From Thiothrix fructosivorans (lineage in GTDB: Bacteria; Pseudomonadota; Gammaproteobacteria; Thiotrichales; Thiotrichaceae): 64,000 nt of DNA. Positions 1 to 64,000 of the stretch are shown here, piece after piece (position 1 is the first letter of the stretch; every line of letters begins with the position of its first letter). The notes under the pieces were generated by a model. The model was not told the origin of the DNA. It searched no databases and worked only from the letters and a program-made list of their open reading frames with translations. Position numbers and translations under genes: made by a program. The DNA lies in NCBI RefSeq assembly GCF_017349355.1, contig NZ_JAFMPM010000008.1, positions 1,240,001 through 1,304,000 on the forward strand. Reading direction: 5' to 3'.

Positions 1-1
1 T

Positions 2-889
2 GCCCGCGCCTGGTACAACGGCTACCGCTTCAACCTCAAGGCGCAGACCCGTGTCTACAACGCTAATATGCTGCTGTATTTCGTCAAGAACTTTGACCGC
101 AAACGCTGTGAATACCCCGAACCGATGCTGGATGAGAACATCGCCTCGGACTACGGCAAAATCATGAAGCTGTTCACTATCGGCAATCGTGATGACAATT
201 TTGCGGTGCTGGATGAGTTGTTGAATGCAGGGGAAGTACAAGCCAGCCAGCGGCGCAAATTTGAGTTTGACAAGGGTTTCGACCGCAATGACTTTATTAG
301 CCTGATTGCATACATGGGGTTTACTACGCTGGTACGAAAATCGCTGGCGGGAGAAGTGTTTGCCATCCCCAATCACGTGATGCGCGAGTTGTATTTCCAG
401 TACTTCAAGGTGGAGATCGAGCGGCGCAACCAGATCACCATTTCCGACCGCACCTTGCTATTGGCAGTGGAAAAACTGGGATTGTATAGCGACATCCAGC
501 CGCTGGTCGCAGAGTTGAAACGGGTGCTGCAATTGCTTTCTAACCGCGATTCACTGTATCTGGATGAGGAACACATCAAGACGATTCTGCTGGCGTTGCT
601 GTACCAGTCTCCGGCGTATTTTATCCTGAGTGAACGCGAAATGGATAAGAAATACCCCGACATTTTGCTGCTGGAGCGTAGCCCTTATAAGGTCAATTTC
701 CAGCATTTGATTGAGCTTAAATATTGCAAGAAAGGCGACAAGCAAGTGGGTTGGGAAGCGCAAAAGCAAAAAGGTATTCAACAGGTGGAGGAATATCTGC
801 AACTGCCGAGCATTGCCGCCCTGCAAAACTTGAGCGCGTGGTTGCTGGTGACGGATACCACGCGGGTGGAAGTGATTAAATTAGCCTGA
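2..889 (+). CDS. AAA-ATPase-like / PD-(D/E)XK nuclease superfamily protein, 3' part
   Basis: The frame is open from the first bases of the window, so this is the C-terminal part of a longer gene whose start lies to the left. The first codons encode the WYNGYRF motif typical of the AAA-ATPase-like family that carries a C-terminal PD-(D/E)XK nuclease-like domain (PF09820/PF08011 type). Near the C-terminus an aspartate in PDILLL followed by IELKY fits the D...ExK core of that nuclease fold. Such proteins are common, variable-copy genes of unknown function, often in accessory DNA. An internal ATG at 68 could be taken as a start, but the motif upstream argues against it. It shows no functional link with the NRPS operon that follows. 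Positions 890-1058 hold no gene I can support. Confidence 0.7.
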   Translation, partial: ARAWYNGYRFNLKAQTRVYNANMLLYFVKNFDRKRCEYPEPMLDENIASDYGKIMKLFTIGNRDDNFAVLDELLNAGEVQASQRRKFEFDKGFDRNDFISLIAYMGFTTLVRKSLAGEVFAIPNHVMRELYFQYFKVEIERRNQITISDRTLLLAVEKLGLYSDIQPLVAELKRVLQLLSNRDSLYLDEEHIKTILLALLYQSPAYFILSEREMDKKYPDILLLERSPYKVNFQHLIELKYCKKGDKQVGWEAQKQKGIQQVEEYLQLPSIAALQNLSAWLLVTDTTRVEVIKLA

Positions 890-1058
890 TTTACTTGACC
901 ATTACACTACTGGGATGGCGTTGTATTACTTGGGTGCAGTGGCTGGCGTGGGGGTATCGTTGCGCCCGTTGGTCAAGCATCAGCAGACGCTGGCAGAGTT
1001 GCCTGCGCCTGTTACCCACTGAATGGCTTGCAGTGCTGCCATGTTTCACCCAGAAAAT

Positions 1059-1075
1059 TGTTAAGAAATGTTAAG
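1059..1075 (+). promoter_or_regulatory. Operator box 1 (TGTTAAG direct repeat) upstream of the NRPS
   Basis: The sequence is TGTTAAGAAATGTTAAG, two TGTTAAG half-sites with a 10-bp period. A GATAAT -10-like hexamer lies at 1102-1107, 26 bp downstream, with no good -35, as expected of an activator-dependent promoter. The same box recurs six more times in the island. The arrangement fits an OmpR-family (PmrA/PhoB-like) response regulator; that the regulator at 40099 binds it is inferred. Confidence 0.75.
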
Positions 1076-1140
1076 TTCGGGTTCATGGTGGCAATTCCTG
1101 TGATAATTTCGCGCATCTACTGTGCGGAAATGGAACAGCT

Positions 1141-4100
1141 ATGAAAACGATTCAGGCATTGCTGGATGAAATCCAAGCCTTAGGTATCAAATTCCGTCTG
1201 GAAGGTGACAAGCTCGGTGTCAAAGCCGCCAAAGGCGTGCTAACGGATACCTTGCGCAGCGAATTGTCTGCCCGCAAAGCCGAGATCATCGCGTATTTGC
1301 AGCAGTTACAAGCCCCAGCAGCAGCGACAAGTATTCCGCTGGTAACACGCAACCAGCCGTTGCCGCTATCGTTTTCCCAGCAACGCCTGTGGCTGCTGCA
1401 TCAGTTGGCAGACCAGAAACAGGTGTACAACATCCCCTGTATCTGGCGTTTGCAGGGCGAACTCGTTATCGCTGCACTGGAAACCAGTATCAACCAGATC
1501 GTGGCGCGGCATGAAAACCTGCGCACCGTGTTTGTAGAGCAAGATGGCACGTTGCGGCAAACCATACTGCCAACCGTGCATGTGCCGTTGCAGGTGTTGA
1601 CAAGCAGTAGCCCCGCACAGGCGCAAGCTCAGGTGCAACACCTGATTGATACGCCATTCCGTCTGGAGCGTGCGCCATTATTGCAGGCGCATTTGCTGTG
1701 TCTGCCCGCGCACGAATACCTGTTGGTGTTGAACCTGCATCACATCATTGCAGACGGTTGGTCACTGGATGTGTTGGTGACAGAGCTAGCAAGCCTGTAC
1801 AGCGCCGCTGTGCAGGGAAGCGTGGCGGAATTACCTGCCTTACCGATCCAGTACGCCGATTTTGCCTATTGGCAACGTCAGGCGATGCAACGGGGAGAAT
1901 ACGCCCGCCCGCTCGAATACTGGCAGCAACAACTTACCGACGTTCCGGCGCTACTGAATTTGCCGACGGATCGCCCACGCCCACCCCTGCAAAGCAATCA
2001 AGGTGCGGTATACGATGCGGTGTTATCGCCAGATTTGTTGGCGAAGCTGAAAACACTGGCGATGCAAACCGATACCACCCTGTTTATGGTGTTACAGGCA
2101 GCGTTTGCGGTATTGCTGGGGCGGTATGCGGGGCAGGATGATGTGCTGCTGGGTTCGCCGATTGCCAACCGCAACCGCTTGGAAACCGAAGGGCTGATTG
2201 GCTGTTTCATCAATACACTGGTATTGCGCACCCGCTTGGAGGGTAATCCGAGCTTTACGGAACTGCTGGCACAGGTGCGCAAGACCACGCTGGACGCTTA
2301 CCAACATCAGGATTTACCGTTCGATGTGCTGGTCGAAACCCTGCACCCGGAACGTACCACCAGCCATTCACCGCTGTTTCAGGTCATGCTGGTATTGCAG
2401 AACACCCGTGCCGAAAGTCTACAATTGCCCGGTTTGCAAACTACCTTGCAAGCAGCGCCTAGCGATGTGTCCGCGTTTGATTTAACCCTTTCTTTGCAGG
2501 AAAGCCCTGAAGGGTTGGTCGGCTCGTGGGAATATGCCACCGCTTTGTTTGATGCCGACACCATTACCCGCATGGCGGCGCATTGGCAGGTCTTGCTGTC
2601 AGGGGTAGCGGCTAACCCGCACTTGCTCATCTCACAACTGCCCTTGCTGACGACTGTTGAGCAACAGCAATTATTGGTGGACTGGAATGCCACCACGACG
2701 GCTTACCCGCGAGATGTCTGTTTGCACGAATTGTTTGCCCAGCAAACCGCCCAAACCCCGGATGCACCCGCCGTTATTTGTGCGGGGCAACAACTCAGCT
2801 ATCGGGAACTCAATGCCCAAGCCAATGCTCTGGCCTTCAGCTTGTTGCAACAGGGCGTACAACCGGATGACCTGATCGGTATCTGTGTGGAGCGTTCGCT
2901 GGAAACCAGTGTTGCGGTGTTGGGTGTGTTGAAAGCCGGAGCTGCCTATGTACCGCTTGACCCCCATTACCCGCCAGAACGGCTCAGCTATATGCTGGAA
3001 CACGCCAAGGTCAAGGTATTGCTGACGCAAAGCCCGTTGGCACAGCGTTTTACCCAGTACAGTGGCTTGCAAGTGCTGTGTCTGGATCAGCTTGGGCTGG
3101 CAGCGATCCCGCTGGATTGCCCTGAACCGTATACCGCCGTGCGCCCGGAACATCTGGCGTATGTGATTTATACCTCAGGCTCAACCGGCTTACCCAAAGG
3201 AGTGATGATTCCGCAACGCGCCTTGCTCAACCGTGCCTTGGGTTTGGCGGATAGTTATGCACTGAAGGCCGCCGACCGCGTGTTGCAATTTGCGGCTTTC
3301 AGTTTCGATGTGGCGGGGGAGGAGCTGTTCCCAACGTGGTTGCGTGGTGGCTGTGTGGTGGTTGCGCCGCAGGATTGCACCCATTCCGTCGCCGAGTTGG
3401 TGAAATTCGTCAGTCAGCAACACATCAGTGTGCTGAACCTGCCAGCCCCTTACTGGCATGAATGGGTGGCACAATTGCTAACCCACAACGTGCCGGACAG
3501 CGTGCGTCTGGTGGTTGCAGGCAGTGATAAGGTACTGAAAACCCGCTTGCAACGCTGGCAACAGCATACCCAAGGGCGTGTACCGGTGTATTGCGGTTAT
3601 GGGCCAACCGAAGCCACCATTACCGCAACGTTGTATACGGGGCAAGATACGCAGCGTGGGCTGACCGATAGTGTGTTGATCGGGCGACCTTTGCCGGATA
3701 CGCAAGCCTATATTCTTGACCGTCACCAGCAACCCGTTCCCGTCGGTGTGCCGGGGGAATTGTATCTCGGTGGCGTTGCCTTGGCGCGTGGCTATTTGCA
3801 CCGTGACGATTTGAGTGCGGAAAAATTTATTGCCAACCCGTTCCTGCACGGTGCGGATAGCCGTTTGTACCAAACCGGTGATCTGGCGCGTTACCTGCCC
3901 GATGGCAATATCGAGTTTTTGGGGCGGATGGATGCACAGGTGAAAATTCGCGGTTTCCGCATTGAGCTGGGCGAAATTACGGCGGTATTGCAGCAACATG
4001 TAGCCGTGCGTGAAGCGGTGGTGCTGGCAAAAACGGCTGCTAACGGTCATGCCTATCTGGTGGCGTATGTAGTGGCAGGGCAAACCGCCGAAGTGATTGC

Positions 4101-5787
4101 GCATCCAACCTTTGCGGATACGGTCAGTGTGGCTGACCCGTCTGCGTTGCAACAGGTATTGCGTGAATTCGCCCGCCAACATTTGCCGGATTACATGATA
4201 CCGACCGCCTTTGTATTGCTGGATGCCATGCCGTTAGCACCGAGTGGCAAGTTGGATGTACGTGCCTTGCCCGAGCCAGAACTGCAAACCGGGCTGGTAT
4301 ACGTTGCCCCGCGTACTGCGACCGAACAGGTGGTGGCGGGTATTTGGCAGACGTTATTGGAAGTTGCCAGCGTCGGGGTACAGGATAATTTCTTCGAGTT
4401 GGGTGGGCATTCGCTGCTGATTACGCATTTGTTGCATCAGGTAACGCAAGCCTTTCGGGTGGATTTGCCGGTGCGTAGCCTGTTTGATTTCCCCACATTG
4501 GGCGCATTTGCTGAACACATTGATCATGCACGTCAAGGTTTGCCGGGGACGGTGAAAGCGGTGGATTTCCATGCGGAAGTGCGGCTGGATGACGACATTG
4601 TGCCGCCAACGGCTGAGTTCAAGGTGGAACGTGAGACGTGGCAAGCGGTATTCCTCACCGGCGCAACCGGCTTTGTGGGCGCATTTTTACTGCACGAATT
4701 ACTGCAACAAACGCAGGCAGATATTCATTGTCTGGTGCGTGCCAGCGATACCGCGCAAGGCTTACAGCGTTTGCAGACGGCACTTACCGCGCATGGTTTG
4801 TGGCAGGAAACGTACCGCAGCCGTTTGATTCCAGTGTTGGGGGATTTGGGTTTGCCGCGCTTTGGTCTGGAGGCTGCTGCTTTTGATACCTTGGCGCAGC
4901 AGGTTGACGTGATTTACCACAACGGCGCGTGGGTAAATCATGTGTACCCGTATTCGGTGTTGAAAGCAGCAAACGTGGGTGGTACACAGGAAGCCTTGCG
5001 TTTGGCGTGCCGTATTCGCACCAAGCCTTTGCACTTTGTTTCCAGCCTGTCGGTGTTTGCGCCGGAAGTGACCGAAATGTATGAGGATGCGGATCTTGGT
5101 TCACCCGAATTGCTGGAAAACGGCTACGTGGAAACCAAGTGGGTGGCAGACAAGATCGTCAGTCTTGCTGGGCAACGCGGTTTGCCCGTGACCATCCACC
5201 GGGTCAGTGGGGTGGCGGGGATGTTGGCGAATGGTGGTTTTGCGTTCGTCAAAGACAATTTCTACCGCGCTGTTTTGACGGCGGTGCAATTGGGGATAGG
5301 GCTGGATAGTCCTTTGGGTGAGGATAATTTTGTACCCGCCGATTATGCCTGTCGTGCGATTGTGTATCTCTCCAGCCAACGCTATTTACAGGGTACAACT
5401 TTCCATGTGGGCAATCCGCAGAATACCCGTGCCAATCTGGCTTACCAAGCCTTGCTGGGTTTGGGTTACAGCATTCGCTTGTTAGCACCGCAGCAATGGC
5501 AGGCGGAACTGTTACGCCGTGCCAAGGATGACCCTGAAATCGGCTTGCATCCCCTATTATCACTGTTCACCCACTACGATTTTTCCCGTGAGCCGGAACA
5601 TATTTTGTTTGATGAGCGCAATACACAGGCGGGATTAGCGGGTTCGGGTATTGATTGCCCTGTGGTGGATCAGCAGGCTTTGGCAAACTATTTCGCATGG
5701 CTGGCACAACAGGGGCATTTGCCCTTGCCGCAAACGGGGTTACGTCAGCCTTTGGCGGGCAAACGGCACATAAGGGGCGACGCATGA
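1141..5787 (+). CDS. Single-module NRPS with C-terminal thioester reductase (docking-C-A-PCP-R)
   Basis: This 1548-residue synthetase should condense an acyl or aminoacyl donor with one amino acid and release it reductively as an aldehyde or alcohol. The domain order is: a TubC-type N-terminal docking domain (about 1-52); a condensation domain with HHIIADG at 200-206; an adenylation domain with the TSGSTGLPKG core near 677; a carrier domain LGGHS with the phosphopantetheine serine at 1091; and a NAD(P)-dependent thioester reductase with GATGFVG at 1174-1180 and a YxxxK pair at 1329/1333. My hand-read specificity code of the A domain is roughly D-V-E-N-V-A-G-I-T-K, which I cannot assign to a substrate. 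A docking domain normally implies an upstream partner synthase, but none is in the window; the ligase at 30478 could supply an acyl group. The stop overlaps the next start (ATGA), so translation is coupled. Activation would need the PPTase at 42735-43502. Confidence 0.93.
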   Translation: MKTIQALLDEIQALGIKFRLEGDKLGVKAAKGVLTDTLRSELSARKAEIIAYLQQLQAPAAATSIPLVTRNQPLPLSFSQQRLWLLHQLADQKQVYNIPCIWRLQGELVIAALETSINQIVARHENLRTVFVEQDGTLRQTILPTVHVPLQVLTSSSPAQAQAQVQHLIDTPFRLERAPLLQAHLLCLPAHEYLLVLNLHHIIADGWSLDVLVTELASLYSAAVQGSVAELPALPIQYADFAYWQRQAMQRGEYARPLEYWQQQLTDVPALLNLPTDRPRPPLQSNQGAVYDAVLSPDLLAKLKTLAMQTDTTLFMVLQAAFAVLLGRYAGQDDVLLGSPIANRNRLETEGLIGCFINTLVLRTRLEGNPSFTELLAQVRKTTLDAYQHQDLPFDVLVETLHPERTTSHSPLFQVMLVLQNTRAESLQLPGLQTTLQAAPSDVSAFDLTLSLQESPEGLVGSWEYATALFDADTITRMAAHWQVLLSGVAANPHLLISQLPLLTTVEQQQLLVDWNATTTAYPRDVCLHELFAQQTAQTPDAPAVICAGQQLSYRELNAQANALAFSLLQQGVQPDDLIGICVERSLETSVAVLGVLKAGAAYVPLDPHYPPERLSYMLEHAKVKVLLTQSPLAQRFTQYSGLQVLCLDQLGLAAIPLDCPEPYTAVRPEHLAYVIYTSGSTGLPKGVMIPQRALLNRALGLADSYALKAADRVLQFAAFSFDVAGEELFPTWLRGGCVVVAPQDCTHSVAELVKFVSQQHISVLNLPAPYWHEWVAQLLTHNVPDSVRLVVAGSDKVLKTRLQRWQQHTQGRVPVYCGYGPTEATITATLYTGQDTQRGLTDSVLIGRPLPDTQAYILDRHQQPVPVGVPGELYLGGVALARGYLHRDDLSAEKFIANPFLHGADSRLYQTGDLARYLPDGNIEFLGRMDAQVKIRGFRIELGEITAVLQQHVAVREAVVLAKTAANGHAYLVAYVVAGQTAEVIAHPTFADTVSVADPSALQQVLREFARQHLPDYMIPTAFVLLDAMPLAPSGKLDVRALPEPELQTGLVYVAPRTATEQVVAGIWQTLLEVASVGVQDNFFELGGHSLLITHLLHQVTQAFRVDLPVRSLFDFPTLGAFAEHIDHARQGLPGTVKAVDFHAEVRLDDDIVPPTAEFKVERETWQAVFLTGATGFVGAFLLHELLQQTQADIHCLVRASDTAQGLQRLQTALTAHGLWQETYRSRLIPVLGDLGLPRFGLEAAAFDTLAQQVDVIYHNGAWVNHVYPYSVLKAANVGGTQEALRLACRIRTKPLHFVSSLSVFAPEVTEMYEDADLGSPELLENGYVETKWVADKIVSLAGQRGLPVTIHRVSGVAGMLANGGFAFVKDNFYRAVLTAVQLGIGLDSPLGEDNFVPADYACRAIVYLSSQRYLQGTTFHVGNPQNTRANLAYQALLGLGYSIRLLAPQQWQAELLRRAKDDPEIGLHPLLSLFTHYDFSREPEHILFDERNTQAGLAGSGIDCPVVDQQALANYFAWLAQQGHLPLPQTGLRQPLAGKRHIRGDA

Positions 5788-7232
5788 TTCTGGAACTGGC
5801 GGCGGTGGGTGGCGCAAGTTATGTGGTCAGACGGGTGCGTCGCCCGCGTTTAATTGACCGGCTCGTGCCCAACCATCGGCGCGATTGGACAACGCTGAAA
5901 AAACAGACGGAAACCATGAGTGAGGAGGAGCGCGAAGCCCGTCAATACTTCCTGCAAACCTCGGTGATGATGGGCAGCGCGGTGATCAGCATGGTGGTAT
6001 TCCCTGCGTCCCTGTATCTGCTGATTCCCGGTATTGCCTACACCACGTACCCCTTGCTGCGTGATGCCTGGCGCGATTTACGTGAGGAACACCGCCTGAC
6101 CGTGGTGGGGGTAGATGTAATTCTCACGGCATTAACCCTGATGTACAGCGTGATCAACCCGCAAGTATTGGCACTAACCACGTTCAGTAATTGGTTGTAT
6201 TCGTTCTTCCTCAAAGTGATTGCCACCACTAAAAGCAACGCACAGAATCAACTGGCGCATTGGGAGGTTGCCGAACCTGAACAAGTATGGGCAGCAGAAT
6301 TGCGCCATGTGTTTGATAACAGTGCGCTGTATGCCGCCGATGTGGAATTGCGTGGCAAAGCCTTGGCTGACCGTTTTGCCTTGCCCGGCGTGGCATTGAG
6401 TGTGTTGGCATACCCGGTGGGTGGCTTGAATGCGGTGCTGGCAGTGATGATGATGAGCCCTTGCTACAATATGCGCCTGTTTGGGTTGCTGACGGTGATG
6501 GAGTTCCTGCAAGCTGCCGCGCAGGAAGGCATTCTGATCAAGGATGGGCGGGTGCTGGAGCAGGTCGACAAGATTGATACCGTAATCCTCGATTTGGCGT
6601 CACTACTGGTGCTGGATGAGTCCGGTGAGATAACGCTGCGGGAAGGTACGCTGGAAGGTGTTAATGCGTTGCACACCCAAGGATTGACCCTGTGGTTAGT
6701 AGCGGCTGAAGCGGTGGAAGTGGCTGAACAGTGGGCAACGCATTTGGGGATTACCCATATCGTCAGCGACGCCATGCCGCACGATAAAACCGCCTTGGTG
6801 CAACGTTTACAGGCAGAAAACGGCTTTGTGGCGTATGTCGGTGACGGTATCCGTGATGCTGTTCCCATGAAGCTGGCGCAGGTGGCGATTTCGCTCAATG
6901 GCGTTAGCACCCTGACACACGATACCGCACACGTAATTTTGCTGGATCAAAACCCACAACATTTACACAACCTGTTTAGCCTGTCGCAGCGGTTTGAAGC
7001 CAGTATGCAGCGCAGTTTGTGGCTCACGACTGCTCCCAATGCTGCCAGTATCGGTGGCACGTTCCTGAATGTGGTGGGGTATGCTACCTCCATCGGTATT
7101 TTCTATTCCGCGATGGGGGTAGGGCTGTTGAATGTCTTTTGGCCGCAATTGCGCCGTCGTTACGCTGCCCTGACGGCGGCTAACCAACCCACTATGATCA
7201 ATAATAATTCAGTACCAAGGATAACCCCATGA
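5784..7232 (+). CDS. Degenerate P-type-ATPase-like membrane protein (pseudo-pump with SPC motif)
   Basis: This 482-residue protein aligns with P1B-type (metal) ATPases in its membrane and P-domain parts but cannot be a normal pump. The phosphorylation motif DKTGT is replaced by D-L-A-S at residue 270, the hinge GDGIND is GDGIRD, and no TGES actuator loop is seen. It does keep Ser225-Pro226-Cys227 in the membrane helix where P1B ATPases carry their metal-binding CPx motif, which the intact pumps of this island lack. The start at 5784 is chosen because ATG overlaps the NRPS stop and follows an AAGGGGCG-type ribosome site; a longer frame upstream lies inside the NRPS. Its own stop overlaps the start of the next gene (ATGA). 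A partner or regulatory subunit for the ATPase at 7229 is plausible but inferred. Confidence 0.8.
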   Translation: MILELAAVGGASYVVRRVRRPRLIDRLVPNHRRDWTTLKKQTETMSEEEREARQYFLQTSVMMGSAVISMVVFPASLYLLIPGIAYTTYPLLRDAWRDLREEHRLTVVGVDVILTALTLMYSVINPQVLALTTFSNWLYSFFLKVIATTKSNAQNQLAHWEVAEPEQVWAAELRHVFDNSALYAADVELRGKALADRFALPGVALSVLAYPVGGLNAVLAVMMMSPCYNMRLFGLLTVMEFLQAAAQEGILIKDGRVLEQVDKIDTVILDLASLLVLDESGEITLREGTLEGVNALHTQGLTLWLVAAEAVEVAEQWATHLGITHIVSDAMPHDKTALVQRLQAENGFVAYVGDGIRDAVPMKLAQVAISLNGVSTLTHDTAHVILLDQNPQHLHNLFSLSQRFEASMQRSLWLTTAPNAASIGGTFLNVVGYATSIGIFYSAMGVGLLNVFWPQLRRRYAALTAANQPTMINNNSVPRITP

Positions 7233-9469
7233 TTCCTGTCGTCGTTGGTGTATTTGCGGGTGGCGCTGCCTTCATCGGCGTCAACTCCACCGCCAGTAAC
7301 CGTAAACGTTTCAAGAAACGCCGTCTGGTCGAAGCCTTGGCGGGTAAGCCGCTGGAGGAAGATAGTACCACCCTCACGCAACGTTTCATTGCCAAGGTTG
7401 CCGAACAATCGCCAACCTTGGCTCAACGGCTGACGGAGGCGGGTCTGTCGCTGGAAAAGCTGGATAACCAGTACCAACGGTGGGTCAAACGCCATCTTGA
7501 CCCGCGTTTGGCAGGCAGCGCCCGCGAGCAGTATTTGCAGGAACTGTCAGCGGGGCGTGAGCTGTATCTGTCGGCGGAGGAAAAGTCCATCAACCGCCAA
7601 ATGGCTCTGGGTGCGGGGGCGCTGGGTTTGCTGGGTGTGGGTGCGCTTGCTGGGTTGGGGGGGATTGTGCCAGTGGTGATTGCTGCCGGGTTATACCTCA
7701 CCTTACCCATTTACCGCGTTGCCTATGAAATCGCTGTCAAGGAACGCCGTTTGAGTACCGCGCATCTGATGGCAGTGTATTTCTCTGGCATGTGGCTGGG
7801 TGGCTTCTATGTGGTGGGTATGTTCGGCGCGATCATCGGCAGTATTGCCCAGAAAGTGATGATGGTGTGCGAAGACGTATCGCGCTATGAACTGGTGAAT
7901 ATTTTCCAGCAGCAACCGCGCTCGGTGTGGGTGGTGGTCGATGGCACGGAAATGGAAATCCCTTTCGCACAGCTAAAAGCGGGTGACGTGCTGGTAATGG
8001 ATGTGGGGCATACCATTCCGGTGGATGGCGTAATCGTGGACGGGATTGCTTCGATTGATCAGCACATGCTCACTGGCGAATCGCAGCCAGTGGACAAAGG
8101 CGTGGGTGATATGGTACTTGCCGCTACCATTGTGTTGGGTGGGCGTATTTTCGTGCAAGTGGAAAAGACTGGGGAGGAAACCAGTGCCGCACAGATTGGC
8201 GAAATCCTCAACCGCAGCACCGAATTTCAGTTGTCGATGGAAGCGCGTGCCATGAAGATTGCTGACCGTTCCTTGTGGCCGATGCTGGGCTTGGGGGCAA
8301 TTAGCTTGCCAATGGTGGGAATGGCGGGGGCAACGGCGGTATTGGGTTCCAACTTTACCCTGAACATGGTGTGGTTACGCTTGCTGACCATGCTCAATTT
8401 CCTCAATGTGGCCTCCAAACATCGGATTCTGGTCAAGAATGGTGATTCGCTCGAACGCCTGAAGCAAATTGACACGGTGGTGTTCGATAAAACCGGCACA
8501 TTGACCATTGAACAGCCGCATGTGATTGCGGTACATCCGGTTGGCGAGCACAGTTCCGCCGAGGTATTGACACTGGCGGCGGCGGCGGAACACCGTCAGT
8601 CACATCCGGTTGCCCAAGCGATTATCGCCGCCGCTGCCGAACAGCAGTTGGCATTACCCAGCATTGATGATGCGCAATACGAAGTCGGCTTCGGGATCAA
8701 GGTCAAGCTGCAAGGGCAGTGGATTGCAGTCGGTAGCCGCCGTTTCATGGATGCCGAAAATATCGCGATTCCGGCGGACATGCAAACGCTGGAAACCTCG
8801 TGCAGTGCCAATGGGCATTCACTGGTATACCTCGCGGCGGATGGCGAATTAGCCGGGATTCTGGAACTGAAAGCGACTACCCGCCCGGAAGCGGCTGAGA
8901 TTGTGCGTAACCTGCATGAGCGTGGTTTGCAACTGTACATTATCTCCGGCGATAGCGAATTGCCCACTAAAGCGCTGGCAAATGAACTGGGGATTGATGG
9001 TTACTTTGCCAATACCCTGCCGGAACGCAAAGCCGATTTGGTCAAGCAGTTGCAAGCCGAAGGGCGCAATGTGTGTTTCATTGGTGATGGCATTAATGAC
9101 GCGATTGCGCTGAAACAGGCGGATGTGTCGGTGTCCTTGAGTGGTGCAACGACTGCCGCCACCGATACTGCGCAAGTGGTGCTGATGGATGCTGATCTTC
9201 AGCAATTCATTACCCTGATGGATTTGTCACACGCGCTGGACGACAACATCAACAAGAATTTCAACACGGCGGCGGGTATGAGTCTGGCGAGTGTCGGGGG
9301 GGTGTTGTTTTTCCATGGTGGTTTCTTGTTGGTGGAAGTGTTGGCGGCGTTGCAAATCTTGGTGGGTGTGGGCATTGCCAGCGAACCGTTGTTGGACAAG
9401 GATGACACACTACCGTCTAAACAACCCGGTTTGCTGGGTAGACTGTTACCTCATAAGGATGAGCATTAA
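7229..9469 (+). CDS. P-type ATPase, P1B-like, lacking the CPx metal motif
   Basis: This 746-residue protein is a full P-type ATPase. It has the actuator loop TGES at 282-285, the phosphorylated DKTGTLT at 420-426, an SHPVA (HP) motif in the nucleotide-binding domain, and GDGIND at 619-624. Hydrophobic helices lie before the actuator domain, between the actuator and P domains, and at the C-terminus. No N-terminal metal-binding (CxxC) domain is present. The membrane position that in P1B pumps holds CPC/SPC reads N-F-T-L-N-M, so the substrate need not be a soft metal ion. It is translationally coupled to the pseudo-pump upstream, and the ABC protein gene begins directly after its stop. Its closest relative in the window is the ATPase at 24363-26486. 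Export of an ion, metal complex or the NRPS product are all possible; the sequence does not decide. Confidence 0.9.
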   Translation: MIPVVVGVFAGGAAFIGVNSTASNRKRFKKRRLVEALAGKPLEEDSTTLTQRFIAKVAEQSPTLAQRLTEAGLSLEKLDNQYQRWVKRHLDPRLAGSAREQYLQELSAGRELYLSAEEKSINRQMALGAGALGLLGVGALAGLGGIVPVVIAAGLYLTLPIYRVAYEIAVKERRLSTAHLMAVYFSGMWLGGFYVVGMFGAIIGSIAQKVMMVCEDVSRYELVNIFQQQPRSVWVVVDGTEMEIPFAQLKAGDVLVMDVGHTIPVDGVIVDGIASIDQHMLTGESQPVDKGVGDMVLAATIVLGGRIFVQVEKTGEETSAAQIGEILNRSTEFQLSMEARAMKIADRSLWPMLGLGAISLPMVGMAGATAVLGSNFTLNMVWLRLLTMLNFLNVASKHRILVKNGDSLERLKQIDTVVFDKTGTLTIEQPHVIAVHPVGEHSSAEVLTLAAAAEHRQSHPVAQAIIAAAAEQQLALPSIDDAQYEVGFGIKVKLQGQWIAVGSRRFMDAENIAIPADMQTLETSCSANGHSLVYLAADGELAGILELKATTRPEAAEIVRNLHERGLQLYIISGDSELPTKALANELGIDGYFANTLPERKADLVKQLQAEGRNVCFIGDGINDAIALKQADVSVSLSGATTAATDTAQVVLMDADLQQFITLMDLSHALDDNINKNFNTAAGMSLASVGGVLFFHGGFLLVEVLAALQILVGVGIASEPLLDKDDTLPSKQPGLLGRLLPHKDEH

Positions 9470-10330
9470 GTGTCAACACCGGAAAAGCCCCCTTTGCTGG
9501 CAATCTTGTTGAGCAAAAATCGTTTCAAACTAGGGCTGACGTATGGCCTGAGTTTGAGTGAACAGTTGTTGGCCTTGTTAATGCCATTGGCAATTGGTGA
9601 AGCCATCAATGGCTTGCTGGGGCATGATTACTGGCCTTTGGGCTTGTTCATTGGTTTGTGGCTGGTGCTGGCAGTAATGACGGCAGGGCGCAAGATGTAT
9701 GATACGCGGGTATTCATGGGTATTTATGTGGCAGTTGTTACCCAAGTGATCAAACAGCAACGCGCTGTCGGCACGCCGACCAGCAAACTGGTGGCGCGTT
9801 CCATGTTGATCCGCGAAGTGGTGGATTTTCTGGAGCGTGACATCCCGGATATTTTTGCCATGGTCATCACCTTCATCGGTTCACTGGTGATGTTGTTTCT
9901 ATTTGATTGGCATATAGCCAGTGCCGCCTTGTTGCTGTTGATTCCGGTGTTGCTGTTGAATGGGTGGTTATGGAAACCGATCAACCGCCTCAACCGCAGC
10001 ATCAACAATAATCTGGAACGCCAAGCGAGGGTCATTAATCAGGGTTCCTTGCTGCGGCTGGGGCAGCATTTTAATTTCATGCGTTTCCTGCGGGTCAAAA
10101 CCTCGGATATTGAAGCCAGAACTTGGGTACTGATTGAGCTGTTTGTGGTGGCAGCAACCATTTACGTGTTTGTTTATACCGCGCAAACGCCGGGAATTGA
10201 GGCAGGGACAATCTTTTCCATTGTCACGTATTTCTGGAATTTTCAGGGCAGTCTGGATCGGTTGCCGATTCTGATGCAGTCGGTGTCGCGGGTGAAAGAT
10301 ATTCTGCGGCGGATTCGGGAAACAGTGTAG
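9470..10330 (+). CDS. ABC transporter six-TM domain protein without ATPase domain
   Basis: This 286-residue protein is almost entirely an ABC-type exporter transmembrane domain, with about six hydrophobic segments and the loop between them. It has no Walker motifs. It starts with GTG directly after the stop of the P-type ATPase, with an AAGGATGAG-like ribosome site. The stop TAG lies inside the 8-bp target duplicated by the IS66-family insertion at 10332, so the protein is complete and was not shortened by it. Before the insertion it lay 15 bp upstream of the complete ABC protein at 11986, and the two may pair as a heteromer. Stand-alone ABC membrane domains of this kind are known beside peptide synthetases. 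Confidence 0.8.
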   Translation: MSTPEKPPLLAILLSKNRFKLGLTYGLSLSEQLLALLMPLAIGEAINGLLGHDYWPLGLFIGLWLVLAVMTAGRKMYDTRVFMGIYVAVVTQVIKQQRAVGTPTSKLVARSMLIREVVDFLERDIPDIFAMVITFIGSLVMLFLFDWHIASAALLLLIPVLLLNGWLWKPINRLNRSINNNLERQARVINQGSLLRLGQHFNFMRFLRVKTSDIEARTWVLIELFVVAATIYVFVYTAQTPGIEAGTIFSIVTYFWNFQGSLDRLPILMQSVSRVKDILRRIRETV

Positions 10331-10331
10331 G

Positions 10332-11971
10332 GTAACTGAACAGTCCCCCCTTACCCAAACGCACTAAATTTGCGACACTCCCCCGATGACCCAACAACTG
10401 AAAGACCACAGCCTCAAACAGCTTAACAGCCAGTACCTTGCCAAGCTCACGCCGGAGGAACTGCTGCACCTGTCGACCAAGTTGTTGCATGACCTGAAAG
10501 AAGCGCGGGAACAGATCAACCAAAACTCCAACAACTCCTCCAAACCACCCAGCAGCGGTTTCCCGTGGGAAACGTCACCCAAAACGGTGGCTTTGCCCGA
10601 AACAGAAGGGGTGGGTGCAGCCAGAGGAAAGCCAACCCCGGAACCAGAAGCTGTGGCGGGCACAAAGCCAGCCCAACCAGCCAAACGCAAAGCGGGTAAA
10701 CAACCCGGCGCACCGGGTTATGGTCGGGTATGGCATCCGCCCATCAATGCAGACGAACACCATTACCCCAGCCGATGTGAAGCCTGTGGCAGGTCCCTGG
10801 ATGCGGCTGTCTCCCGTATTTATACCGCCTATGACAGTGTGGACATCCAGTTTGGCACGGATGGGAACCCCGGACTGACCGTCATCACCACCCGCCACCA
10901 CCTTCACGATAGCGTATGCACCTGCGGTCATGTGAGCCGCCATATCCCGCATCGCCAAGCTCCCGACCCGTTATACCCGGAGGTTGATGTGGGCGAGTGG
11001 CGGCTGATTGGGGGCAATCTGGCGGCACTTATTGTCCACCTACGGCTGCGCTCACGCTTGTCACTGCGTGGCACACAAGAACTGTTGCGGGAGGTGTTGG
11101 GCATTCCCCTAAGTGTCGGGGTGTTGCAGCAATGTTTTGAGGAAGCAGCCGCGAGTGCTTCTCCATTGGAAGATGCCTTGGTGGAAGGGCTGTTGGCAGA
11201 AGCCACCGCTGACGGCGGGGTGCTGTATATTGATGAAACCTCTTGGAAAGAGCGTGGCGAAGCCCTGTGGCTATGGACATTCGTCACCACCCTCAGCGTT
11301 TGTTTCTACGTAGGGCAGCGCACCATTGAAATGCTCGACAACGTGATTAGCCCCCACTTTGGGGGCTGGCTGATGAGTGATGGCTATGCCGCTTACCGCC
11401 ACCACCCCAAACGCTTGCGTTGCTGGGCGCACCTGATCCGCAAAGCCCGTGGGCTGGCAGAATCACTGGACAAAGACGGGCGGACGTTTGGCAACTTCAC
11501 CCTCGCTTGGCTGAGGGTATTACAGGACGACATTTACGCTTGGCGGGCAGCAGGCGGCACGGTGGGGACGCAAACCGACGTGATCCGTCAACGCCATCAG
11601 GCAAAACTCCTGGAATTCAGGGCATTATGCTTGATCCATGCCGTATCTGCCCATGACAAGACGGCGGCACTGGCGAAAGAGTTCATCAATGATTGGGATG
11701 CCATTTTCCGAATCCTTGACCACCCGTGGCTTCCCTTGACCAATAATGAGGCTGAGCGGGCGTTGCGCCATTGGGTGATCCTGCGCAAAACCAACCATGG
11801 CACAAAGAGTGCTACGGGGAGCCGTGCGTTTGCCATGCTGGCCAGCATCATCGGTACTTGCCGCAAACGTGGACAGTCTGCCTTGGCTTATCTTGCCAGT
11901 GTTATTACCGCTGCCCGCGCTGGCTTTGCCCTGCCCGCTTTACCGCAAGGGGTGGGGATGTGATCAATTAC
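10332..11971 (+). mobile_element. IS66-family insertion sequence, copy 1 (1640 bp)
   Basis: The element runs from GTAACTGAACAGTCCCC to a right end whose reverse complement begins GTAATTGATCACATCCCC, imperfect inverted repeats starting with GTAA as in the IS66 family. It is flanked by a perfect 8-bp target duplication, AGTGTAGG (10324-10331 and 11972-11979). It holds one transposase gene and lacks the small TnpA/TnpB genes of classical IS66. A second copy of the same length, oppositely oriented, lies at 40796-42435. The insertion fell between two ABC-protein genes and spared both. Confidence 0.95.
10386..11963 (+). CDS. IS66-family transposase (copy 1)
   Basis: The 525-residue DDE transposase is of the IS66 TnpC type. 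It has an N-terminal helical region ending in the family's NSSKPPSS segment, and a CxxC zinc-binding module (CEACG). The catalytic-core landmarks are LYIDETSW, LMSDGYAAY and NNEAERALR, which carry the expected acidic residues. The gene fills the element and its protein is identical over its full length to the one encoded at 40804-42381, so at least one copy has moved recently. No accessory frames are present. The frame is intact, and the protein is probably active. Confidence 0.95.
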   Translation: MTQQLKDHSLKQLNSQYLAKLTPEELLHLSTKLLHDLKEAREQINQNSNNSSKPPSSGFPWETSPKTVALPETEGVGAARGKPTPEPEAVAGTKPAQPAKRKAGKQPGAPGYGRVWHPPINADEHHYPSRCEACGRSLDAAVSRIYTAYDSVDIQFGTDGNPGLTVITTRHHLHDSVCTCGHVSRHIPHRQAPDPLYPEVDVGEWRLIGGNLAALIVHLRLRSRLSLRGTQELLREVLGIPLSVGVLQQCFEEAAASASPLEDALVEGLLAEATADGGVLYIDETSWKERGEALWLWTFVTTLSVCFYVGQRTIEMLDNVISPHFGGWLMSDGYAAYRHHPKRLRCWAHLIRKARGLAESLDKDGRTFGNFTLAWLRVLQDDIYAWRAAGGTVGTQTDVIRQRHQAKLLEFRALCLIHAVSAHDKTAALAKEFINDWDAIFRILDHPWLPLTNNEAERALRHWVILRKTNHGTKSATGSRAFAMLASIIGTCRKRGQSALAYLASVITAARAGFALPALPQGVGM

Positions 11972-11985
11972 AGTGTAGGTGCTTT

Positions 11986-13629
11986 ATGCTAACGATTAAT
12001 ATGCCGCTCATGCGTTTTATCGAACGGGAAAACCGCAGTTCTTACTGGCAGGTTTTGCTGATTGCGACGATTTCTGGTATCGCCAACAGTTTATTGCTGG
12101 CGATCATCAATCATGCAGCAGAGGCTGTTACTAAAAACGCAGATCTGACCCAGTATTTTTTACTGTATATCACGGCTTTTGTGCTGTTTCTGTATGGGCA
12201 GTGGTATGCCTTTGGGCAAGCTATCCAGATGGTTGAAGAAGCCATCTTTAATACCCGTAGCCGTTTGACGCGCAAAGTACAGCAGGTTGATTTGGCATTC
12301 ATCGAAACACAGGGTAGCAATGAACTGTATAGTCGTTTGACGCAAAGCGATACGCTGATCTCGCAGTCGATTCCGCAAGTGATTGGTGCATTTCAGATGT
12401 TTGCGCTGATGGTGTTTTCATTGCTGTATTTGGGGTATGTATCGGTTGCCAGTTTTGTGATTACCTTGCTGGCGATTGGGTTAGGGGTGGTATATTTTCT
12501 GATGCAATCCCAAGCGATTCGTGCAGCTTTGAATACGGTGAAGCAAAAGGAGGAGTCTTATTTTGCCTCTATTTCACATTTGGTGAATGGCTTCAAGGAA
12601 ATTAAAGTAAATGAGCAAAAAGCGAAGGATTTGCTGAAAGGGATCACCGCCGCTTCTCATGATGCTCAATTGATTAAGTATGAAGTGGGCAAACTGGAAG
12701 CGACGATTTGGGGGTTTGGGCGTTTGTTTATTTATGCGCTGTTACCCATTATGGTGTTCATTCTGCCCAACTTGTTGCATGAGCAAACGCAAGATATTTT
12801 TAAGATTGTGGCTACACTGCTGTTTTTAACCGGTTCAGTGACTGCATTGGTTAATATTATTCCGATACTGAATCGCGTGAATCTGGCTGTTGAGGATGTG
12901 TTTGCATTGGAAGCGACAATGGATAATGCAATTACCCGTTCTCAGGTTATTCCTTCTAGTACTGCTAGTTTTAAGGACTTCAATACACTCAGTGCTGATA
13001 ATATGCAATTTAGTTATCCATCCTCTAATAGTGCAGCATTTGGCGTTGGACCATTTAATGAAAAAATCCAACGGGGTGAGTTACTGTTTATTATTGGTGG
13101 TAATGGTAGTGGTAAATCTACTTTTTTGAAATTGCTGGCGGGTTTGTATTATCCGCAAGAGGGCGGGTTATCAGTGGATGGTACGATAATTGAAACTGGC
13201 AATTATGCGGCTTACCGCCGCCTGTTTTCGATTATATTCACAGACTTTCATCTGTTCGACAAGTTTTACGGCGTGCCGGGTGTGGATGCGCATAAGGTGA
13301 ATGAATGGCTGGAAAAAATGCAGATACAGCATAAGGTTGAATATAAAAATGGTGGTTTTACCTCGACGAATCTTTCAACCGGGCAACGTAAGCGTTTGGC
13401 ATTCATTGCGGCGATGCTGGAAGACCGCCCCATTTTGGTCATAGATGAGTTTGCAGCAGATCAAGACCCGCAGTTCCGCCAGTATTTTTACGAAACGCTA
13501 TTAAGCGAAGTGAAAAACATGGGTAAAACCATTATTGCCGTCACGCACGACGACCATTATTTCCATGTGGCGGATCGGGTGTGGAAGATGGATGAGGGGT
13601 GGATTGAAAAACATTCGCTAACTCAGTAG
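11986..13629 (+). CDS. Cyclic-peptide-type ABC exporter (membrane domain fused to ATPase)
   Basis: This 547-residue protein has an N-terminal six-helix exporter domain (about 20-330) and a C-terminal ATPase domain. The ATPase has Walker A GGNGSGKST, signature LSTGQRKR and Walker B ILVIDEFAADQD. Length and layout match the SyrD/PvdE-like cyclic peptide exporters that accompany NRPS genes, so it probably moves the NRPS product or a precursor across the inner membrane. I chose ATG 11986 because an AGG ribosome site lies 6 bp upstream; that site is within the duplicated IS66 target, so the insertion left it intact. ATG 12001 is an alternative, and a frame extending left into the IS is spurious. 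The gene is richer in A+T than the NRPS. After the IS insertion it may depend on a promoter within or at the edge of the element. Confidence 0.88.
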   Translation: MLTINMPLMRFIERENRSSYWQVLLIATISGIANSLLLAIINHAAEAVTKNADLTQYFLLYITAFVLFLYGQWYAFGQAIQMVEEAIFNTRSRLTRKVQQVDLAFIETQGSNELYSRLTQSDTLISQSIPQVIGAFQMFALMVFSLLYLGYVSVASFVITLLAIGLGVVYFLMQSQAIRAALNTVKQKEESYFASISHLVNGFKEIKVNEQKAKDLLKGITAASHDAQLIKYEVGKLEATIWGFGRLFIYALLPIMVFILPNLLHEQTQDIFKIVATLLFLTGSVTALVNIIPILNRVNLAVEDVFALEATMDNAITRSQVIPSSTASFKDFNTLSADNMQFSYPSSNSAAFGVGPFNEKIQRGELLFIIGGNGSGKSTFLKLLAGLYYPQEGGLSVDGTIIETGNYAAYRRLFSIIFTDFHLFDKFYGVPGVDAHKVNEWLEKMQIQHKVEYKNGGFTSTNLSTGQRKRLAFIAAMLEDRPILVIDEFAADQDPQFRQYFYETLLSEVKNMGKTIIAVTHDDHYFHVADRVWKMDEGWIEKHSLTQ

Positions 13630-13672
13630 ACAGGAGTGCAGGGTTTGAAGCAGCTACCACAAAACCCACCCA

Positions 13673-13705
13673 AACTTCTCCAATCTTTGTCATTTTGGAG
13701 AAGTT
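13673..13705. repeat. 11-bp perfect inverted repeat after the ABC exporter
   Basis: AACTTCTCCAA (13673-13683) and TTGGAGAAGTT (13695-13705) form a perfect stem with an 11-nt loop. It lies between the ABC exporter and the truncated tnpB. No T-tract follows, so it is a weak terminator candidate; it could also be a hairpin from the left end of the IS200/IS605-type element. Confidence 0.5.
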
Positions 13706-13796
13706 GTAAGGCACAGACTACCGTTCATCTGTCGATAGCAACATCAAAAACACCCACCCCTAGACACAAAACCTGCTGTATTGCATCCTATCCCTC

Positions 13797-14855
13797 ATGA
13801 TTATCAGCCACAAAATCCGCCTTGACCCTAGCAATAAGCAAGCCACGTACTTGGCGAAAGCCGCAGGTACAGCTCGGTTTGCTTACAACTGGGCGTTGGC
13901 GGAATGGCAAACCCAATACGCCGCGAGGAAAGACGACAACACCCAGCCCAAACCCAATCAAATGAGCTTGCGCCGCCAATTGAACGCCATCAAGCGTGAA
14001 CAATTCCCGTGGATGCTCGAAGTCACCAAAAACGCTCCACAAATGGCGATTATCCAACTGGGGCAAGCGTTCAACAACTTTTTTGCCGGACGTGCCCAGT
14101 ACCCGCAATTCAAAAAGAAAGGCAAAAGCCGTGACAGCTTCACCCTCACCAACGATCAATTTTCGCTTGATGCTTCCCGCATCCGCATTCCCAACCTTGG
14201 GTTAGTACGGATGCGGGAAACGTTACGCTTTTTCGGCAAAATTCTTTCTGCCACGATTTCCCGCACCGCTGACCAGTGGTTCGCCAGCATCACCGTGGAT
14301 ACGGATCAAAACCACCTCCCGCCTGCCGAAAACCAAAGCACGGTGGGGGTGGATTTGGGCGTATCCGCACTGGCAACGTTATCAACGGGGGAAAAAGTTA
14401 CAGGAGCAAAGCCGCATAAAGCCTTGCTTTCACGCCTAAAACGGCTATCCCGCAGCCTGTCGCGCAAGGTCAAAGGCAGTGCCAACCGCCACAAAGCCAA
14501 GGCAAAACTGGCAAGGCTTCACGCCAAGATAGCCAACATCCGCCAAGACAGTTTGCACCAACTCACTACGGATTTAACCCGCCGTTTCCACACCATCGGC
14601 ATTGAAGACTTGAACGTATCGGGCATGGTGAAAAACCGCCATTTATCCCGTGCTATCAGTGATATGGGATTTTTCGAGTTCCGGCGGCAACTGGAGTACA
14701 AGGCGGGAATGCGTGGTTCGGTGGTGGTCATCGCTGATCGGTTTTTTGCCTCCAGCAAGACTTGTTCTGCCCCCGACTGTGGGCATAAAGTGGACAAATT
14801 ACCACTATCGGTACGCGAATGGACTTGCCCCGTTTGTGGCGCAGTTCATGACTAA
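13797..14855 (+). pseudogene. TnpB (IS200/IS605-type), truncated at the RuvC-III motif
   Basis: This 352-residue protein is a TnpB, the RNA-guided nuclease of IS200/IS605-type elements. The N-terminal helix-turn-helix part, the first RuvC aspartate (Asp186 in VDLG), the glutamate (Glu270 in IEDLN) and the zinc finger cysteines up to CPVCGAVHD are present. The frame stops right there, where active relatives continue with an RD.NAA segment that holds the third catalytic aspartate. No such segment is visible in any frame in the next 60 bases, so the 3' end of the element and its guide-RNA region appear to be missing. No TnpA transposase gene is adjacent. It is most likely an immobile, catalytically dead remnant inserted between the exporter and the NTF2-like gene. 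Confidence 0.85.
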
Positions 14856-14897
14856 GTTTAAAGGAACGGATGTGTGCTTACGCCCTTGCCTTGCGCC

Positions 14898-15305
14898 TCA
14901 TGCTGCTGTATCCGGTGGTGGCAGTGGGTTGGTATTGGTGGCATGGTAGTGGGCAAGCAGCCACTGTCCATCCATACGTTGGAACATAACCGTTTCGACG
15001 AATTCCAAATCCATGGGTGGCTCAGCGTCATTAGGTGTCCACACTTCGCAGTTCCGCAAGGTTGCCCATGCAAAATCACCGTGGCTTTGCGCTTTGAAAT
15101 CCACCAGTTTTGAGGATTGTGTGCCGTAAGCCATGCCATCTTCCAGCCGTGCCAGCAGCTCGGCTTTGTCCAGAACTTCAGTGTGTTCCACAATCCTGAA
15201 GTCAGGGGTAAGCATAGTGGCGACGGTTTGTAGGTCATGGCGATGAATGGCTGCGTACCAATCACGCAGGGTGTTACGCAAGGTTTGTTCCAGTGCGGTG
15301 GTCAT
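14898..15305 (-). CDS. NTF2-like / SnoaL-like domain protein
   Basis: This 135-residue cytoplasmic protein has the pattern of the NTF2-like (DUF4440/SnoaL-like) fold. It has an N-terminal helix with WYAAIHRHD, then alternating strands with FRIVEHTEVLDKAEL, a central WATLRNCEV strand and a C-terminal FQRMDGQWLLAHYHAT. Members bind small ligands or act as isomerases or hydratases, but most are uncharacterised. It reads leftward, after the DUF481 gene, 46 bp away, and could share its transcript. The stop lies 42 bp from the end of the truncated tnpB. A role in the metabolite pathway is only suggested by position. Confidence 0.65.
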   Translation of the reverse strand: MTTALEQTLRNTLRDWYAAIHRHDLQTVATMLTPDFRIVEHTEVLDKAELLARLEDGMAYGTQSSKLVDFKAQSHGDFAWATLRNCEVWTPNDAEPPMDLEFVETVMFQRMDGQWLLAHYHATNTNPLPPPDTAA

Positions 15306-15351
15306 GCAGCAGTTTGCTCCGGTTTTCCAAGTGTTTCTTTGAAGGCTTAGT

Positions 15352-16125
15352 TTAGAATCCGATCACCAAATTGACGCTAGTATTGGTGTCGGTCTTTTTG
15401 GTGTCGGCAAATACCTTGCTATTATTGGTATAGCCGTAATTGAGTTTGAGGGATGTTTTTTTGCTCATACCCACTTCCAAAGCGGTGTCAGACATGGTGA
15501 AAGTATTTTCTGAGCCGGATTGGATGACAAAATTTTCAGTCAACTTGGTGTTGTCAGTCAATTGCAGGCTATAGTCTGCGCCCAAATGCCCGATGGCTTC
15601 ATTCTCTTTGCCAAAGTCTTCTGTAAAAGTGCTTTGACGTGCGCCCAGCCCAAGCTCCATGCCCAAGGTTTGTTTAGGAGTGTCGATGACATTCATACCA
15701 TAACCGGCAATTTCCACGAAGCGTTTGTCGATGCCTGCAAATTTGTTAGCATCGTACCCGGCATAACCAAACCAGTAGTTTTTGTTGGGCAACACATAGT
15801 CGGCTTGGAGGTCAAGTAGATAGCTTTCAGAGATACGTGTGTCACTAACATCCATTGCATCCGCTTTGGCGGCAACCCGGTAGCGCCACGGCAGGGTTTC
15901 GCGGTTTAGTTGCAATCCCATGTTGGCACTTTTGGTGTCTACGTTACCACTCATGCTGTTGACACCGAAACTGAGTTCACCCGTCCAGCCGCTATTGGCT
16001 GCTGGGGTTTCCGCCGGGGCTTTGCCGGTAGGGGCTTCTTTGTCAGCAGCCAATAATGTCGGGCTAGCACCGAGTGCGCTGACCAGTAGCAGGGTGGTGA
16101 AAAGTTGGGAATGCTTAGGCAACAT
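15352..16125 (-). CDS. DUF481 outer-membrane beta-barrel protein
   Basis: This 257-residue protein begins with a signal peptide (MLPKHSQLFTTLLLVSALG...) cleaved after an alanine-rich site, followed by a short Pro/Ala linker. The rest is a beta-strand-rich body starting WTGELSFGVNSMSGNVDTKS and ending in a strand with terminal Phe (LVIGF), as in outer-membrane barrels of the DUF481/YdiY type. The start at 16125 is preferred over an in-frame upstream codon because it gives the signal peptide directly and leaves operator box 2, about 70 bp upstream, outside the coding region. The function of the family is not known; an outer-membrane channel or sensor is possible. It is divergent from the kinase at 16288. 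Confidence 0.8.
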   Translation of the reverse strand: MLPKHSQLFTTLLLVSALGASPTLLAADKEAPTGKAPAETPAANSGWTGELSFGVNSMSGNVDTKSANMGLQLNRETLPWRYRVAAKADAMDVSDTRISESYLLDLQADYVLPNKNYWFGYAGYDANKFAGIDKRFVEIAGYGMNVIDTPKQTLGMELGLGARQSTFTEDFGKENEAIGHLGADYSLQLTDNTKLTENFVIQSGSENTFTMSDTALEVGMSKKTSLKLNYGYTNNSKVFADTKKTDTNTSVNLVIGF

Positions 16126-16194
16126 CTTGATAAACCTTGTCGAGTAATGGCGGGAAGCCAATGGTGGCACGAGTTTGGCTGTTTTTGAACCAAA

Positions 16195-16211
16195 CTTAAC
16201 ATTTCTTAACA
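16195..16211 (-). promoter_or_regulatory. Operator box 2, between DUF481 and sensor kinase genes
   Basis: On the minus strand the sequence is exactly TGTTAAGAAATGTTAAG, pointing toward the DUF481 gene. It lies in the only gap between the two divergent genes and could control both. No convincing -10 element is visible for either direction. Confidence 0.72.
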
Positions 16212-16287
16212 TTTTTCTGGCATGGTGCAATGATTGATTTTTTTGCCCGCCGTTCGGGTTGGGAAAGTAGCGGGAATTGATGTGTCA

Positions 16288-18597
16288 ATGGTTGTAAGGC
16301 TGATATTGCTGTGGTGCTTGTGGGTAACGGTTGTTTTTGCGGGTGAGTCGGTCATGGTCTTGGACGACACCCAATCTAGCTTGTCTGCTGCCGCTTTTAT
16401 GGAGGTATTGGAAGACCCAAGCAGAGTCTTGCGTCTAGAGCAGGTGGTGGCATCAGCGTCCCAGTCTTTTGAAGCTAATACACAAACCTTGCCAAGTTTT
16501 GGTAGAACTCGTTCAGCGTATTGGGTGCATTTTAAACTCATGGCAACCTCTCAGCAGCCGTGGTACTTGTTGTCAGATTCATTATTAGAAGATGAGTATG
16601 ACCTGTTTGTTTGGGATGGTATTGCCGATGTAACCGCTCGCTATGCGAAAGAACTAACCGATTATCGGCGTCCTGCTTGGATCTTACATTTGCCACAGCA
16701 GCAGACGTTGGATATTTATATCCGAGCTACTAACGGTGATGCTGTATTTAATCTGCCGGTAGAGTTATTGACTGCTGAGGCGATGCTCACACACAGCAAT
16801 CAAGCGTATCGTCTATACGCTAGTGTTTATTTTGGTATGGTAATACTGGCTATTTATAATTTGTTCTTATTTTTTATAATTCGCGAGAAAAGTTATTTAA
16901 TTTTAAGTGTGCATATTATGGCTATGGTTATTACGATGCATATTTCTAATCCGGTTTTTGATGGTATTGATTTTTTGCGTGATACCGGTTCTCATTTTTT
17001 TACTGCTCCAGCTTATATAGCGATTATTTCGCTAAGTTTATTCGTGAGGCAATTATTGCAGACCCAGCAGTGTGCGCCGGTGATGGATCGGCTTTTACTG
17101 ATGGTTGTCTGGCTAGCGGTCGTTTTTTTGCCGATAACAGGGTGGATTCCGGGAGGAACATTATTAACGAATAGTTTGGCATTATTGACGATTTTAGTGG
17201 TTTTCTTCGCCAGCATTAGCGTGATGCGTCGTGGAAGCCGTGTTGCTAACTATTTCTTTGGCATTTTCTTGCTGGTTTTTCTGTTTATTGTGCCGAATTT
17301 ATTGGTGCTGGTGTTTCAGGCTTCAGCGTGGAATCTTCAATCCTTCTATGTCAAAGGTATGCCGCTTGGGCATTTAGTATTTATTTTATTGTTGTCATTG
17401 ATACAAGCAGAGAGGGTGCGTCATTTACGTGAAGATAACGAGCGTGTTCAAGCAGCGAATCAAGCAAAAACAACATTTATTGCCACGATCAGTCATGAAT
17501 TACGCACGCCCTTGAATGCAATTGTGCAATTAGTCAGTTTATTGAAACAAGAGTCTTCCGTGCCCCAGCAGCAAGATTATGTAAGCAAACTAGCTGTCTC
17601 TGCGACACACATGCTACGCCTGATCAATAATGTGTTAGATATATCAAAAATTGATCGTGGCGTGGTGAATTTGGTTGTCGCCCCTTTGCATCTGTCACAA
17701 GTCGTGCGGGATATTCAAACGGTGTTAACAGCGCAAGCGTCTGAAAAAGGGTTGAAATGGACGGTGGATTGTGAACCTGCCTTGTCGGAAATGGTGTTAG
17801 GTGATGCCACCTGCTTGACACAAGTTTTGTTGAACTTGACACACAATGGTATTAAATACACCCAATCTGGATACGTTAGTCTTACGGTAGAGCGGTCGTA
17901 CTGCGATGATGATACTCACGTCGCCGTACTATTTAAGGTGAAGGATAGCGGACACGGTATTTGTCCTGAGCACTTGATACAGATTTATGAGCCTTTTGTT
18001 CAAGTTCACTTGGGGGCAAATTATTCACAACAAGGGGTGGGGTTAGGTTTGGCGATCTGCTACCGCTTAGTGCAAGCAATGGGTGGAGAACTGCAAGTTG
18101 AAAGTGAGGTGGGTAGTGGTAGTTGTTTCTACTTTACCTTACGCTTCAAAAAACAGGACTCTACCTATAATGCTCAAGAAACACTGATTACACCATTCCC
18201 TGTATTACTAGATAACTCACCGAAGCGCATCCTGTTGGTGGATGATGATGAAATTAACCGCTTCGTTACCCGTCGTTTGCTGGAAGTCAAGGGTTGTGCT
18301 GTGGCCTTGGCAGCGGATGGTCAAGCGGCATTGGATGTGGTGCATCAGCAAGCGCAGCCGTTTGATCTGGTGCTGATGGATGTCAGTATGCCGTGTATGG
18401 ATGGTTACGAAACAACCCGGCGCTTACGTGCGTGCGGTTATCAGTTCCCTATTGTTGCTTTGACTGCCCATGCAGTGAGTGGCGAACGCGAACGTTGTGA
18501 AGCCGCTGGGATGAATGATTTTTTCACCAAGCCGTTTGAGTTGCACGAGCTGGAACAGATGGTGAGTCAGTGGATACCGAACAAGGAGAGGGGATAG
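16288..18597 (+). CDS. Hybrid sensor histidine kinase, 7TMR-DISM type (HK1)
   Basis: This 769-residue membrane kinase has a signal peptide, a periplasmic 7TMR-DISM ligand-binding domain (roughly 25-160), a seven-helix membrane region (roughly 170-365) and a HisKA domain with HELRTPLN (His403). An HATPase domain with GLGLAI and a C-terminal receiver with DDD and phosphoacceptor Asp698 (LMDVSMP) follow. It therefore needs a histidine phosphotransferase to reach a DNA-binding regulator, and an Hpt and an OmpR-type regulator lie at 42499 and 40099. ATG 16288 is chosen since it starts the hydrophobic leader; an upstream in-frame ATG at 16234 would add 18 unlikely residues. The stop is one base from the start of the dead P-type-ATPase-like protein, so the two are probably co-translated. 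The membrane section is notably AT-rich. Confidence 0.9.
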   Translation: MVVRLILLWCLWVTVVFAGESVMVLDDTQSSLSAAAFMEVLEDPSRVLRLEQVVASASQSFEANTQTLPSFGRTRSAYWVHFKLMATSQQPWYLLSDSLLEDEYDLFVWDGIADVTARYAKELTDYRRPAWILHLPQQQTLDIYIRATNGDAVFNLPVELLTAEAMLTHSNQAYRLYASVYFGMVILAIYNLFLFFIIREKSYLILSVHIMAMVITMHISNPVFDGIDFLRDTGSHFFTAPAYIAIISLSLFVRQLLQTQQCAPVMDRLLLMVVWLAVVFLPITGWIPGGTLLTNSLALLTILVVFFASISVMRRGSRVANYFFGIFLLVFLFIVPNLLVLVFQASAWNLQSFYVKGMPLGHLVFILLLSLIQAERVRHLREDNERVQAANQAKTTFIATISHELRTPLNAIVQLVSLLKQESSVPQQQDYVSKLAVSATHMLRLINNVLDISKIDRGVVNLVVAPLHLSQVVRDIQTVLTAQASEKGLKWTVDCEPALSEMVLGDATCLTQVLLNLTHNGIKYTQSGYVSLTVERSYCDDDTHVAVLFKVKDSGHGICPEHLIQIYEPFVQVHLGANYSQQGVGLGLAICYRLVQAMGGELQVESEVGSGSCFYFTLRFKKQDSTYNAQETLITPFPVLLDNSPKRILLVDDDEINRFVTRRLLEVKGCAVALAADGQAALDVVHQQAQPFDLVLMDVSMPCMDGYETTRRLRACGYQFPIVALTAHAVSGERERCEAAGMNDFFTKPFELHELEQMVSQWIPNKERG

Positions 18598-18598
18598 C

Positions 18599-19951
18599 AT
18601 GATTTGGTTGCCCGTGTTGCTAGCAGGTGGGGTTTTGTACGCCGGTAGCAAAGCCTTGCCGTCGTTTGATCAGTCAGCAAAAACATGGTTTGGACTCAAG
18701 CGTGCCAAAGCCCGTGCCACCGATAGCGCACAAGCTGAGCGTGAGTTGGCGGTATCAGCGATTTCGCTGGGTGTTGCAGCAGCGGGTAGCTTGTTGAAAC
18801 TGCCGATGCTGGGGTGGCTGAGTGTGCCGGTCACGGTCTATTTGCTTGCGCCAGTGGTGCGTGAAGCGGGGCAGGTGGTGGTGCAAGAGCGACGGGTGAA
18901 TGATCAGGTGCTAACCAGTGCGCGGCTGGCAGTGTGCATGACCATGAGTTACACCTTTATTGCCGCACTGGATGCCAGTTTGCACGTCGTGACCCACTGG
19001 CTGCGGGTGCGTAATGCCGAACGTTGGCAACAGGCATTGCAGCAGCGTTTGGGGTCACAAGCACAGCCCTGGCTACAACACTGGGATACGCTGGCAGAAC
19101 AATCGACGCATTGGCAACGGGTGGGGGAACGCAGCGGCGCAATCGCTGCCCCGCTGATGTTGGTGACGTGCGTGCTGGCAACGCCTGCCCTGGGGATTAA
19201 CCGTTCCTCTGCCTTCCTGACCACGTTTTTTGGGGCGCATGTACGCAAACTGGGGCCGTATACCACGCGGGAAACCCTACATCAGGCATTGGATCGTGGT
19301 TTGCTGTTGACGCACCCACAAGTGCTGGAGCGTGCAGTAAACATGGATACGGTGGTGTTCGATGGGCGACTCTTGCATGACACTTGTGTGGGTGGGCAGT
19401 TTGCTGCCAGCGTACAGGCATTGCAGCAACAAGCCCGCCGCGTCTATGTATTCACCGAAGCGGATGATGCGTTGTGTGCGTTGGCGGGAGTGGATGAGTG
19501 TTTTAATGCTGTCACTGCCGATGAACGGGTGGCATGGATTCACCAATGGCAAGCCGCAGGCAAACAGGTGTGTTACGTCGGTAGTGGGGCGGGGGATAGT
19601 GCCGCTTGCCAAGTGGCAAACCTCAGTGTAGTGGTGCAGGCAGTGTTACCGGCAACTTTACCCACGGAGGATTTGCCGGATGCCTTCTTGCTGGGAACCG
19701 ATTTGCAGGCAGTGCCGCATCTGTTTGCCTTGGCGGCAGCCTTTGGTGATTGCCAACGCTTCAATTTGCTTGCCCCGATGGGGGTGGATGTGGTGGATAT
19801 TTCGACCACCTTACTGCTGGATTTCGGGCTGGTGTATTCGGTGATGTTCACTTATGTTGGGTTGCTGCTGGGGATGGGCAGGACTCACTGGCGGAAGCCG
19901 CAGGCATTGCCAGCCAATAGGCAATCTTTGCCAGCAAGTCTTCCAGCCTGA
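18599..19951 (+). CDS. Degenerate P-type-ATPase-like membrane protein co-transcribed with HK1
   Basis: This 450-residue protein resembles the other P-type ATPases of the island but lacks every catalytic motif. The phosphorylation site reads VFDGRLLHD (Asp255) instead of DKTGT, GDGIND is replaced by GSGAGDS, and there is no TGES loop. Hydrophobic helices near 45-100 and 180-200 and at the C-terminus remain. It has no Cys-Pro pair in the membrane; the corresponding helix reads T-P-A-L-G-I-N. It starts 1 bp after the HK1 stop. Its 3' end overlaps the 3' end of the convergent HK2 gene by about 100 bp. A sensory or adaptor role beside the kinase is a reasonable guess. Confidence 0.75.
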   Translation: MIWLPVLLAGGVLYAGSKALPSFDQSAKTWFGLKRAKARATDSAQAERELAVSAISLGVAAAGSLLKLPMLGWLSVPVTVYLLAPVVREAGQVVVQERRVNDQVLTSARLAVCMTMSYTFIAALDASLHVVTHWLRVRNAERWQQALQQRLGSQAQPWLQHWDTLAEQSTHWQRVGERSGAIAAPLMLVTCVLATPALGINRSSAFLTTFFGAHVRKLGPYTTRETLHQALDRGLLLTHPQVLERAVNMDTVVFDGRLLHDTCVGGQFAASVQALQQQARRVYVFTEADDALCALAGVDECFNAVTADERVAWIHQWQAAGKQVCYVGSGAGDSAACQVANLSVVVQAVLPATLPTEDLPDAFLLGTDLQAVPHLFALAAAFGDCQRFNLLAPMGVDVVDISTTLLLDFGLVYSVMFTYVGLLLGMGRTHWRKPQALPANRQSLPASLPA

Positions 19952-22159
19952 AGGGTTTGCCCAGAAAATCGTCCATGCCAGCTTCAAGGCAACGTTCGTG
20001 GATATCGGGTATGGTATGGGCAGTAAGGGCAATAATCGGCGTGGTGTGGAATGCTGTGTGTGTGCGGATAGCCCGCACAACCTCATAGCCACTTTGGTCG
20101 GGCAAGCTGACATCCATCAGGATCACATCGAACTTCTGTTGCTGGCATTGTGCCAGTGCTTCAGCACCGTTCGCCGCCGTCACCACCTGTATGCCGTGTG
20201 TTTCCAGCAAGCGTTTCCCGACGAATAAGCTTATTGCATCATCATCCACCAGCAGGAGGTGGGCATGTTGCAATAACGTCAATGGGGTTTCTTGAGTGCC
20301 AAGTTGTGGTGTTTCTGTGGTGGTTGCCAAGGGGAATGTCAGGGTAAGGTAAAAGTGGCTGCCTTGCCCTAACTGGCTGGTGACATGCAGATTGCCGCCC
20401 ATGCGCGTGACCAGCTTGTGGCTGATGGCAAGCCCCAGACCTGAACCCGCGTGTTGCTGCTGTCTGGAAACTTGATAGAACGGTTCAAACAGATACGGCA
20501 AGTGTTCCGGGGCAATGCCTGTGCCGGTATCTGTGATAATAAAACACAAAGTGAGGCTGTTTGTATCGTGGTTTTCCAGACGGGTAGTTAGGGTCACTAC
20601 GCCTGTTGGGGTGTACTTGATGGCATTGCCCAGCAAATTACCCAGCACTTGTGCAAGGCGGGCAGCATCACCCAATAAGGTGGTCGCGTCCTCAGATGCA
20701 GGTAGGACATGTAACGCCAGCCCTTTGTGTTCTGCCAGCACGCTGAACATATGCCGGAGTTCATCTAGGAGCGTATTGAGTTGAAAGGGGGCAGGGCGCA
20801 GTTCGATAGCACTTTGCTGCATCCGTGACAAATCCAGAACTTCATCAATTAGCGGAGCAAGTGTGTGGAGGAAGCATCCAGTTTGCGCACGTAGTCCTGT
20901 TGTTCTGGGTTTAGCGGGGTCATTTGCAGCAGGGCATTGATGCCTACTACCGCATTCATCGGCGTGCGCAACTCATGGCTCATGGTGGAAAGGAATTCAT
21001 CTTTGGTTTTGTTGGTGACTTCGCTGCGTTCTTTAGCTTCACGCATCCGGTGAGTTTGCTGAGCGTGCGCAAATGACAGCAGCAGTAGTGCAATCAGGAC
21101 GGCGATTTGTGCTCCGTACACATACAGACGGTCATACATTAGCCAACCTGTTTTCACCAAGAGGTAAGGGATTATGCCAGTGGCGAAGATCAGTGCTGCC
21201 CAGTAATTATTCCGGGTGGAGTGATGCCCGTTTAGTGCTGCCTGAGTAATTAAAAAAAGCACAATAGGGGCAAGGATCAGGGTAATAGTCAACAGGAGTT
21301 GTTCCGCGAAAAACACTAGCCCTGCCAACGGTATGACGCCAAGGAAAAGAATAGGTATCCAGTGGCATAGTATTTCTAAGGTACGGCTGTAACCCGCATT
21401 GATGTAACGCCAATAATGAAATGCACTCCCAACAGTCAGCAAAAATGGTGTAGTGGAAAAATAGCTATCTGTTCTATATACCCAGAATAATGCCGGGAAT
21501 AAATGACTTTCCTGTAGGAACACCCCGCTCATGCTAAAGGTAAACACAGTCAAACTTAGATAGGATAGTTCCCGTAAGCTAATGAATAACAGCAGGTTAT
21601 AGAAACCCAAGACCATAATGCCCGCAAACAACATCCCGAATATGAGTGTTTGCAGATAAGTATTGGTAAGTAACGGTTCTGTTGTCACCAACTTCAGTGG
21701 CAGGGCTAATAATCCTTGGTGGTTAGTGACCCGTATGTAAACGGTCAAGGGTTCATGTAAGGCAGGTTTTACCTGATAGACGGGGGTGGTCCGGTTAACC
21801 ACCGGCGAGAGTTGTATAGGATGGGGTGCTGTTTGTTGGAATACCTGCATATCACCACCCAACGGGTAATCCAGCAGCAAAAACCAGTCTTGTGTGTGGT
21901 CTGTCTTGAGTTGAAACTTCACCCACCATGTTGAGCGTGTTCTCCCCAAGCTCGGTACGGTGGCCGTATTGGTTTTAAACTGTTCGGCAGGCATAGCCAT
22001 GATCTCGTCGATGCTGAACGTACTCTGGGGGTCTTCCAGCAATTCCAGATAGGGGGCAAGGTTGACAGTGTTCTGCTGCTTGTGCAAGGTCAAGACAGGT
22101 GCGGCGGAAACGCTGTTTCCCCAAACAAGCAACAAAATGAATAACACCCGGTATGGCAA
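19848..22159 (-). pseudogene. Hybrid sensor histidine kinase (HK2), frameshifted
   Basis: This is a paralogue of HK1 with the same layout: signal peptide, 7TMR-DISM sensor and membrane region, HisKA with SHELRTPMN (His395), HATPase with GLGLAI and a receiver with LMDVSLPD. The frame breaks near 20852. The first part ends ...STHLLR-stop at 20849, and the next frame continues exactly where homology expects with LIDEVLDLSRMQ. One base, probably a C after the CGC arginine codon, appears to be missing; restoring it would give about 770 residues, the size of HK1. It could be a real inactivating mutation or a sequence error. The gene reads leftward, 97 bp downstream of the SDR gene, and may be the last gene of that operon. 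Its 3' end overlaps the dead ATPase gene on the other strand. Confidence 0.85.
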
Positions 22160-22256
22160 TGGAAGTCCCTCATGTGCGGCCTTGACACGTAGGGAGGGGA
22201 CATTGCCTGATAGAACAGGCGTTGTCCAGCTATGATGCAGTGGTTAGCGGCTCTTA

Positions 22257-23030
22257 TTAAATCCCCCCGCTGACTTCCACAATCTGCCCTGTCAGATAAC
22301 TCGCCGCTTCCGATGCCAAAAACACCGCCACTGCCGCCTGTTCTTCCGGGGTGGAAAGTCGTCCCACCGGTATCGACTCCAGCACCTCGTGCTTTTCAGT
22401 ATCAGAACGCACTTGCCAAAATTTTTCGTCAATGCGTTCAGTCAGGGTAATGCCGGGGGCAACCGCATTGCAGGTAATGCCATACGGGGCAACTTCCCGC
22501 GACAGTTTGCGGGTGAAACCATCCACCCCAGCTTTGGAGGCGGCATACGCGACCGATACCTTGTCGCGCCGCCCATGACTGGCAATCGAGGAGAAGTTGA
22601 CAATACGCCCATATTGATGGCGTTTCATCAACGGCACAGCAGCACGGCAACACAAGAAAATGGAATCTAGGTTTAGATGGAGCAGTGTCTGCCATTGCGC
22701 CAAGCTCATGTCTTCCAGTTTTGCACCCGGTGGCCCGCCCGCTGTGCCGCCGCCGACCGCATTAATCAGAATGTCGAGCCGCGCATATTTGTCAGCAATT
22801 TGCCCGAATACCGCGTTGACCGCCATTTCTTGCGTGACATCCAGCAAATACGTATCTACCCGTAACAGGCTATGTTCTGCGTTCAGTTGAGTTTTCAGGT
22901 CAGCGAGGGTGCTGGCATCGGTATCCATTAACACCAGTGTCTGTAAGTGTTGCGCCAGCAAGAATGCAGTGGCCTTGCCAATGCCGCTACCTGCACCAGT
23001 AATGATCGCTAGCCGTGGAGAATTGCTCAT
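22257..23030 (-). CDS. Short-chain dehydrogenase/reductase
   Basis: This 257-residue classical SDR has the nucleotide-binding TGAGSGIG near residue 11, NAVGG in place of NNAG, a catalytic Ser in NFSSIAS, and YAASK as the Tyr-Lys pair. It ends with the family-typical LTGQIVEVSGGI. It will oxidise or reduce an alcohol/carbonyl with NAD(P). It begins 2 bp after the stop of the chorismate-utilising enzyme, so the two are one operon. A 2,3-dihydro-2,3-dihydroxybenzoate dehydrogenase (EntA-like) role fits that neighbour, but no isochorismatase gene is in the window. Reduction of an aldehyde released by the NRPS is the other obvious option. Confidence 0.85.
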   Translation of the reverse strand: MSNSPRLAIITGAGSGIGKATAFLLAQHLQTLVLMDTDASTLADLKTQLNAEHSLLRVDTYLLDVTQEMAVNAVFGQIADKYARLDILINAVGGGTAGGPPGAKLEDMSLAQWQTLLHLNLDSIFLCCRAAVPLMKRHQYGRIVNFSSIASHGRRDKVSVAYAASKAGVDGFTRKLSREVAPYGITCNAVAPGITLTERIDEKFWQVRSDTEKHEVLESIPVGRLSTPEEQAAVAVFLASEAASYLTGQIVEVSGGI

Positions 23031-23032
23031 GT

Positions 23033-24352
23033 TTACCCCACTTTGCGTACTGGTTGCTGAGAAACTGCGCCGGACAAGGTAGCCAGCATCGCGGACATTT
23101 TCATACGGATTTCCTCATTTTCCTGCGCCGGAATGGATTCTGTCATCACCCCCGCCCCGGCTTGCACAAACAGGCGGTCAGCGTATTTGTACATGCCTCG
23201 AATAGTTAAGGCAAAACGGCAATCACGTCCAGATACCCAGCCGACAGTACCCGCAAACAAACCACGCGGAAATTGCTCCAGTTCGCGGATGAGCTGGATA
23301 GATTCGGCTTTCGGTACGCCGCTAACCATCGCGCTGGGGAATAGGGACAGCATGGCATCAACGCAATGTTTGTCTTCGGCGAGTTCGCCGCTGAGTTCTG
23401 AACTCAGGTGCATCACGTCTTTTTGTTGAATGACATCCAGCAGGCGATTGACTGCCAGTGTGCCGGGTGCACAGTGTGGATGCAGTTCACCCATCATCTG
23501 CACCAACGCCAAGGTATGTTCGGCCAGTTCCTTGCGGTCACTGAGCAAGGCTTGGGCTATACGTTGGTTCTCTGCCGGATTATTGCTGCGGGTTTTCGTA
23601 CCCGCTAAAGGATTGGCGGCGACTTTGCCCGCATCCACACGCACCAGTAATTCCGGGGAGGCAATCGCAGCACCCACGCTGCCGAAATCCATCAATACCG
23701 CATCGGCATACTTTTGATGCAAGCAATAGGCGGCAAACAAATCCAGCAGATCGGCGTCGTCATCAAAGCCCAGATAGCGCGACAGCACCACTTTGGTCAG
23801 ATTGCCGCTGAGGGTTGCGGTAGCGGTTTCTACGGCTTGCATGAAATGTTGTTCGCAATAGCCGCAATCTGGAGCAACCGCATCCAAGACAGGCAACGGG
23901 GCAGGCGGGGCTTGTAAAGCAAGATCTAGCAAACGGGTATCCGAACCGAAGTATTCGACTTGCCCATCTTGTATGCACAGCCGGTGTTCGGGGATGAAGA
24001 ATTGCACCAGCGGGAACGTGCTGCTACGGTCGGGTGCATAACCTTGGTTGCTATCCCACGCATCAAAACCGACGTAACCGAAAGCTTTATTGTTTAAGGC
24101 TTCCGCTTGATCACCGAGTTGTTTGAGGGCTGTGACCCAATCACTATCACTTTCTCCGTCGAGTAGGGCAATCTGTGTCTTGGCCTGCCAGCCAATTTCT
24201 GCCCTACCTGCGTGAATGTGCAAATAGTAAGGCTGTTGGATAACCCCTTGCTGGCGCAACCAATGCAGGATGGCAACCGCCTCGTTGGGGGTATCGGCTT
24301 TGCGGGCTTTATTGGTACGTTGGTAAGCCTCGTAATCAAGAATCTTGCTCAT
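23033..24352 (-). CDS. Chorismate-utilising enzyme, salicylate/isochorismate synthase type
   Basis: This 439-residue protein belongs to the TrpE/PabB/EntC/MbtI chorismate-binding family. The segment TKVVLSRY places a lysine (Lys187) at the position of the catalytic base that activates water in isochorismate and salicylate synthases; anthranilate synthases have glutamine there. PLAGT, the acidic D-RKE-AEH motif, the SSELSGEL segment and the C-terminal AGAGVMTESIPAQENEE are also present. The length matches MbtI/Irp9 salicylate synthases. No glutamine amidotransferase gene is nearby, arguing against anthranilate or aminodeoxychorismate. It should turn chorismate into isochorismate or salicylate, a likely aryl precursor for the NRPS. 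It starts 10 bp after the P-type ATPase stop. Confidence 0.85.
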   Translation of the reverse strand: MSKILDYEAYQRTNKARKADTPNEAVAILHWLRQQGVIQQPYYLHIHAGRAEIGWQAKTQIALLDGESDSDWVTALKQLGDQAEALNNKAFGYVGFDAWDSNQGYAPDRSSTFPLVQFFIPEHRLCIQDGQVEYFGSDTRLLDLALQAPPAPLPVLDAVAPDCGYCEQHFMQAVETATATLSGNLTKVVLSRYLGFDDDADLLDLFAAYCLHQKYADAVLMDFGSVGAAIASPELLVRVDAGKVAANPLAGTKTRSNNPAENQRIAQALLSDRKELAEHTLALVQMMGELHPHCAPGTLAVNRLLDVIQQKDVMHLSSELSGELAEDKHCVDAMLSLFPSAMVSGVPKAESIQLIRELEQFPRGLFAGTVGWVSGRDCRFALTIRGMYKYADRLFVQAGAGVMTESIPAQENEEIRMKMSAMLATLSGAVSQQPVRKVG

Positions 24353-24362
24353 GGTGTTACCT

Positions 24363-26486
24363 CTATTGGCGCGTTACCCGGTGGATAAGTGATGGTTTGG
24401 TGTTGGTTTTAGATAATTGACGTAACGGTGACAGGGCTTTGCTCATTGCTGCTGTTACCCCGCCGCCATACAGCACAAGGGCTGCGGTCATGCCAAAGTG
24501 CAGCAGGAAGACCCCGCCGATCAGTACCGTGCCGGGGATGTAAGCCATGCGCATGGTCTGGTCGAGGTTTTTATTGAAGCCATACGCAATTTCGAATAAC
24601 TGATCCAGTTGTTGCAAAGATTGGGTCATCAGCACGATCTGCGCACTATCGGTAGCCACGGACGTTGCCCCACGCAACGATACCGATACATCGGCTTGTT
24701 GCAGCGCAATCGCGTCATTGATGCCATCACCCACGAAACAGACAGTACGTCCGGCTTCCTGTAATTCGCGGATCTTGTCGGCTTTGCCTTCGGGGAGGAC
24801 TTCGGCAAACACATCGTCAATGCCCAGCCGTTTTGCCAAATGCTCGGTAGGTTGACGGTGGTCGCCGGAAAGGATGCACAGTTTCAAGCCGCGTTGGTGC
24901 AGTTTGCGCACCATGTTTACGGTATCAGGGCGTAGTTGCGCCTGTAATTCGAGTGCGCCGGCCAGTTGCCCATTGACTGCGACGAAAATCAGCGAGTTGC
25001 CGCTTTCCTGACAAGTCGCTTTGACTGTTTCCATCATGGGGGGGATGGCAACCTCGGCTTGCTGCATGAAACGCTGGCTACCGACCTGAATCGTCTTGCC
25101 CTGATGGTTGACTTGTACCCCAAAGCCGACGGTGTAAGCAGCGTCATCCGGCACAGTGAGTTCCAGTCCATGTTGTTCGGCAGCAGTAAGAATGGCTTTG
25201 GCAACTGGGTGGCTTTGGCGGTATTCGGCGAGTGCCGCAAACGTGAGTATGTCGGTTTCCTGCCAGTCAGCGCAGCAATGGATATGGCTGACCTCGGGTT
25301 GTTCCAGCGTGAGCGTGCCGGTTTTGTCGAAGACGACGGTATCCACCTCGTGCAGCTTTTCGAGTGAACGCCCGTCCTTGACCAGAATGCCGTGGTGGGA
25401 AGCTAGGTTCAGGTGACTGAGCATACTCACCGGGCCTGAGAAAAACATGATAGAGCCAAAGCCGCTGTTCATGATGGCGGCTGCTCCGGCTGGGCCAATC
25501 GTTACCATCGCCAAACCGCTGGCAGCCAAGACAGGAAATGTCAACTTGTCAGCTAGACGTTCGCTACGGGCTTCGTGTTCCAGCCGTTGCGATGTCATGT
25601 TGCCCAAAATGTTACCGATTTGTGCGGCTGCCGTATCATTGCCGGTTTGTTCGACTCGCACGTAGATTTTACCCGTCAACACCAGTGTATTGGCGAGAAC
25701 GGGGTCATCCAGCGTTTTTTCCACCGGCTGGGCTTCGCCTGTCAGTACATGTTGGTCAATGGTTGCTGCGCCTTCGGTGATATGCCCATCAACCGGGACT
25801 GTTTGTCCAGCAGACAGGACGATGATGTCCCCAATCTGTACATCGGCGAAACTGATTTCAGTTTCCACCCCAGCTACTTGTACCCACACAGTAGCTGGGG
25901 GTTGTAAGGCAAACGTGTTCATCAGTGACGCTTGGGAATAGGCTTCGGTGCGGGCAGCGAGTTTGAAGGCGGAAAATACGACGACAGACAGCAGACTGCT
26001 AACGACGTAATAGCCCGCCGCTAAGCTGCTCAACACCGACAAAGCACCTACAAAACGGTATTTAATGCGCCGTTCACGCAACATGGTGTGCAGGCTACGT
26101 TTGAACAGTGGTCCCATGATGAATAGCAAACCTGCGGCACTCACCCACGAAAGGGGTTGGTAAACCAGTGCGCCTAGCAGGGCAAGTTTGGTCGTGACAA
26201 GAGACATACCAATGCGTCGGTTAATGTCAGCTTCTTTGTCGTTGTATTGACCAGAAAACTCCTGCATTTGTTGGCTGCGTTGTTCTGTTCCGAACAGCGT
26301 GTCTATTTTAGTCTGAAACAAGTGCTGGTAACTGGCATCAACCCGCTGCCACAGTTTGGGTGGCTGTGGTATGCGAGGATCGAGCCGCTTAAGTTTGCCT
26401 ACGGTTGTTTCACGGGAAAGCAGTTTTTTGGCTAGTTTTTTGCCTGCCAACGTACCGCCGCCCATCACCAGCAACATCTCCAGCAT
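24363..26486 (-). CDS. P-type ATPase, P1B-like, lacking the CPx metal motif (second pump)
   Basis: This 707-residue pump keeps the catalytic set: TGEA (249-252, a conservative change from TGES), DKTGTLT with Asp387, SHPVA in the nucleotide domain and GDGIND (586-591). Its membrane motif position reads F-S-G-P-V-S-M rather than CPC or SPC, and no CxxC metal-binding domain precedes it. It is clearly paralogous to the ATPase at 7229. Its start overlaps the stop of the methyltransferase gene (TAATG), so it is translationally coupled within the operon EgtD-like, ATPase, chorismate enzyme, SDR. Pairing of a P-type pump with both biosynthetic operons suggests that ion or metabolite pumping is central to the island. 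Confidence 0.9.
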   Translation of the reverse strand: MLEMLLVMGGGTLAGKKLAKKLLSRETTVGKLKRLDPRIPQPPKLWQRVDASYQHLFQTKIDTLFGTEQRSQQMQEFSGQYNDKEADINRRIGMSLVTTKLALLGALVYQPLSWVSAAGLLFIMGPLFKRSLHTMLRERRIKYRFVGALSVLSSLAAGYYVVSSLLSVVVFSAFKLAARTEAYSQASLMNTFALQPPATVWVQVAGVETEISFADVQIGDIIVLSAGQTVPVDGHITEGAATIDQHVLTGEAQPVEKTLDDPVLANTLVLTGKIYVRVEQTGNDTAAAQIGNILGNMTSQRLEHEARSERLADKLTFPVLAASGLAMVTIGPAGAAAIMNSGFGSIMFFSGPVSMLSHLNLASHHGILVKDGRSLEKLHEVDTVVFDKTGTLTLEQPEVSHIHCCADWQETDILTFAALAEYRQSHPVAKAILTAAEQHGLELTVPDDAAYTVGFGVQVNHQGKTIQVGSQRFMQQAEVAIPPMMETVKATCQESGNSLIFVAVNGQLAGALELQAQLRPDTVNMVRKLHQRGLKLCILSGDHRQPTEHLAKRLGIDDVFAEVLPEGKADKIRELQEAGRTVCFVGDGINDAIALQQADVSVSLRGATSVATDSAQIVLMTQSLQQLDQLFEIAYGFNKNLDQTMRMAYIPGTVLIGGVFLLHFGMTAALVLYGGGVTAAMSKALSPLRQLSKTNTKPSLIHRVTRQ

Positions 26487-27508
26487 TACTTCGTTTCCAC
26501 CGTAAACAGGTTGAGGCTGTAGAGGGCTTTACTATCAAACCATTGCTGTTGCAGCGTTAACCCTGTGGCTTTGCCAAGTTGCAGAATGTCATCTTGATCA
26601 TATTTGTGGGCAAAATGGAGACGGATAAGTTCTTCCGCTTGGAAATCGAAGGTTTGTTCTATCGCTTCCAGCGTGACTTGCTGATCTAGCAGACTTTTCA
26701 GGTAAATTTCCACCCGTCCGGCAACGTCATTGTAGAAACAGTGACGTTGGAAATGATCCGTAACAAAATTGCCGCCCAGTTGTTGATTAATACGGCGCAG
26801 GGCGTTGCAGTTGAATTGATAGCGCAAGGGGTCATCATATTCACCGCAACAGTAAGCACGGTGCAGAATGTCGGTATCTTTCTTCAGGTCAATGCCCAGC
26901 AAGAGTTTGTCGCCGGGCTTGAGGGCGGTCAGCATTTTTTCCCGTAACAACTGCGCCGCACTGGCAGGGTCAGCATGACCAATGTCTGAACCCAACCACA
27001 GCAACAGTTTAGGTTGGCGGATTTCGTCAGCCAAAGCCGCTAACCCTACGTAGTAATCAGCAATCACACCCAGAATAGCGAGATCGGGATAATCCGCACT
27101 CAAGCGTTTGACATTGGCTTGCAGGAAATCCCCGGAAATGTCGATGGGGCAGAACAGCGTTTTGCCTTGATGTTGCTGCATGGCTTCCAGCAAATGGCGG
27201 GTTTTGACAGAGCTACCACTGCCCAGTTCAATCAAGGCGGTGTTGTCTGCCAGTATTGCCGCGATAGCGGGGGAAAAGCGGGTGAGAATTTCGGTTTCGG
27301 CATGGGCGGGGTAGTAGTTTTTGTCTTGGGTAATGCGCTCAAACAGGTCAGAGCCAGCCGCATCATACGCATACTTGTGTTGGATGTATTTGGGGCTAGC
27401 AGCCAAACCCGTGCCAATGTCGCTGGCGAAGGTATCGGGGGCATCCTTGTCTACCAAATTAATGAAACGGTAAGCAGCAGGGGTAAGCTGGGGTTGGGGC
27501 GTTGACAT
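26486..27508 (-). CDS. EgtD-like SAM-dependent amino-acid N-methyltransferase
   Basis: This 340-residue protein has the marks of the EgtD (histidine N-alpha-methyltransferase) family: NYYPAHAETEIL, the SAM-binding ELGSGSSVKTRHLL, and the LLLWLGSDIGH and LLLGIDLKKD segments. EgtD makes hercynine for ergothioneine, but no EgtB/EgtC partner is here, so the substrate may be another amino acid or amine of the pathway. ATG 27508 is used; in-frame starts at 27520 and 27556 would lengthen the N-terminus and none has a strong ribosome site. It is the first gene of a leftward operon and diverges from the aminotransferase, sharing the gap that holds operator box 3. Confidence 0.85.
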   Translation of the reverse strand: MSTPQPQLTPAAYRFINLVDKDAPDTFASDIGTGLAASPKYIQHKYAYDAAGSDLFERITQDKNYYPAHAETEILTRFSPAIAAILADNTALIELGSGSSVKTRHLLEAMQQHQGKTLFCPIDISGDFLQANVKRLSADYPDLAILGVIADYYVGLAALADEIRQPKLLLWLGSDIGHADPASAAQLLREKMLTALKPGDKLLLGIDLKKDTDILHRAYCCGEYDDPLRYQFNCNALRRINQQLGGNFVTDHFQRHCFYNDVAGRVEIYLKSLLDQQVTLEAIEQTFDFQAEELIRLHFAHKYDQDDILQLGKATGLTLQQQWFDSKALYSLNLFTVETK

Positions 27509-27583
27509 ACAGCAATCCATCGTCCGGTTGGGTAATTGTGGATAAAGCTTAAGCATTGCAATGTGCCAAGGAAAGCGGTTTAT

Positions 27584-27600
27584 TGTTAAGAAATGTTAAG
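27584..27600 (+). promoter_or_regulatory. Operator box 3, between methyltransferase and aminotransferase operons
   Basis: The sequence is TGTTAAGAAATGTTAAG, facing the aminotransferase gene. An AATACT -10 candidate lies at 27633-27638, 32 bp downstream. The gap separates divergent genes, so the site may also act on the EgtD-like operon. Confidence 0.74.
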
Positions 27601-27666
27601 CAGCATGGGACAGTGATCACAGCTTGTGATTGAATACTCGCCTGACTTCCCATGACAAGGCCAACC

Positions 27667-28818
27667 ATGCAACCGATTAATTTTATGCAGCGTGCTGTTA
27701 GCAGCGTGCAAACACTGCAACCCTACCAACCCGGCAAGCCTATCGAAGAAGTGGAGCGCGAACTGGGCATAACCAATATCCTCAAACTGGCCTCCAACGA
27801 AAACCCGCTGGGTACTAGCCCCAAGGCACAAGCAGCACTCGCCAACCCCTTGCAAACGTTGGAACTTTATCCCGATGACAGCGGTTATAGCCTCAAACAG
27901 GCAATTGCCGACAAGTTTGGTCTGCAACGCAACCAAATTACCTTGGGCAATGGTTCTAACCAAGTGCTAGACACCATTGCCCGCGCTTTTCTCGACCACA
28001 ATCGGGCAGCGGTATTTTCGCAATACGCTTTCGCTGCGTATCCACTTGTCACCAAGATGGTCGGGGCGGCATTGCAGGTTGCCAAAGCCAATCCAGCCGA
28101 TCACCCGACCATGCCTTACGGTCACAATCTGGCGAACTTGCTGGCACGGATAGATGCCAAAACGCATGTGGTCTTTATCGCCAATCCGAACAACCCCACC
28201 GGAACATGGCTGGAAAAGGCGGAGCTACACGCTTTCCTGCAACAAGTCCCGCCGGAAGTGATTGTGGTGATCGACGAAGCCTATACCGAATACGTACAGG
28301 ATGCGGATTTCCCCAATGCGCTGACATGGTTGGATGAATTCCCGAATCTGATTGTGACGCGCACGTTCTCCAAAATTTACGGGCTGGCAGGATTACGGGT
28401 TGGCTACGCGGTTTCAAGCCCGGAAGTGGCGGACATACTCAACCGGATGCACTTGCCGTTTTGTGTGAATTCGCTGGCATTGGCGGCGGCACAAGCAGCA
28501 CTGGCGGATGATGACTTCCTGCAACACAGTGTCACCACGAACAGCATTGGCTTGCAGCAATGGTTTGCGGCTTGTGTTAACAATGGTTGGGAATACATCC
28601 CCAGCGTGGGAAACTTCATTACGATTGATTGTAAACGCCCCGCCATGCCCTTGTACCACGCCATGCTGCGCGAAGGTGTGATTGTGCGCCCGATTGGGGG
28701 TTATGGTTTGCCGCAGCACTTGCGTATTACCGTTGGTACGGAAGCACAAAACAGCCGCTGCATTGAGGTGTTGCAAACGCAACTGCGCGAACCTTACCTT
28801 GACCAAGGAATATTGTAG
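27667..28818 (+). CDS. HisC-like PLP aminotransferase
   Basis: This 383-residue fold-type I aminotransferase is of the histidinol-phosphate/aromatic group. It has LASNENPLG at the N-terminus, PNNPTGT, DEAYTEYV, and the PLP lysine in RTFSKIYGLAGLRVGY. It would exchange an amino group between an amino acid and a keto acid or aldehyde. A second HisC copy in a metabolite cluster often serves a dedicated substrate, for example amination of an aldehyde released by an NRPS reductase as in myxochelin B synthesis. ATG 27667 is preferred to 27652: it has an AAGG site 7 bp upstream, and the upstream codon would lie almost at the predicted transcription start. Operator box 3 lies 66 bp upstream. Confidence 0.88.
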   Translation: MQPINFMQRAVSSVQTLQPYQPGKPIEEVERELGITNILKLASNENPLGTSPKAQAALANPLQTLELYPDDSGYSLKQAIADKFGLQRNQITLGNGSNQVLDTIARAFLDHNRAAVFSQYAFAAYPLVTKMVGAALQVAKANPADHPTMPYGHNLANLLARIDAKTHVVFIANPNNPTGTWLEKAELHAFLQQVPPEVIVVIDEAYTEYVQDADFPNALTWLDEFPNLIVTRTFSKIYGLAGLRVGYAVSSPEVADILNRMHLPFCVNSLALAAAQAALADDDFLQHSVTTNSIGLQQWFAACVNNGWEYIPSVGNFITIDCKRPAMPLYHAMLREGVIVRPIGGYGLPQHLRITVGTEAQNSRCIEVLQTQLREPYLDQGIL

Positions 28819-28884
28819 ACAACACCCATGGCTTGTATTTTTTGACCTTCTACTTTTTATCCATCAACACATGAGAGTATGGCG

Positions 28885-29454
28885 ATGAACAATGAAGTGA
28901 CTAAAGCAGAAAGCGAACTTGCTGAGACATCCGTTGCTGAAAATAAACTCAAGGTGGGAGAGGTTGCGGCTGCATCGGGTGCTGTAGTGAGTGCGGGTGG
29001 TATTGCCGCAGGCATTGCCGGTGCTTGCGCTACCGGCGGTTGTGCAATTATGTCGGCAGGTAGTTTTGTCGGTGGTTCGGCAGCCGCAGGCCCGGTGGTC
29101 ATGGCTGGCGCACCTGCCTATTTGGGCGCAAAAGCCATTAACCACTACGCTTTCAAAGACGAAATAACGCTTGAGCCTGAAGAAGCTCAAGCCCGCGAAG
29201 CGGCACGTAAAGCCACCAATATCGGTGCATTGGTTGGTGTGGGTGCAACCGCAGCCATCACCGTTAGCAATGGCTTCAGGACGGCAGCGGTCATGACCAA
29301 ATTGGCGGCTATCGGCGGAATGCTGGGTGGTAGCGCGGTCACGGGGGGTGTGATGTTGGCGTTGATACCGATTGCCACGGCGGGTATTGTCGGAGCTGGG
29401 GTCTATTACGCTAAGAAAAAGCTCACGCAACCAGCGCCACTTGCTGCGGCATAA
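28885..29454 (+). CDS. Gly/Ala-rich small membrane protein
   Basis: This protein of 189 residues has no family I recognise. A charged N-terminus (about 25 residues) is followed by a very Gly/Ala-rich hydrophobic stretch (about 28-85), a charged acidic loop with EPEEAQAREAARK, then two more Gly/Ala-rich hydrophobic stretches and a KKKL tail. It looks like a multi-pass membrane protein with small-residue helix packing. ATG 28885 has a GAGAG site 7 bp upstream, better than ATG 28879. It follows the aminotransferase by 66 bp in the same direction. Similar small, Ala/Gly-rich membrane proteins are encoded at 34797 and 49429. Confidence 0.65.
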   Translation: MNNEVTKAESELAETSVAENKLKVGEVAAASGAVVSAGGIAAGIAGACATGGCAIMSAGSFVGGSAAAGPVVMAGAPAYLGAKAINHYAFKDEITLEPEEAQAREAARKATNIGALVGVGATAAITVSNGFRTAAVMTKLAAIGGMLGGSAVTGGVMLALIPIATAGIVGAGVYYAKKKLTQPAPLAAA

Positions 29455-29458
29455 TCCG

Positions 29459-30346
29459 CTAGGTTTTTTTGCCGAGCAAACTCACGCCGGAGATGACCAG
29501 TAGCATTCCGGCGAGATGCTGCCAGCCAAAAGCCTCATCCAGTAACATGACGGACAGCAAAACGGTGATTACTGGGCCGAATGTTCCGACAATGCTGGTG
29601 CGTCCTGCACCGATGCGATGAATCGCTTCACTTAGCATAAAACTGGGTATCACGGTGCTGACAATGCCTAATAAAACTGCGTAAAACCATGCAGTAGGGC
29701 TGACGAGCAAATCACTGAATGCGTGAGTGAAGGCAAAATGTACGGTGATGCACACCGTAGATGTCAACATGACAAGGCTGGTAAATAACGCGCTGCCAAA
29801 TTTGCCAATCAAGCGTTTGCTTAGTACTACATAGAATGCAAACACCAATGCAGCCCCAGCGACTAAGGTTATCCCCACATTGACTTGGCTACCGCCGAGT
29901 TGGTTTGCCTCATAAGCATACAGCAGCAATACACCGCAGTACGTCAACACCAACGCCATGATAATACGCGGTGTCACGGCTTCACGCAGGAGCAACCACC
30001 CCAACAGCGTTGTCATGATTGGATAGGTGTAGAGCGTCAGACGTGCCAGTTGCGCTGAAATATAGTTCAGACTTTGCATGTCCATCCACGATGCAAGGTA
30101 ATACCCGATAAACCCCAGTCCCATGATACTGGCAAGTTCACGCCCTGACGGCAGGGTTAAGCTGGTCTGGCGCAATGCCCATATCAACGCGCTTAGGTAA
30201 AAGGGTAAGGACACCAACATGCGCAAGCTCAGTAAGGTCACAGTGTCCACACCTTGTGTGTAAGCCAGTTTGATAAAAATGGCTTTGAACGAAAACAAAG
30301 CGGTACTGACAATGGCTAGCCATAGGCCTGTCTGGAAGTGTTGCAT
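29459..30346 (-). CDS. EamA/DMT-family transporter
   Basis: This protein of about 295 residues has ten predicted membrane helices in two halves, typical of the drug/metabolite (EamA) superfamily. Typical features are the N-terminal FSFKAIFIKLAY, the mid-protein LTYCGVLLLYAY and the C-terminal GVSLLGKK. Members export amino acids or metabolites, and here it may export a pathway product. The start is uncertain: ATG 30346 is used, while a GTG at 30361 would place the start only 6 bp from operator box 4; neither has a clear ribosome site. It diverges from the ligase gene, with box 4 between them. Confidence 0.85.
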   Translation of the reverse strand: MQHFQTGLWLAIVSTALFSFKAIFIKLAYTQGVDTVTLLSLRMLVSLPFYLSALIWALRQTSLTLPSGRELASIMGLGFIGYYLASWMDMQSLNYISAQLARLTLYTYPIMTTLLGWLLLREAVTPRIIMALVLTYCGVLLLYAYEANQLGGSQVNVGITLVAGAALVFAFYVVLSKRLIGKFGSALFTSLVMLTSTVCITVHFAFTHAFSDLLVSPTAWFYAVLLGIVSTVIPSFMLSEAIHRIGAGRTSIVGTFGPVITVLLSVMLLDEAFGWQHLAGMLLVISGVSLLGKKT

Positions 30347-30366
30347 GGGGTTGTTTGCCACAGAAT

Positions 30367-30383
30367 TGTTAAGAAATGTTAAG
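30367..30383 (+). promoter_or_regulatory. Operator box 4, between DMT exporter and acyl ligase genes
   Basis: The sequence is TGTTAAGAAATGTTAAG, facing the ligase gene. A good TATACT -10 lies at 30412-30417, 28 bp downstream, with no matching -35. This is the clearest activator-type promoter of the set and fixes the ligase start downstream of about 30424. Confidence 0.78.
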
Positions 30384-30477
30384 CAGTATGGGTGGTGATG
30401 AATTTTTTTTCTATACTCGACCGCTCAATACCCCAATCCCTATCCAGACCCCTATCAGTAAAACAGAGGTTAATACG

Positions 30478-32211
30478 ATGAAATACAGTGTTTTTCACTA
30501 TGGAAAACCCAGTTGTGCCGTGATGCACACCCTGCCACACATCCTGTATCAGCGTTCCAAGGATTTGACAACAACACCCTGTATTTATGTCGATGGTAAA
30601 CCTGTTTTATCTTGGGCAGAGTATGCCGATGCCGCTTTCGGGATTGCTTTAGGGTTGCGTGCACTTGATATCAAACCGGGTCAGCGTGTGGCGATGTTAT
30701 GCGAAAACTCAGCAGATTGGGCGAAAGTGCAACTCGGCATTTACGCGGCGGGCATGATCAGTGTGCCGATACTGCCTTCCAGTTCCGACAATATGATTGA
30801 ACGTATTATCAAAATGGCAGAGCCACAAGCCCTGTTGGTGGATGCGGTGCAAATGTCGCGTGTTATTGCGATGCGGGAAAAAGGTGTGACCTCCGCCCCG
30901 CTGTTTTGCCTGAATGGCTCACAGCCCGGTGTGTTGGGGCTGGCGGATCTGTACCAGAAACCTACCGATGCGCAGATGCAGCAATTGCTGAGCGAGATTA
31001 ATGAGAAAACGCCTTGCCTGATTTCTTACACCTCCGGTTCTACAGGCGACCCCAAAGGCGTGTACAAAAATCACCTCATTACCACGGTTAACCACGGCCC
31101 TTGCGATGTCAACGGTCAACTAGTACCCGCGCAACCAGAGCAAATGGCTGGCATTATCCTCAGCCTGAACCACGGCATGGGGCAGGGGCTGTTCTATCGC
31201 GCACTGGCGCAAGGCTATTCTATCGGTCTTACTGAACGCCCTGAGCCAGAAATCAGTCTGGCGCATTTAGCGGCAATGGCTCCGACCATCATTTGGGTCG
31301 TACCACGGGTGATCAAGCGGCTGGTGGCGGAATTTGATGAACAGCACCCTGAATGGTTACAGGAATGGGAAGCCCAATATGCCGCAGGCAAACGGCGCGG
31401 CAGCCCAGAAATGGCAAGCCTGCACCAGCGTATGCAAGCGGCATTCGGCGGGCGTTTGCTACAAATCCATTCTTCGGGTTCGCAGACACCGCCTGCCTTG
31501 TTCAAACGCTGTACCGAAATCGGGCTGGAACTGTGGGAGTTCTACGGCGTTACCGAAACTGGCATTGTGTCAGAAGGCAGCCCATCGGGTGTACCGGGAA
31601 TGACCGGGATGCCTGTGCCGGGCATCGAATTGCGCTTTGAAGACGACGGTGAGTTACTGGTACGCGGCCCTGGTATTTCATTGGGGTACTACCAGAATGA
31701 AGCCGCTACCCATGAGATGATTGATGCGGACGGTTGGTGCAAAACCGGCGATTTCGTGGTTTTCAAACCAGAAGGTCTGCATATTGCTGGGCGCAAGAAG
31801 GACATTTTCAATACATCCGAAGGTTCTAATATCTACCCAACCCGCATTGAAGGCATTCTGGAAGAGTTGCCATTGGTAGCAGAAGCCGTGTTGTTGGGCG
31901 ATCGTCGTCCATTCATTGCTGCGCTGATTGTGCCGGATGTCAGCAAGGCTGTGCAGGAACTGGGTCGGGAACTCACCGAGGCCGATTATGCTGAAGGTGG
32001 TGAGTTGCATCAGGTATTGATGCGTAGCATTGCACGGATCAATGACGGGCTAGAACCTTACGAATGCATCCACAAGATTGTTCTGCTGCAAACCCCGTTC
32101 CTGCCAACCGTCCGTTCACAGGTGGGCGGTATCAGTAAGACCCGCGTGCGCCGCGATCTGGTTGACCAGTTCTATCAAACCGACATTCAGCAGATTTACG
32201 AGGTTGTATGA
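30478..32211 (+). CDS. AMP-forming acyl-CoA synthetase / acyl-AMP ligase
   Basis: This 577-residue member of the adenylate-forming family has SYTSGSTGDPKGVYKNH (ATP-binding P-loop), FYGVTETG, the GWCKTGDFV segment, and AGRKKDIFNTSEGSNIYP near the C-terminal hinge, as in long-chain fatty acyl-CoA synthetases. It would activate a fatty or aryl acid as acyl-AMP and pass it to CoA or a carrier. It could prime the condensation domain of the NRPS. ATG 30478 follows AGAGG at a proper distance and lies after the TATACT promoter; an in-frame ATG at 30376 is inside the operator. The stop overlaps the start of the lyase gene (ATGA), so both are made together. Confidence 0.88.
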   Translation: MKYSVFHYGKPSCAVMHTLPHILYQRSKDLTTTPCIYVDGKPVLSWAEYADAAFGIALGLRALDIKPGQRVAMLCENSADWAKVQLGIYAAGMISVPILPSSSDNMIERIIKMAEPQALLVDAVQMSRVIAMREKGVTSAPLFCLNGSQPGVLGLADLYQKPTDAQMQQLLSEINEKTPCLISYTSGSTGDPKGVYKNHLITTVNHGPCDVNGQLVPAQPEQMAGIILSLNHGMGQGLFYRALAQGYSIGLTERPEPEISLAHLAAMAPTIIWVVPRVIKRLVAEFDEQHPEWLQEWEAQYAAGKRRGSPEMASLHQRMQAAFGGRLLQIHSSGSQTPPALFKRCTEIGLELWEFYGVTETGIVSEGSPSGVPGMTGMPVPGIELRFEDDGELLVRGPGISLGYYQNEAATHEMIDADGWCKTGDFVVFKPEGLHIAGRKKDIFNTSEGSNIYPTRIEGILEELPLVAEAVLLGDRRPFIAALIVPDVSKAVQELGRELTEADYAEGGELHQVLMRSIARINDGLEPYECIHKIVLLQTPFLPTVRSQVGGISKTRVRRDLVDQFYQTDIQQIYEVV

Positions 32212-33575
32212 GTACTACAATGAACGACGGGCTTGCGCTCGATTTTCCTATCCATTACGACATCGCAGCGGTGCGGATGTTGCGTGCCACCTCGCGTGAA
32301 GAGCGGGCGGCGGCGCTGGCAGCGTGTTGTTACAATACTGGCAACCTGCCAGCGGACGTGATCTATGTCGACTTGCAAAGCGACGGCGGTATGGGTGCTG
32401 TCGGAATCGAACAACTGGCGGCAGTCGTAGGCGATGCTCCTTCATCAACTTCGCTGGAATCACTGGGAGCGGCAGACCCGGAGTACGGTGCGCTGCTGGC
32501 AGGCGTGACTGAACTGACGGGTTATCCGCACGTAGTGGCGTTCAACAGTGGCAGGCAATCGGAAGCCGCCTTGTTACGGGCTATCCTGAAACCGGGTGTG
32601 AAAGTGTGCGGCAATATGCTGTTCCCGACCACCCGCTATTACGTCAGGACGCTGGGCGCAGAACTGGTGGATGTGATTAACGAACGCACCTATGCGCTGG
32701 ATGACCCGTATCCGTTCAAGGGCGAGGTCGACTTGGACAAGCTGGCGGATACGCTGGGGCAAGCAACTCCAGTGGCTTGTGTATTGGTTGAAACGGCTGT
32801 CAATGGCAGTGGCGGACACCCGATTTCCCTAGCCAACCTTCAAGCCGCTTACGCTTTGTGCCAACAGCACGATGTGCCGCTGTATCTGGATGCTTCACGC
32901 ATACTGGAAAATGCTTACCTGATCCAGCAGCGCGAATCCGGTCAGCAAGCGCGTCGTGTTACGGAGATTGTCGGTGATTTATGCAATGCTTCTTCCGGCT
33001 TGTGGGCGAGTGCTGCTAAAGATTTTGGCGTGTTGGAAGGTGGTTTGGTTGGCTTGCGGGATGAGGTGCTTTACCATCGGTTGCGCACGGTGTCTATGCT
33101 GGAATGCGTTTCCAACCGCACGATTCGCGAGATAGCGGCGGGCTTCCGCGAAGGTTGGCAGCGTGATGGGCATTTGCATGACCGTGCGGCGGGTGTGCAG
33201 CAGTTGTGGCAAGGTCTGCAAGCAGCGGGCATTCCGCTGGTGCATCCCTCCGGCGCACATGCAGCATTCGTGGATGTGAAAAGCTTTTTCGGCACGGGCG
33301 ACGGCGTGAATCTGGGTGAATCGCTGGCGGCTTACATCTACCTCATTTCTGGCGTGCGTGTGACCAAAGGACCGCGTTTATCAGATGGGCAACAGGCGCG
33401 TGGACAGGAACTGATGCGTCTGACTGTGCCTGCGCGGCGTTACTTGCCTGCGCACATTGAGCATGTGGTGCAGGCGTTCAAACTGGCGTTTGCCAATCGT
33501 GAACAGATTCCACGTCTGACCAAGCTGGAGGCAAGCTCCAGTTGGATGTTTGAAGCAGCGCGTTTCGCGCTGTAA
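32208..33575 (+). CDS. Tryptophanase/tyrosine phenol-lyase family PLP enzyme
   Basis: This 455-residue member of the beta-eliminating lyase family has YVDLQSDGGMGAV, the NSGRQSEA segment, NMLFPTTRYYVRTLGAE, DASRILENAYLIQQRES, and SAAKDFGVLEGG with the PLP-binding Lys271. Family members have SAKKD, so the residue before the PLP lysine is changed while the lysine is kept. Members split tryptophan or tyrosine into indole or phenol plus pyruvate and ammonia, or run the reverse. The substrate here cannot be told. Coupling to the acyl ligase suggests that it makes or consumes an unusual aromatic amino acid for the metabolite. A hairpin at 33601 ends the unit. Confidence 0.85.
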   Translation: MSTTMNDGLALDFPIHYDIAAVRMLRATSREERAAALAACCYNTGNLPADVIYVDLQSDGGMGAVGIEQLAAVVGDAPSSTSLESLGAADPEYGALLAGVTELTGYPHVVAFNSGRQSEAALLRAILKPGVKVCGNMLFPTTRYYVRTLGAELVDVINERTYALDDPYPFKGEVDLDKLADTLGQATPVACVLVETAVNGSGGHPISLANLQAAYALCQQHDVPLYLDASRILENAYLIQQRESGQQARRVTEIVGDLCNASSGLWASAAKDFGVLEGGLVGLRDEVLYHRLRTVSMLECVSNRTIREIAAGFREGWQRDGHLHDRAAGVQQLWQGLQAAGIPLVHPSGAHAAFVDVKSFFGTGDGVNLGESLAAYIYLISGVRVTKGPRLSDGQQARGQELMRLTVPARRYLPAHIEHVVQAFKLAFANREQIPRLTKLEASSSWMFEAARFAL

Positions 33576-33600
33576 ACAAGACTGTAAACGCATGTTGCGG

Positions 33601-33622
33601 CTGCCGGGTTAATGCCCGGCAG
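33601..33622. terminator. Hairpin between two convergent genes
   Basis: CTGCCGGG and CCCGGCAG form a perfect 8-bp stem around a 6-nt loop. It lies between the convergent lyase and GpsA-like genes; the GpsA-like stop codon is in the loop. No long T-tract is present, so it is a likely bidirectional but perhaps weak terminator. Confidence 0.5.
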
Positions 33623-34628
33623 TGTTGCGTTTGAAGGCTGCTTCGATGAATTCTTCTTTGCTGACAGGGCGGGTACTGAAGGCGAGCGCATGGGCAGCTT
33701 CCAGCAATGGCATGGGTTGCTCATACTGGTTTGCCAGTTCTAGCCCGACACGCAGTGACTCCACCCCTTCAGCCATTTCGCCACGCGCCTTGATCGGGGC
33801 TAATGCCTCTTCCAGTGTCATTCCTTGACCCATTTGCACAGCGATTTGGTAGTTGAGGGCAAACTCGCTGGTGCATACCAGAAAAATGTCGGCGATGCCT
33901 GCAACCCCATACAACGGTTTGCTGTCTAGCCCCATTTTGGTTAGGAGCTGGTCGAGTTCTTTCATGCCTTCTGCGGCAACTAACCCTTGGAAATTCGTGC
34001 CTAAACCTAAGCCTTGCACCATACCGACTTCCATGCCGACGATATTTTTCAAGCCACTGAGATATTCATAGGATGCCAGATCGGCTACGGTATTGACGTT
34101 AATGGTTGGCGAGGTAAATGCTTGCCAGCCATGCTGACGCATTTGGGCTGAATCCGAGGCAATCACCAAAGTCGTGGGCAAGCCTTTGACCATATAGGCT
34201 TGCATGTTGGGGCCTGAAATTGTTCCCAGATGTTCTGTTTGGCACTCTTCGCGCAAAACATGCGTCATCAGCTTGGTATTAGTCGGTTCAAAGCCTTTGG
34301 TCGAAGATAAAACCGATTGAGCAGGATGTATCAGCGCACCAAGCTGTTGTGCGGCTGCCCGCATCGCATGGGAAGGGACTGCCATCACAACTAGATCTGC
34401 TTTAGGGATTTCATCTGCAATATTCATCGACGCACGCACAGCAGGATGGATCGGCGCACCCTTGAAATAGGTCGGGTGGCAATGCTGGGTATTGATGCTT
34501 TCCTGCACGGTTGCGTCTTGTGTTAACAAGGTACAAGTATGTCCAGCCGAGGCAATCAGGTGGGATAAGGCAGTACCCATTGTCGTACTGCCAAAGACAG
34601 CAACGCGCAGTGTCTTGTTGTTTTTCAT
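33609..34628 (-). CDS. GpsA-like NAD(P)H-dependent glycerol-3-phosphate dehydrogenase paralogue
   Basis: This 339-residue protein resembles GpsA: an N-terminal Rossmann fold (VAVFGSTTMGTAL), VVMAVPSHAMR, STKGFE, the SGPN segment, and the catalytic-lysine region GLKNIVGM. It diverges in the C-terminal half; the region that in GpsA reads TCTSxxSRN reads VCTSEFALNYQ. It is probably a specialised paralogue that reduces another phosphorylated or keto substrate, not the housekeeping enzyme. It reads leftward toward the lyase gene. Operator box 5 lies about 100 bp upstream, and a TTGACA/TAGGCT promoter can be drawn between box and gene. Confidence 0.78.
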   Translation of the reverse strand: MKNNKTLRVAVFGSTTMGTALSHLIASAGHTCTLLTQDATVQESINTQHCHPTYFKGAPIHPAVRASMNIADEIPKADLVVMAVPSHAMRAAAQQLGALIHPAQSVLSSTKGFEPTNTKLMTHVLREECQTEHLGTISGPNMQAYMVKGLPTTLVIASDSAQMRQHGWQAFTSPTINVNTVADLASYEYLSGLKNIVGMEVGMVQGLGLGTNFQGLVAAEGMKELDQLLTKMGLDSKPLYGVAGIADIFLVCTSEFALNYQIAVQMGQGMTLEEALAPIKARGEMAEGVESLRVGLELANQYEQPMPLLEAAHALAFSTRPVSKEEFIEAAFKRNTAGH

Positions 34629-34723
34629 GTTGGAACTCGGTTCGGGGTTGAGATTGGTAATGGTATAGGTTTATTTTTCAGCCTATTGGTTAAGGGTAAA
34701 ACTGTCAATGCTGAAAAGTGGCA

Positions 34724-34740
34724 CTTAACATTTCTTAACA
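34724..34740 (-). promoter_or_regulatory. Operator box 5, between GpsA-like and small membrane protein genes
   Basis: The minus strand reads TGTTAAGAAATGTTAAG, pointing to the GpsA-like gene. On the plus strand a TATACT -10 at 34762-34767 lies 21 bp past the box, so the box overlaps where its -35 would be. An extra GTTAAG half-site sits at 34689. The site may control both genes. Confidence 0.74.
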
Positions 34741-34796
34741 TTACGGGTACATTTTAACCGTTATACTCACAATCTTTAAAATCAAGGAGAATACTT

Positions 34797-35048
34797 ATGT
34801 TTCCAGTAGCTTTTGTAGTGGGCGCGGCGGTTGGTGCTACCAGCACGTATGTCTATAAAGATGAACCAGCTAAGCAATGGGTGCAGGACACCAGCAAGAA
34901 ACTGAAAGAGGCTGCCGTTTCTTTCATGGATTCCATGAAAAAGAAACCGGAAGAGCCAGCAGAAGCCAGTGTTGAGGCTGCTGCTACTGCGCAAACAGTT
35001 GAAGGCACGGTCGTTGTGGACAAAATGGAAGAGGCTACCAAGTCTTAA
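34797..35048 (+). CDS. Small membrane-anchored helical protein (YtxH-like)
   Basis: This 83-residue protein starts with a hydrophobic glycine/alanine helix (MFPVAFVVGAAVGATSTYVY) followed by a charged, Lys/Glu-rich helix and an acidic Ala-rich tail. The pattern is like YtxH-type small proteins of unknown function, some of which occur beside metal P-type ATPases. An AAGGAGAA ribosome site precedes the start closely. A TATACT -10 and operator box 5 lie upstream. It faces, and is convergent with, the DUF697 gene at 35067. Confidence 0.7.
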   Translation: MFPVAFVVGAAVGATSTYVYKDEPAKQWVQDTSKKLKEAAVSFMDSMKKKPEEPAEASVEAAATAQTVEGTVVVDKMEEATKS

Positions 35049-35066
35049 GCGTCTGCTGCTGGGGCT

Positions 35067-35549
35067 TCAACGTGAAGTTCCCGTCAGCTTGTTCTTGAGT
35101 GTTGTTTGCTGTCGAACGCCTTGGTTCAACTCGGCAACGAATGTACCTTTGGCTTTGTCTGGGTCAAAGTTTTCCAGTGTTCCGCCTTGTTCAAAATGTT
35201 GTTGGAATACCCTGCCTACCGCATAAGTGGATGCCCCGCCTAATGCTGCGGTGGTTGCTCCCCCCGCTAATGTGCCGATCCCCGGAATCAGTTTGAGAAA
35301 ACTGCCGACCAGTGGCGTGGCTGCTTTGGGTGCCAGGCCCGTCATGAGGGTGGCGATCCATGCTTTCGCCAGATTTTTGGAAAACGGCACACTGTACAGT
35401 TTGGAGAGTCGCATCAGCATGACCCGTTGTACCCCGATCAGTCCTAAAGTATCCAGTAGGGGGATGGGGATGAATCCGGTCAGGCTTGAGCCAAACGCAT
35501 AATCTTTAATAAGTTGTTCGGCTTGTTGCGCCCGTTGTTGCTTATTCAT
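35067..35549 (-). CDS. DUF697-like membrane protein (copy a)
   Basis: This protein of 160 residues is essentially one DUF697/YcjF-like domain. It has FIPIPLLDTLGLIGVQRVMLMRLSKLYSVPF near the N-terminus, then hydrophobic stretches with LKLIPGIGTLAGGATTAALGG, and the tail signature QHFEQGGTLENFD. DUF697 is a membrane-associated domain often found next to or fused with GTPases, with no agreed function; no GTPase domain is visible here. Five proteins in this island share the domain. Its start overlaps the end of the TAXI-DUF697 gene by 8 bp, so both come from one leftward transcript. Confidence 0.8.
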   Translation of the reverse strand: MNKQQRAQQAEQLIKDYAFGSSLTGFIPIPLLDTLGLIGVQRVMLMRLSKLYSVPFSKNLAKAWIATLMTGLAPKAATPLVGSFLKLIPGIGTLAGGATTAALGGASTYAVGRVFQQHFEQGGTLENFDPDKAKGTFVAELNQGVRQQTTLKNKLTGTSR

Positions 35550-37464
35550 AGTGTGTTTGTAAATCCGTGCGGAAGGCGTTGGTTTGTTGCTTAGTATCGA
35601 AGTTTTCTAGCGTGCCGCCTGCCTCGAAATGGCGGATAAAGATGTTGCCCGTGGCGTAAATGACTGCACCTGACAGGGCGGATAAGCTGGCTCCACCGCT
35701 GAGCGTCCCAATGCCGGGTATTAGTTTGGTCAGGCTGCTTAAGCCGATGATAGTGGTCGTAGGCAGGGTACTGCTGAGTAGGGAGAATAGTTTGGCTTTC
35801 GCCAGCTTTTTATCGAAACCGACGGCATAGTGCTGGCTGAGTTTGTCCAGCAAGTGCAACTGGGTGCTGGTTAAGGCTGCCACATCCAGCAGGGGGATGG
35901 GGATGGCACTCATCGCAGCACCTGCCAACAGGTGTTTTCTGACAATCCGCTGTGCGTGTTGGCGGCGTTCGGTATGGATAGCTGCCAAATCGGAGAGGGT
36001 AGGTATTGCCTCTGGCGGTGATTCGGCGGTATGGGTTGTTTCTAGAATGCTGTTTACTTGTTCCATTACCGGTTCTTTAGGCGGAACTAGCACGGGTTCT
36101 GGTTGTGCAATCACCGGAACAGTTGCCACCGTGTCACCCAGCAAAAGGATGTGTCGTTCTTTCAGCCGCATCAGTATATGGTCGGCATGGGTACGCAGTT
36201 GATAAAACTCCGGCATGTGTGCCAGTGGTACGGAAACCGTATTCGCCAGTTCGCCATGTAAGTTGTGTAGGCGGGCAATTTCCTGTTCGGTGGCGGGTAA
36301 ATCAAGGCTGTCCAGTTTGCGGTCGAGCTGGCTCAGGGTTTTATACCAAGGGTAAATGCGTGACCGGATACGCCATTGGTACAAGGGCATAATACCTTTA
36401 CTGAGTGGGATCAGTAGGGTAAGCAACGGAATCAGCATGATTTTGAGTTGATCTAGCCGCGATGCAAGCCAGAAGGGGAAGATTTTTTCCAGCCAAGACG
36501 GACCTTGCTGGAGGTATTGTTCGGCAGTCGGATGGATGGGGATTTCCAGATGGTCAATAGAAGGGAACTCGCGGGGCTTTTCCAGGAGACCTTGTTGGCT
36601 ATGGATTTTGTGGGCTTCTCGACTGAAGAGGCGCACATGTTCAGGGTGAATATCCTTGCCCGCTACCAATGTCGCAGCGGTGGTCAGCATCGTTACATTG
36701 TGGTCAGGCAAGTTATTTTTCAGGTCGATGATGCCTTCGCCCAACGTTAGAGCATTCAGAAAGGGGTAATGACTGGTGTACGTAATACTTTGCCGCTGGA
36801 AATCCATCAAGGCGATGTCAGGTGAGCTGATGAGTTTGGAGACGATAGCTGCGTTGGGAAGCGTCATGATGAATAGTGCATCTATTTCACCGGCGAGCAG
36901 TTTGGTTTCAGCTTCATCCATGAGCAGGGGTTGCAAGCTGCTGTTATCCTTCGTAATGTCATTGTCGGTCAGCAATTGCGAGACGAGGACTTGCGTGCCG
37001 CTACCTTGTTTGCCAATCGACAAGCGTTTGCCACGCAAGGCATTCAGGTGGCTGATGTCACCCAATTCTTTGCGGTAGAATACCCATAAAGGTTCATAAA
37101 ACAGGCTGGCAATGGAGTGTAAACCCTGTTCGGCGGCATCCGGCAGGGTGCTGTGGGCAACACCGCCTTGCACCAAGGCTAAATCTGCTTTCCCCTCTTT
37201 AACTATTTGCAAGGCTTCGACTGAACCCGCCACGGAAACAATCTCAAGGCTGAGACCTTCCGCTTGAACATTTTGCTGATAACGTTTAGCGTAATCGTAA
37301 TACGCGCCGCTCGTACCGCCTACGGCAATCTTCAAGGTGTTGGCGGCTGATGTGGGCACGAATTGCCACGCCACATAAAACCCGATTACCAGTATTACCA
37401 TCAGGGGTAGCCAGATTTTGCAGAACTCACATGTGAACTTGAACTTCAGTTTTAGCTTCTTCAT
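35542..37464 (-). CDS. TAXI-type solute-binding domain fused to DUF697-like domain
   Basis: This 640-residue protein has a membrane helix near 16-36. A TAXI-family periplasmic solute-binding domain follows (about 43-310), beginning LKIAVGGTSGAYYDYAKRYQ and containing DLALVQGG and IGKQGSGTQVL. A second membrane helix pair is near 335-360. The C-terminal part has a charged helical region and a proline-rich linker, and the last 150 residues are a DUF697-like domain with IPIPLLDVAAL, LIPGIGTLSGGAS and HFEAGGTLENFD. TAXI proteins normally serve TRAP transporters, but no TRAP permease is present and the receptor is anchored, so it is probably a sensor passing a signal to the DUF697 part. I know of no described protein with this fusion. 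Operator box 6 lies upstream. Confidence 0.82.
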   Translation of the reverse strand: MKKLKLKFKFTCEFCKIWLPLMVILVIGFYVAWQFVPTSAANTLKIAVGGTSGAYYDYAKRYQQNVQAEGLSLEIVSVAGSVEALQIVKEGKADLALVQGGVAHSTLPDAAEQGLHSIASLFYEPLWVFYRKELGDISHLNALRGKRLSIGKQGSGTQVLVSQLLTDNDITKDNSSLQPLLMDEAETKLLAGEIDALFIMTLPNAAIVSKLISSPDIALMDFQRQSITYTSHYPFLNALTLGEGIIDLKNNLPDHNVTMLTTAATLVAGKDIHPEHVRLFSREAHKIHSQQGLLEKPREFPSIDHLEIPIHPTAEQYLQQGPSWLEKIFPFWLASRLDQLKIMLIPLLTLLIPLSKGIMPLYQWRIRSRIYPWYKTLSQLDRKLDSLDLPATEQEIARLHNLHGELANTVSVPLAHMPEFYQLRTHADHILMRLKERHILLLGDTVATVPVIAQPEPVLVPPKEPVMEQVNSILETTHTAESPPEAIPTLSDLAAIHTERRQHAQRIVRKHLLAGAAMSAIPIPLLDVAALTSTQLHLLDKLSQHYAVGFDKKLAKAKLFSLLSSTLPTTTIIGLSSLTKLIPGIGTLSGGASLSALSGAVIYATGNIFIRHFEAGGTLENFDTKQQTNAFRTDLQTHYE

Positions 37465-37524
37465 GGTATTAGATGGGTTTTGAAGGATTTGCGCATAACT
37501 TTAGCACTTTCATTGAGAAAGAAA

Positions 37525-37541
37525 TGTTAAGAAATGTTGCG
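37525..37541 (+). promoter_or_regulatory. Operator box 6 (degenerate second half)
   Basis: The sequence is TGTTAAGAAATGTTGCG: the first half-site is perfect and the second keeps TGTT-G. A TTTAAT -10 candidate lies at 37570-37575, 28 bp downstream. It sits between the divergent TAXI-DUF697 and coiled-coil DUF697 genes. Confidence 0.62.
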
Positions 37542-37613
37542 TTATGTTTCCTTGAGGTATTGTCGATGATTTAATGAGCATAATAATGCCACTTGAGATG
37601 TGAGGGATTTCCA

Positions 37614-38486
37614 ATGCCTGAGGATCGTATCAACATCAGTACACATCGTACTGTTCAGTCAAATAAAACCGCGTTGTCACGGCAAGTCAAGGAACAAACG
37701 CAACTGATTGGTGAACTAACCGCCATGATCCAGCAAAAGGAACAGGAATTGGCGGAATGGAACGGTCAGTCACATTTGATTGGTGAACTCACCAACAAAC
37801 TTCAGGAAACTGAAACAGCCATGAGCGTCGTCCACCAGCAACTTCAGTCTAAAACGCATCTGGTTAACGACCTGACCAACCAATTAAAGACACAGGAACA
37901 GCACATGCGTACTGCCGCTGAACACGCTCAATTGATTGACGACTTGACCACTAAACTTCAGGAAGTGGAAATCAAGCTAGCCGCCGCTTCACTGCAAGGT
38001 AAACATATTAGTGCGCAAAATACGGTGAAAACGCACATGGTTTCGGGTATGGCGCTGGGTTTGTTACCAGCCCCCTTGTTTGACATTATGGCGTTGAGTG
38101 GTGTGCAGCTTAACCTATTACGTAGTTTATGCAGGCATTATGCGGTGGATTTTGATGAGCAGATTGGCAAAGGCATGGTGTCGGCATTGGTCAGTGGTTC
38201 TCTGCCTGTGCTTACCGTGTTGGGGTTGAGCAGCTTCGCTAAACTCATTCCCGGTATTGGTACAGTGGGTGGTGGTCTCAGTATGACGGTGCTGGCAGGT
38301 GCAACCCTTTATGCGACCGGACAAGTGTTCATCCGTCATTTTGAGGCGGGTGGTACGTTACAGGACTTTGACGGCAAGCATTGGCAGGCATTCTTCAAAC
38401 AACAATTGGAAGAAGGCAAGGCGTTTGTCAGGAGCAAGCAGTTTGGCACAGAACCCAACAGCCGTTCTGCCACCACCGTTAACTAA
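37614..38486 (+). CDS. Coiled-coil protein with C-terminal DUF697-like domain (copy b)
   Basis: This protein of 290 residues has a long N-terminal coiled coil (about 15-135). The coiled coil contains near-repeats of the type LIGELTxx(I/L)QxxE, LIGELTNKLQETE, LVNDLTNQLKTQE and LIDDLTTKLQEVE, spaced about 28 residues apart. A DUF697-like domain follows with LPAPLFDIMALSGVQLNLLRSL, LIPGIGTVGGGLS and HFEAGGTLQDFD. The coiled coil suggests oligomer formation on the membrane surface. ATG 37614 has a TGAGGG ribosome site; an ATG at 37593 is the alternative. It heads a rightward unit with the next two genes and is controlled by operator box 6. Confidence 0.8.
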   Translation: MPEDRINISTHRTVQSNKTALSRQVKEQTQLIGELTAMIQQKEQELAEWNGQSHLIGELTNKLQETETAMSVVHQQLQSKTHLVNDLTNQLKTQEQHMRTAAEHAQLIDDLTTKLQEVEIKLAAASLQGKHISAQNTVKTHMVSGMALGLLPAPLFDIMALSGVQLNLLRSLCRHYAVDFDEQIGKGMVSALVSGSLPVLTVLGLSSFAKLIPGIGTVGGGLSMTVLAGATLYATGQVFIRHFEAGGTLQDFDGKHWQAFFKQQLEEGKAFVRSKQFGTEPNSRSATTVN

Positions 38487-38518
38487 ACCGTTGTCATGAT
38501 CAATAGGGGATAATCATT

Positions 38519-39094
38519 GTGCGTGGATTGACCGAGCCAAGGTCGAGGCTAGAACCATTCTTCATTGAATACAACAGTACCTATCTGCATGGGGATCTGT
38601 TGCCCAAAGGGAATCAAGAACCACCAGAAGTGCTTTGTCTTTATGGAGGCGGGAAAGAAAGGCGCAGCAGTTTTTTGCTCTTACGGCATGTTTTGTTTGA
38701 GAAACATTCAATCTCATCCTGTGCGTTTGATTTCTATGAGGAATCACTCGATCCGTATCGACAAGAATACTTGAATCAGGCGACCGATATTATTGATGCC
38801 TGTTTTGATTCCCAGCCATTTAGTGTTGTAGCGGCAGACTTGAATGCTGAAGTGGCGTTACAATTGGCTAAACTATTCCCAGTACGTCAGCTGATTTTGC
38901 TGAATCCGCCAGCGGGTTGCCATGAAGCAAGGGAAACACCTTGTCAGGCCGTGGCGATGCCAGTTGAATCAACACAAACATTGGCTTACCTGAATACTAA
39001 CCCTACCTTGTTGTTGAAGGTCGCTCAGATGGTTAAGAATACCTTGCAGGGTGATGGTAGCCATGTGAGATGCAATTATAAGGAGTACGGCTAA
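38519..39094 (+). CDS. Degenerate alpha/beta-hydrolase-like protein
   Basis: This 191-residue protein shows an alpha/beta-hydrolase pattern: an early strand EVLCLYGGG, a central strand-turn VVAADLNAEVALQLAKLF and the following strand RQLILLNPPAG. At the nucleophile elbow, where GxSxG is expected, it reads A-D-L-N-A, so the catalytic serine is missing. The C-terminal third of the fold is also short. It is likely a non-catalytic relative or a remnant. The start is GTG with AGGGGA at a good distance. Its stop overlaps the next start (TAATG), tying it to the P-type-ATPase-like fragment. Confidence 0.6.
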   Translation: MRGLTEPRSRLEPFFIEYNSTYLHGDLLPKGNQEPPEVLCLYGGGKERRSSFLLLRHVLFEKHSISSCAFDFYEESLDPYRQEYLNQATDIIDACFDSQPFSVVAADLNAEVALQLAKLFPVRQLILLNPPAGCHEARETPCQAVAMPVESTQTLAYLNTNPTLLLKVAQMVKNTLQGDGSHVRCNYKEYG

Positions 39095-39855
39095 TGATCC
39101 ACCTACCTTTTCTTCTCCCTTTGCTAGCAGCGGGGGTCGTTCGAGCCATGTGGCGTGAGCATCAGCAGGGTAAAGTATTTGTAAATTCACCCTTAGGTTT
39201 GCCTGATCCGACGACGGGTACAGCACAGGCAACATTGCCCACACATCAAGCGGACAAGGCATTCGATGATGTTGGCGAGTTGCATCATTACCAAAAGGTT
39301 GCTTGGTACAGTCTGGCATTTGCTGCGTCTGGTTCATGGTTTTATCCACCCGCTACTTTGCTGAGTATTCCTTTGTTGGGATACAACGCTTATCACTTTA
39401 CTAAGCTCATTCGGCATACGGATGCGGCTGGGCGCAAGTCACCCATGACTGTTTTTGAAAGTATCGCTTTGGCAGGTTCATTGGTGACAGGGCAGGCAAC
39501 CACAGCATCGGTCATGTTTTTGTTGATATTTGGTTCGCGTAAGCTGCTATTGCAGGCGGGTAATATCGCTGATATTGGTCTTTCCCGTACCATGGATCCG
39601 CGCTTTGCCAAAATGTGGATTTTACGGGATGGTGCAGAAATTGAAGCATCACTACGCGAGATACAGGAAGGCGATGTGGTGGTGATAAGAAACGGTGATA
39701 CGGTACTGGTGGAAGGTAAAGTTTTGGAAGGTGAAGGGGTTGTCCGCCAATACAGTCTGTTAAAAAAGCCTAAATCCATCAATAAGCAAACGGGGGATAA
39801 AGTTTTTCCTTTCACCCAATTAAAATCGGGTTGTTTATATATTCAACGCGTGTAA
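39094..39855 (+). CDS. Truncated P-type-ATPase-like protein (membrane helices and actuator only)
   Basis: This 253-residue protein matches the N-terminal part of the island's P-type ATPases. It has membrane helices near 1-20 and 70-150, then an actuator domain with IQEGDVVVIRNGDTVLVEGKV. Where TGES should be it has L-L-K-K-P-K-S, and the protein ends right after the actuator, with no P or N domain. DNA following the stop is AT-rich and encodes no missing part, so this is an old truncation or a purposely short partner protein. It is the fifth P-type-ATPase family member here and the third that cannot pump. It is translationally coupled to the hydrolase-like gene. The 240 bp to the next gene hold one GTTAAG half-site (40033-40038) but no full operator. 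Confidence 0.68.
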   Translation: MIHLPFLLPLLAAGVVRAMWREHQQGKVFVNSPLGLPDPTTGTAQATLPTHQADKAFDDVGELHHYQKVAWYSLAFAASGSWFYPPATLLSIPLLGYNAYHFTKLIRHTDAAGRKSPMTVFESIALAGSLVTGQATTASVMFLLIFGSRKLLLQAGNIADIGLSRTMDPRFAKMWILRDGAEIEASLREIQEGDVVVIRNGDTVLVEGKVLEGEGVVRQYSLLKKPKSINKQTGDKVFPFTQLKSGCLYIQRV

Positions 39856-40098
39856 TATCCCTTTTAAATATAAGAAAATGATTGATACAGATCAATTAGT
39901 AACCATATCAATGCAGTTCTCGAATTTTCTAATAAAAAATTAGCAAAATGTGTAGTAGTATAGCGCGGTTAGTTGAAAAAAGGTCGTCATCTGATCACCT
40001 TATGAGTGTGCATACTCTATGATTGAATAGATAGTTAAGGATTCCCCACCTTGTTATTTTTATTCATACGTCCCTTCAAGTAAAAATAAAGTGCTGTT

Positions 40099-40803
40099 AT
40101 GACTATGTTGCAAAAACATGCAATGAGAAAACTGCTGATTGTCGATGATGATGAAATTTTACAGAGTTTTTTGCAGAAATATCTGGATCGTGCACAGTAT
40201 GAAACTGAGAGTCTGCTGGATGGAAGTCATTTACCCGGAGTGCTTAGTAGTGTCCGGACAGATTTGATTGTGTTGGATGTGGAATTGCCCAGCAAAGACG
40301 GTTTTTATTGGCTTAAATGGTTACGGCAATACCATCCCCACATTCCGGTCATTATGGCTTCTGTCAGAAGTAACGAACATGATCGCTTAGCGGGTCTGGA
40401 GCAAGGTGCACGCGATTATCTGGTCAAACCTTTTCAGTGTAAGGAGCTGTTGCTCAGGATTGAGAACATCCTCGGTAGTACTCAACCCAAAAGCAACAGT
40501 ACGCTGCTCCGTATCGGGGAACTGGAATTGGATACTCATGCTTGTACCATCGTCAATGGGCATAAGGAGATTAAACTGACTTTGCTGGAAACCAGTATTC
40601 TTAAATTACTCTACATAAACAGTGGTGCTCCGGTCAGCCGTGATGACATCATGGCGCAGGTAAAAGGTACTAGCCATAACCCGCTTGATCGCAGTATTGA
40701 TATACATATCAATAAACTGCGTAAAAAGATTGAAACTAATCCCGCAACCCCACAGTACATTCGCACAGTCAGGGGAAAAGGCTACCGTTTACATCGTAAT
40801 TGA
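40099..40803 (+). CDS. OmpR-family response regulator, C-terminus altered by IS insertion
   Basis: This 234-residue regulator has a receiver domain (about 10-125, phosphoacceptor Asp60 in VLDVELP) and an OmpR/PhoB-type winged helix (about 135-232) with LTLLETSILKLLY and a recognition-helix region DRSIDIHINKLRKKI. The IS66-family copy 2 entered within its last codons: the present end is GYRLHRN, while joining across the duplicated target gives GYRLHLAELTT. The winged-helix fold is complete, so the regulator may still work. It was the first gene of a two-gene unit with the Hpt at 42499. It is the only DNA-binding response regulator in the island and the natural candidate to bind the TGTTAAG repeats. 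The exact start is uncertain; 40123 is an alternative. Confidence 0.88.
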   Translation: MTMLQKHAMRKLLIVDDDEILQSFLQKYLDRAQYETESLLDGSHLPGVLSSVRTDLIVLDVELPSKDGFYWLKWLRQYHPHIPVIMASVRSNEHDRLAGLEQGARDYLVKPFQCKELLLRIENILGSTQPKSNSTLLRIGELELDTHACTIVNGHKEIKLTLLETSILKLLYINSGAPVSRDDIMAQVKGTSHNPLDRSIDIHINKLRKKIETNPATPQYIRTVRGKGYRLHRN

Positions 40804-42435
40804 TCACATCCCCACCCCTTGCGGTAAAGCGGGCAGGGCAAAGCCAGCGCGGGCAGCGGTAATAACACTGGCAAGATAAGCCAAGGCAGACTGTCCACGT
40901 TTGCGGCAAGTACCGATGATGCTGGCCAGCATGGCAAACGCACGGCTCCCCGTAGCACTCTTTGTGCCATGGTTGGTTTTGCGCAGGATCACCCAATGGC
41001 GCAACGCCCGCTCAGCCTCATTATTGGTCAAGGGAAGCCACGGGTGGTCAAGGATTCGGAAAATGGCATCCCAATCATTGATGAACTCTTTCGCCAGTGC
41101 CGCCGTCTTGTCATGGGCAGATACGGCATGGATCAAGCATAATGCCCTGAATTCCAGGAGTTTTGCCTGATGGCGTTGACGGATCACGTCGGTTTGCGTC
41201 CCCACCGTGCCGCCTGCTGCCCGCCAAGCGTAAATGTCGTCCTGTAATACCCTCAGCCAAGCGAGGGTGAAGTTGCCAAACGTCCGCCCGTCTTTGTCCA
41301 GTGATTCTGCCAGCCCACGGGCTTTGCGGATCAGGTGCGCCCAGCAACGCAAGCGTTTGGGGTGGTGGCGGTAAGCGGCATAGCCATCACTCATCAGCCA
41401 GCCCCCAAAGTGGGGGCTAATCACGTTGTCGAGCATTTCAATGGTGCGCTGCCCTACGTAGAAACAAACGCTGAGGGTGGTGACGAATGTCCATAGCCAC
41501 AGGGCTTCGCCACGCTCTTTCCAAGAGGTTTCATCAATATACAGCACCCCGCCGTCAGCGGTGGCTTCTGCCAACAGCCCTTCCACCAAGGCATCTTCCA
41601 ATGGAGAAGCACTCGCGGCTGCTTCCTCAAAACATTGCTGCAACACCCCGACACTTAGGGGAATGCCCAACACCTCCCGCAACAGTTCTTGTGTGCCACG
41701 CAGTGACAAGCGTGAGCGCAGCCGTAGGTGGACAATAAGTGCCGCCAGATTGCCCCCAATCAGCCGCCACTCGCCCACATCAACCTCCGGGTATAACGGG
41801 TCGGGAGCTTGGCGATGCGGGATATGGCGGCTCACATGACCGCAGGTGCATACGCTATCGTGAAGGTGGTGGCGGGTGGTGATGACGGTCAGTCCGGGGT
41901 TCCCATCCGTGCCAAACTGGATGTCCACACTGTCATAGGCGGTATAAATACGGGAGACAGCCGCATCCAGGGACCTGCCACAGGCTTCACATCGGCTGGG
42001 GTAATGGTGTTCGTCTGCATTGATGGGCGGATGCCATACCCGACCATAACCCGGTGCGCCGGGTTGTTTACCCGCTTTGCGTTTGGCTGGTTGGGCTGGC
42101 TTTGTGCCCGCCACAGCTTCTGGTTCCGGGGTTGGCTTTCCTCTGGCTGCACCCACCCCTTCTGTTTCGGGCAAAGCCACCGTTTTGGGTGACGTTTCCC
42201 ACGGGAAACCGCTGCTGGGTGGTTTGGAGGAGTTGTTGGAGTTTTGGTTGATCTGTTCCCGCGCTTCTTTCAGGTCATGCAACAACTTGGTCGACAGGTG
42301 CAGCAGTTCCTCCGGCGTGAGCTTGGCAAGGTACTGGCTGTTAAGCTGTTTGAGGCTGTGGTCTTTCAGTTGTTGGGTCATCGGGGGAGTGTCGCAAATT
42401 TAGTGCGTTTGGGTAAGGGGGGACTGTTCAGTTAC
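40796..42435 (-). mobile_element. IS66-family insertion sequence, copy 2 (1640 bp)
   Basis: This is the same 1640-bp element as at 10332-11971, in opposite orientation, with the same GTAA-starting ends. The perfect 8-bp target duplication is TTTACATC (40788-40795 and 42436-42443). It splits the regulator-Hpt operon, replaces the last residues of the regulator, and separates the Hpt gene from its promoter by 1.6 kb with the transposase read antisense. Confidence 0.95.
40804..42381 (-). CDS. IS66-family transposase (copy 2)
   Basis: The 525-residue protein is identical to that of copy 1, including the NSSKPPSS segment, the CxxC zinc module and the IDETSW, SDGYAAY and NNEAERALR core motifs. It reads leftward into the 3' end of the response regulator gene and ends one base after the regulator's new stop codon. 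The frame is complete. Confidence 0.95.
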   Translation of the reverse strand: MTQQLKDHSLKQLNSQYLAKLTPEELLHLSTKLLHDLKEAREQINQNSNNSSKPPSSGFPWETSPKTVALPETEGVGAARGKPTPEPEAVAGTKPAQPAKRKAGKQPGAPGYGRVWHPPINADEHHYPSRCEACGRSLDAAVSRIYTAYDSVDIQFGTDGNPGLTVITTRHHLHDSVCTCGHVSRHIPHRQAPDPLYPEVDVGEWRLIGGNLAALIVHLRLRSRLSLRGTQELLREVLGIPLSVGVLQQCFEEAAASASPLEDALVEGLLAEATADGGVLYIDETSWKERGEALWLWTFVTTLSVCFYVGQRTIEMLDNVISPHFGGWLMSDGYAAYRHHPKRLRCWAHLIRKARGLAESLDKDGRTFGNFTLAWLRVLQDDIYAWRAAGGTVGTQTDVIRQRHQAKLLEFRALCLIHAVSAHDKTAALAKEFINDWDAIFRILDHPWLPLTNNEAERALRHWVILRKTNHGTKSATGSRAFAMLASIIGTCRKRGQSALAYLASVITAARAGFALPALPQGVGM

Positions 42436-42498
42436 TTTACATCTTGCTGAGTTAACGACATAATTAAAAGCCATACTAATAGTCGGAAATAATCAAAA

Positions 42499-42846
42499 AT
42501 GACAAACGTTGGCAGAGAAGAGGTACTGGATAGTCTGCTGGAAAACTTAGGGATGACAACTACGGTTGAATTGTTGGCATTCGCTTTGCCACATATCGGT
42601 CAGAGAAGGGATAGCTTACAGCAGCTTTTGCAAGCCGGTGATTGGGAAGGTGCTGGGCGGGTTGCCCATAAAACATTGAGTTCAGCACGTTTGTATAGCT
42701 CAAGCCAGTTTGAGACTTTATTGAGGAAAGTGAGTCAACAAGATATAGCAGTTATTGCTACAGCGGAATTCCAGACAATGTTAGATGAAGAATTTTCTTT
42801 CACGATTAAAGCGCTGGAACAATGGCTGGCTTCGGCGGCTGCCTGA
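42499..42846 (+). CDS. Histidine phosphotransfer (Hpt) domain protein
   Basis: This 115-residue all-helical protein carries the Hpt motif VAHKTLSSARLYSS with the phosphorylatable His57. It should carry phosphate from the receiver domains of the two hybrid kinases to the OmpR-type regulator at 40099. Restoring the DNA before the IS66 insertion puts it about 40 bp after the regulator, in one operon. Its present expression may depend on an outward promoter of the IS. Its 3' end overlaps the convergent PPTase gene by 112 bp. Confidence 0.8.
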   Translation: MTNVGREEVLDSLLENLGMTTTVELLAFALPHIGQRRDSLQQLLQAGDWEGAGRVAHKTLSSARLYSSSQFETLLRKVSQQDIAVIATAEFQTMLDEEFSFTIKALEQWLASAAA

Positions 42847-43502
42847 ACACAATAGGCAAGGCAATGGTTTGTTCCAGCCCGGTAAGCGTCAAACTGCCAG
42901 CTTTTTCCGACTTCTTCTAAACCCGGCTCACACGATAAATGCCAGCGGCTGGTCTTCCAACGGTAGAAAGCAAACTGTTGCAAGGGTAACTGTAAACCCA
43001 TGCCACGCGCCTTGATATACGCTTCTTTCAAAGTCCAGTAAGTGAAAAAACGGTCGGCTTGCGCGTTTGGGCAAGGGGCAGAGAGAACATCGTTTGCCTC
43101 TAGCGGCGTTAATACATACTGGCATAAGGCAGGCAAATCACTGGGGCGTTTGATGTTTTCTACATCGACACCCACCGCCCGTCCACGCGCCACGGCACAA
43201 GCAACCATCCCCTGCGTATGCGAAAGGTTAAATTGCAGCCAATCATAGCCGGGGTTGGCAATGGCAGGCTTGCCATAGGCATTGTGATTGAACTGCCATT
43301 GTGCAGGGTTGACCGGGGCATAACGGCTCAATACTCGTCTCAGGAAAACGTGGGCAGCCACATACAAATCCCGATCTTTAGGGAAACGGAATGCCTGCGC
43401 CCGTTGGTGTTCTTCCGGGCTGAGGATGTGTTCTGCCTCTGCACCTACATACCCATCCGGCTGTAACAGATGGATATGCACCTTATCCGCGAGTGCCTGC
43501 AT
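42735..43502 (-). CDS. Sfp-type 4'-phosphopantetheinyl transferase
   Basis: This 255-residue PPTase has the two signature motifs VGVDVEN and FFTYWTLKEAYIKARGMGL, plus FNLSHTQG in the middle. It transfers phosphopantetheine from CoA to the carrier-domain serine, most likely Ser1091 of the NRPS, the only carrier in the window. ATG 43502 is chosen because it overlaps the stop of the amt-like gene (ATGA) and begins the usual N-terminus; longer upstream frames lie in that gene. The last 35 residues, antisense to the Hpt gene, are unusual for the family. It is the last gene of the receptor operon, which ties the receptors to the biosynthetic half of the island. Confidence 0.88.
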   Translation of the reverse strand: MQALADKVHIHLLQPDGYVGAEAEHILSPEEHQRAQAFRFPKDRDLYVAAHVFLRRVLSRYAPVNPAQWQFNHNAYGKPAIANPGYDWLQFNLSHTQGMVACAVARGRAVGVDVENIKRPSDLPALCQYVLTPLEANDVLSAPCPNAQADRFFTYWTLKEAYIKARGMGLQLPLQQFAFYRWKTSRWHLSCEPGLEEVGKSWQFDAYRAGTNHCLAYCVQAAAEASHCSSALIVKENSSSNIVWNSAVAITAISC

Positions 43503-45334
43503 CAGTTGGCAACAATAGGTGTACGTTGACGGAAAGCCAGCAGCATCCATGCCGCCTGTGCCAATACCACGCTGTAGACTAGGCCGACCGCAATACCCTG
43601 TAACTGATACAGGAGCAGGGCAACATTTGGCATGGCAAACATGCCTTCCGACCCCAGCAATGCGACGCATAAACTACCCCATACTCCACCGACGCCATGA
43701 ATGGCTACCAGATACGCTGCCCGCGATTGCCATGCTTGCGTCAGGAACTGTTTGCGTAACATGCTGAAAGCTAGGTTATGTATCAAGCCTGCACTGATAC
43801 CGACGACCAGTGCTTCCATAAATAATAAGCTATGTGCTGATGCTGCGACCGCCACCAGCCCGGTGACAAAGCCGCCCAAGGCGCGTGCAATCATGCCTTT
43901 GCCGGTATGGAAAAAGCTGTAGTGCAGGAAAGCCACTAGACCAGCAGCAGCGGCAGCCAATACTACATTCAGCATGGTAGAACCAATCTGGTTGCCAGAA
44001 ATGGGCAGGGTTCCGGTGGTAAAGCCCAACCAGCTCAACCACAAGAACAATACAGCACTGGAAGAGTAGGCAGCGTCATCGTTGGCTTTGGTAGCACTGG
44101 CCTGTTCAGTATGCTGGCGCCCCAGTTTCCAGACCAACACAAAGGCGAACCATGCTGCTACTGAATGGATAGTGGTAGAACCAGCCGCATCCATAAAACC
44201 GGCGGCCTCCAGCCAGCCTTTGTTACCGGGGATAAATTGCCCTGCCCACGCCCAATGCCCAAAAACAGGCACAAGAATGATGCCGACAAAGGCTGCCAAC
44301 AAAAGGTGTGATGCGGCGGATAATTGCTTACCGATAGCGCTATAGATAATCAAGGTAGCCAACATGGTAAACCCAGCCTGATACAGAACAAATTCGGCAA
44401 AAGGAAATAGCGGCGCTTGGTTCGGGTCAGCCACGTCATTACTCAGCAGGTAGCTGGATGTACCTATCCACCCGCCAGCGGATGTGCCGAACATCAAACC
44501 AAATCCAACCAAGAAATAACCAAGAAATGCCCCCAGACAAACCAACAGGACACCCTGATGTTGGGGAGTGCCGTCTGGCAAGGGTTTGTAGTGCTCGCGG
44601 CTACTGGTTAATACATAAGCCAGTGGTGTCAGGAAAACCAGTACGATAGCCAGCAATGTCCACAGGCGATTCAGGCTCTTCATGAGTGTTGTTTGTTCTT
44701 CCTGTTTTTGATCGGCTACTTTGGTTTCAGACCCCTGTAGTGTTTCCAATTGCTTGGTCAGATCCGCAATCGTGATCAGAATCTCATACAAACGGGTGGC
44801 ATTGCCTTCGATCAGGGATTTTTGCGAGTAAATGTCACTGGCATTGGTGCGTACATCCCGGCTCAGTGCCAGTAAGTCGGTTTTCAGCTTTTCAATATCA
44901 GTGGTGTTAGACGTAATGTTGTTGCGGCTGGTATCCAGCCCGGAATAGGCTTCCTTGAGCTTGGTGTCGATCTGTTCTAGACCATTCTTAATGGTATCCA
45001 TGCTACTGCGGTTGAGTGTGGCATCCTCTTTGCTGTTGTCAATTTCTGTACGCAGGGATTCCAGTGTCTGTTGGATGATCTCGATGTTGTCCATGCTATT
45101 TTCGATTTTGGACTGAGCCTGTTCTTTGGAAGTGGCTGCTGCATCGGGAGTCCCCGTGCCTGATACGGGCGCAGCCGTTTGGCCTTTGATTTCAGCACTG
45201 GCAGATGGCAGGTCAGGGGCGGCTTTTTTTTCTTCGGTCAATCCGCTAAGGGGGAGACAAAGTATGAGCCATAACAGGATAAACCGAAACCCAGTGTGGC
45301 ACTGACGGGCTGGGGATGGGTAAGTTATTTGCAT
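43502..45334 (-). CDS. Amt-family ammonium transporter with N-terminal coiled-coil domain
   Basis: This 610-residue protein has a signal/anchor segment, a coiled-coil extracytoplasmic region (about 65-215, with many Asn/Asp/Ser heptads), a membrane helix near 225-245, and a full Amt domain of about eleven helices. The Amt part keeps the aspartate and first pore histidine in GFMDAAGSTTIHS and the second pore histidine in IHGVGGVWG, so conduction of ammonium or methylammonium is plausible. The added coiled-coil domain is not part of ordinary AmtB and suggests a sensing or assembly role. No glnK gene is adjacent. ATG 45334 follows GAGG by 7 bp and is preferred to an upstream TTG. It is 15 bp after the previous gene and coupled to the PPTase. 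Confidence 0.85.
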   Translation of the reverse strand: MQITYPSPARQCHTGFRFILLWLILCLPLSGLTEEKKAAPDLPSASAEIKGQTAAPVSGTGTPDAAATSKEQAQSKIENSMDNIEIIQQTLESLRTEIDNSKEDATLNRSSMDTIKNGLEQIDTKLKEAYSGLDTSRNNITSNTTDIEKLKTDLLALSRDVRTNASDIYSQKSLIEGNATRLYEILITIADLTKQLETLQGSETKVADQKQEEQTTLMKSLNRLWTLLAIVLVFLTPLAYVLTSSREHYKPLPDGTPQHQGVLLVCLGAFLGYFLVGFGLMFGTSAGGWIGTSSYLLSNDVADPNQAPLFPFAEFVLYQAGFTMLATLIIYSAIGKQLSAASHLLLAAFVGIILVPVFGHWAWAGQFIPGNKGWLEAAGFMDAAGSTTIHSVAAWFAFVLVWKLGRQHTEQASATKANDDAAYSSSAVLFLWLSWLGFTTGTLPISGNQIGSTMLNVVLAAAAAGLVAFLHYSFFHTGKGMIARALGGFVTGLVAVAASAHSLLFMEALVVGISAGLIHNLAFSMLRKQFLTQAWQSRAAYLVAIHGVGGVWGSLCVALLGSEGMFAMPNVALLLYQLQGIAVGLVYSVVLAQAAWMLLAFRQRTPIVAN

Positions 45335-45349
45335 ACAGAGCCTCAATGG

Positions 45350-46147
45350 TTATTTCTTTGTCGATTTAGTGGTAGGTGTTGCCAGCAATTGTGCGCAGTT
45401 TTGCCCTTTCAGCGTGGCTTGCAGGGCGTTATTTATGTCCTTGAACAAGTCAGTATCCTGTTCACGTAAAGCCAGTACCATCGCTGTGGCAGGTAATGTT
45501 TTAGGATCAGCTTCAATGACCTTGAAATGGAGGTAGCCTTCCAGTGAGGTATCCGTGATGCGTGCCTTGATCATGGCTTCTTCCGCAAATAGGGCATCCA
45601 GCCTGCCAAATACTAAGTCAAACACCGCACTATCGGCGAATGGATAAGCTTTTAAACGTGCTTGGCTGCTGTACTCATCCAGCAAATAAATGTGGAAAAT
45701 CGAGCCTTCTAGAACACCTAGGTTTGCTCCCCGGAAATCTTCCGGCTTGCTGCGCACGGATGCATCTGCTTTTTGGATAAACAGAGGTTTGGGTTTGCAA
45801 AGGGGTTGCGTTAACTGGAGTTTATCTACTTCTGGGGCAATAAAAGCATCAACGACCAGCAGCGCATTCAGTTTAACCGCCTGTAAATCCTGCAATAGTT
45901 GGTCGGGCGTACCACTAACAAATTCACACTTTGTCTGCATGTATTGGCAGGTTGCCTGAACAGCATCGACCAAGATACCAGCCGCTTGCTTTTGTGCATC
46001 CAGATAAGCGTAAGGTGGTCGTTGGGGGGGAATGCCAATATACAGGGACGGCTTGTCCGCAACGCTGGGTGTCGTTGATTCTGCAAAAGCAGGTAGGCTA
46101 AGGAGACTAAGCAACACTATGGAGTAACCACATATCAGGTATTTCAT
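45350..46147 (-). CDS. Periplasmic binding protein, family 3 (amino-acid type), orphan
   Basis: This 265-residue protein has a signal peptide (SLLSLPAFA-ES cleavage) and the family 3 solute-binding fold: LYIGIPPQRPPYAYLDAQKQAAGILVDAVQA at the start, a central LGVLEGSIFHIYL and DLVFGRLDALFAEEAM. These proteins bind amino acids or related small molecules in the periplasm. No ABC permease or ATPase for uptake is nearby, so it is probably a receptor subunit. Its start overlaps the stop of the receptor lipoprotein gene (ATGA). Confidence 0.8.
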   Translation of the reverse strand: MKYLICGYSIVLLSLLSLPAFAESTTPSVADKPSLYIGIPPQRPPYAYLDAQKQAAGILVDAVQATCQYMQTKCEFVSGTPDQLLQDLQAVKLNALLVVDAFIAPEVDKLQLTQPLCKPKPLFIQKADASVRSKPEDFRGANLGVLEGSIFHIYLLDEYSSQARLKAYPFADSAVFDLVFGRLDALFAEEAMIKARITDTSLEGYLHFKVIEADPKTLPATAMVLALREQDTDLFKDINNALQATLKGQNCAQLLATPTTKSTKK

Positions 46148-48210
46148 GGCGTGTTGCCTGTCTTTTTTTCAGGAACAGGTGTTGGGATATGGTCGTCAAC
46201 ACTATCTAAAAACGTGGCGGGAGCTAGATCCAGAAAAGGTGCATCAGAAAAACCTTGATATTGCAAACTACTGAGATTAATAGAAATTTCCGGCATCCCT
46301 ACCAAGTGCGAAGCCAGTTCATGTACTTTTACATTGTGTACCAGATCACGGTAAACCTCCATATTTCCCCTGCCTTGTGGGTCGACATCAGTGCGTTGGT
46401 TCAACACGATATCCACTCCGGTGAGATCGATTTGTTCACCAATAAAGATGGCAGGTACTTTAAAAAAAGTCATGCTACTGTTCAACCGCCCGACCAGTGT
46501 TTGGTTGATTCCAGCATGGTTGCTGATAAAGAAGGCATCGGCATTGAGTGATAATTTGCCATAACAGGCAATCAGTTCCCGTTCAATTTCATTCTTGCTT
46601 AAAGCCGAAAACGGGATGTCGCATCCCACCAGTTTTACCCCACTCTGTTCCGTCATCTGTTTGACGATAGAATAACCCGCTGCCAGCCGCCCATTTTCGG
46701 TGTCTTCATAAATCAGACCAATACGTTTGAACTGAAACATAGCTTGCGCAAGTTCTAATAGGCGAACTTTATGGTCGTCGCTGTGCACTGGGGTACTAAA
46801 AATTTCAGCGAAACTGAGCTTCTTACTGGTCTGCGTCTGTCCCGCTAATGTGTTTGTGGTGGGTGTTTGTGCGGGAGCGCTTGGCATTTCCGCTGATTGT
46901 TTAGCAGATTGCGCCGTGTTGTTTGGCTGCTCAGACGGTAGGACGGTTGTTTGCTCGACCGTTGGGGTGGCTGGCGGCAGATCGGGCTTTGATCGTGTAT
47001 TTTCCACTGGAGTAGTCGTATCACTCAGGCGCTTTTCAAAACGCTCCAGCAGAAACGGTAGGTGGATGGCTGGCAAGGGGCGGAATTCGCCGCGCTGCCA
47101 GACGTTGAAAACAAAGTGTTTGCCATAAAGGTCACCCACACCATTATAGGCATACAAACCCGTAACCCCAAGCCATGCAGGCAAGTAGTGCATCGTTGAC
47201 GATAACAAGGCTGGTACTGTTGAACCTGCTTTTTCAATGGCGGCTGCGAGCAGCATTACTGAGTCATAACCTTGGGCAGCGTTGTAGTCAGGCTCTTCCT
47301 GATACTTGTCCTTATAACGTTGGATAAAAGCTGTATCACGGGGATTCTGGTTATTGGGGCGATACACCGCTGGCACGATGGTATTTTGTCCCGCTTCTCC
47401 TACGGTTTTGGCATAGGCGGGCAGGTTGAAGCCATCACCACCAAGGATGGGCTTGTTGATGCCCATTTCCCGGAGTTGTTTGACCATATTGCCGCCCGGT
47501 TGGGAAGGGGAGGCGATGAAAACGGCATCAAAGTCTTTGCCCGTAAATTGTGAAATCAACGGACGGTAATTGTCTTCTTTTTCAAAAAACGAAGAGTTTT
47601 GCACCAGTTTTATGTCCCGTTTGACTGCCGCATCCTCAAACAGGAAAGCCAGTTCACGGCTAAGGTCATCACGGGCGTAAAGAATAACTACATTTTTGTA
47701 GCCAAGGTATTGAGCGACACTGGCGATCTGTTCCGTCATGACGGCTGCATTAGGCATCATACGGAATACATACTGAAAATTATGTCCGGTTAATTCTTGT
47801 GCGGTCGAAAAGGGTGGGATGAATAGGATCTGGCTACGTTCGTAAACGACCGAGGCGGGTACAGCGATACTGGAACTACGATGTCCCAGTACAGCCGTCA
47901 CTTTGGGATCGGCAGCAATGCGGCGAATGGTGGGCTTGGTGTCATCAAACGATTCCCCATCCTGTTCGATACTGACATTCAGGGAACGCCCCATGAGTTT
48001 GTTAGGACGCTGATTGATTTCTTCAGCAGCCAGAAGAACGCCGTTCAGGTAGTTACTTTTATAGGTATCCTGTACCGCCACGAAGTGGATGTCCCCTGTA
48101 TTCTGGCGGGCATAATCCAGCCGCTGCTGTGCCATCTGTTCATAATCAGGGCTACACGCCGCAAGGTTTAGGCAGACTATCAGCCATACTAGCAGGCGGG
48201 TAGCATTCAT
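46144..48210 (-). CDS. Lipoprotein with two periplasmic receptor domains
   Basis: This 688-residue protein starts with a lipoprotein signal ending LNLAAC (lipid-bearing Cys19). The first part (about 40-385) is a LivK-like family 6 periplasmic binding domain, with HFVAVQDTYKSNYLNGVLLAAEEIN, an AVLGHRSS segment and a PNAAVMTEQIASVAQYLGYKNVVILYA stretch. A Pro/Thr/Gln-rich linker (about 400-460) leads to a second Rossmann-like receptor domain (about 470-660) with RIGLIYEDTENGRLAAGYSIVKQM, resembling ABC_sub_bind/TrpX-type domains. Tandem receptors in one lipoprotein are unusual, and no Liv permease genes are present. It is translationally coupled on both sides (SPFH upstream, family 3 protein downstream). 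Confidence 0.78.
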   Translation of the reverse strand: MNATRLLVWLIVCLNLAACSPDYEQMAQQRLDYARQNTGDIHFVAVQDTYKSNYLNGVLLAAEEINQRPNKLMGRSLNVSIEQDGESFDDTKPTIRRIAADPKVTAVLGHRSSSIAVPASVVYERSQILFIPPFSTAQELTGHNFQYVFRMMPNAAVMTEQIASVAQYLGYKNVVILYARDDLSRELAFLFEDAAVKRDIKLVQNSSFFEKEDNYRPLISQFTGKDFDAVFIASPSQPGGNMVKQLREMGINKPILGGDGFNLPAYAKTVGEAGQNTIVPAVYRPNNQNPRDTAFIQRYKDKYQEEPDYNAAQGYDSVMLLAAAIEKAGSTVPALLSSTMHYLPAWLGVTGLYAYNGVGDLYGKHFVFNVWQRGEFRPLPAIHLPFLLERFEKRLSDTTTPVENTRSKPDLPPATPTVEQTTVLPSEQPNNTAQSAKQSAEMPSAPAQTPTTNTLAGQTQTSKKLSFAEIFSTPVHSDDHKVRLLELAQAMFQFKRIGLIYEDTENGRLAAGYSIVKQMTEQSGVKLVGCDIPFSALSKNEIERELIACYGKLSLNADAFFISNHAGINQTLVGRLNSSMTFFKVPAIFIGEQIDLTGVDIVLNQRTDVDPQGRGNMEVYRDLVHNVKVHELASHLVGMPEISINLSSLQYQGFSDAPFLDLAPATFLDSVDDHIPTPVPEKKTGNTP

Positions 48211-49253
48211 GGCTTGTCACCTGTCGCAGGAGGGGGATTAGTCAGTTTTTGTTCGTTTGGTACGCTGGTCGAAGGCTGCTTATCCTTGTCCTTGGTTTTT
48301 TTCCCGTCGGCTTGGGCAGCAGGCGTTGTGGTTTCAGTGAGGGGGGCATCCGCTGGCAGTGTTTCTGATGTTGCCGGGATGGGGGAACTAACGCCATTAT
48401 CGCCGCCCAGAATGATGGGAAGACCATCTTTGCCAGAACCAATTACCACAACTTTGGCGTTGGGTGAAGCTGCCAGCTTTGCGGTAGCTTCAATACCTTT
48501 ACTACGCAGCACTTGCTCGGTCAACGAGCTATTGATGGTATCGTGGTAAGTTTTGATACCCCCCGCTTCGATAGCCATCCGTGCGGCTTCCTGCTCGGCT
48601 GTCTTAAGACGGAATTCATAGGATTTCATGAATTCTTCCTGTTTCAGTTTGTCTTCGATGGCATCGACGATTTCTGGGGGGAGGGTGATGCTACGGATGA
48701 TGATGTCTTCGACGGCTACGTAGTTACGCCCTACCTCATCCAAAGCGCTGAGGATGGCATTCGTCAACAGTCCTGCTTCGTTCGTGTAAATTTGTTCAGC
48801 AGTGTAACTGCCTAATTGCTTACGCATGACCGATTCGATCTGCGGCAGGATGACCAGATTCAGGTAATCAGGGCCGATACGTTGGTGGAGAATACCCAAC
48901 AGTTCATATTCAGGACGGTAACGTACCGCGAGTGACAAGTGGATGCTCAATCCCTTGTTGGTAATAACATCAAACTCATGTAGTGCTATTTGCTTGCGCA
49001 CGTCGTAGAGGTACATGGTATTGAACGGATTGATGATATGTATCCCTTCTGGATAAATCGTATCGGTTTCTGTGCCGCCGCCAAACAGACGATAGAGCAC
49101 GCCCGCTTGACCGGAGTGGATAGTGATCACAATACGGTTAAAAAAGAAAATAACCACTAACGCAGTCAGCAGGGTCGCAACAATCAGTAGGGGCACTTTG
49201 CGCCTAATCCAGCGTTTGAATTGCGCATTGGCGCTGATGGGTTTGTTTTCCAC
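48207..49253 (-). CDS. SPFH/prohibitin-family membrane protein
   Basis: This 348-residue protein has an N-terminal membrane helix (about 22-42) and an SPFH (stomatin/prohibitin/flotillin/HflK) domain starting ITIHSGQAGVLYRLFGGGTETDTIYPEGIHIINP. A helical region rich in Ala/Glu (about 210-270) and a disordered Pro/Thr/Lys-rich tail follow. SPFH proteins build large membrane rings or scaffolds and organise partner proteins. As first gene of the operon with the receptors, Amt and PPTase, it may assemble these into a membrane complex. The start is GTG. A promoter TTGACA-16-TATACC lies about 70 bp upstream; this operon has no TGTTAAG operator. Confidence 0.82.
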   Translation of the reverse strand: MENKPISANAQFKRWIRRKVPLLIVATLLTALVVIFFFNRIVITIHSGQAGVLYRLFGGGTETDTIYPEGIHIINPFNTMYLYDVRKQIALHEFDVITNKGLSIHLSLAVRYRPEYELLGILHQRIGPDYLNLVILPQIESVMRKQLGSYTAEQIYTNEAGLLTNAILSALDEVGRNYVAVEDIIIRSITLPPEIVDAIEDKLKQEEFMKSYEFRLKTAEQEAARMAIEAGGIKTYHDTINSSLTEQVLRSKGIEATAKLAASPNAKVVVIGSGKDGLPIILGGDNGVSSPIPATSETLPADAPLTETTTPAAQADGKKTKDKDKQPSTSVPNEQKLTNPPPATGDKP

Positions 49254-49319
49254 AGGGTAACACTCTGTCCTTTTGTTACCGGATTGCGGGGTTACAACAC
49301 GGTAATGCCTGTCTGTTTG

Positions 49320-49347
49320 GGTATAAGGGATAAGGGCTTGTTGTCAA
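49320..49347 (-). promoter_or_regulatory. Sigma70-type promoter of the SPFH-receptor-PPTase operon
   Basis: On the minus strand TTGACA (49342-49347) and TATACC (49320-49325) are separated by 16 bp, upstream of the GTG at 49253. It lies after the terminator of the preceding small gene, so it is the only visible promoter of the five-gene operon. Confidence 0.6.
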
Positions 49348-49363
49348 CAGTTCAGGATGTCAG

Positions 49364-49400
49364 AAAACCAAAAACCACCCAAAACACGCGTTCTGGGTGG
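49364..49400 (-). terminator. Intrinsic terminator of the 75-residue protein gene
   Basis: Read on the minus strand, CCACCCAGAAC and GTTTTGGGTGG form an 11-bp stem (one G-T pair) with a GCGT loop, followed by TTTTTGGTTTT. This is a strong rho-independent terminator. Confidence 0.85.
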
Positions 49401-49428
49401 GTTAACTTATTCGTGTCGAATGAATAAA

Positions 49429-49656
49429 TCAGGCAGCGGCCATGACGGGTGCGGCTGTATTCTTTTTGCCGAACATCTTGCCAAAGGCGTAGTAAGTCCC
49501 TAGACCCAACAATGCCCCGCCTGCGACAGCCATACCCATCGGGTGGCTCAGCGCAAAGACTTTGGCGGTAGTGCCCATATTGGCTAGTGAATTGCCAATC
49601 GTTGCTAAGGTGCTGTTGGAACCGGCTGCTGCTGCGGTTGCTGCTTCTGCTTCCAT
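49429..49656 (-). CDS. Small Ala-rich membrane protein
   Basis: This 75-residue protein has an Ala/Gly/Ser-rich N-terminus, one membrane helix near 40-60 (MGMAVAGGALLGLGTYYAFG), a basic GKMFGKKN segment and an alanine tail. No family is recognised. It is a real gene: an AGGAGA ribosome site precedes the ATG, a TTGACT/GATAAT promoter (18-bp spacing) lies upstream and a strong terminator follows. Operator box 7 lies 110 bp upstream. It resembles the other small Ala/Gly-rich membrane proteins at 28885 and 34797 in style. Confidence 0.72.
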   Translation of the reverse strand: MEAEAATAAAAGSNSTLATIGNSLANMGTTAKVFALSHPMGMAVAGGALLGLGTYYAFGKMFGKKNTAAPVMAAA

Positions 49657-49705
49657 AAGGTTCTCCTGTAGAGGGTGTTAAATGGATAACGTATTGTGAG
49701 AGTGG

Positions 49706-49735
49706 ATTATCAACGCCTGTCCAAAATTGAGTCAA
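49706..49735 (-). promoter_or_regulatory. Promoter of the 75-residue protein gene
   Basis: On the minus strand TTGACT (49730-49735) and GATAAT (49706-49711) are 18 bp apart, about 50 bp upstream of the start codon. Confidence 0.6.
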
Positions 49736-49765
49736 GCCAATACCCCCCGTTGAAAGCCACTGAAT

Positions 49766-49782
49766 TGTTAAGTTTTGTTAAG
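49766..49782 (+). promoter_or_regulatory. Operator box 7, upstream of the DUF697 pair and PotD-like gene
   Basis: The sequence is TGTTAAGTTTTGTTAAG: both half-sites are perfect and the 3-bp spacer differs (TTT for AAA). A TATGAT -10 candidate lies at 49815-49820, 32 bp downstream, as for box 3. Confidence 0.72.
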
Positions 49783-49865
49783 TCAGCCATATCGGTCGTT
49801 ATATTTATTTTGATTATGATAAAATTTTAGCAATATCGATGTTTGCTAACTGAAGGTCAGGATAC

Positions 49866-50447
49866 ATGCCACTTACCGTTGAAGCGGTCGATGTTATTAC
49901 CGGTAGCCACCCCACTGATCCAGTCACGGAATTGGAGGCGGTTGCCGCCGAGGTGCAAGAAATCACCGCCAGCAGTATTGTCAAAAACCACCTGATTACC
50001 AGCATGGGTTTGGGATTAGTACCCATTCCACTGTTTGATGTATCTGCCTTGACGACGGTGCAAATGAACATGCTACGCAGCTTGAGTGCGCATTATGGTG
50101 TGCCCGTGAGAGATCAAGACCTCAAGTCGATGTTGCTTTCCCTCGCAGGCGGGGCAATGCCAGTGCTGGCAATCGTTGGGTTAAGCAGTTTTGCCAAAGT
50201 GATACCGGGAATCGGCACATTGGCAGGTAGCGCCAGCCTTAGCGTATTGGCAGGTGCGGTGACTTATGCAGTGGGGCAGACTTTTATCCTGCATTTTGAA
50301 GCAGGCGGTACGCTGGAAAACTTTGATCCAAAACAGGCACAAGCATTTTTCCGGCGTGAACTGGCAATGGGTAAGTGCTTGGTACACAGCATCAGGGACG
50401 AGATCAACGGTTCCAAAAGACGTAGTAGGCAGATATTGCCGCAATAG
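49866..50447 (+). CDS. DUF697-like membrane protein (copy c)
   Basis: The 193 residues comprise a short polar N-terminus and a DUF697-like domain: LVPIPLFDVSALTTVQMNMLRSLSAHYGVPV, hydrophobic segments with VIPGIGTLAGSASLSVLAGA, and HFEAGGTLENFDPKQAQAFFRREL. It is closest in pattern to copies a and b. It is the first gene of a rightward unit with copy d and the PotD-like protein, preceded by operator box 7. The ribosome site is AGGATAC close to the ATG. Confidence 0.8.
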   Translation: MPLTVEAVDVITGSHPTDPVTELEAVAAEVQEITASSIVKNHLITSMGLGLVPIPLFDVSALTTVQMNMLRSLSAHYGVPVRDQDLKSMLLSLAGGAMPVLAIVGLSSFAKVIPGIGTLAGSASLSVLAGAVTYAVGQTFILHFEAGGTLENFDPKQAQAFFRRELAMGKCLVHSIRDEINGSKRRSRQILPQ

Positions 50448-50474
50448 TGGTCAGTCAGAGGGAGGGGCATACAG

Positions 50475-51044
50475 ATGGCGGATGAGGGGGAAGATGTCTG
50501 GCAGCCAATTGAGGCGGATTCTGCTTTGGCTCAACAGGCTGATCAGGTACGTTTGAACGCTGAAAAGCAGGCTGCTTGTGCCGCGAAAGCTGATAGCATC
50601 ATCAAATCCAATGTTGCCCAAGCGATGGCAATGGGATTGATCCCTGTGCCACTGTTGGATGTGATTGCACTCACCAATATCCAGTTCAAGATGGTGGATG
50701 ATTTGGTTAAGTTATATGGCATACGTTATACCCATATTGAGAAGGCTGTAGTACGCTCCTTCATTCTGGGGATGTTACCGGTAGTGGCTGTGGCAGGGTT
50801 GGGGAGTGCCTTTAAAGTATTACCGGGTGTTGGTTCATTTGCAGGTGGTGCAAGTGTATGCATAGTGGCAGGTGGTTTGACTTATGCCACGGGCAAAGTG
50901 TTTGTGCAACATTTTGCAACAGGAGGAACTCTGCAAGATCTTGATCTGGTAACAGCCAAGCAGCATTTCATGCGTGAGTTCCGCCGGGGCAAGCAACTCG
51001 CTAAAGAACGGCTAAACGATCCACCGTTACTTTTGCACTCTTAA
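50475..51044 (+). CDS. DUF697-like membrane protein (copy d)
   Basis: This 189-residue protein is the most divergent DUF697 copy. It keeps LIPVPLLDVIALTNIQFKMVDDLVKLYGI, VLPGVGSFAGGASVCIVAGG and the tail motif as QHFATGGTLQDLD. An N-terminal acidic, Gln/Ala-rich helix of about 50 residues precedes the domain. It begins 27 bp after copy c, with AGGGAGGGG upstream, and ends 22 bp before the PotD-like gene. Confidence 0.78.
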   Translation: MADEGEDVWQPIEADSALAQQADQVRLNAEKQAACAAKADSIIKSNVAQAMAMGLIPVPLLDVIALTNIQFKMVDDLVKLYGIRYTHIEKAVVRSFILGMLPVVAVAGLGSAFKVLPGVGSFAGGASVCIVAGGLTYATGKVFVQHFATGGTLQDLDLVTAKQHFMREFRRGKQLAKERLNDPPLLLHS

Positions 51045-51066
51045 ACAATAATATTAGAATTTAACC

Positions 51067-52128
51067 ATGCAACACGTTATTTTGGGCATATTCCTGACAC
51101 TGGTGCTGATGTTACCTGCGCAGGCGGCTGGTACAGGCAGTAACACAGCCATCGCGGAAGAAACCGTCATTGTCTATAACTGGTCAGATTACATACCGGA
51201 AGGGGTACTGGAAGATTTTACCCGTGAAACCGGTATCAAAGTTGAATACCTGACCTACAAAAACAATGAAATCATGTATACCAAGCTGAAATTATTGAAA
51301 GGGCGGGGTTATGATGTGCTGATTCCCTCTACTTATATGGTGGAGCGGCTACGCAAAGATGGTTTGCTCCAACCACTCAATAAGACACTGCTTAGCAATT
51401 TTAAACAGCTTGATCCTGATTTGCTCAATAAACTGTATGACCCGGGTAATGAGGTGAGCGTGCCTTACTTGTGGGGCAGTGTTGGTCTGGGGGTTAACGC
51501 CAACAACCCAGCCGCCACTAATGTGACCTCATGGTCAGATTTATGGCATAAGCAATGGCGTGACAAACTATTACTGCTGGATGACATGCGTAGCGTGTTT
51601 CATATGGCGCTGAGTCTGGATGGACATTCCACCAATGCTACTGCTCCAGAGGAAATCAAGCAGGCTTACGAACGTCTGCAAAAATTGATGCCTAATGTTC
51701 ATTTACTTGGGGATGCAAACCCTGATGAACCTTTCGCAAGCGGGAAGGTGGATTTAGGATTGCTCTGGAATGGCGATGCAGTACTTGCCCATAGCAAGAA
51801 TCCGGCAATCCGCTATGTATACCCCAAGGAAGGAGCTAGTTTCTGGATGGATAGTTTTGTGATTCCAGCGCGTGCCAGTAACCCGGAAAATGCGCACAAG
51901 TTCATTGACTACATGCTGCGCCCAGAAGTGGCAGTACGTTGTGTCAAGGAACTGGGGTACGCTACGCCCAATTTGACTGCGAAATCCATGCTGGATACTG
52001 AAACGCGAGAAAATCCAACGATTTTCCCTTCCCCTGAGAGGTTGGCAAAAGCGGAATTCCAACGTGATATTGGCGATGCTCAAGATCTTTATATGCGTTA
52101 TTGGGCAAAGTTGAAAGCGGGACGCTAA
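51067..52128 (+). CDS. PotD/PotF-like polyamine-type periplasmic binding protein, orphan
   Basis: This 353-residue protein has a signal peptide (LTLVLMLPAQAAG) and the family 1 binding-protein pattern of polyamine receptors: VIVYNWSDYIPEGVLEDFTRETGIKV, YDVLIPSTYMVERL, VPYLWGSVGLGVN and a C-terminal SPERLAKAEF segment. It should bind spermidine, putrescine or a related amine. PotABC transporter genes are absent, and it follows two DUF697 genes, repeating the theme of a receptor paired with DUF697 proteins seen in the TAXI fusion. The unit ends at the hairpin at 52144. Confidence 0.85.
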   Translation: MQHVILGIFLTLVLMLPAQAAGTGSNTAIAEETVIVYNWSDYIPEGVLEDFTRETGIKVEYLTYKNNEIMYTKLKLLKGRGYDVLIPSTYMVERLRKDGLLQPLNKTLLSNFKQLDPDLLNKLYDPGNEVSVPYLWGSVGLGVNANNPAATNVTSWSDLWHKQWRDKLLLLDDMRSVFHMALSLDGHSTNATAPEEIKQAYERLQKLMPNVHLLGDANPDEPFASGKVDLGLLWNGDAVLAHSKNPAIRYVYPKEGASFWMDSFVIPARASNPENAHKFIDYMLRPEVAVRCVKELGYATPNLTAKSMLDTETRENPTIFPSPERLAKAEFQRDIGDAQDLYMRYWAKLKAGR

Positions 52129-52143
52129 TCCGGTAGTCAACGG

Positions 52144-52179
52144 TAAGCCAAGCCGGAAACCTTGCTCCGGCTTGGCTTA
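52144..52179. terminator. Bidirectional terminator between island and pckA
   Basis: TAAGCCAAGCCGGA and TCCGGCTTGGCTTA form a perfect 14-bp stem with an 8-nt loop between the convergent PotD-like and pckA genes. The T-tract is short. It marks the right border of the island. Confidence 0.75.
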
Positions 52180-52188
52180 GTGATGGCT

Positions 52189-53802
52189 TTAAGCGCGACC
52201 TTGCAACGGGCCTGCTGCACAAATAGCTTCAGCCACCCCTGCGCTGTATTGCGCAAAGTTCTGGTGGAACAATGAGGCTAAGTGAGTTGCTTTCACTGCA
52301 TACACGGCTTTGTCCGTCCATGTAGAGGATGGATCAAGCACGGCGGAGGGTACGTCTGGGCAAGAGGTTGGAATGTTCAGCCCGAAAATCGCATCTTGCT
52401 GCATTTCCACGCTATCCAATGTGCCATTCAGCGCGGCATTGACCATGCTGCGGGTATGGTGGATGTTCATACGCTTACCCACGCCATAAGCCCCGCCCGT
52501 CCAGCCAGTATTCACCAGCCAGCAAGAGACACCGTGTTCGTTGATCTTTTTGCCCAGCAAGTCAGCATAAACCGATGGGTGCAATGCCATGAACGGTGCA
52601 CCGAAGCAAGTACTGAAAGTAGCGGTGGGTTCAGTGACACCCTTTTCCGTACCCGCAACTTTCGCGGTATAACCGGAAATAAAGTGATACATCGCCTGTT
52701 CTGTGGTCAGCTTAGAAATCGGTGGCAATACGCCAAACGCATCACACGTCAGCATAATAATGTGCTTAGGATTACCTGCCTTGCCCGGATACAATGCGCC
52801 CGGAATTTGCGTGATCGGGTAACTCGCACGGGTATTTTCCGTTAAGCTATTGTCATCTAGATTCAGTTTGCGGGTTGTTTGATCCATCACCACGTTTTCC
52901 AGCACCGTGCCGAAGGTTTTGGTGGTTTTGTAGATCATCGGCTCTTGTTCGGCGGAAAGGTTAATCACCTTCGCGTAGCAACCGCCTTCCAGATTGAATA
53001 CGCCGTCATCGCTCCAACCGTGCTCGTCGTCACCGATCAATGAACGGTTAGGGTCTGCCGATAACGTGGTTTTACCTGTGCCGGAGAGCCCGAACAGAAT
53101 CGCAACGTCACCTGCTTTGCCCACATTGGCGGACGCGTGCATCGACATAATACCGCGCTGTGGCAATAAGTAGTTGAGTACGGAGAAAATGGATTTCTTG
53201 ATTTCACCCGCGTAATGCGTGCCGCCAATCAAAATCAGCCCACGACTCAAGTTCAGCAATACAAATGCGCCGGAATGCGTGCCATGCGCTTCTGGGTCAG
53301 CCTGCATATCGGGTACATGAATAACCGTGAATTTAGGCTCAGTCACGCCTAGTGTGCGGTTCAAGTCATCAGGGCGAATAAACATATTACGGGCAAATAA
53401 CGCGTGCCATGCGTACTGGGTAATGATACGGACAGGTAATTCGTCAGCTTCATTCGCGCCTGCCAGTAAGTCTTGCACAAACAACTCACGACCATCCAAA
53501 AACTGCACTGCATCCGCTAAAATCTTATCGAATTGTGCTTCTGTCATGGCTTTATTGACTTTGCCCCACCACACTTTGTCGTGTGAACCGGCATCATCGA
53601 CAATGAATTTATCGTTGGGGGCGCGTCCCGTAAATGTACCGGTATAGGCAACAAATACACCGTCTTCGCTGATTTTGCCTTCGCTGCGGTTGAGTGCTTG
53701 TTCGTATAGAACCGGGGAGGATTGGTTCCAGTAAAGGTTTGGTGAATTTTTTAGTCCCAACGTACTGGCAAGATGTTGTGCCAGTGTGCCTGTTGTACTC
53801 AT
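52189..53802 (-). CDS. pckA: Phosphoenolpyruvate carboxykinase (ATP)
   Basis: This 537-residue ATP-dependent PEP carboxykinase converts oxaloacetate and ATP to PEP, CO2 and ADP in gluconeogenesis. Characteristic are the substrate-site segment FTGRAPNDKFIV, GGTHYAGEIKKSIF, the P-loop GLSGTGKTTLS, DDEHGWSDDGVFN and an RASYPITQIP segment. ATG 53802 has a GGAGGCG ribosome site; a longer upstream frame is not credible. The upstream region contains four phased GTCGAC palindromes (see 53829-53965), so a specific regulator is likely. This is the first core gene after the island. Confidence 0.95.
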   Translation of the reverse strand: MSTTGTLAQHLASTLGLKNSPNLYWNQSSPVLYEQALNRSEGKISEDGVFVAYTGTFTGRAPNDKFIVDDAGSHDKVWWGKVNKAMTEAQFDKILADAVQFLDGRELFVQDLLAGANEADELPVRIITQYAWHALFARNMFIRPDDLNRTLGVTEPKFTVIHVPDMQADPEAHGTHSGAFVLLNLSRGLILIGGTHYAGEIKKSIFSVLNYLLPQRGIMSMHASANVGKAGDVAILFGLSGTGKTTLSADPNRSLIGDDEHGWSDDGVFNLEGGCYAKVINLSAEQEPMIYKTTKTFGTVLENVVMDQTTRKLNLDDNSLTENTRASYPITQIPGALYPGKAGNPKHIIMLTCDAFGVLPPISKLTTEQAMYHFISGYTAKVAGTEKGVTEPTATFSTCFGAPFMALHPSVYADLLGKKINEHGVSCWLVNTGWTGGAYGVGKRMNIHHTRSMVNAALNGTLDSVEMQQDAIFGLNIPTSCPDVPSAVLDPSSTWTDKAVYAVKATHLASLFHQNFAQYSAGVAEAICAAGPLQGRA

Positions 53803-53828
53803 GTGACGCCTCCGGTAGCGCTGTTTAA

Positions 53829-53965
53829 TGTCGACAATATATCGTTCAAGTATAACGAAGGCACAGAATAATATCGCATAGTGTCGACTATTAGAATACA
53901 TTTTATCGGAAATTCCTGCTTAATTAGTTATATTGTCGACAGCAGGTTTTTTGTCTGTCGACAAT
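53829..53965. promoter_or_regulatory. Four helically phased ATTGTCGACAAT-like palindromes between pckA and rhlB
   Basis: The boxes are TGTCGACAAT (53829), TGTCGACTAT (53882), ATTGTCGACA (53932) and TGTCGACAAT (53956). Their GTCGAC centres are 53, 52 and 22 bp apart, close to 5, 5 and 2 turns of DNA. The region is AT-rich and lies between the divergent genes. A dimeric repressor binding cooperatively on one face of the DNA is inferred; the protein is unknown. Confidence 0.6.
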
Positions 53966-54055
53966 GTGGATTTTTGTAAGGTTATCTTGAAAAATACCTA
54001 AAAGTTGTTGCGCTTTTTGTGACGCCTTGTTGATTCAGTGTGATATTCTCGCGCA

Positions 54056-55345
54056 ATGGAAAATTTCTACTTAAGTCAAATACGTTTTGCTGATTTCCCG
54101 CTGGATGAGCGCATCTTGGCGTCGCTCCGGGAGACTGGTTTTGAGTTCTGCTCGCGGATTCAAGCGGAGACGTTGCCGCTCGCATTAGCTGGGCGCGATA
54201 TTGCGGGGCAAGCCCAAACGGGCACGGGCAAAACCGGCGCGTTTTTGGTGGCTGTTTTTCAGCATTTATTAACGCATCCCTTGCCAGCGGCGGGTGCTGG
54301 AACAGTGCGCTGCATGATTCTTGCGCCAACGCGTGAACTGGCAATTCAGATTGCGCGGGATGCGGAAGAGCTGGGTAAACACACGGGCTTGCGTTCGGTA
54401 TTGGTCTATGGCGGGGCAGGTTACGACAAGCAACGCCGCCAATTTGAAGAGCCAGTCGATGTCTTGATCGGCACACCTGGGCGGGTGATTGATTACTGGA
54501 AACAGCATGTTTTCACCCTCAAATACGCGCAAGCCTTGGTGATGGATGAAGCTGATCGCATGTTTGACATGGGTTTCATTCAAGATGTGCGTTTCTTGAT
54601 GCACAAAATGCCACCGCCTGAGAAACGTTTGAATATGCTGTTTTCTGCTACGCTGTCACAGCGCGTGTTGGAATTAGCCTACGAACACATGAATAACCCG
54701 CAGCAAATCAAAATTGAGGCGGAATCGGTGCGAGCGGATAATATTGCGGAGCATGTTTATTTTCCGGCGAACGAGGAAAAAATTCCATTGCTGGTGGGGT
54801 TGGTGCGTAAACTTCAGCCGTTCCGTGCGATTGTGTTTGTGAATACCAAACACATTGCTGAAAAGATTGATGATTATCTCCGCGCTAATGGCATTACCTC
54901 TGACCTGATTTCGGGGGATGTGCGTCAGAATAAGCGCGAAAAGCTGTTGCAAAACTTTGAAGCCGGTGAGTTTCAGGTGATGATTGCGACCGATGTGGCA
55001 GCGCGGGGCTTGCATATTCCTGATGTATCCCACGTTTTCAATTTTGATTTGCCGCAATTGGCGGAAGATTACGTGCACCGTATCGGGCGTACTGCGCGGG
55101 CGGGTGCATCAGGTGAGGCACATAGCTTTGCGTGCGAAGATACCGCGTTTTACCTGCCGGATATTGAGGAATACACGGGTAAGTCGATTCCGGTGAGCAA
55201 AATTACTGCCGAATTATTGCCAGCAGATTTGCATCGTCCACACCGTAGCCAGCGTGAACGTGTTCCGCACCATCCAGGCGGGCATGGTCACAACGGTGGT
55301 GGGCAAGGTGGCGGTCAGCGCCGTCGTAGCCGTCCGAGGGGTTAA
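54056..55345 (+). CDS. rhlB: DEAD-box RNA helicase RhlB
   Basis: This 429-residue DEAD-box helicase is of the RhlB type. It has the Q-motif region FADFPLDERIL, GQAQTGTGKTGAF, PTRELAIQ, the RhlB-like YGGAGYDKQ, VMDEADRMFDMGF, LFSATLS, VATDVAARGLHIP-type motif V and YVHRIGRTARAG. SIPVSKITAELLPADL matches the corresponding segment of E. coli RhlB. RhlB unwinds RNA for the degradosome. A basic, Gly/His/Arg-rich tail (HHPGGHGHNGGGQGGGQRR) probably aids RNA binding. It diverges from pckA and is followed after 10 bp by a hypothetical gene. Confidence 0.88.
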   Translation: MENFYLSQIRFADFPLDERILASLRETGFEFCSRIQAETLPLALAGRDIAGQAQTGTGKTGAFLVAVFQHLLTHPLPAAGAGTVRCMILAPTRELAIQIARDAEELGKHTGLRSVLVYGGAGYDKQRRQFEEPVDVLIGTPGRVIDYWKQHVFTLKYAQALVMDEADRMFDMGFIQDVRFLMHKMPPPEKRLNMLFSATLSQRVLELAYEHMNNPQQIKIEAESVRADNIAEHVYFPANEEKIPLLVGLVRKLQPFRAIVFVNTKHIAEKIDDYLRANGITSDLISGDVRQNKREKLLQNFEAGEFQVMIATDVAARGLHIPDVSHVFNFDLPQLAEDYVHRIGRTARAGASGEAHSFACEDTAFYLPDIEEYTGKSIPVSKITAELLPADLHRPHRSQRERVPHHPGGHGHNGGGQGGGQRRRSRPRG

Positions 55346-55355
55346 TGAGGACTTG

Positions 55356-56231
55356 ATGGACTGTTATGCGAAACGTTTGCATAATCCTTTCAGTAGCGCG
55401 GTGCAAGTGGTGGCATCCGCGCAGATTCGTGCCTTAAGTTTCAATGGGATAGACTGGGAACTTCAGTTCCAATGTCAAACCCCTCGTGGTATTCAGTACG
55501 CTAGGATCGGGCTATGGTCGGCGCGTCATGGTTTTCGTCCTTATCCGCTTGATCCCAGTATTGACCGTGACGCGCTCGAAATCGCGTACCCGCCTATTGT
55601 TGCCACCCTCGAAACAACCCCCGTACCCTTGCCGCAAGATGACCATTACGAGTTCTGGTTGTTGGATGAAACCGATCACTACCCATTAGCCTTGTTGGCG
55701 AGTTGCCGATTGCCGACTGAAATGTCGCAAGCGCGTATTTACCCCATCTGGAAAGCGGTGAGTGCCAGCCAGCTTGAGTTGCGCAATACGCCTGAAGAAG
55801 AGCGCCGAGGTGCGCCGCCGCTGAGTTATCGCTTAGAGCAGAATGTGAAAGACAGGGCAGGGCAAAACCCGCAGGCGAAGTGGTTTTTGCGCACGCCCGA
55901 TGGCGCTGGGCAATGGCTGAATGCGGCTAATGAGGTGGTGGATAAGCTGGCAGCGGAGCATTTCCCACCGCTGCTATTGCGCGAAACGTGGCGCAAACCA
56001 GCGGAGCAAGATTTGTGTGATCGTTACTTGCAACGCCTTGCGCCGCGTTTGCTGGGTTTGGCACGTTTGTCGCTTGCTGACCGTGCGCGAGTGGAACAGA
56101 TGGCAAGCCATTATGCGCAGGAAGTTGCCGCGCATTTCCACCTGTACCCCGCCATTGCCGACCCGCAGCGGATGACTGCATTGCGGGTTGAGGCGCGTTT
56201 ACGGGATGCGGTGTTAGTCGCTGCCAAATAG
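55356..56231 (+). CDS. Hypothetical protein of 291 residues
   Basis: I do not recognise a family. The protein looks soluble, with many Pro, Trp and Leu residues, and no signal peptide or membrane helix. Segments such as [20 protein letters not shown] (strand-like) and a helical C-terminal half rich in Arg/Ala ([26 protein letters not shown]) are visible. ATG 55356 follows GAGG by 5 bp, 10 bp after rhlB; a frame that starts earlier overlaps rhlB. It probably shares the rhlB transcript. Its end overlaps the convergent ugd gene by 18 bp. Confidence 0.75.
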
Positions 56232-57380
56232 GTCGCGGGTGTAAACCTTCGCCGCGACATCGTGTAGCTCGTCGCTCATGCGGTTGGCAATAATGACATC
56301 GCTCATTTGCTTGAAAGCGTCGATATTGCGAATGACAGCGGAGCGGAAAAACGTTTCTTCTTCCAGCACGGGTTCGTACACCACTACATCAATCCCTTTT
56401 GCTTTAATGCGCTTCATAATGCCTTGAATGGAAGAGGCGCGGAAATTATCCGACCCCGCCTTCATGACTAAGCGGTAGATGCCAACAACACGCGGGTTAC
56501 GCCGAATCACATCATCCGCAATAAAATCTTTACGGGTGCGGTTGGAATCGACAATCGCGTGAATCAGGTTTTGCGGTACTTGATTGTAATTAGCGAGCAA
56601 TTGCTTGGTGTCTTTAGGTAAGCAATAACCGCCGTAACCGAATGATGGGTTGTTGTAATGATTGCCAATACGCGGATCAAGGCATACGCCGTCAATGATT
56701 TGGCGCGTGTCCAAGGTATTCGTTGCCGCATACGTATCCAGCTCATTGAAGTATGCCACGCGCATCGCGAGGTAGGTATTCGCAAACAGCTTAATGGCTT
56801 CGGCTTCGGTCGAGTCGGTGAATAGCACGGGTGCATCTTGTTTGACCGCCCCTTGTTGCAATAAGCCTGCAAAGACTTGGGCGCGTTCCGAGCGTTCTCC
56901 GATCACAATGCGGGAAGGGTAGAGATTGTCGTATAACGCTCTACCTTCGCGTAAAAATTCCGGCGAGAAAATAATATTGTCGCTGCCGACTTCTTGGCGC
57001 AAGCGGGCGGTGTAGCCGACTGGCACAGTGGATTTTATAATCATGACGGCATCAGGATTGATTACCATGACATCACGCACGACCGCTTCGACCGAACGCG
57101 TATTGAAATAATTGGTTTGCGGGTCATAATCCGTCGGCGTTGCAATGACCACGAAGGTCGCCCCACGGTATGCGTCTTCCTTGTCAAGCGTGGCGCGGAA
57201 ATTCAAATCATTGCGCAACAGGAATGCTTCGATTTCGGTATCCACAATCGGGGATTGATGCGCATTCAATTGGGCGACTTTTTCGGGGAGAATGTCGAGG
57301 GCAACCACTTCATGGTGTTGCGCTAACAGCATGGCGTTGGAAAGACCGACATAGCCCGTTCCGGCAATTGCAATTTTCAT
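56214..57380 (-). CDS. ugd: UDP-glucose 6-dehydrogenase
   Basis: This 388-residue enzyme oxidises UDP-glucose to UDP-glucuronate with two NAD+, for surface polysaccharides. It has the N-terminal NAD site [28 protein letters not shown], the FSPEFLREG segment, and the catalytic cysteine in [15 protein letters not shown], as in the short E. coli-type Ugd. No polysaccharide genes adjoin it within the window. It reads toward the hypothetical gene at 55356. Confidence 0.93.
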
Positions 57381-57531
57381 AAGTTATTCATTGTCATTGT
57401 ATGTTAGAAGAAAGTAAGCCATCCATTGGATCAGCATGGCAATTATCGAGCTTTGCGTGTTCATGCCGCAAGTGCTCCGAGATGAAATGTGGCAATGTGG
57501 TAGGCAAATGGCGTTTGCGTGAAAAAAAGGC

Positions 57532-57559
57532 TTGCCTTTTGTTTCTGATTCCCTATAAT
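57532..57559 (+). promoter_or_regulatory. Promoter of tRNA-Val
   Basis: TTGCCT (57532-57537) and a perfect TATAAT (57554-57559) are 16 bp apart, 17 bp before the tRNA 5' end. The 150 bp upstream, back to ugd, hold nothing I can support. Confidence 0.7.
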
Positions 57560-57576
57560 TCACCACCTTCAGCGAC

Positions 57577-57653
57577 AGGCGTATAGCTCAGTTGGTTAGA
57601 GCACCACCTTGACATGGTGGGGGTCGTTGGTTCGAGTCCAATTACGCCTACCA
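57577..57653 (+). tRNA. tRNA-Val (anticodon GAC)
   Basis: The 77-nt gene folds as a standard cloverleaf: acceptor AGGCGTA pairs with TACGCCT, the D-arm has TAGCTCAGTTGGTTAGAGC, the anticodon stem CCACC/GGTGG encloses loop TTGACAT with anticodon GAC (57611-57613), and the T-arm contains GGTTCGAGTCC. The CCA end is encoded. It lies 61 bp before thrS. Confidence 0.96.
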
Positions 57654-57714
57654 CTTTCATACACAACCACTATAACCACGTGACCCCTCGTATAGGCCAC
57701 CACTGGAGTACAAT

Positions 57715-59643
57715 ATGCCTATCATTACTCTCCCCGACGCAAGTCAACGTTCTTACGATGCCCCCCTTTCTGTCCTTGCCGTTGCTGCCGATATTGGCGC
57801 GGGTTTGGCTAAAGCGACACTCGCAGGCAAAGTAAACGATCAATTGGTTGATGCCAGCTATGTCATTGATCACGATGTTTCCCTGAGTATTATCACTGCG
57901 AAAGATGCCGAAGGCTTGGATATTATCCGCCATTCCGCCGCGCATTTGATGGCTCAAGCGGTCAAACAATTATTCCCTGAAGTACAAGTCACCATTGGTC
58001 CCACGGTCGAAAATGGCTTTTACTACGATTTTGCCTCCCCACGCCCGTTCACGCCTGAAGATTTACAGGCGATTGATGCGCGGATGCAGGATCTCATCAA
58101 GCAAGATATTCCCGTCGAGCGTAGCACCCTGTCACGCGATGAAGCCGTAAGCTTCTTTCTGAATATGGGGGAAGCATACAAAGCGGAAATCATCGCAGGC
58201 ATTCCCGCCGACCAAACGCTGTCGCTCTATCGTCAAGGCGATTTTATTGACTTGTGCCGTGGTCCTCACGTTCCTAGCACGGGAAAAATCCCCTCCGTCA
58301 AAGTGATGAAGGTGGCAGGTGCTTACTGGCGTGGCAATTCCAACAACGCCATGCTGCAACGCATTTATGGTACAGCGTGGGCAAACAAAAAAGATTTACA
58401 AGCCTACCTGACGATGTTGGAAGAGGCTGAAAAGCGTGATCACCGTAAACTCGGTCGTCAATTGGATTTATTCCATTTCGACGAACAAGCCCCCGGTGCA
58501 GTCTTCTGGCATCCCAAAGGTTGGACAGTATTCCAAGCCTTGATTGGCTACATGCGTCAACGCCAGCAACGCGCTGGCTACGTCGAGGTAAACACCCCCG
58601 ATGTCATGGATCGCAGTCTGTGGGAAACCTCCGGTCACTGGTTTAACTACCGTGACAATATGTTCACCACAACGACAGAAGACGAGCGTGTCTTCGCCCT
58701 GAAACCGATGAACTGCCCCGGTGGCATGTTGATGTTTTCACAGGGTTTGAAAAGCTACCGCGACCTACCATTGCGTATGGCTGAATTCGGCAAAGTACAC
58801 CGCTACGAACCGTCCGGTGCATTACACGGCTTGATGCGTGTACGCCACTTCACACAGGATGATGCGCATATCTTCTGTACTGAAGACCAGATGGCGCAAG
58901 AGTGCAAGGACGTAGTGGCGTTGGTGCTCGACATTTACAAAGAATTTGGCTTTGAAAATGTTCACATCAAATTGTCTACTCGTCCAGAAAACCGCATTGG
59001 TTCGGATGAGAGTTGGGATTTGCTGGAACACGCGCTCGGCAATGCACTCGATAGCATGAAGTTGCCGTATACATTGTTCCCCGGTGAAGGCGCATTTTAC
59101 GGCCCTAAGCTGGAATTTGTATTGCGTGATGCTATCGGTCGTGATTGGCAGTGTGGTACGCTGCAAGTCGATATGAGCTTGCCAGAACGCTTTGATCTGA
59201 CCTACGTAGCGGAAGATAATACCCGTAAACGTCCGGTTATGTTGCATCGTGCATTATTTGGTTCATTGGAACGCTTCACTGGCATCCTGATCGAGCATTA
59301 CGAAGGGCGTTTCCCGCTCTGGTTAGCGCCAACGCAAGCTGTCGTGATGAATATCACGGACAAACAAGCCGATTTCGTGCAAGATGCCACCAAGCAATTG
59401 CTTGATGCAGGTATTCGCGCTGTATCAGACTTGAGAAATGAAAAAATTGGCTTTAAAATCCGTGAACACACGATGCAACGTGTCCCCTACCTGTTGGTAG
59501 TCGGAGACCGCGAAGTGGAAACACAATCTGTAGCCATGCGCACCCGTTCCGGTAAAGACTTAGGAACTTTCCCATTAGCGGAAGTTTTGCAACGTCTGAA
59601 TGCGGAAATTGCTGCGCGTCGCTTATCACTATCTGAGGATTAA
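57715..59643 (+). CDS. thrS: Threonyl-tRNA synthetase
   Basis: This 642-residue class II synthetase charges tRNA-Thr. It has the N-terminal TGS domain ([28 protein letters not shown]), the editing domain with [16 protein letters not shown], motif 2 around [31 protein letters not shown], the zinc-binding region MNCPGGM, and the C-terminal anticodon domain beginning [15 protein letters not shown]. It heads the conserved thrS-infC-rpmI-rplT-pheS-pheT group. Its stop lies 4 bp before the infC start, and the infC ribosome site is inside its last codons. Confidence 0.97.
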
Positions 59644-59647
59644 ACTT

Positions 59648-60169
59648 ATCGCTCTCGAAAAAGAACACCGTATTAATGACGATATTAACGTTCCGAAAAT
59701 TCGTCTGATTGATGCGGAAGGTGAAAATCAAGGTGTTGTCTCCTTACGGGACGCAATGGAAATGGCCTACGATGCCGAGCTTGATCTGGTGGAAATCGTA
59801 CCCAATGCGAAACCACCGGTTTGCCGCATCATGGATTATGGCAAATTCCGTTTCGATGAAAGCAAAAAAGCTGCGATAGCCCGAAAAAACCAGAAACAAG
59901 TGCAGGTCAAGGAAATCAAGATGCGTCCGGCAACGGATGAAGGCGATTACCAGATCAAACTGCGAAAACTGAAAGAGTTTCTGGAAGAGGGCGATAAGGT
60001 TAAAGTCACCCTGCGCTTTAAAGGGCGTGAAATGGCTCACAAAGAGCTGGGGATGGATGTTCTCAAGCGCGTTGAGAAAGAGCTAGAAGACATTGCCGTT
60101 GTTGAGCAATTCCCGCGTCTGGAAGGCCGTCAAATGGTTATGATGCTCGGTGGCAAGAAAAAAATCTAA
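59648..60169 (+). CDS. infC: Translation initiation factor IF-3, non-canonical ATC start
   Basis: This factor of 173 residues binds the 30S subunit and checks start-codon choice. The sequence matches IF-3: [59 protein letters not shown] and [17 protein letters not shown]. No ATG or GTG lies at the proper start. The first codon after the GAGG ribosome site with correct spacing (9 bp) is ATC at 59648, giving (M)[10 protein letters not shown]. Rare AUU/AUC starts in infC are known and allow IF-3 to repress its own synthesis. An in-frame ATG at 59600 would lie within thrS and add an unlikely N-terminus; an ATT at 59639 is too close to the ribosome site. Confidence 0.93.
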
Positions 60170-60197
60170 GCCCAACATTGGGGGCATTCCCCAACAC

Positions 60198-60236
60198 CAT
60201 CCTGTTAAGGCAAGGCACTCTTGCAGGATGTTTTAT
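60198..60236 (+). promoter_or_regulatory. Hairpin in the rpmI-rplT leader (possible L20 control site)
   Basis: CATCCTG (60198-60204) pairs with CAGGATG (60224-60230), followed by TTTTAT. It lies between infC and rpmI, where L20 autoregulation acts in related bacteria. It could be a partial terminator or part of the L20-binding leader; I cannot draw the full pseudoknot. Confidence 0.4.
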
Positions 60237-60261
60237 CTACCTGATCGAAAAGGAGACCAAG

Positions 60262-60462
60262 ATGCCTAAGATGAAAAGTAGCCGTGCTGCGGCTAAACGT
60301 TTCAAGAAAAACGGCAGTGGCTTGTTTAAACGCAAGCAGTCACACCTGCGTCATATCTTGACTAAAAAATCCACCAAGCGTAAGCGTCATTTGCGTTCAG
60401 GCGACAACTTCGTTGTTGCAGCCGACCACGGCAATGTACAAAAAATGCTGCCCTACGCGTAA
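60262..60462 (+). CDS. rpmI: 50S ribosomal protein L35
   Basis: This 66-residue, strongly basic L35 begins [16 protein letters not shown], with the typical [15 protein letters not shown] stretch. ATG 60262 follows AAAAGGAG. It lies between infC and rplT as in most bacteria; an in-frame ATG further upstream would lie in the leader hairpin region and is not used. Confidence 0.96.
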
Positions 60463-60479
60463 TCAGGAGGATTTAAAAC

Positions 60480-60839
60480 ATGGCAAGAGTTAAACGTGGT
60501 GTAACGGCACATGCCCGTCACAAGAAAATTCTCAAGCTGGCTAAAGGTTACTACGGTGCTAGAAGCCGGGTCTACCGGGTTGCGCATCAAGCAGTTATCA
60601 AAGCTGGTCAATACGCATTCCGCGACCGCCGTCAGAAAAAACGCCAATTCCGCGCTCTGTGGATCGTGCGTATTAATGCTGGTGCACGTCTGTTCGGTCT
60701 GTCTTACAGCCGCATGATGAATGGTTTGAAGAAAGCCAATATTAGCCTTGACCGTAAGGTTCTGGCTGATCTGGCAGTCCACGACATCACTGCGTTTGGT
60801 GCAGTCGCAGAGAAGGCAAAAGCTGCCCTAGCTGCTTAA
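60480..60839 (+). CDS. rplT: 50S ribosomal protein L20
   Basis: This 119-residue L20 begins [26 protein letters not shown] and has [21 protein letters not shown]. It is an early assembly protein of the 50S subunit and probably the regulator of its own operon. AGGAGG precedes the ATG closely, 17 bp after rpmI. A terminator follows at 60883. Confidence 0.97.
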
Positions 60840-60880
60840 GCTGCATTAAGATGCGCTGAAAAATACCCGTAAATGGGTGA

Positions 60881-61978
<1,098 letters not shown>

Positions 61979-61996
61979 ACAAAGCGGAGTAACCTT

Positions 61997-64000
61997 ATGA
62001 AAGTCAGTGAAAAATGGCTGCGTGAGTGGATTGATACCCCGCTAGCGCTGGATGTGATTGCCGACAAACTCACCATGTCCGGCTGCGAAGTGGAAGCGCG
62101 TGATGCAGTAGCCACCGCCTTCACCAACATTGTGGTGGGTCATGTCCTCGAACGTGAAAAACACCCTGATGCTGATAAACTCAGTGTCTGCAAAGTCGAC
62201 AATGGACGTGGCGAAATTCTGCAAATAGTGTGTGGTGCGAGCAATGTGCGTGCGGGCATCAAAGTGCCATTGGCACTGATCGGCGCGGTATTGCCACTAC
62301 CCGATGGCACGGATTTAAAGATCAAAAAAGGCAAGCTGCGTGGTGTGGAATCGTTCGGCATGTTGTGTTCATCAACCGAATTGGGTATGTCCGACAAGTC
62401 CGACGGCTTGCTGGAATTGCCAGATGATGCGCCCGTGGGCATGGACATCCGTGAGTATTTGAAACTCAATGACGAAGTGATTGAGTTGGCGATTACCGCG
62501 AACCGTGGCGATTGCATGAGCATGATTGGTGTGGCGCGTGAAACCGCCTTGGTCATGGATGTACCGTTGAATGTGCCGGAAATCCCCGCGCAAACCATCC
62601 AGCATACCGACACGTTTCCGGTTGACTTACAAGCGGCGGATGCTTGCCCGCGTTATGTTGGGCGCATTATTCGCAATATCAACCCGCAAGCCGCCACGCC
62701 GATTTGGATGCAGGAAAAATTGCGCCGTGCCGGTGTACGTAGCATTTCTGCCACGGTTGACGTAACCAATTACGTGTTGCTGGAACTCGGTCAGCCGATG
62801 CACGCTTTCGACCTCGACAAACTGCAAAGCGGTATCGTGGTACGTTACGCGAATGCGGGTGAAACCCTGAAGCTGCTGGATGGGCAAACCGCGACCTTGC
62901 GTAACGATACGCTGGTGATTGCCGATGCCACACAGCCTGTTGCGATGGCAGGCATTATGGGGGGCGAACCCACGTCGGTGACGGATGCTACCCGCAACGT
63001 ATTTCTGGAAAGTGCACATTTCCGCCCTGCCAAAATCATGGGTAAGGCGCGTAGCTACGGCTTGCAAACCGATTCTTCGGCGCGTTTCGAGCGTGGTGTC
63101 GACCCTGATATGCCAGTTAAGGCAATGGAACGTGCGACACAGTTGATCGTGAGCGTTTGCGGTGGCGAAGTCGGCACATTGGTGGATACGGTAGCGGATA
63201 CCAGCATATTGCAGCGCAAAGCGATTCTGTTGCGTCCTGAACGTATTCGCCGTGTGCTGGGGATAACGATGGCGGCGGCAACGGTTGAAGGCGTGTTGGT
63301 GCGTTTGAATTGCACCTTCACCAGCAGCGATGCAGGCTGGCAAGTGCAAGCACCGTTGGCACGTTTCGATTTAAATATCGAAGAAGATTTGATCGAAGAG
63401 CTGGCACGGGTACGCGGTTACGATTCGATTCCGGCAGAATTACGCCCGCGTGCGCCGCGTATTACCCAGCCGAGCGAAACAGCGGTTAGACGTGAACATT
63501 TGCGTCAGTTGTTGGTGGCGCGGGGTTATCAGGAAGCGGTTACGTTCAGCTTTGTTGATCCGAAAATGGAGCACTTACTTGCTCCCGGTGCGGATAATAT
63601 TGCATTGGCGAACCCGATTTCAGCCGATTTGGGTGTTATGCGCAGCACTTTGTGGTCAGGTTTGTTGCGGGCGGTAACGTACAACGTAAATCGGCAGCAG
63701 AGTCGAGTGCGTTTGTTTGAGATTGGTCCCGCGTTTTCGCAAGGTGAAGCTGGCAAGCCACAGCAAAAAACCATGTTATCGGGCGTATTGACCGGCAATC
63801 TTTACCCAGAACAGTGGGGACAGGTGAACCGAAACGTCGATTTTTACGACTTAAAAGGGGACGTGGAAACGTTGCTGGAACAGGTCACAGGTACGTCATT
63901 CTATTTTGCACCTGTTGCTCATGCGGCATTGCACCCCGGTCAATCCGCTGAAATCATGACTGAGACAGCCGTGGTGGGCTGGATGGGCATGTTGCATCCA
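61997..64000 (+). CDS. pheT: Phenylalanyl-tRNA synthetase beta subunit, 5' part
   Basis: The frame begins MKVSEKWLREWIDTPLALDVIADKLTMSGCEVEA and stays open to the window end, giving about 668 of the usual roughly 790 residues. The N-terminal tRNA-binding domain (VGHVLEREKHPDADKLSVCKVDNG, then IVCGASNVRAGIKVPLALIGAVLP), the B3/B4 editing region and the B5 region (LLRPERIRRVLG) are recognisable. The 3' end, including the anticodon-binding domain, lies outside the window. It follows pheS by 18 bp. Confidence 0.95.
   Translation, partial: MKVSEKWLREWIDTPLALDVIADKLTMSGCEVEARDAVATAFTNIVVGHVLEREKHPDADKLSVCKVDNGRGEILQIVCGASNVRAGIKVPLALIGAVLPLPDGTDLKIKKGKLRGVESFGMLCSSTELGMSDKSDGLLELPDDAPVGMDIREYLKLNDEVIELAITANRGDCMSMIGVARETALVMDVPLNVPEIPAQTIQHTDTFPVDLQAADACPRYVGRIIRNINPQAATPIWMQEKLRRAGVRSISATVDVTNYVLLELGQPMHAFDLDKLQSGIVVRYANAGETLKLLDGQTATLRNDTLVIADATQPVAMAGIMGGEPTSVTDATRNVFLESAHFRPAKIMGKARSYGLQTDSSARFERGVDPDMPVKAMERATQLIVSVCGGEVGTLVDTVADTSILQRKAILLRPERIRRVLGITMAAATVEGVLVRLNCTFTSSDAGWQVQAPLARFDLNIEEDLIEELARVRGYDSIPAELRPRAPRITQPSETAVRREHLRQLLVARGYQEAVTFSFVDPKMEHLLAPGADNIALANPISADLGVMRSTLWSGLLRAVTYNVNRQQSRVRLFEIGPAFSQGEAGKPQQKTMLSGVLTGNLYPEQWGQVNRNVDFYDLKGDVETLLEQVTGTSFYFAPVAHAALHPGQSAEIMTETAVVGWMGMLHP

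Follow-up and report, generated by a model that had tools for sequence, protein, structure and literature searches.

What function could unite a membrane scaffold protein, two orphan receptors, an ammonium transporter (Amt) and a PPTase in one operon? The question is posed by a locus in a 64,000-nucleotide stretch of the Thiothrix fructosivorans genome (the window), where five co-directional open reading frames (ORFs) on the minus strand extend from 49253 to 42735. A first-pass annotation recognized these genes as a coupled set and proposed that they link NRPS activation to nitrogen-compound perception.

Gene content and conservation of the operon

The five genes, all on the minus strand, begin with that of a prohibitin-like SPFH/Band_7 protein of 348 aa (48207 to 49253), which has a single N-terminal transmembrane segment (TM) and a conserved GTG start. 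It is followed by a 688-aa receptor lipoprotein that joins a LIV-type (Peripla_BP_6) domain to a partial second domain (46144 to 48210); a family-3, ArgT-like solute-binding protein (SBP3) of 265 aa (45350 to 46147; PF00497); an Amt of 610 aa, here called CC-Amt, that comprises a signal peptide, a periplasmic coiled coil (residues 67 to 206) and an Amt domain (residues 217 to 610) (43502 to 45334); and an Sfp/HetI-type PPTase of 255 aa (42735 to 43502; PF01648 and PF22624). Pfam searches returned the domain content initially described (Band_7, Peripla_BP_6, SBP_bac_3, Ammonium_transp, and ACPS with AASDHPPT_N). The junctions are likewise as tight as claimed, with 4-bp overlaps on either side of the lipoprotein gene (48207/48210 and 46144/46147), a gap of 15 bp between SBP3 and Amt (45350/45334), and a 1-bp overlap, TGATG, at the PPTase, whose ATG lies at 43502.

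The operon starts one gene upstream of SPFH, at a 75-aa ORF that was absent from the original gene list (49429 to 49656, minus strand). This first gene encodes a small, glycine-rich membrane protein (GGALLGxGxYY) that has no match in Pfam or NCBIfam, and the ORF is kept in loci L061 to L066 and in Crenothrix (L117). A terminator-like hairpin, a probable attenuator, separates it from the SPFH gene (49375 to 49400, minus strand). Hairpins of differing sequence occupy the same position in relatives, suggesting that SPFH and the genes downstream are probably expressed by read-through.

A core of SPFH, lipoprotein, SBP3 and Amt genes is shared with eight further genomes of the Thiotrichaceae family, one of them truncated, and keeps that order in every carrier except two broken assemblies. 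Among the 144 relatives searched, the lipoprotein adjoins the Amt in G005, G013, G015, G021, G023, G054 and G057, and the Amt is also present, on a truncated contig, in G052. The window's genome falls in the GTDB genus that includes Candidatus Thiothrix singaporensis, a name to which G005 is tied. Junctions in the relatives are overlaps of 1 to 4 bp, with an SBP3-Amt gap of 7 to 30 bp, and identity to the window copies is 57 to 70% for SPFH and 40 to 58% for Amt. Downstream of the core, the relatives carry a C45-family (Ntn) acylase, usually together with a cyclic-peptide exporter; upstream and divergent are DUF697 genes and a PotD-like protein. Some relatives are incomplete MAGs with frameshifts, in which the absence of a gene is weak evidence. 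The fifth position is not conserved as the core is: outside the window, the PPTase lies directly behind the Amt in Crenothrix alone, where the full five-gene order recurs (the annotated Amt-PPTase overlap of 44 bp in L117 reflects start choice). In G023 and G054, it occurs further along the same cluster, and in other relatives it is unlinked.

A wider scan of one genome per species across 84,980 species, based on two peptide patterns, recovered 23 SPFH loci, a count that is a lower bound. All are gammaproteobacterial, and their hosts include Crenothrix, Methylococcaceae, Methylumidiphilus, Leucothrix, Albibeggiatoa, a Chromatiaceae MAG and symbionts. The lipoprotein gene lies directly 3' of SPFH in 21 of the 23 loci, methanotrophs included, the two exceptions being a contig end (L120) and a locus with two intervening DUF697 genes (L139). 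In a lineage of marine MAGs designated BB (L132 to L137), SPFH adjoins a one-domain lipoprotein with neither SBP3 nor CC-Amt beside the pair, suggesting that SPFH and the lipoprotein form the innermost core and that SBP3 and the Amt are additions. A close-sequence scan of genome contigs with the Amt protein alone returned no relatives, whereas whole-genome search and SPFH alignment did find them.

The island operator and the operon promoter

The divergent promoter region contains an exact copy of the island operator, TGTTAAGTTTTGTTAAG, a direct repeat in the style of PhoB/OmpR sites (49766 to 49782, plus strand), which sits between the small gene and a divergent DUF697 gene. It lies 30 bp upstream of a sigma70-like operon promoter, TTGACT-N18-GATAAT, detected by a consensus scan (49706 to 49735, minus strand). 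These features replace those of the first-pass annotation, which saw no island operator here and assigned the operon its own sigma70 promoter directly upstream of SPFH (TTGACA-16-TATACC). That sequence did not pass the consensus scan, and no TTGACA/T hexamer was found directly upstream of SPFH in the relatives checked. The operator motif, TGTTAAG-N3-TGTTAAG, has six exact copies in the 4.36-Mb genome, all of them inside the island in the window, and when up to 2 mismatches are allowed, the window has 7 matches against 0.40 expected.

Both the sequence and the placement of the operator are conserved. Its 17 bases, including the TTT spacer, are identical at the equivalent place in L061, L062, L063, L064 and L066, with a mismatch of 1 base in Crenothrix (L117) and of 2 bases in Leucothrix (L067). 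The distance from the operator is 30 nt to the -35 hexamer, TTGACT, and 54 nt to the -10 in seven of eight sequences (the window, L061, L063, L064, L066, L067 and L117); in L062, the corresponding distances of 19 and 43 nt are 11 nt shorter, or about one turn of the helix. In the opposite direction, the divergent DUF697 gene has a TATGATA-like -10 at 32 nt from the operator in the window, L061, L062 and L066. Judged from these sequences, the arrangement would look like the site of a shared activator for both divergent promoters.

The distribution of the operator follows that of the operon. Across 26 genomes, exact copies occur in 8 of 9 carriers (the exception being the fragmentary G052) and in 1 of 17 non-carriers, G012, in which P-ATPase and kinase genes are kept beside the operator. 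The reversed pattern gave 2 matches in total. The restriction of the operator to the island and its fixed spacing to the operon promoter indicate that the operon is co-induced with the island, contrary to the initial suggestion that it is made before induction.

The operator-binding protein is probably an OmpR-type regulator fed by a hybrid kinase and an Hpt protein. The window contains an OmpR/PhoB-type response regulator as candidate activator (40099 to 40803, plus strand; PF00072 and PF00486), a hybrid kinase (16234 to 18597), and an Hpt-like phosphotransfer protein that may relay to the regulator (42499 to 42846, plus strand; PF01627, E = 0.0036, below cut-off). The regulator was found in 8 of the 9 genomes with the system, and Hpt-like homologues adjoin it in G023 and G052 and lie near it in G021.

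Putative scaffold, receptors and a stalked Amt

The SPFH protein matches Band_7 (PF01145) with an E value of 1e-25 (91.3 bits against a cut-off of 23.6), and it has a PDB profile match to prohibitin-2 (5.5e-18). Six lysine or arginine residues precede the TM and one follows it, so that the SPFH domain is predicted, by the positive-inside rule, to lie on the periplasmic side.

The receptor lipoprotein combines the features of a LIV-type binding lipoprotein: a Peripla_BP_6 domain (PF13458, 1.9e-40), an LIVBP fold, and a lipobox whose Cys19 is invariant in alignment A1. Its earlier description as a tandem receptor holds for the first domain, which has the full LIV-type fold in a predicted model (PDB match 4mlc, TMt 0.91), but not for the second half, where the model forms a single Rossmann-like lobe from residues 467 to 600 and is not confident over the final 80. 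SBP3 aligns with arginine-binding proteins, and the arginine that contacts the ligand carboxylate is replaced by V, I or T in all six aligned sequences. Both receptors are orphans, as first reported, there being no linked permease or ATPase among the annotated window genes. The genome's LIV-type permeases are on C5, C6 and C7, none in the island, and an LIV-type binding protein stands beside the C5 pair. Since every exact operator copy lies in the island, a co-regulated receptor permease is unlikely.

The Amt domain scores above its Pfam cut-off (PF00909, 143.7 bits against 23.2), and by sequence the genome has one such stalked Amt and two ordinary Amts elsewhere. The N-terminal extension has a heptad period of 3.52, a signal matched in strength by none of 500 shuffles, and a single register runs over 20 heptads (about 140 residues) from residue 67 to about residue 206. 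Core positions are mostly I, L, V, M or A, with Asn at several d positions. Trimeric coiled coils are known to combine Asn at d with such core residues, and because Amts are trimers, a stalk of three strands is the straightforward interpretation. With a rise of 1.5 Angstrom per residue, such a stalk would be about 20 nm long, and the signal peptide or N-terminal TM that precedes it, together with the N-out topology of Amts, places it in the periplasm. An AlphaFold model with a mean pLDDT of only 60.8 contains helices at residues 68 to 103 and 109 to 199 and an Amt fold; at this model confidence, it matches PDB Amt structures with TMt values of 0.66 to 0.74.

Phylogenetic analysis together with 21 other Amts of the class placed the stalked Amts in a single clade (support 100/100). 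The best solved matches of the Amt domain, by both sequence and fold, are the sensor Amts Ks-Amt5 (6eu6) and Sd-Amt1 (8qj3/8qj4/8qpf), and open-access papers on Sd-Amt1 contained nothing on point. Both residues of the twin-His motif are kept in the window Amt, which on this basis could still conduct ammonium; in most relatives, the first is N, S or G and/or the second is L or Q. Ks-Amt5, an Amt-histidine kinase, retains the twin-His yet fails to translocate ammonium efficiently (PMC5764959; PMC10433425).

Possible functions and known systems

The reading that we favor, with a probability of roughly 0.45, is that the operon encodes a periplasm-facing SPFH platform that exports, matures and senses the specialised metabolite of the island. 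The prohibitin/HflKC-like SPFH protein would serve as an inner-membrane scaffold facing the periplasm, and the LIV-type lipoprotein, the modified SBP3 and the trimeric, long-stalked Amt would gather into a complex on its periplasmic side. Their placement there follows from the positive-inside topology of SPFH, the lipobox, the secretion of SBP3, and the signal peptide and stalk on an N-out Amt. The metabolite received by the platform would be synthesized on carrier proteins of the island, which would account for the PPTase; the PvdE/SyrD-type exporter and C45 Ntn acylase, on the same transcript in most carriers, would provide periplasmic maturation; and the platform may sense or hold this product or else a small ligand that contains nitrogen, the whole being co-induced with the island through the direct-repeat operator. 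As part of this reading, and as tentatively, the lipoprotein and SBP3 may act as sensors or chaperones rather than as parts of an importer. The loss of the SBP3 arginine and of the twin-His in most of the Amt clade argues against plain nutrient uptake.

What favors the platform is the presence of exporter and acylase in the relatives, with pyoverdine as the nearest functional parallel. In that pathway, PvdE exports an acylated precursor, which the Ntn hydrolase PvdQ then deacylates in the periplasm (PMC6206403). The window's exporter, an ABC protein of the cyclic-peptide (PvdE/SyrD) type (12001 to 13629, plus strand; TIGR01194, 322 bits against a cut-off of 286), lies beside the NRPS; in relatives, members of this exporter family lie inside the operon. 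The acylase of the relatives scores over the cut-off of NF040521 and shares an operon or cluster with the exporter; the T. fructosivorans genome lacks any homologue of the C45 acylase, having either lost the gene or never had it, which is among the reasons that our probability is not higher. The location of the exporter beside the NRPS also counts against the platform reading, as does the BB lineage, where SBP3 and CC-Amt are evidently not essential to the core. An IS66-mediated inversion was considered as the cause of the exporter's distance from the operon and was rejected, each IS66 copy having its own 8-bp target duplication.

The operator is shared with a divergent operon, whose DUF697 proteins figure in an alternative that we regard as unlikely: a compartment for metals or polyamines, resembling a ferrosome or a metal-efflux platform, with the SPFH operon as scaffold and P1B-type ATPase relatives, DUF697 and small glycine-rich proteins as its body. 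The divergent operon consists of two DUF697 genes (PF05128; 49866 to 50447 and 50475 to 51044, plus strand), the second in the same order in L061, L062 and L065, and ends with a PotD-like (spermidine/putrescine) binding protein that lacks a permease (51067 to 52128, plus strand; PRK09501, 3.7e-119, below the equivalog cut-off) and whose gene is kept beside the SPFH operon in relatives. The operon is repeatedly accompanied by P-type ATPase relatives, DUF697 and small membrane proteins, and the PotD-like and ArgT-like receptors have polyamine and basic amino-acid folds. Scaffolded P-ATPase metal efflux platforms do exist in mycobacteria (PacL1-CtpC), but they are flotillin-independent (PMC9374683). 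Moreover, the CPx metal motif is absent from the P-type ATPase relatives in all sequences aligned over the TM segment, so that a metal P1B-ATPase or ferrosome identity is not supported. Two of the window copies also lack DKTGT, family libraries identified no ferrosome genes, and the open-access literature on ferrosomes gave no link.

Somewhat less likely again is the function first proposed, in which an ammonium- or amino-acid-sensing operon gates NRPS activation through the co-made PPTase, ahead of island induction. The PPTase is of the Sfp type, with an ACPS domain pair and GVDVE and WxxKEA motifs (its best NCBIfam match is HetI, below cut-off), and it is the only such enzyme in the genome, the other ACPS-domain protein lying elsewhere on C6. 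It occurs in 8 of 9 genomes that carry the operon (the only miss being G057, which is 74% complete) and in 0 of 17 non-carriers, and both here and in Crenothrix it shares the operon's transcript. The association of the operon with a PPTase thus stands, but its extension to NRPS activation is too strong. Searches for condensation domains gave matches in G000, G005, G013 and G015 and none in G021, G023, G054, G057, Crenothrix (G144), G149, G152, G153 or G155; Leucothrix is among the carriers that lacked a match. Incomplete MAGs make up part of this set, but completeness reaches 99% in G021 and G023. A strict dependence of the operon on NRPS is therefore rejected, and in general the PPTase would serve a carrier protein that need not be an NRPS. 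The missing matches also count against the platform reading, for they imply a metabolite class that varies among carriers or is not a peptide. As to nitrogen perception, the nearest solved Amts are sensors, the window Amt keeps its twin-His, and amino acids are the ligands of known relatives with the SBP3 and LIV folds; against this, the SBP3 ligand arginine is lost, the twin-His is not conserved in the clade, and two canonical Amts are encoded elsewhere in the genome. The operator and its spacing further point to co-induction rather than prior expression, and the PPTase is located elsewhere in most relatives.

An FtsH-HflKC-like module for protease control or lipid domains, unrelated to metabolite or nitrogen, is improbable, for despite the prohibitin/HflK similarity of its SPFH domain, the protein scores 18.9 and 15.3 bits in the HflK and HflC equivalog tests, far below the cut-offs of 159.4 and 134.4, no FtsH gene occurs among the annotated neighbors, and the linkage to receptors and to the island operator is strict.

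The architecture of the operon is new, and the open-access literature contained nothing on point for an SPFH-Amt-NRPS system or for the Thiothrix and Crenothrix clusters. Earlier reports describe Amt proteins that carry a cytoplasmic output domain at the C terminus. The conserved clade of N-terminally stalked Amts beside SPFH and orphan receptors suggests that an Amt has been reused as a periplasmic organizer or receptor. A more speculative and doubtful extension of the platform reading is that the orphan receptors are enclosed in an SPFH cage together with a trimeric Amt, the 20-heptad coiled coil of which (about 20 nm) could span the periplasm and so connect the outer membrane with export and sensing of the metabolite; this undescribed organizer might have passed as a module between sulfur- and methane-oxidizing gammaproteobacteria that combine it with different biosynthetic genes. 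The operon provides a handle on a regulon (operator, kinase and regulator) and a metabolite system common to filamentous sulfur bacteria and methanotrophs, as well as a naturally occurring case in which to ask whether export and receptor proteins are brought together by SPFH cages.

Each part of the proposed platform can be set against a known system. With prohibitin and HflK-HflC cages, the SPFH protein shares a Band_7 domain, one N-terminal TM and a predicted non-cytosolic location; unlike them, it falls below the HflK/HflC NCBIfam cut-offs, has no FtsH nearby, is found with a receptor lipoprotein, and has a low-complexity C-terminal tail. CC-Amt resembles Ks-Amt5 and Sd-Amt1, its best Amt-domain matches, and has a bulky F or Y at the position of Ks-Amt5 F27, but it has no cytoplasmic kinase or cyclase, its C terminus ending after the Amt domain, and it differs in its N-terminal periplasmic coiled coil, its separate clade, and the loss of the twin-His in most members. 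The PacL1-CtpC platforms offer the idea of a scaffolded membrane assembly and likewise combine P-type ATPase relatives with small membrane proteins, although the P-ATPase relatives here lack CPx and no PacL (DUF1490) match was found. In comparison with the PvdE/PvdQ pair of pyoverdine, C45 is a different family from PvdQ and is absent from the window's genome, and the SPFH/receptor/Amt part is without a pyoverdine counterpart, but the two systems are alike in having an exporter of the same subfamily and an Ntn-type acylase beside carrier-protein biosynthesis genes.

Signaling genes and ATPase relatives

The P1B-type ATPase relatives in the window all have the CPx metal motif replaced, with GSNF, NSGFG, and other sequences standing in its place. 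Those at 7229-9469 and 24363-26486 are accompanied by two that also lack DKTGT (5655-7232 and 18599-19951) and by one that consists of the N-terminal part only (39094-39855). Sets resembling these proteins occur in the genomes of relatives. The first hybrid kinase (16234-18597) is intact, and the second 7TMR-DISM hybrid kinase (19848-22159, minus strand) is present as two ORFs, into which it was probably broken by a frameshift.

A further orphan binding protein in the island (35542-37464, minus strand) joins a TAXI-type TRAP receptor with a DUF697 domain, and it has relatives in 4 other genomes.

IS66 copies

Two 1640-bp IS66 copies, identical in sequence and opposite in orientation, occupy 10332-11971 (plus strand) and 40796-42435 (minus strand), each with a separate 8-bp target duplication (AGTGTAGG and GATGTAAA). 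One copy lies between the ABC genes, and the other covers the final bases of the gene for the response regulator (40099-40803), parting the regulator from the Hpt-like protein (42499-42846).

System variants and biosynthesis genes

In genome G012, from a species lacking the SPFH operon, one locus (contig C8, 1-7560) retains the operator twice, along with a hybrid kinase and a P-ATPase relative that is split; this locus may be what is left of the system, or a minimal form of it. In G054, an SPFH operon carrier without condensation-domain matches, amidinotransferase-, P450-, and flavin monooxygenase-like proteins, identified by sequence only, adjoin a P-ATPase relative (contig C227); this cluster apparently pairs the same chassis with other chemistry.

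The island biosynthesis genes (23033-24352, 26486-27556, 30376-33575, and 1141-5787) comprise a salicylate/isochorismate-synthase-like protein, an EgtD-like methyltransferase, an acyl-CoA/adenylate ligase, a tryptophanase-like lyase, and an NRPS. None, the NRPS included, reaches an equivalog cutoff; the NRPS has the layout C-A-PCP-reductase and is nearest to MxcG.
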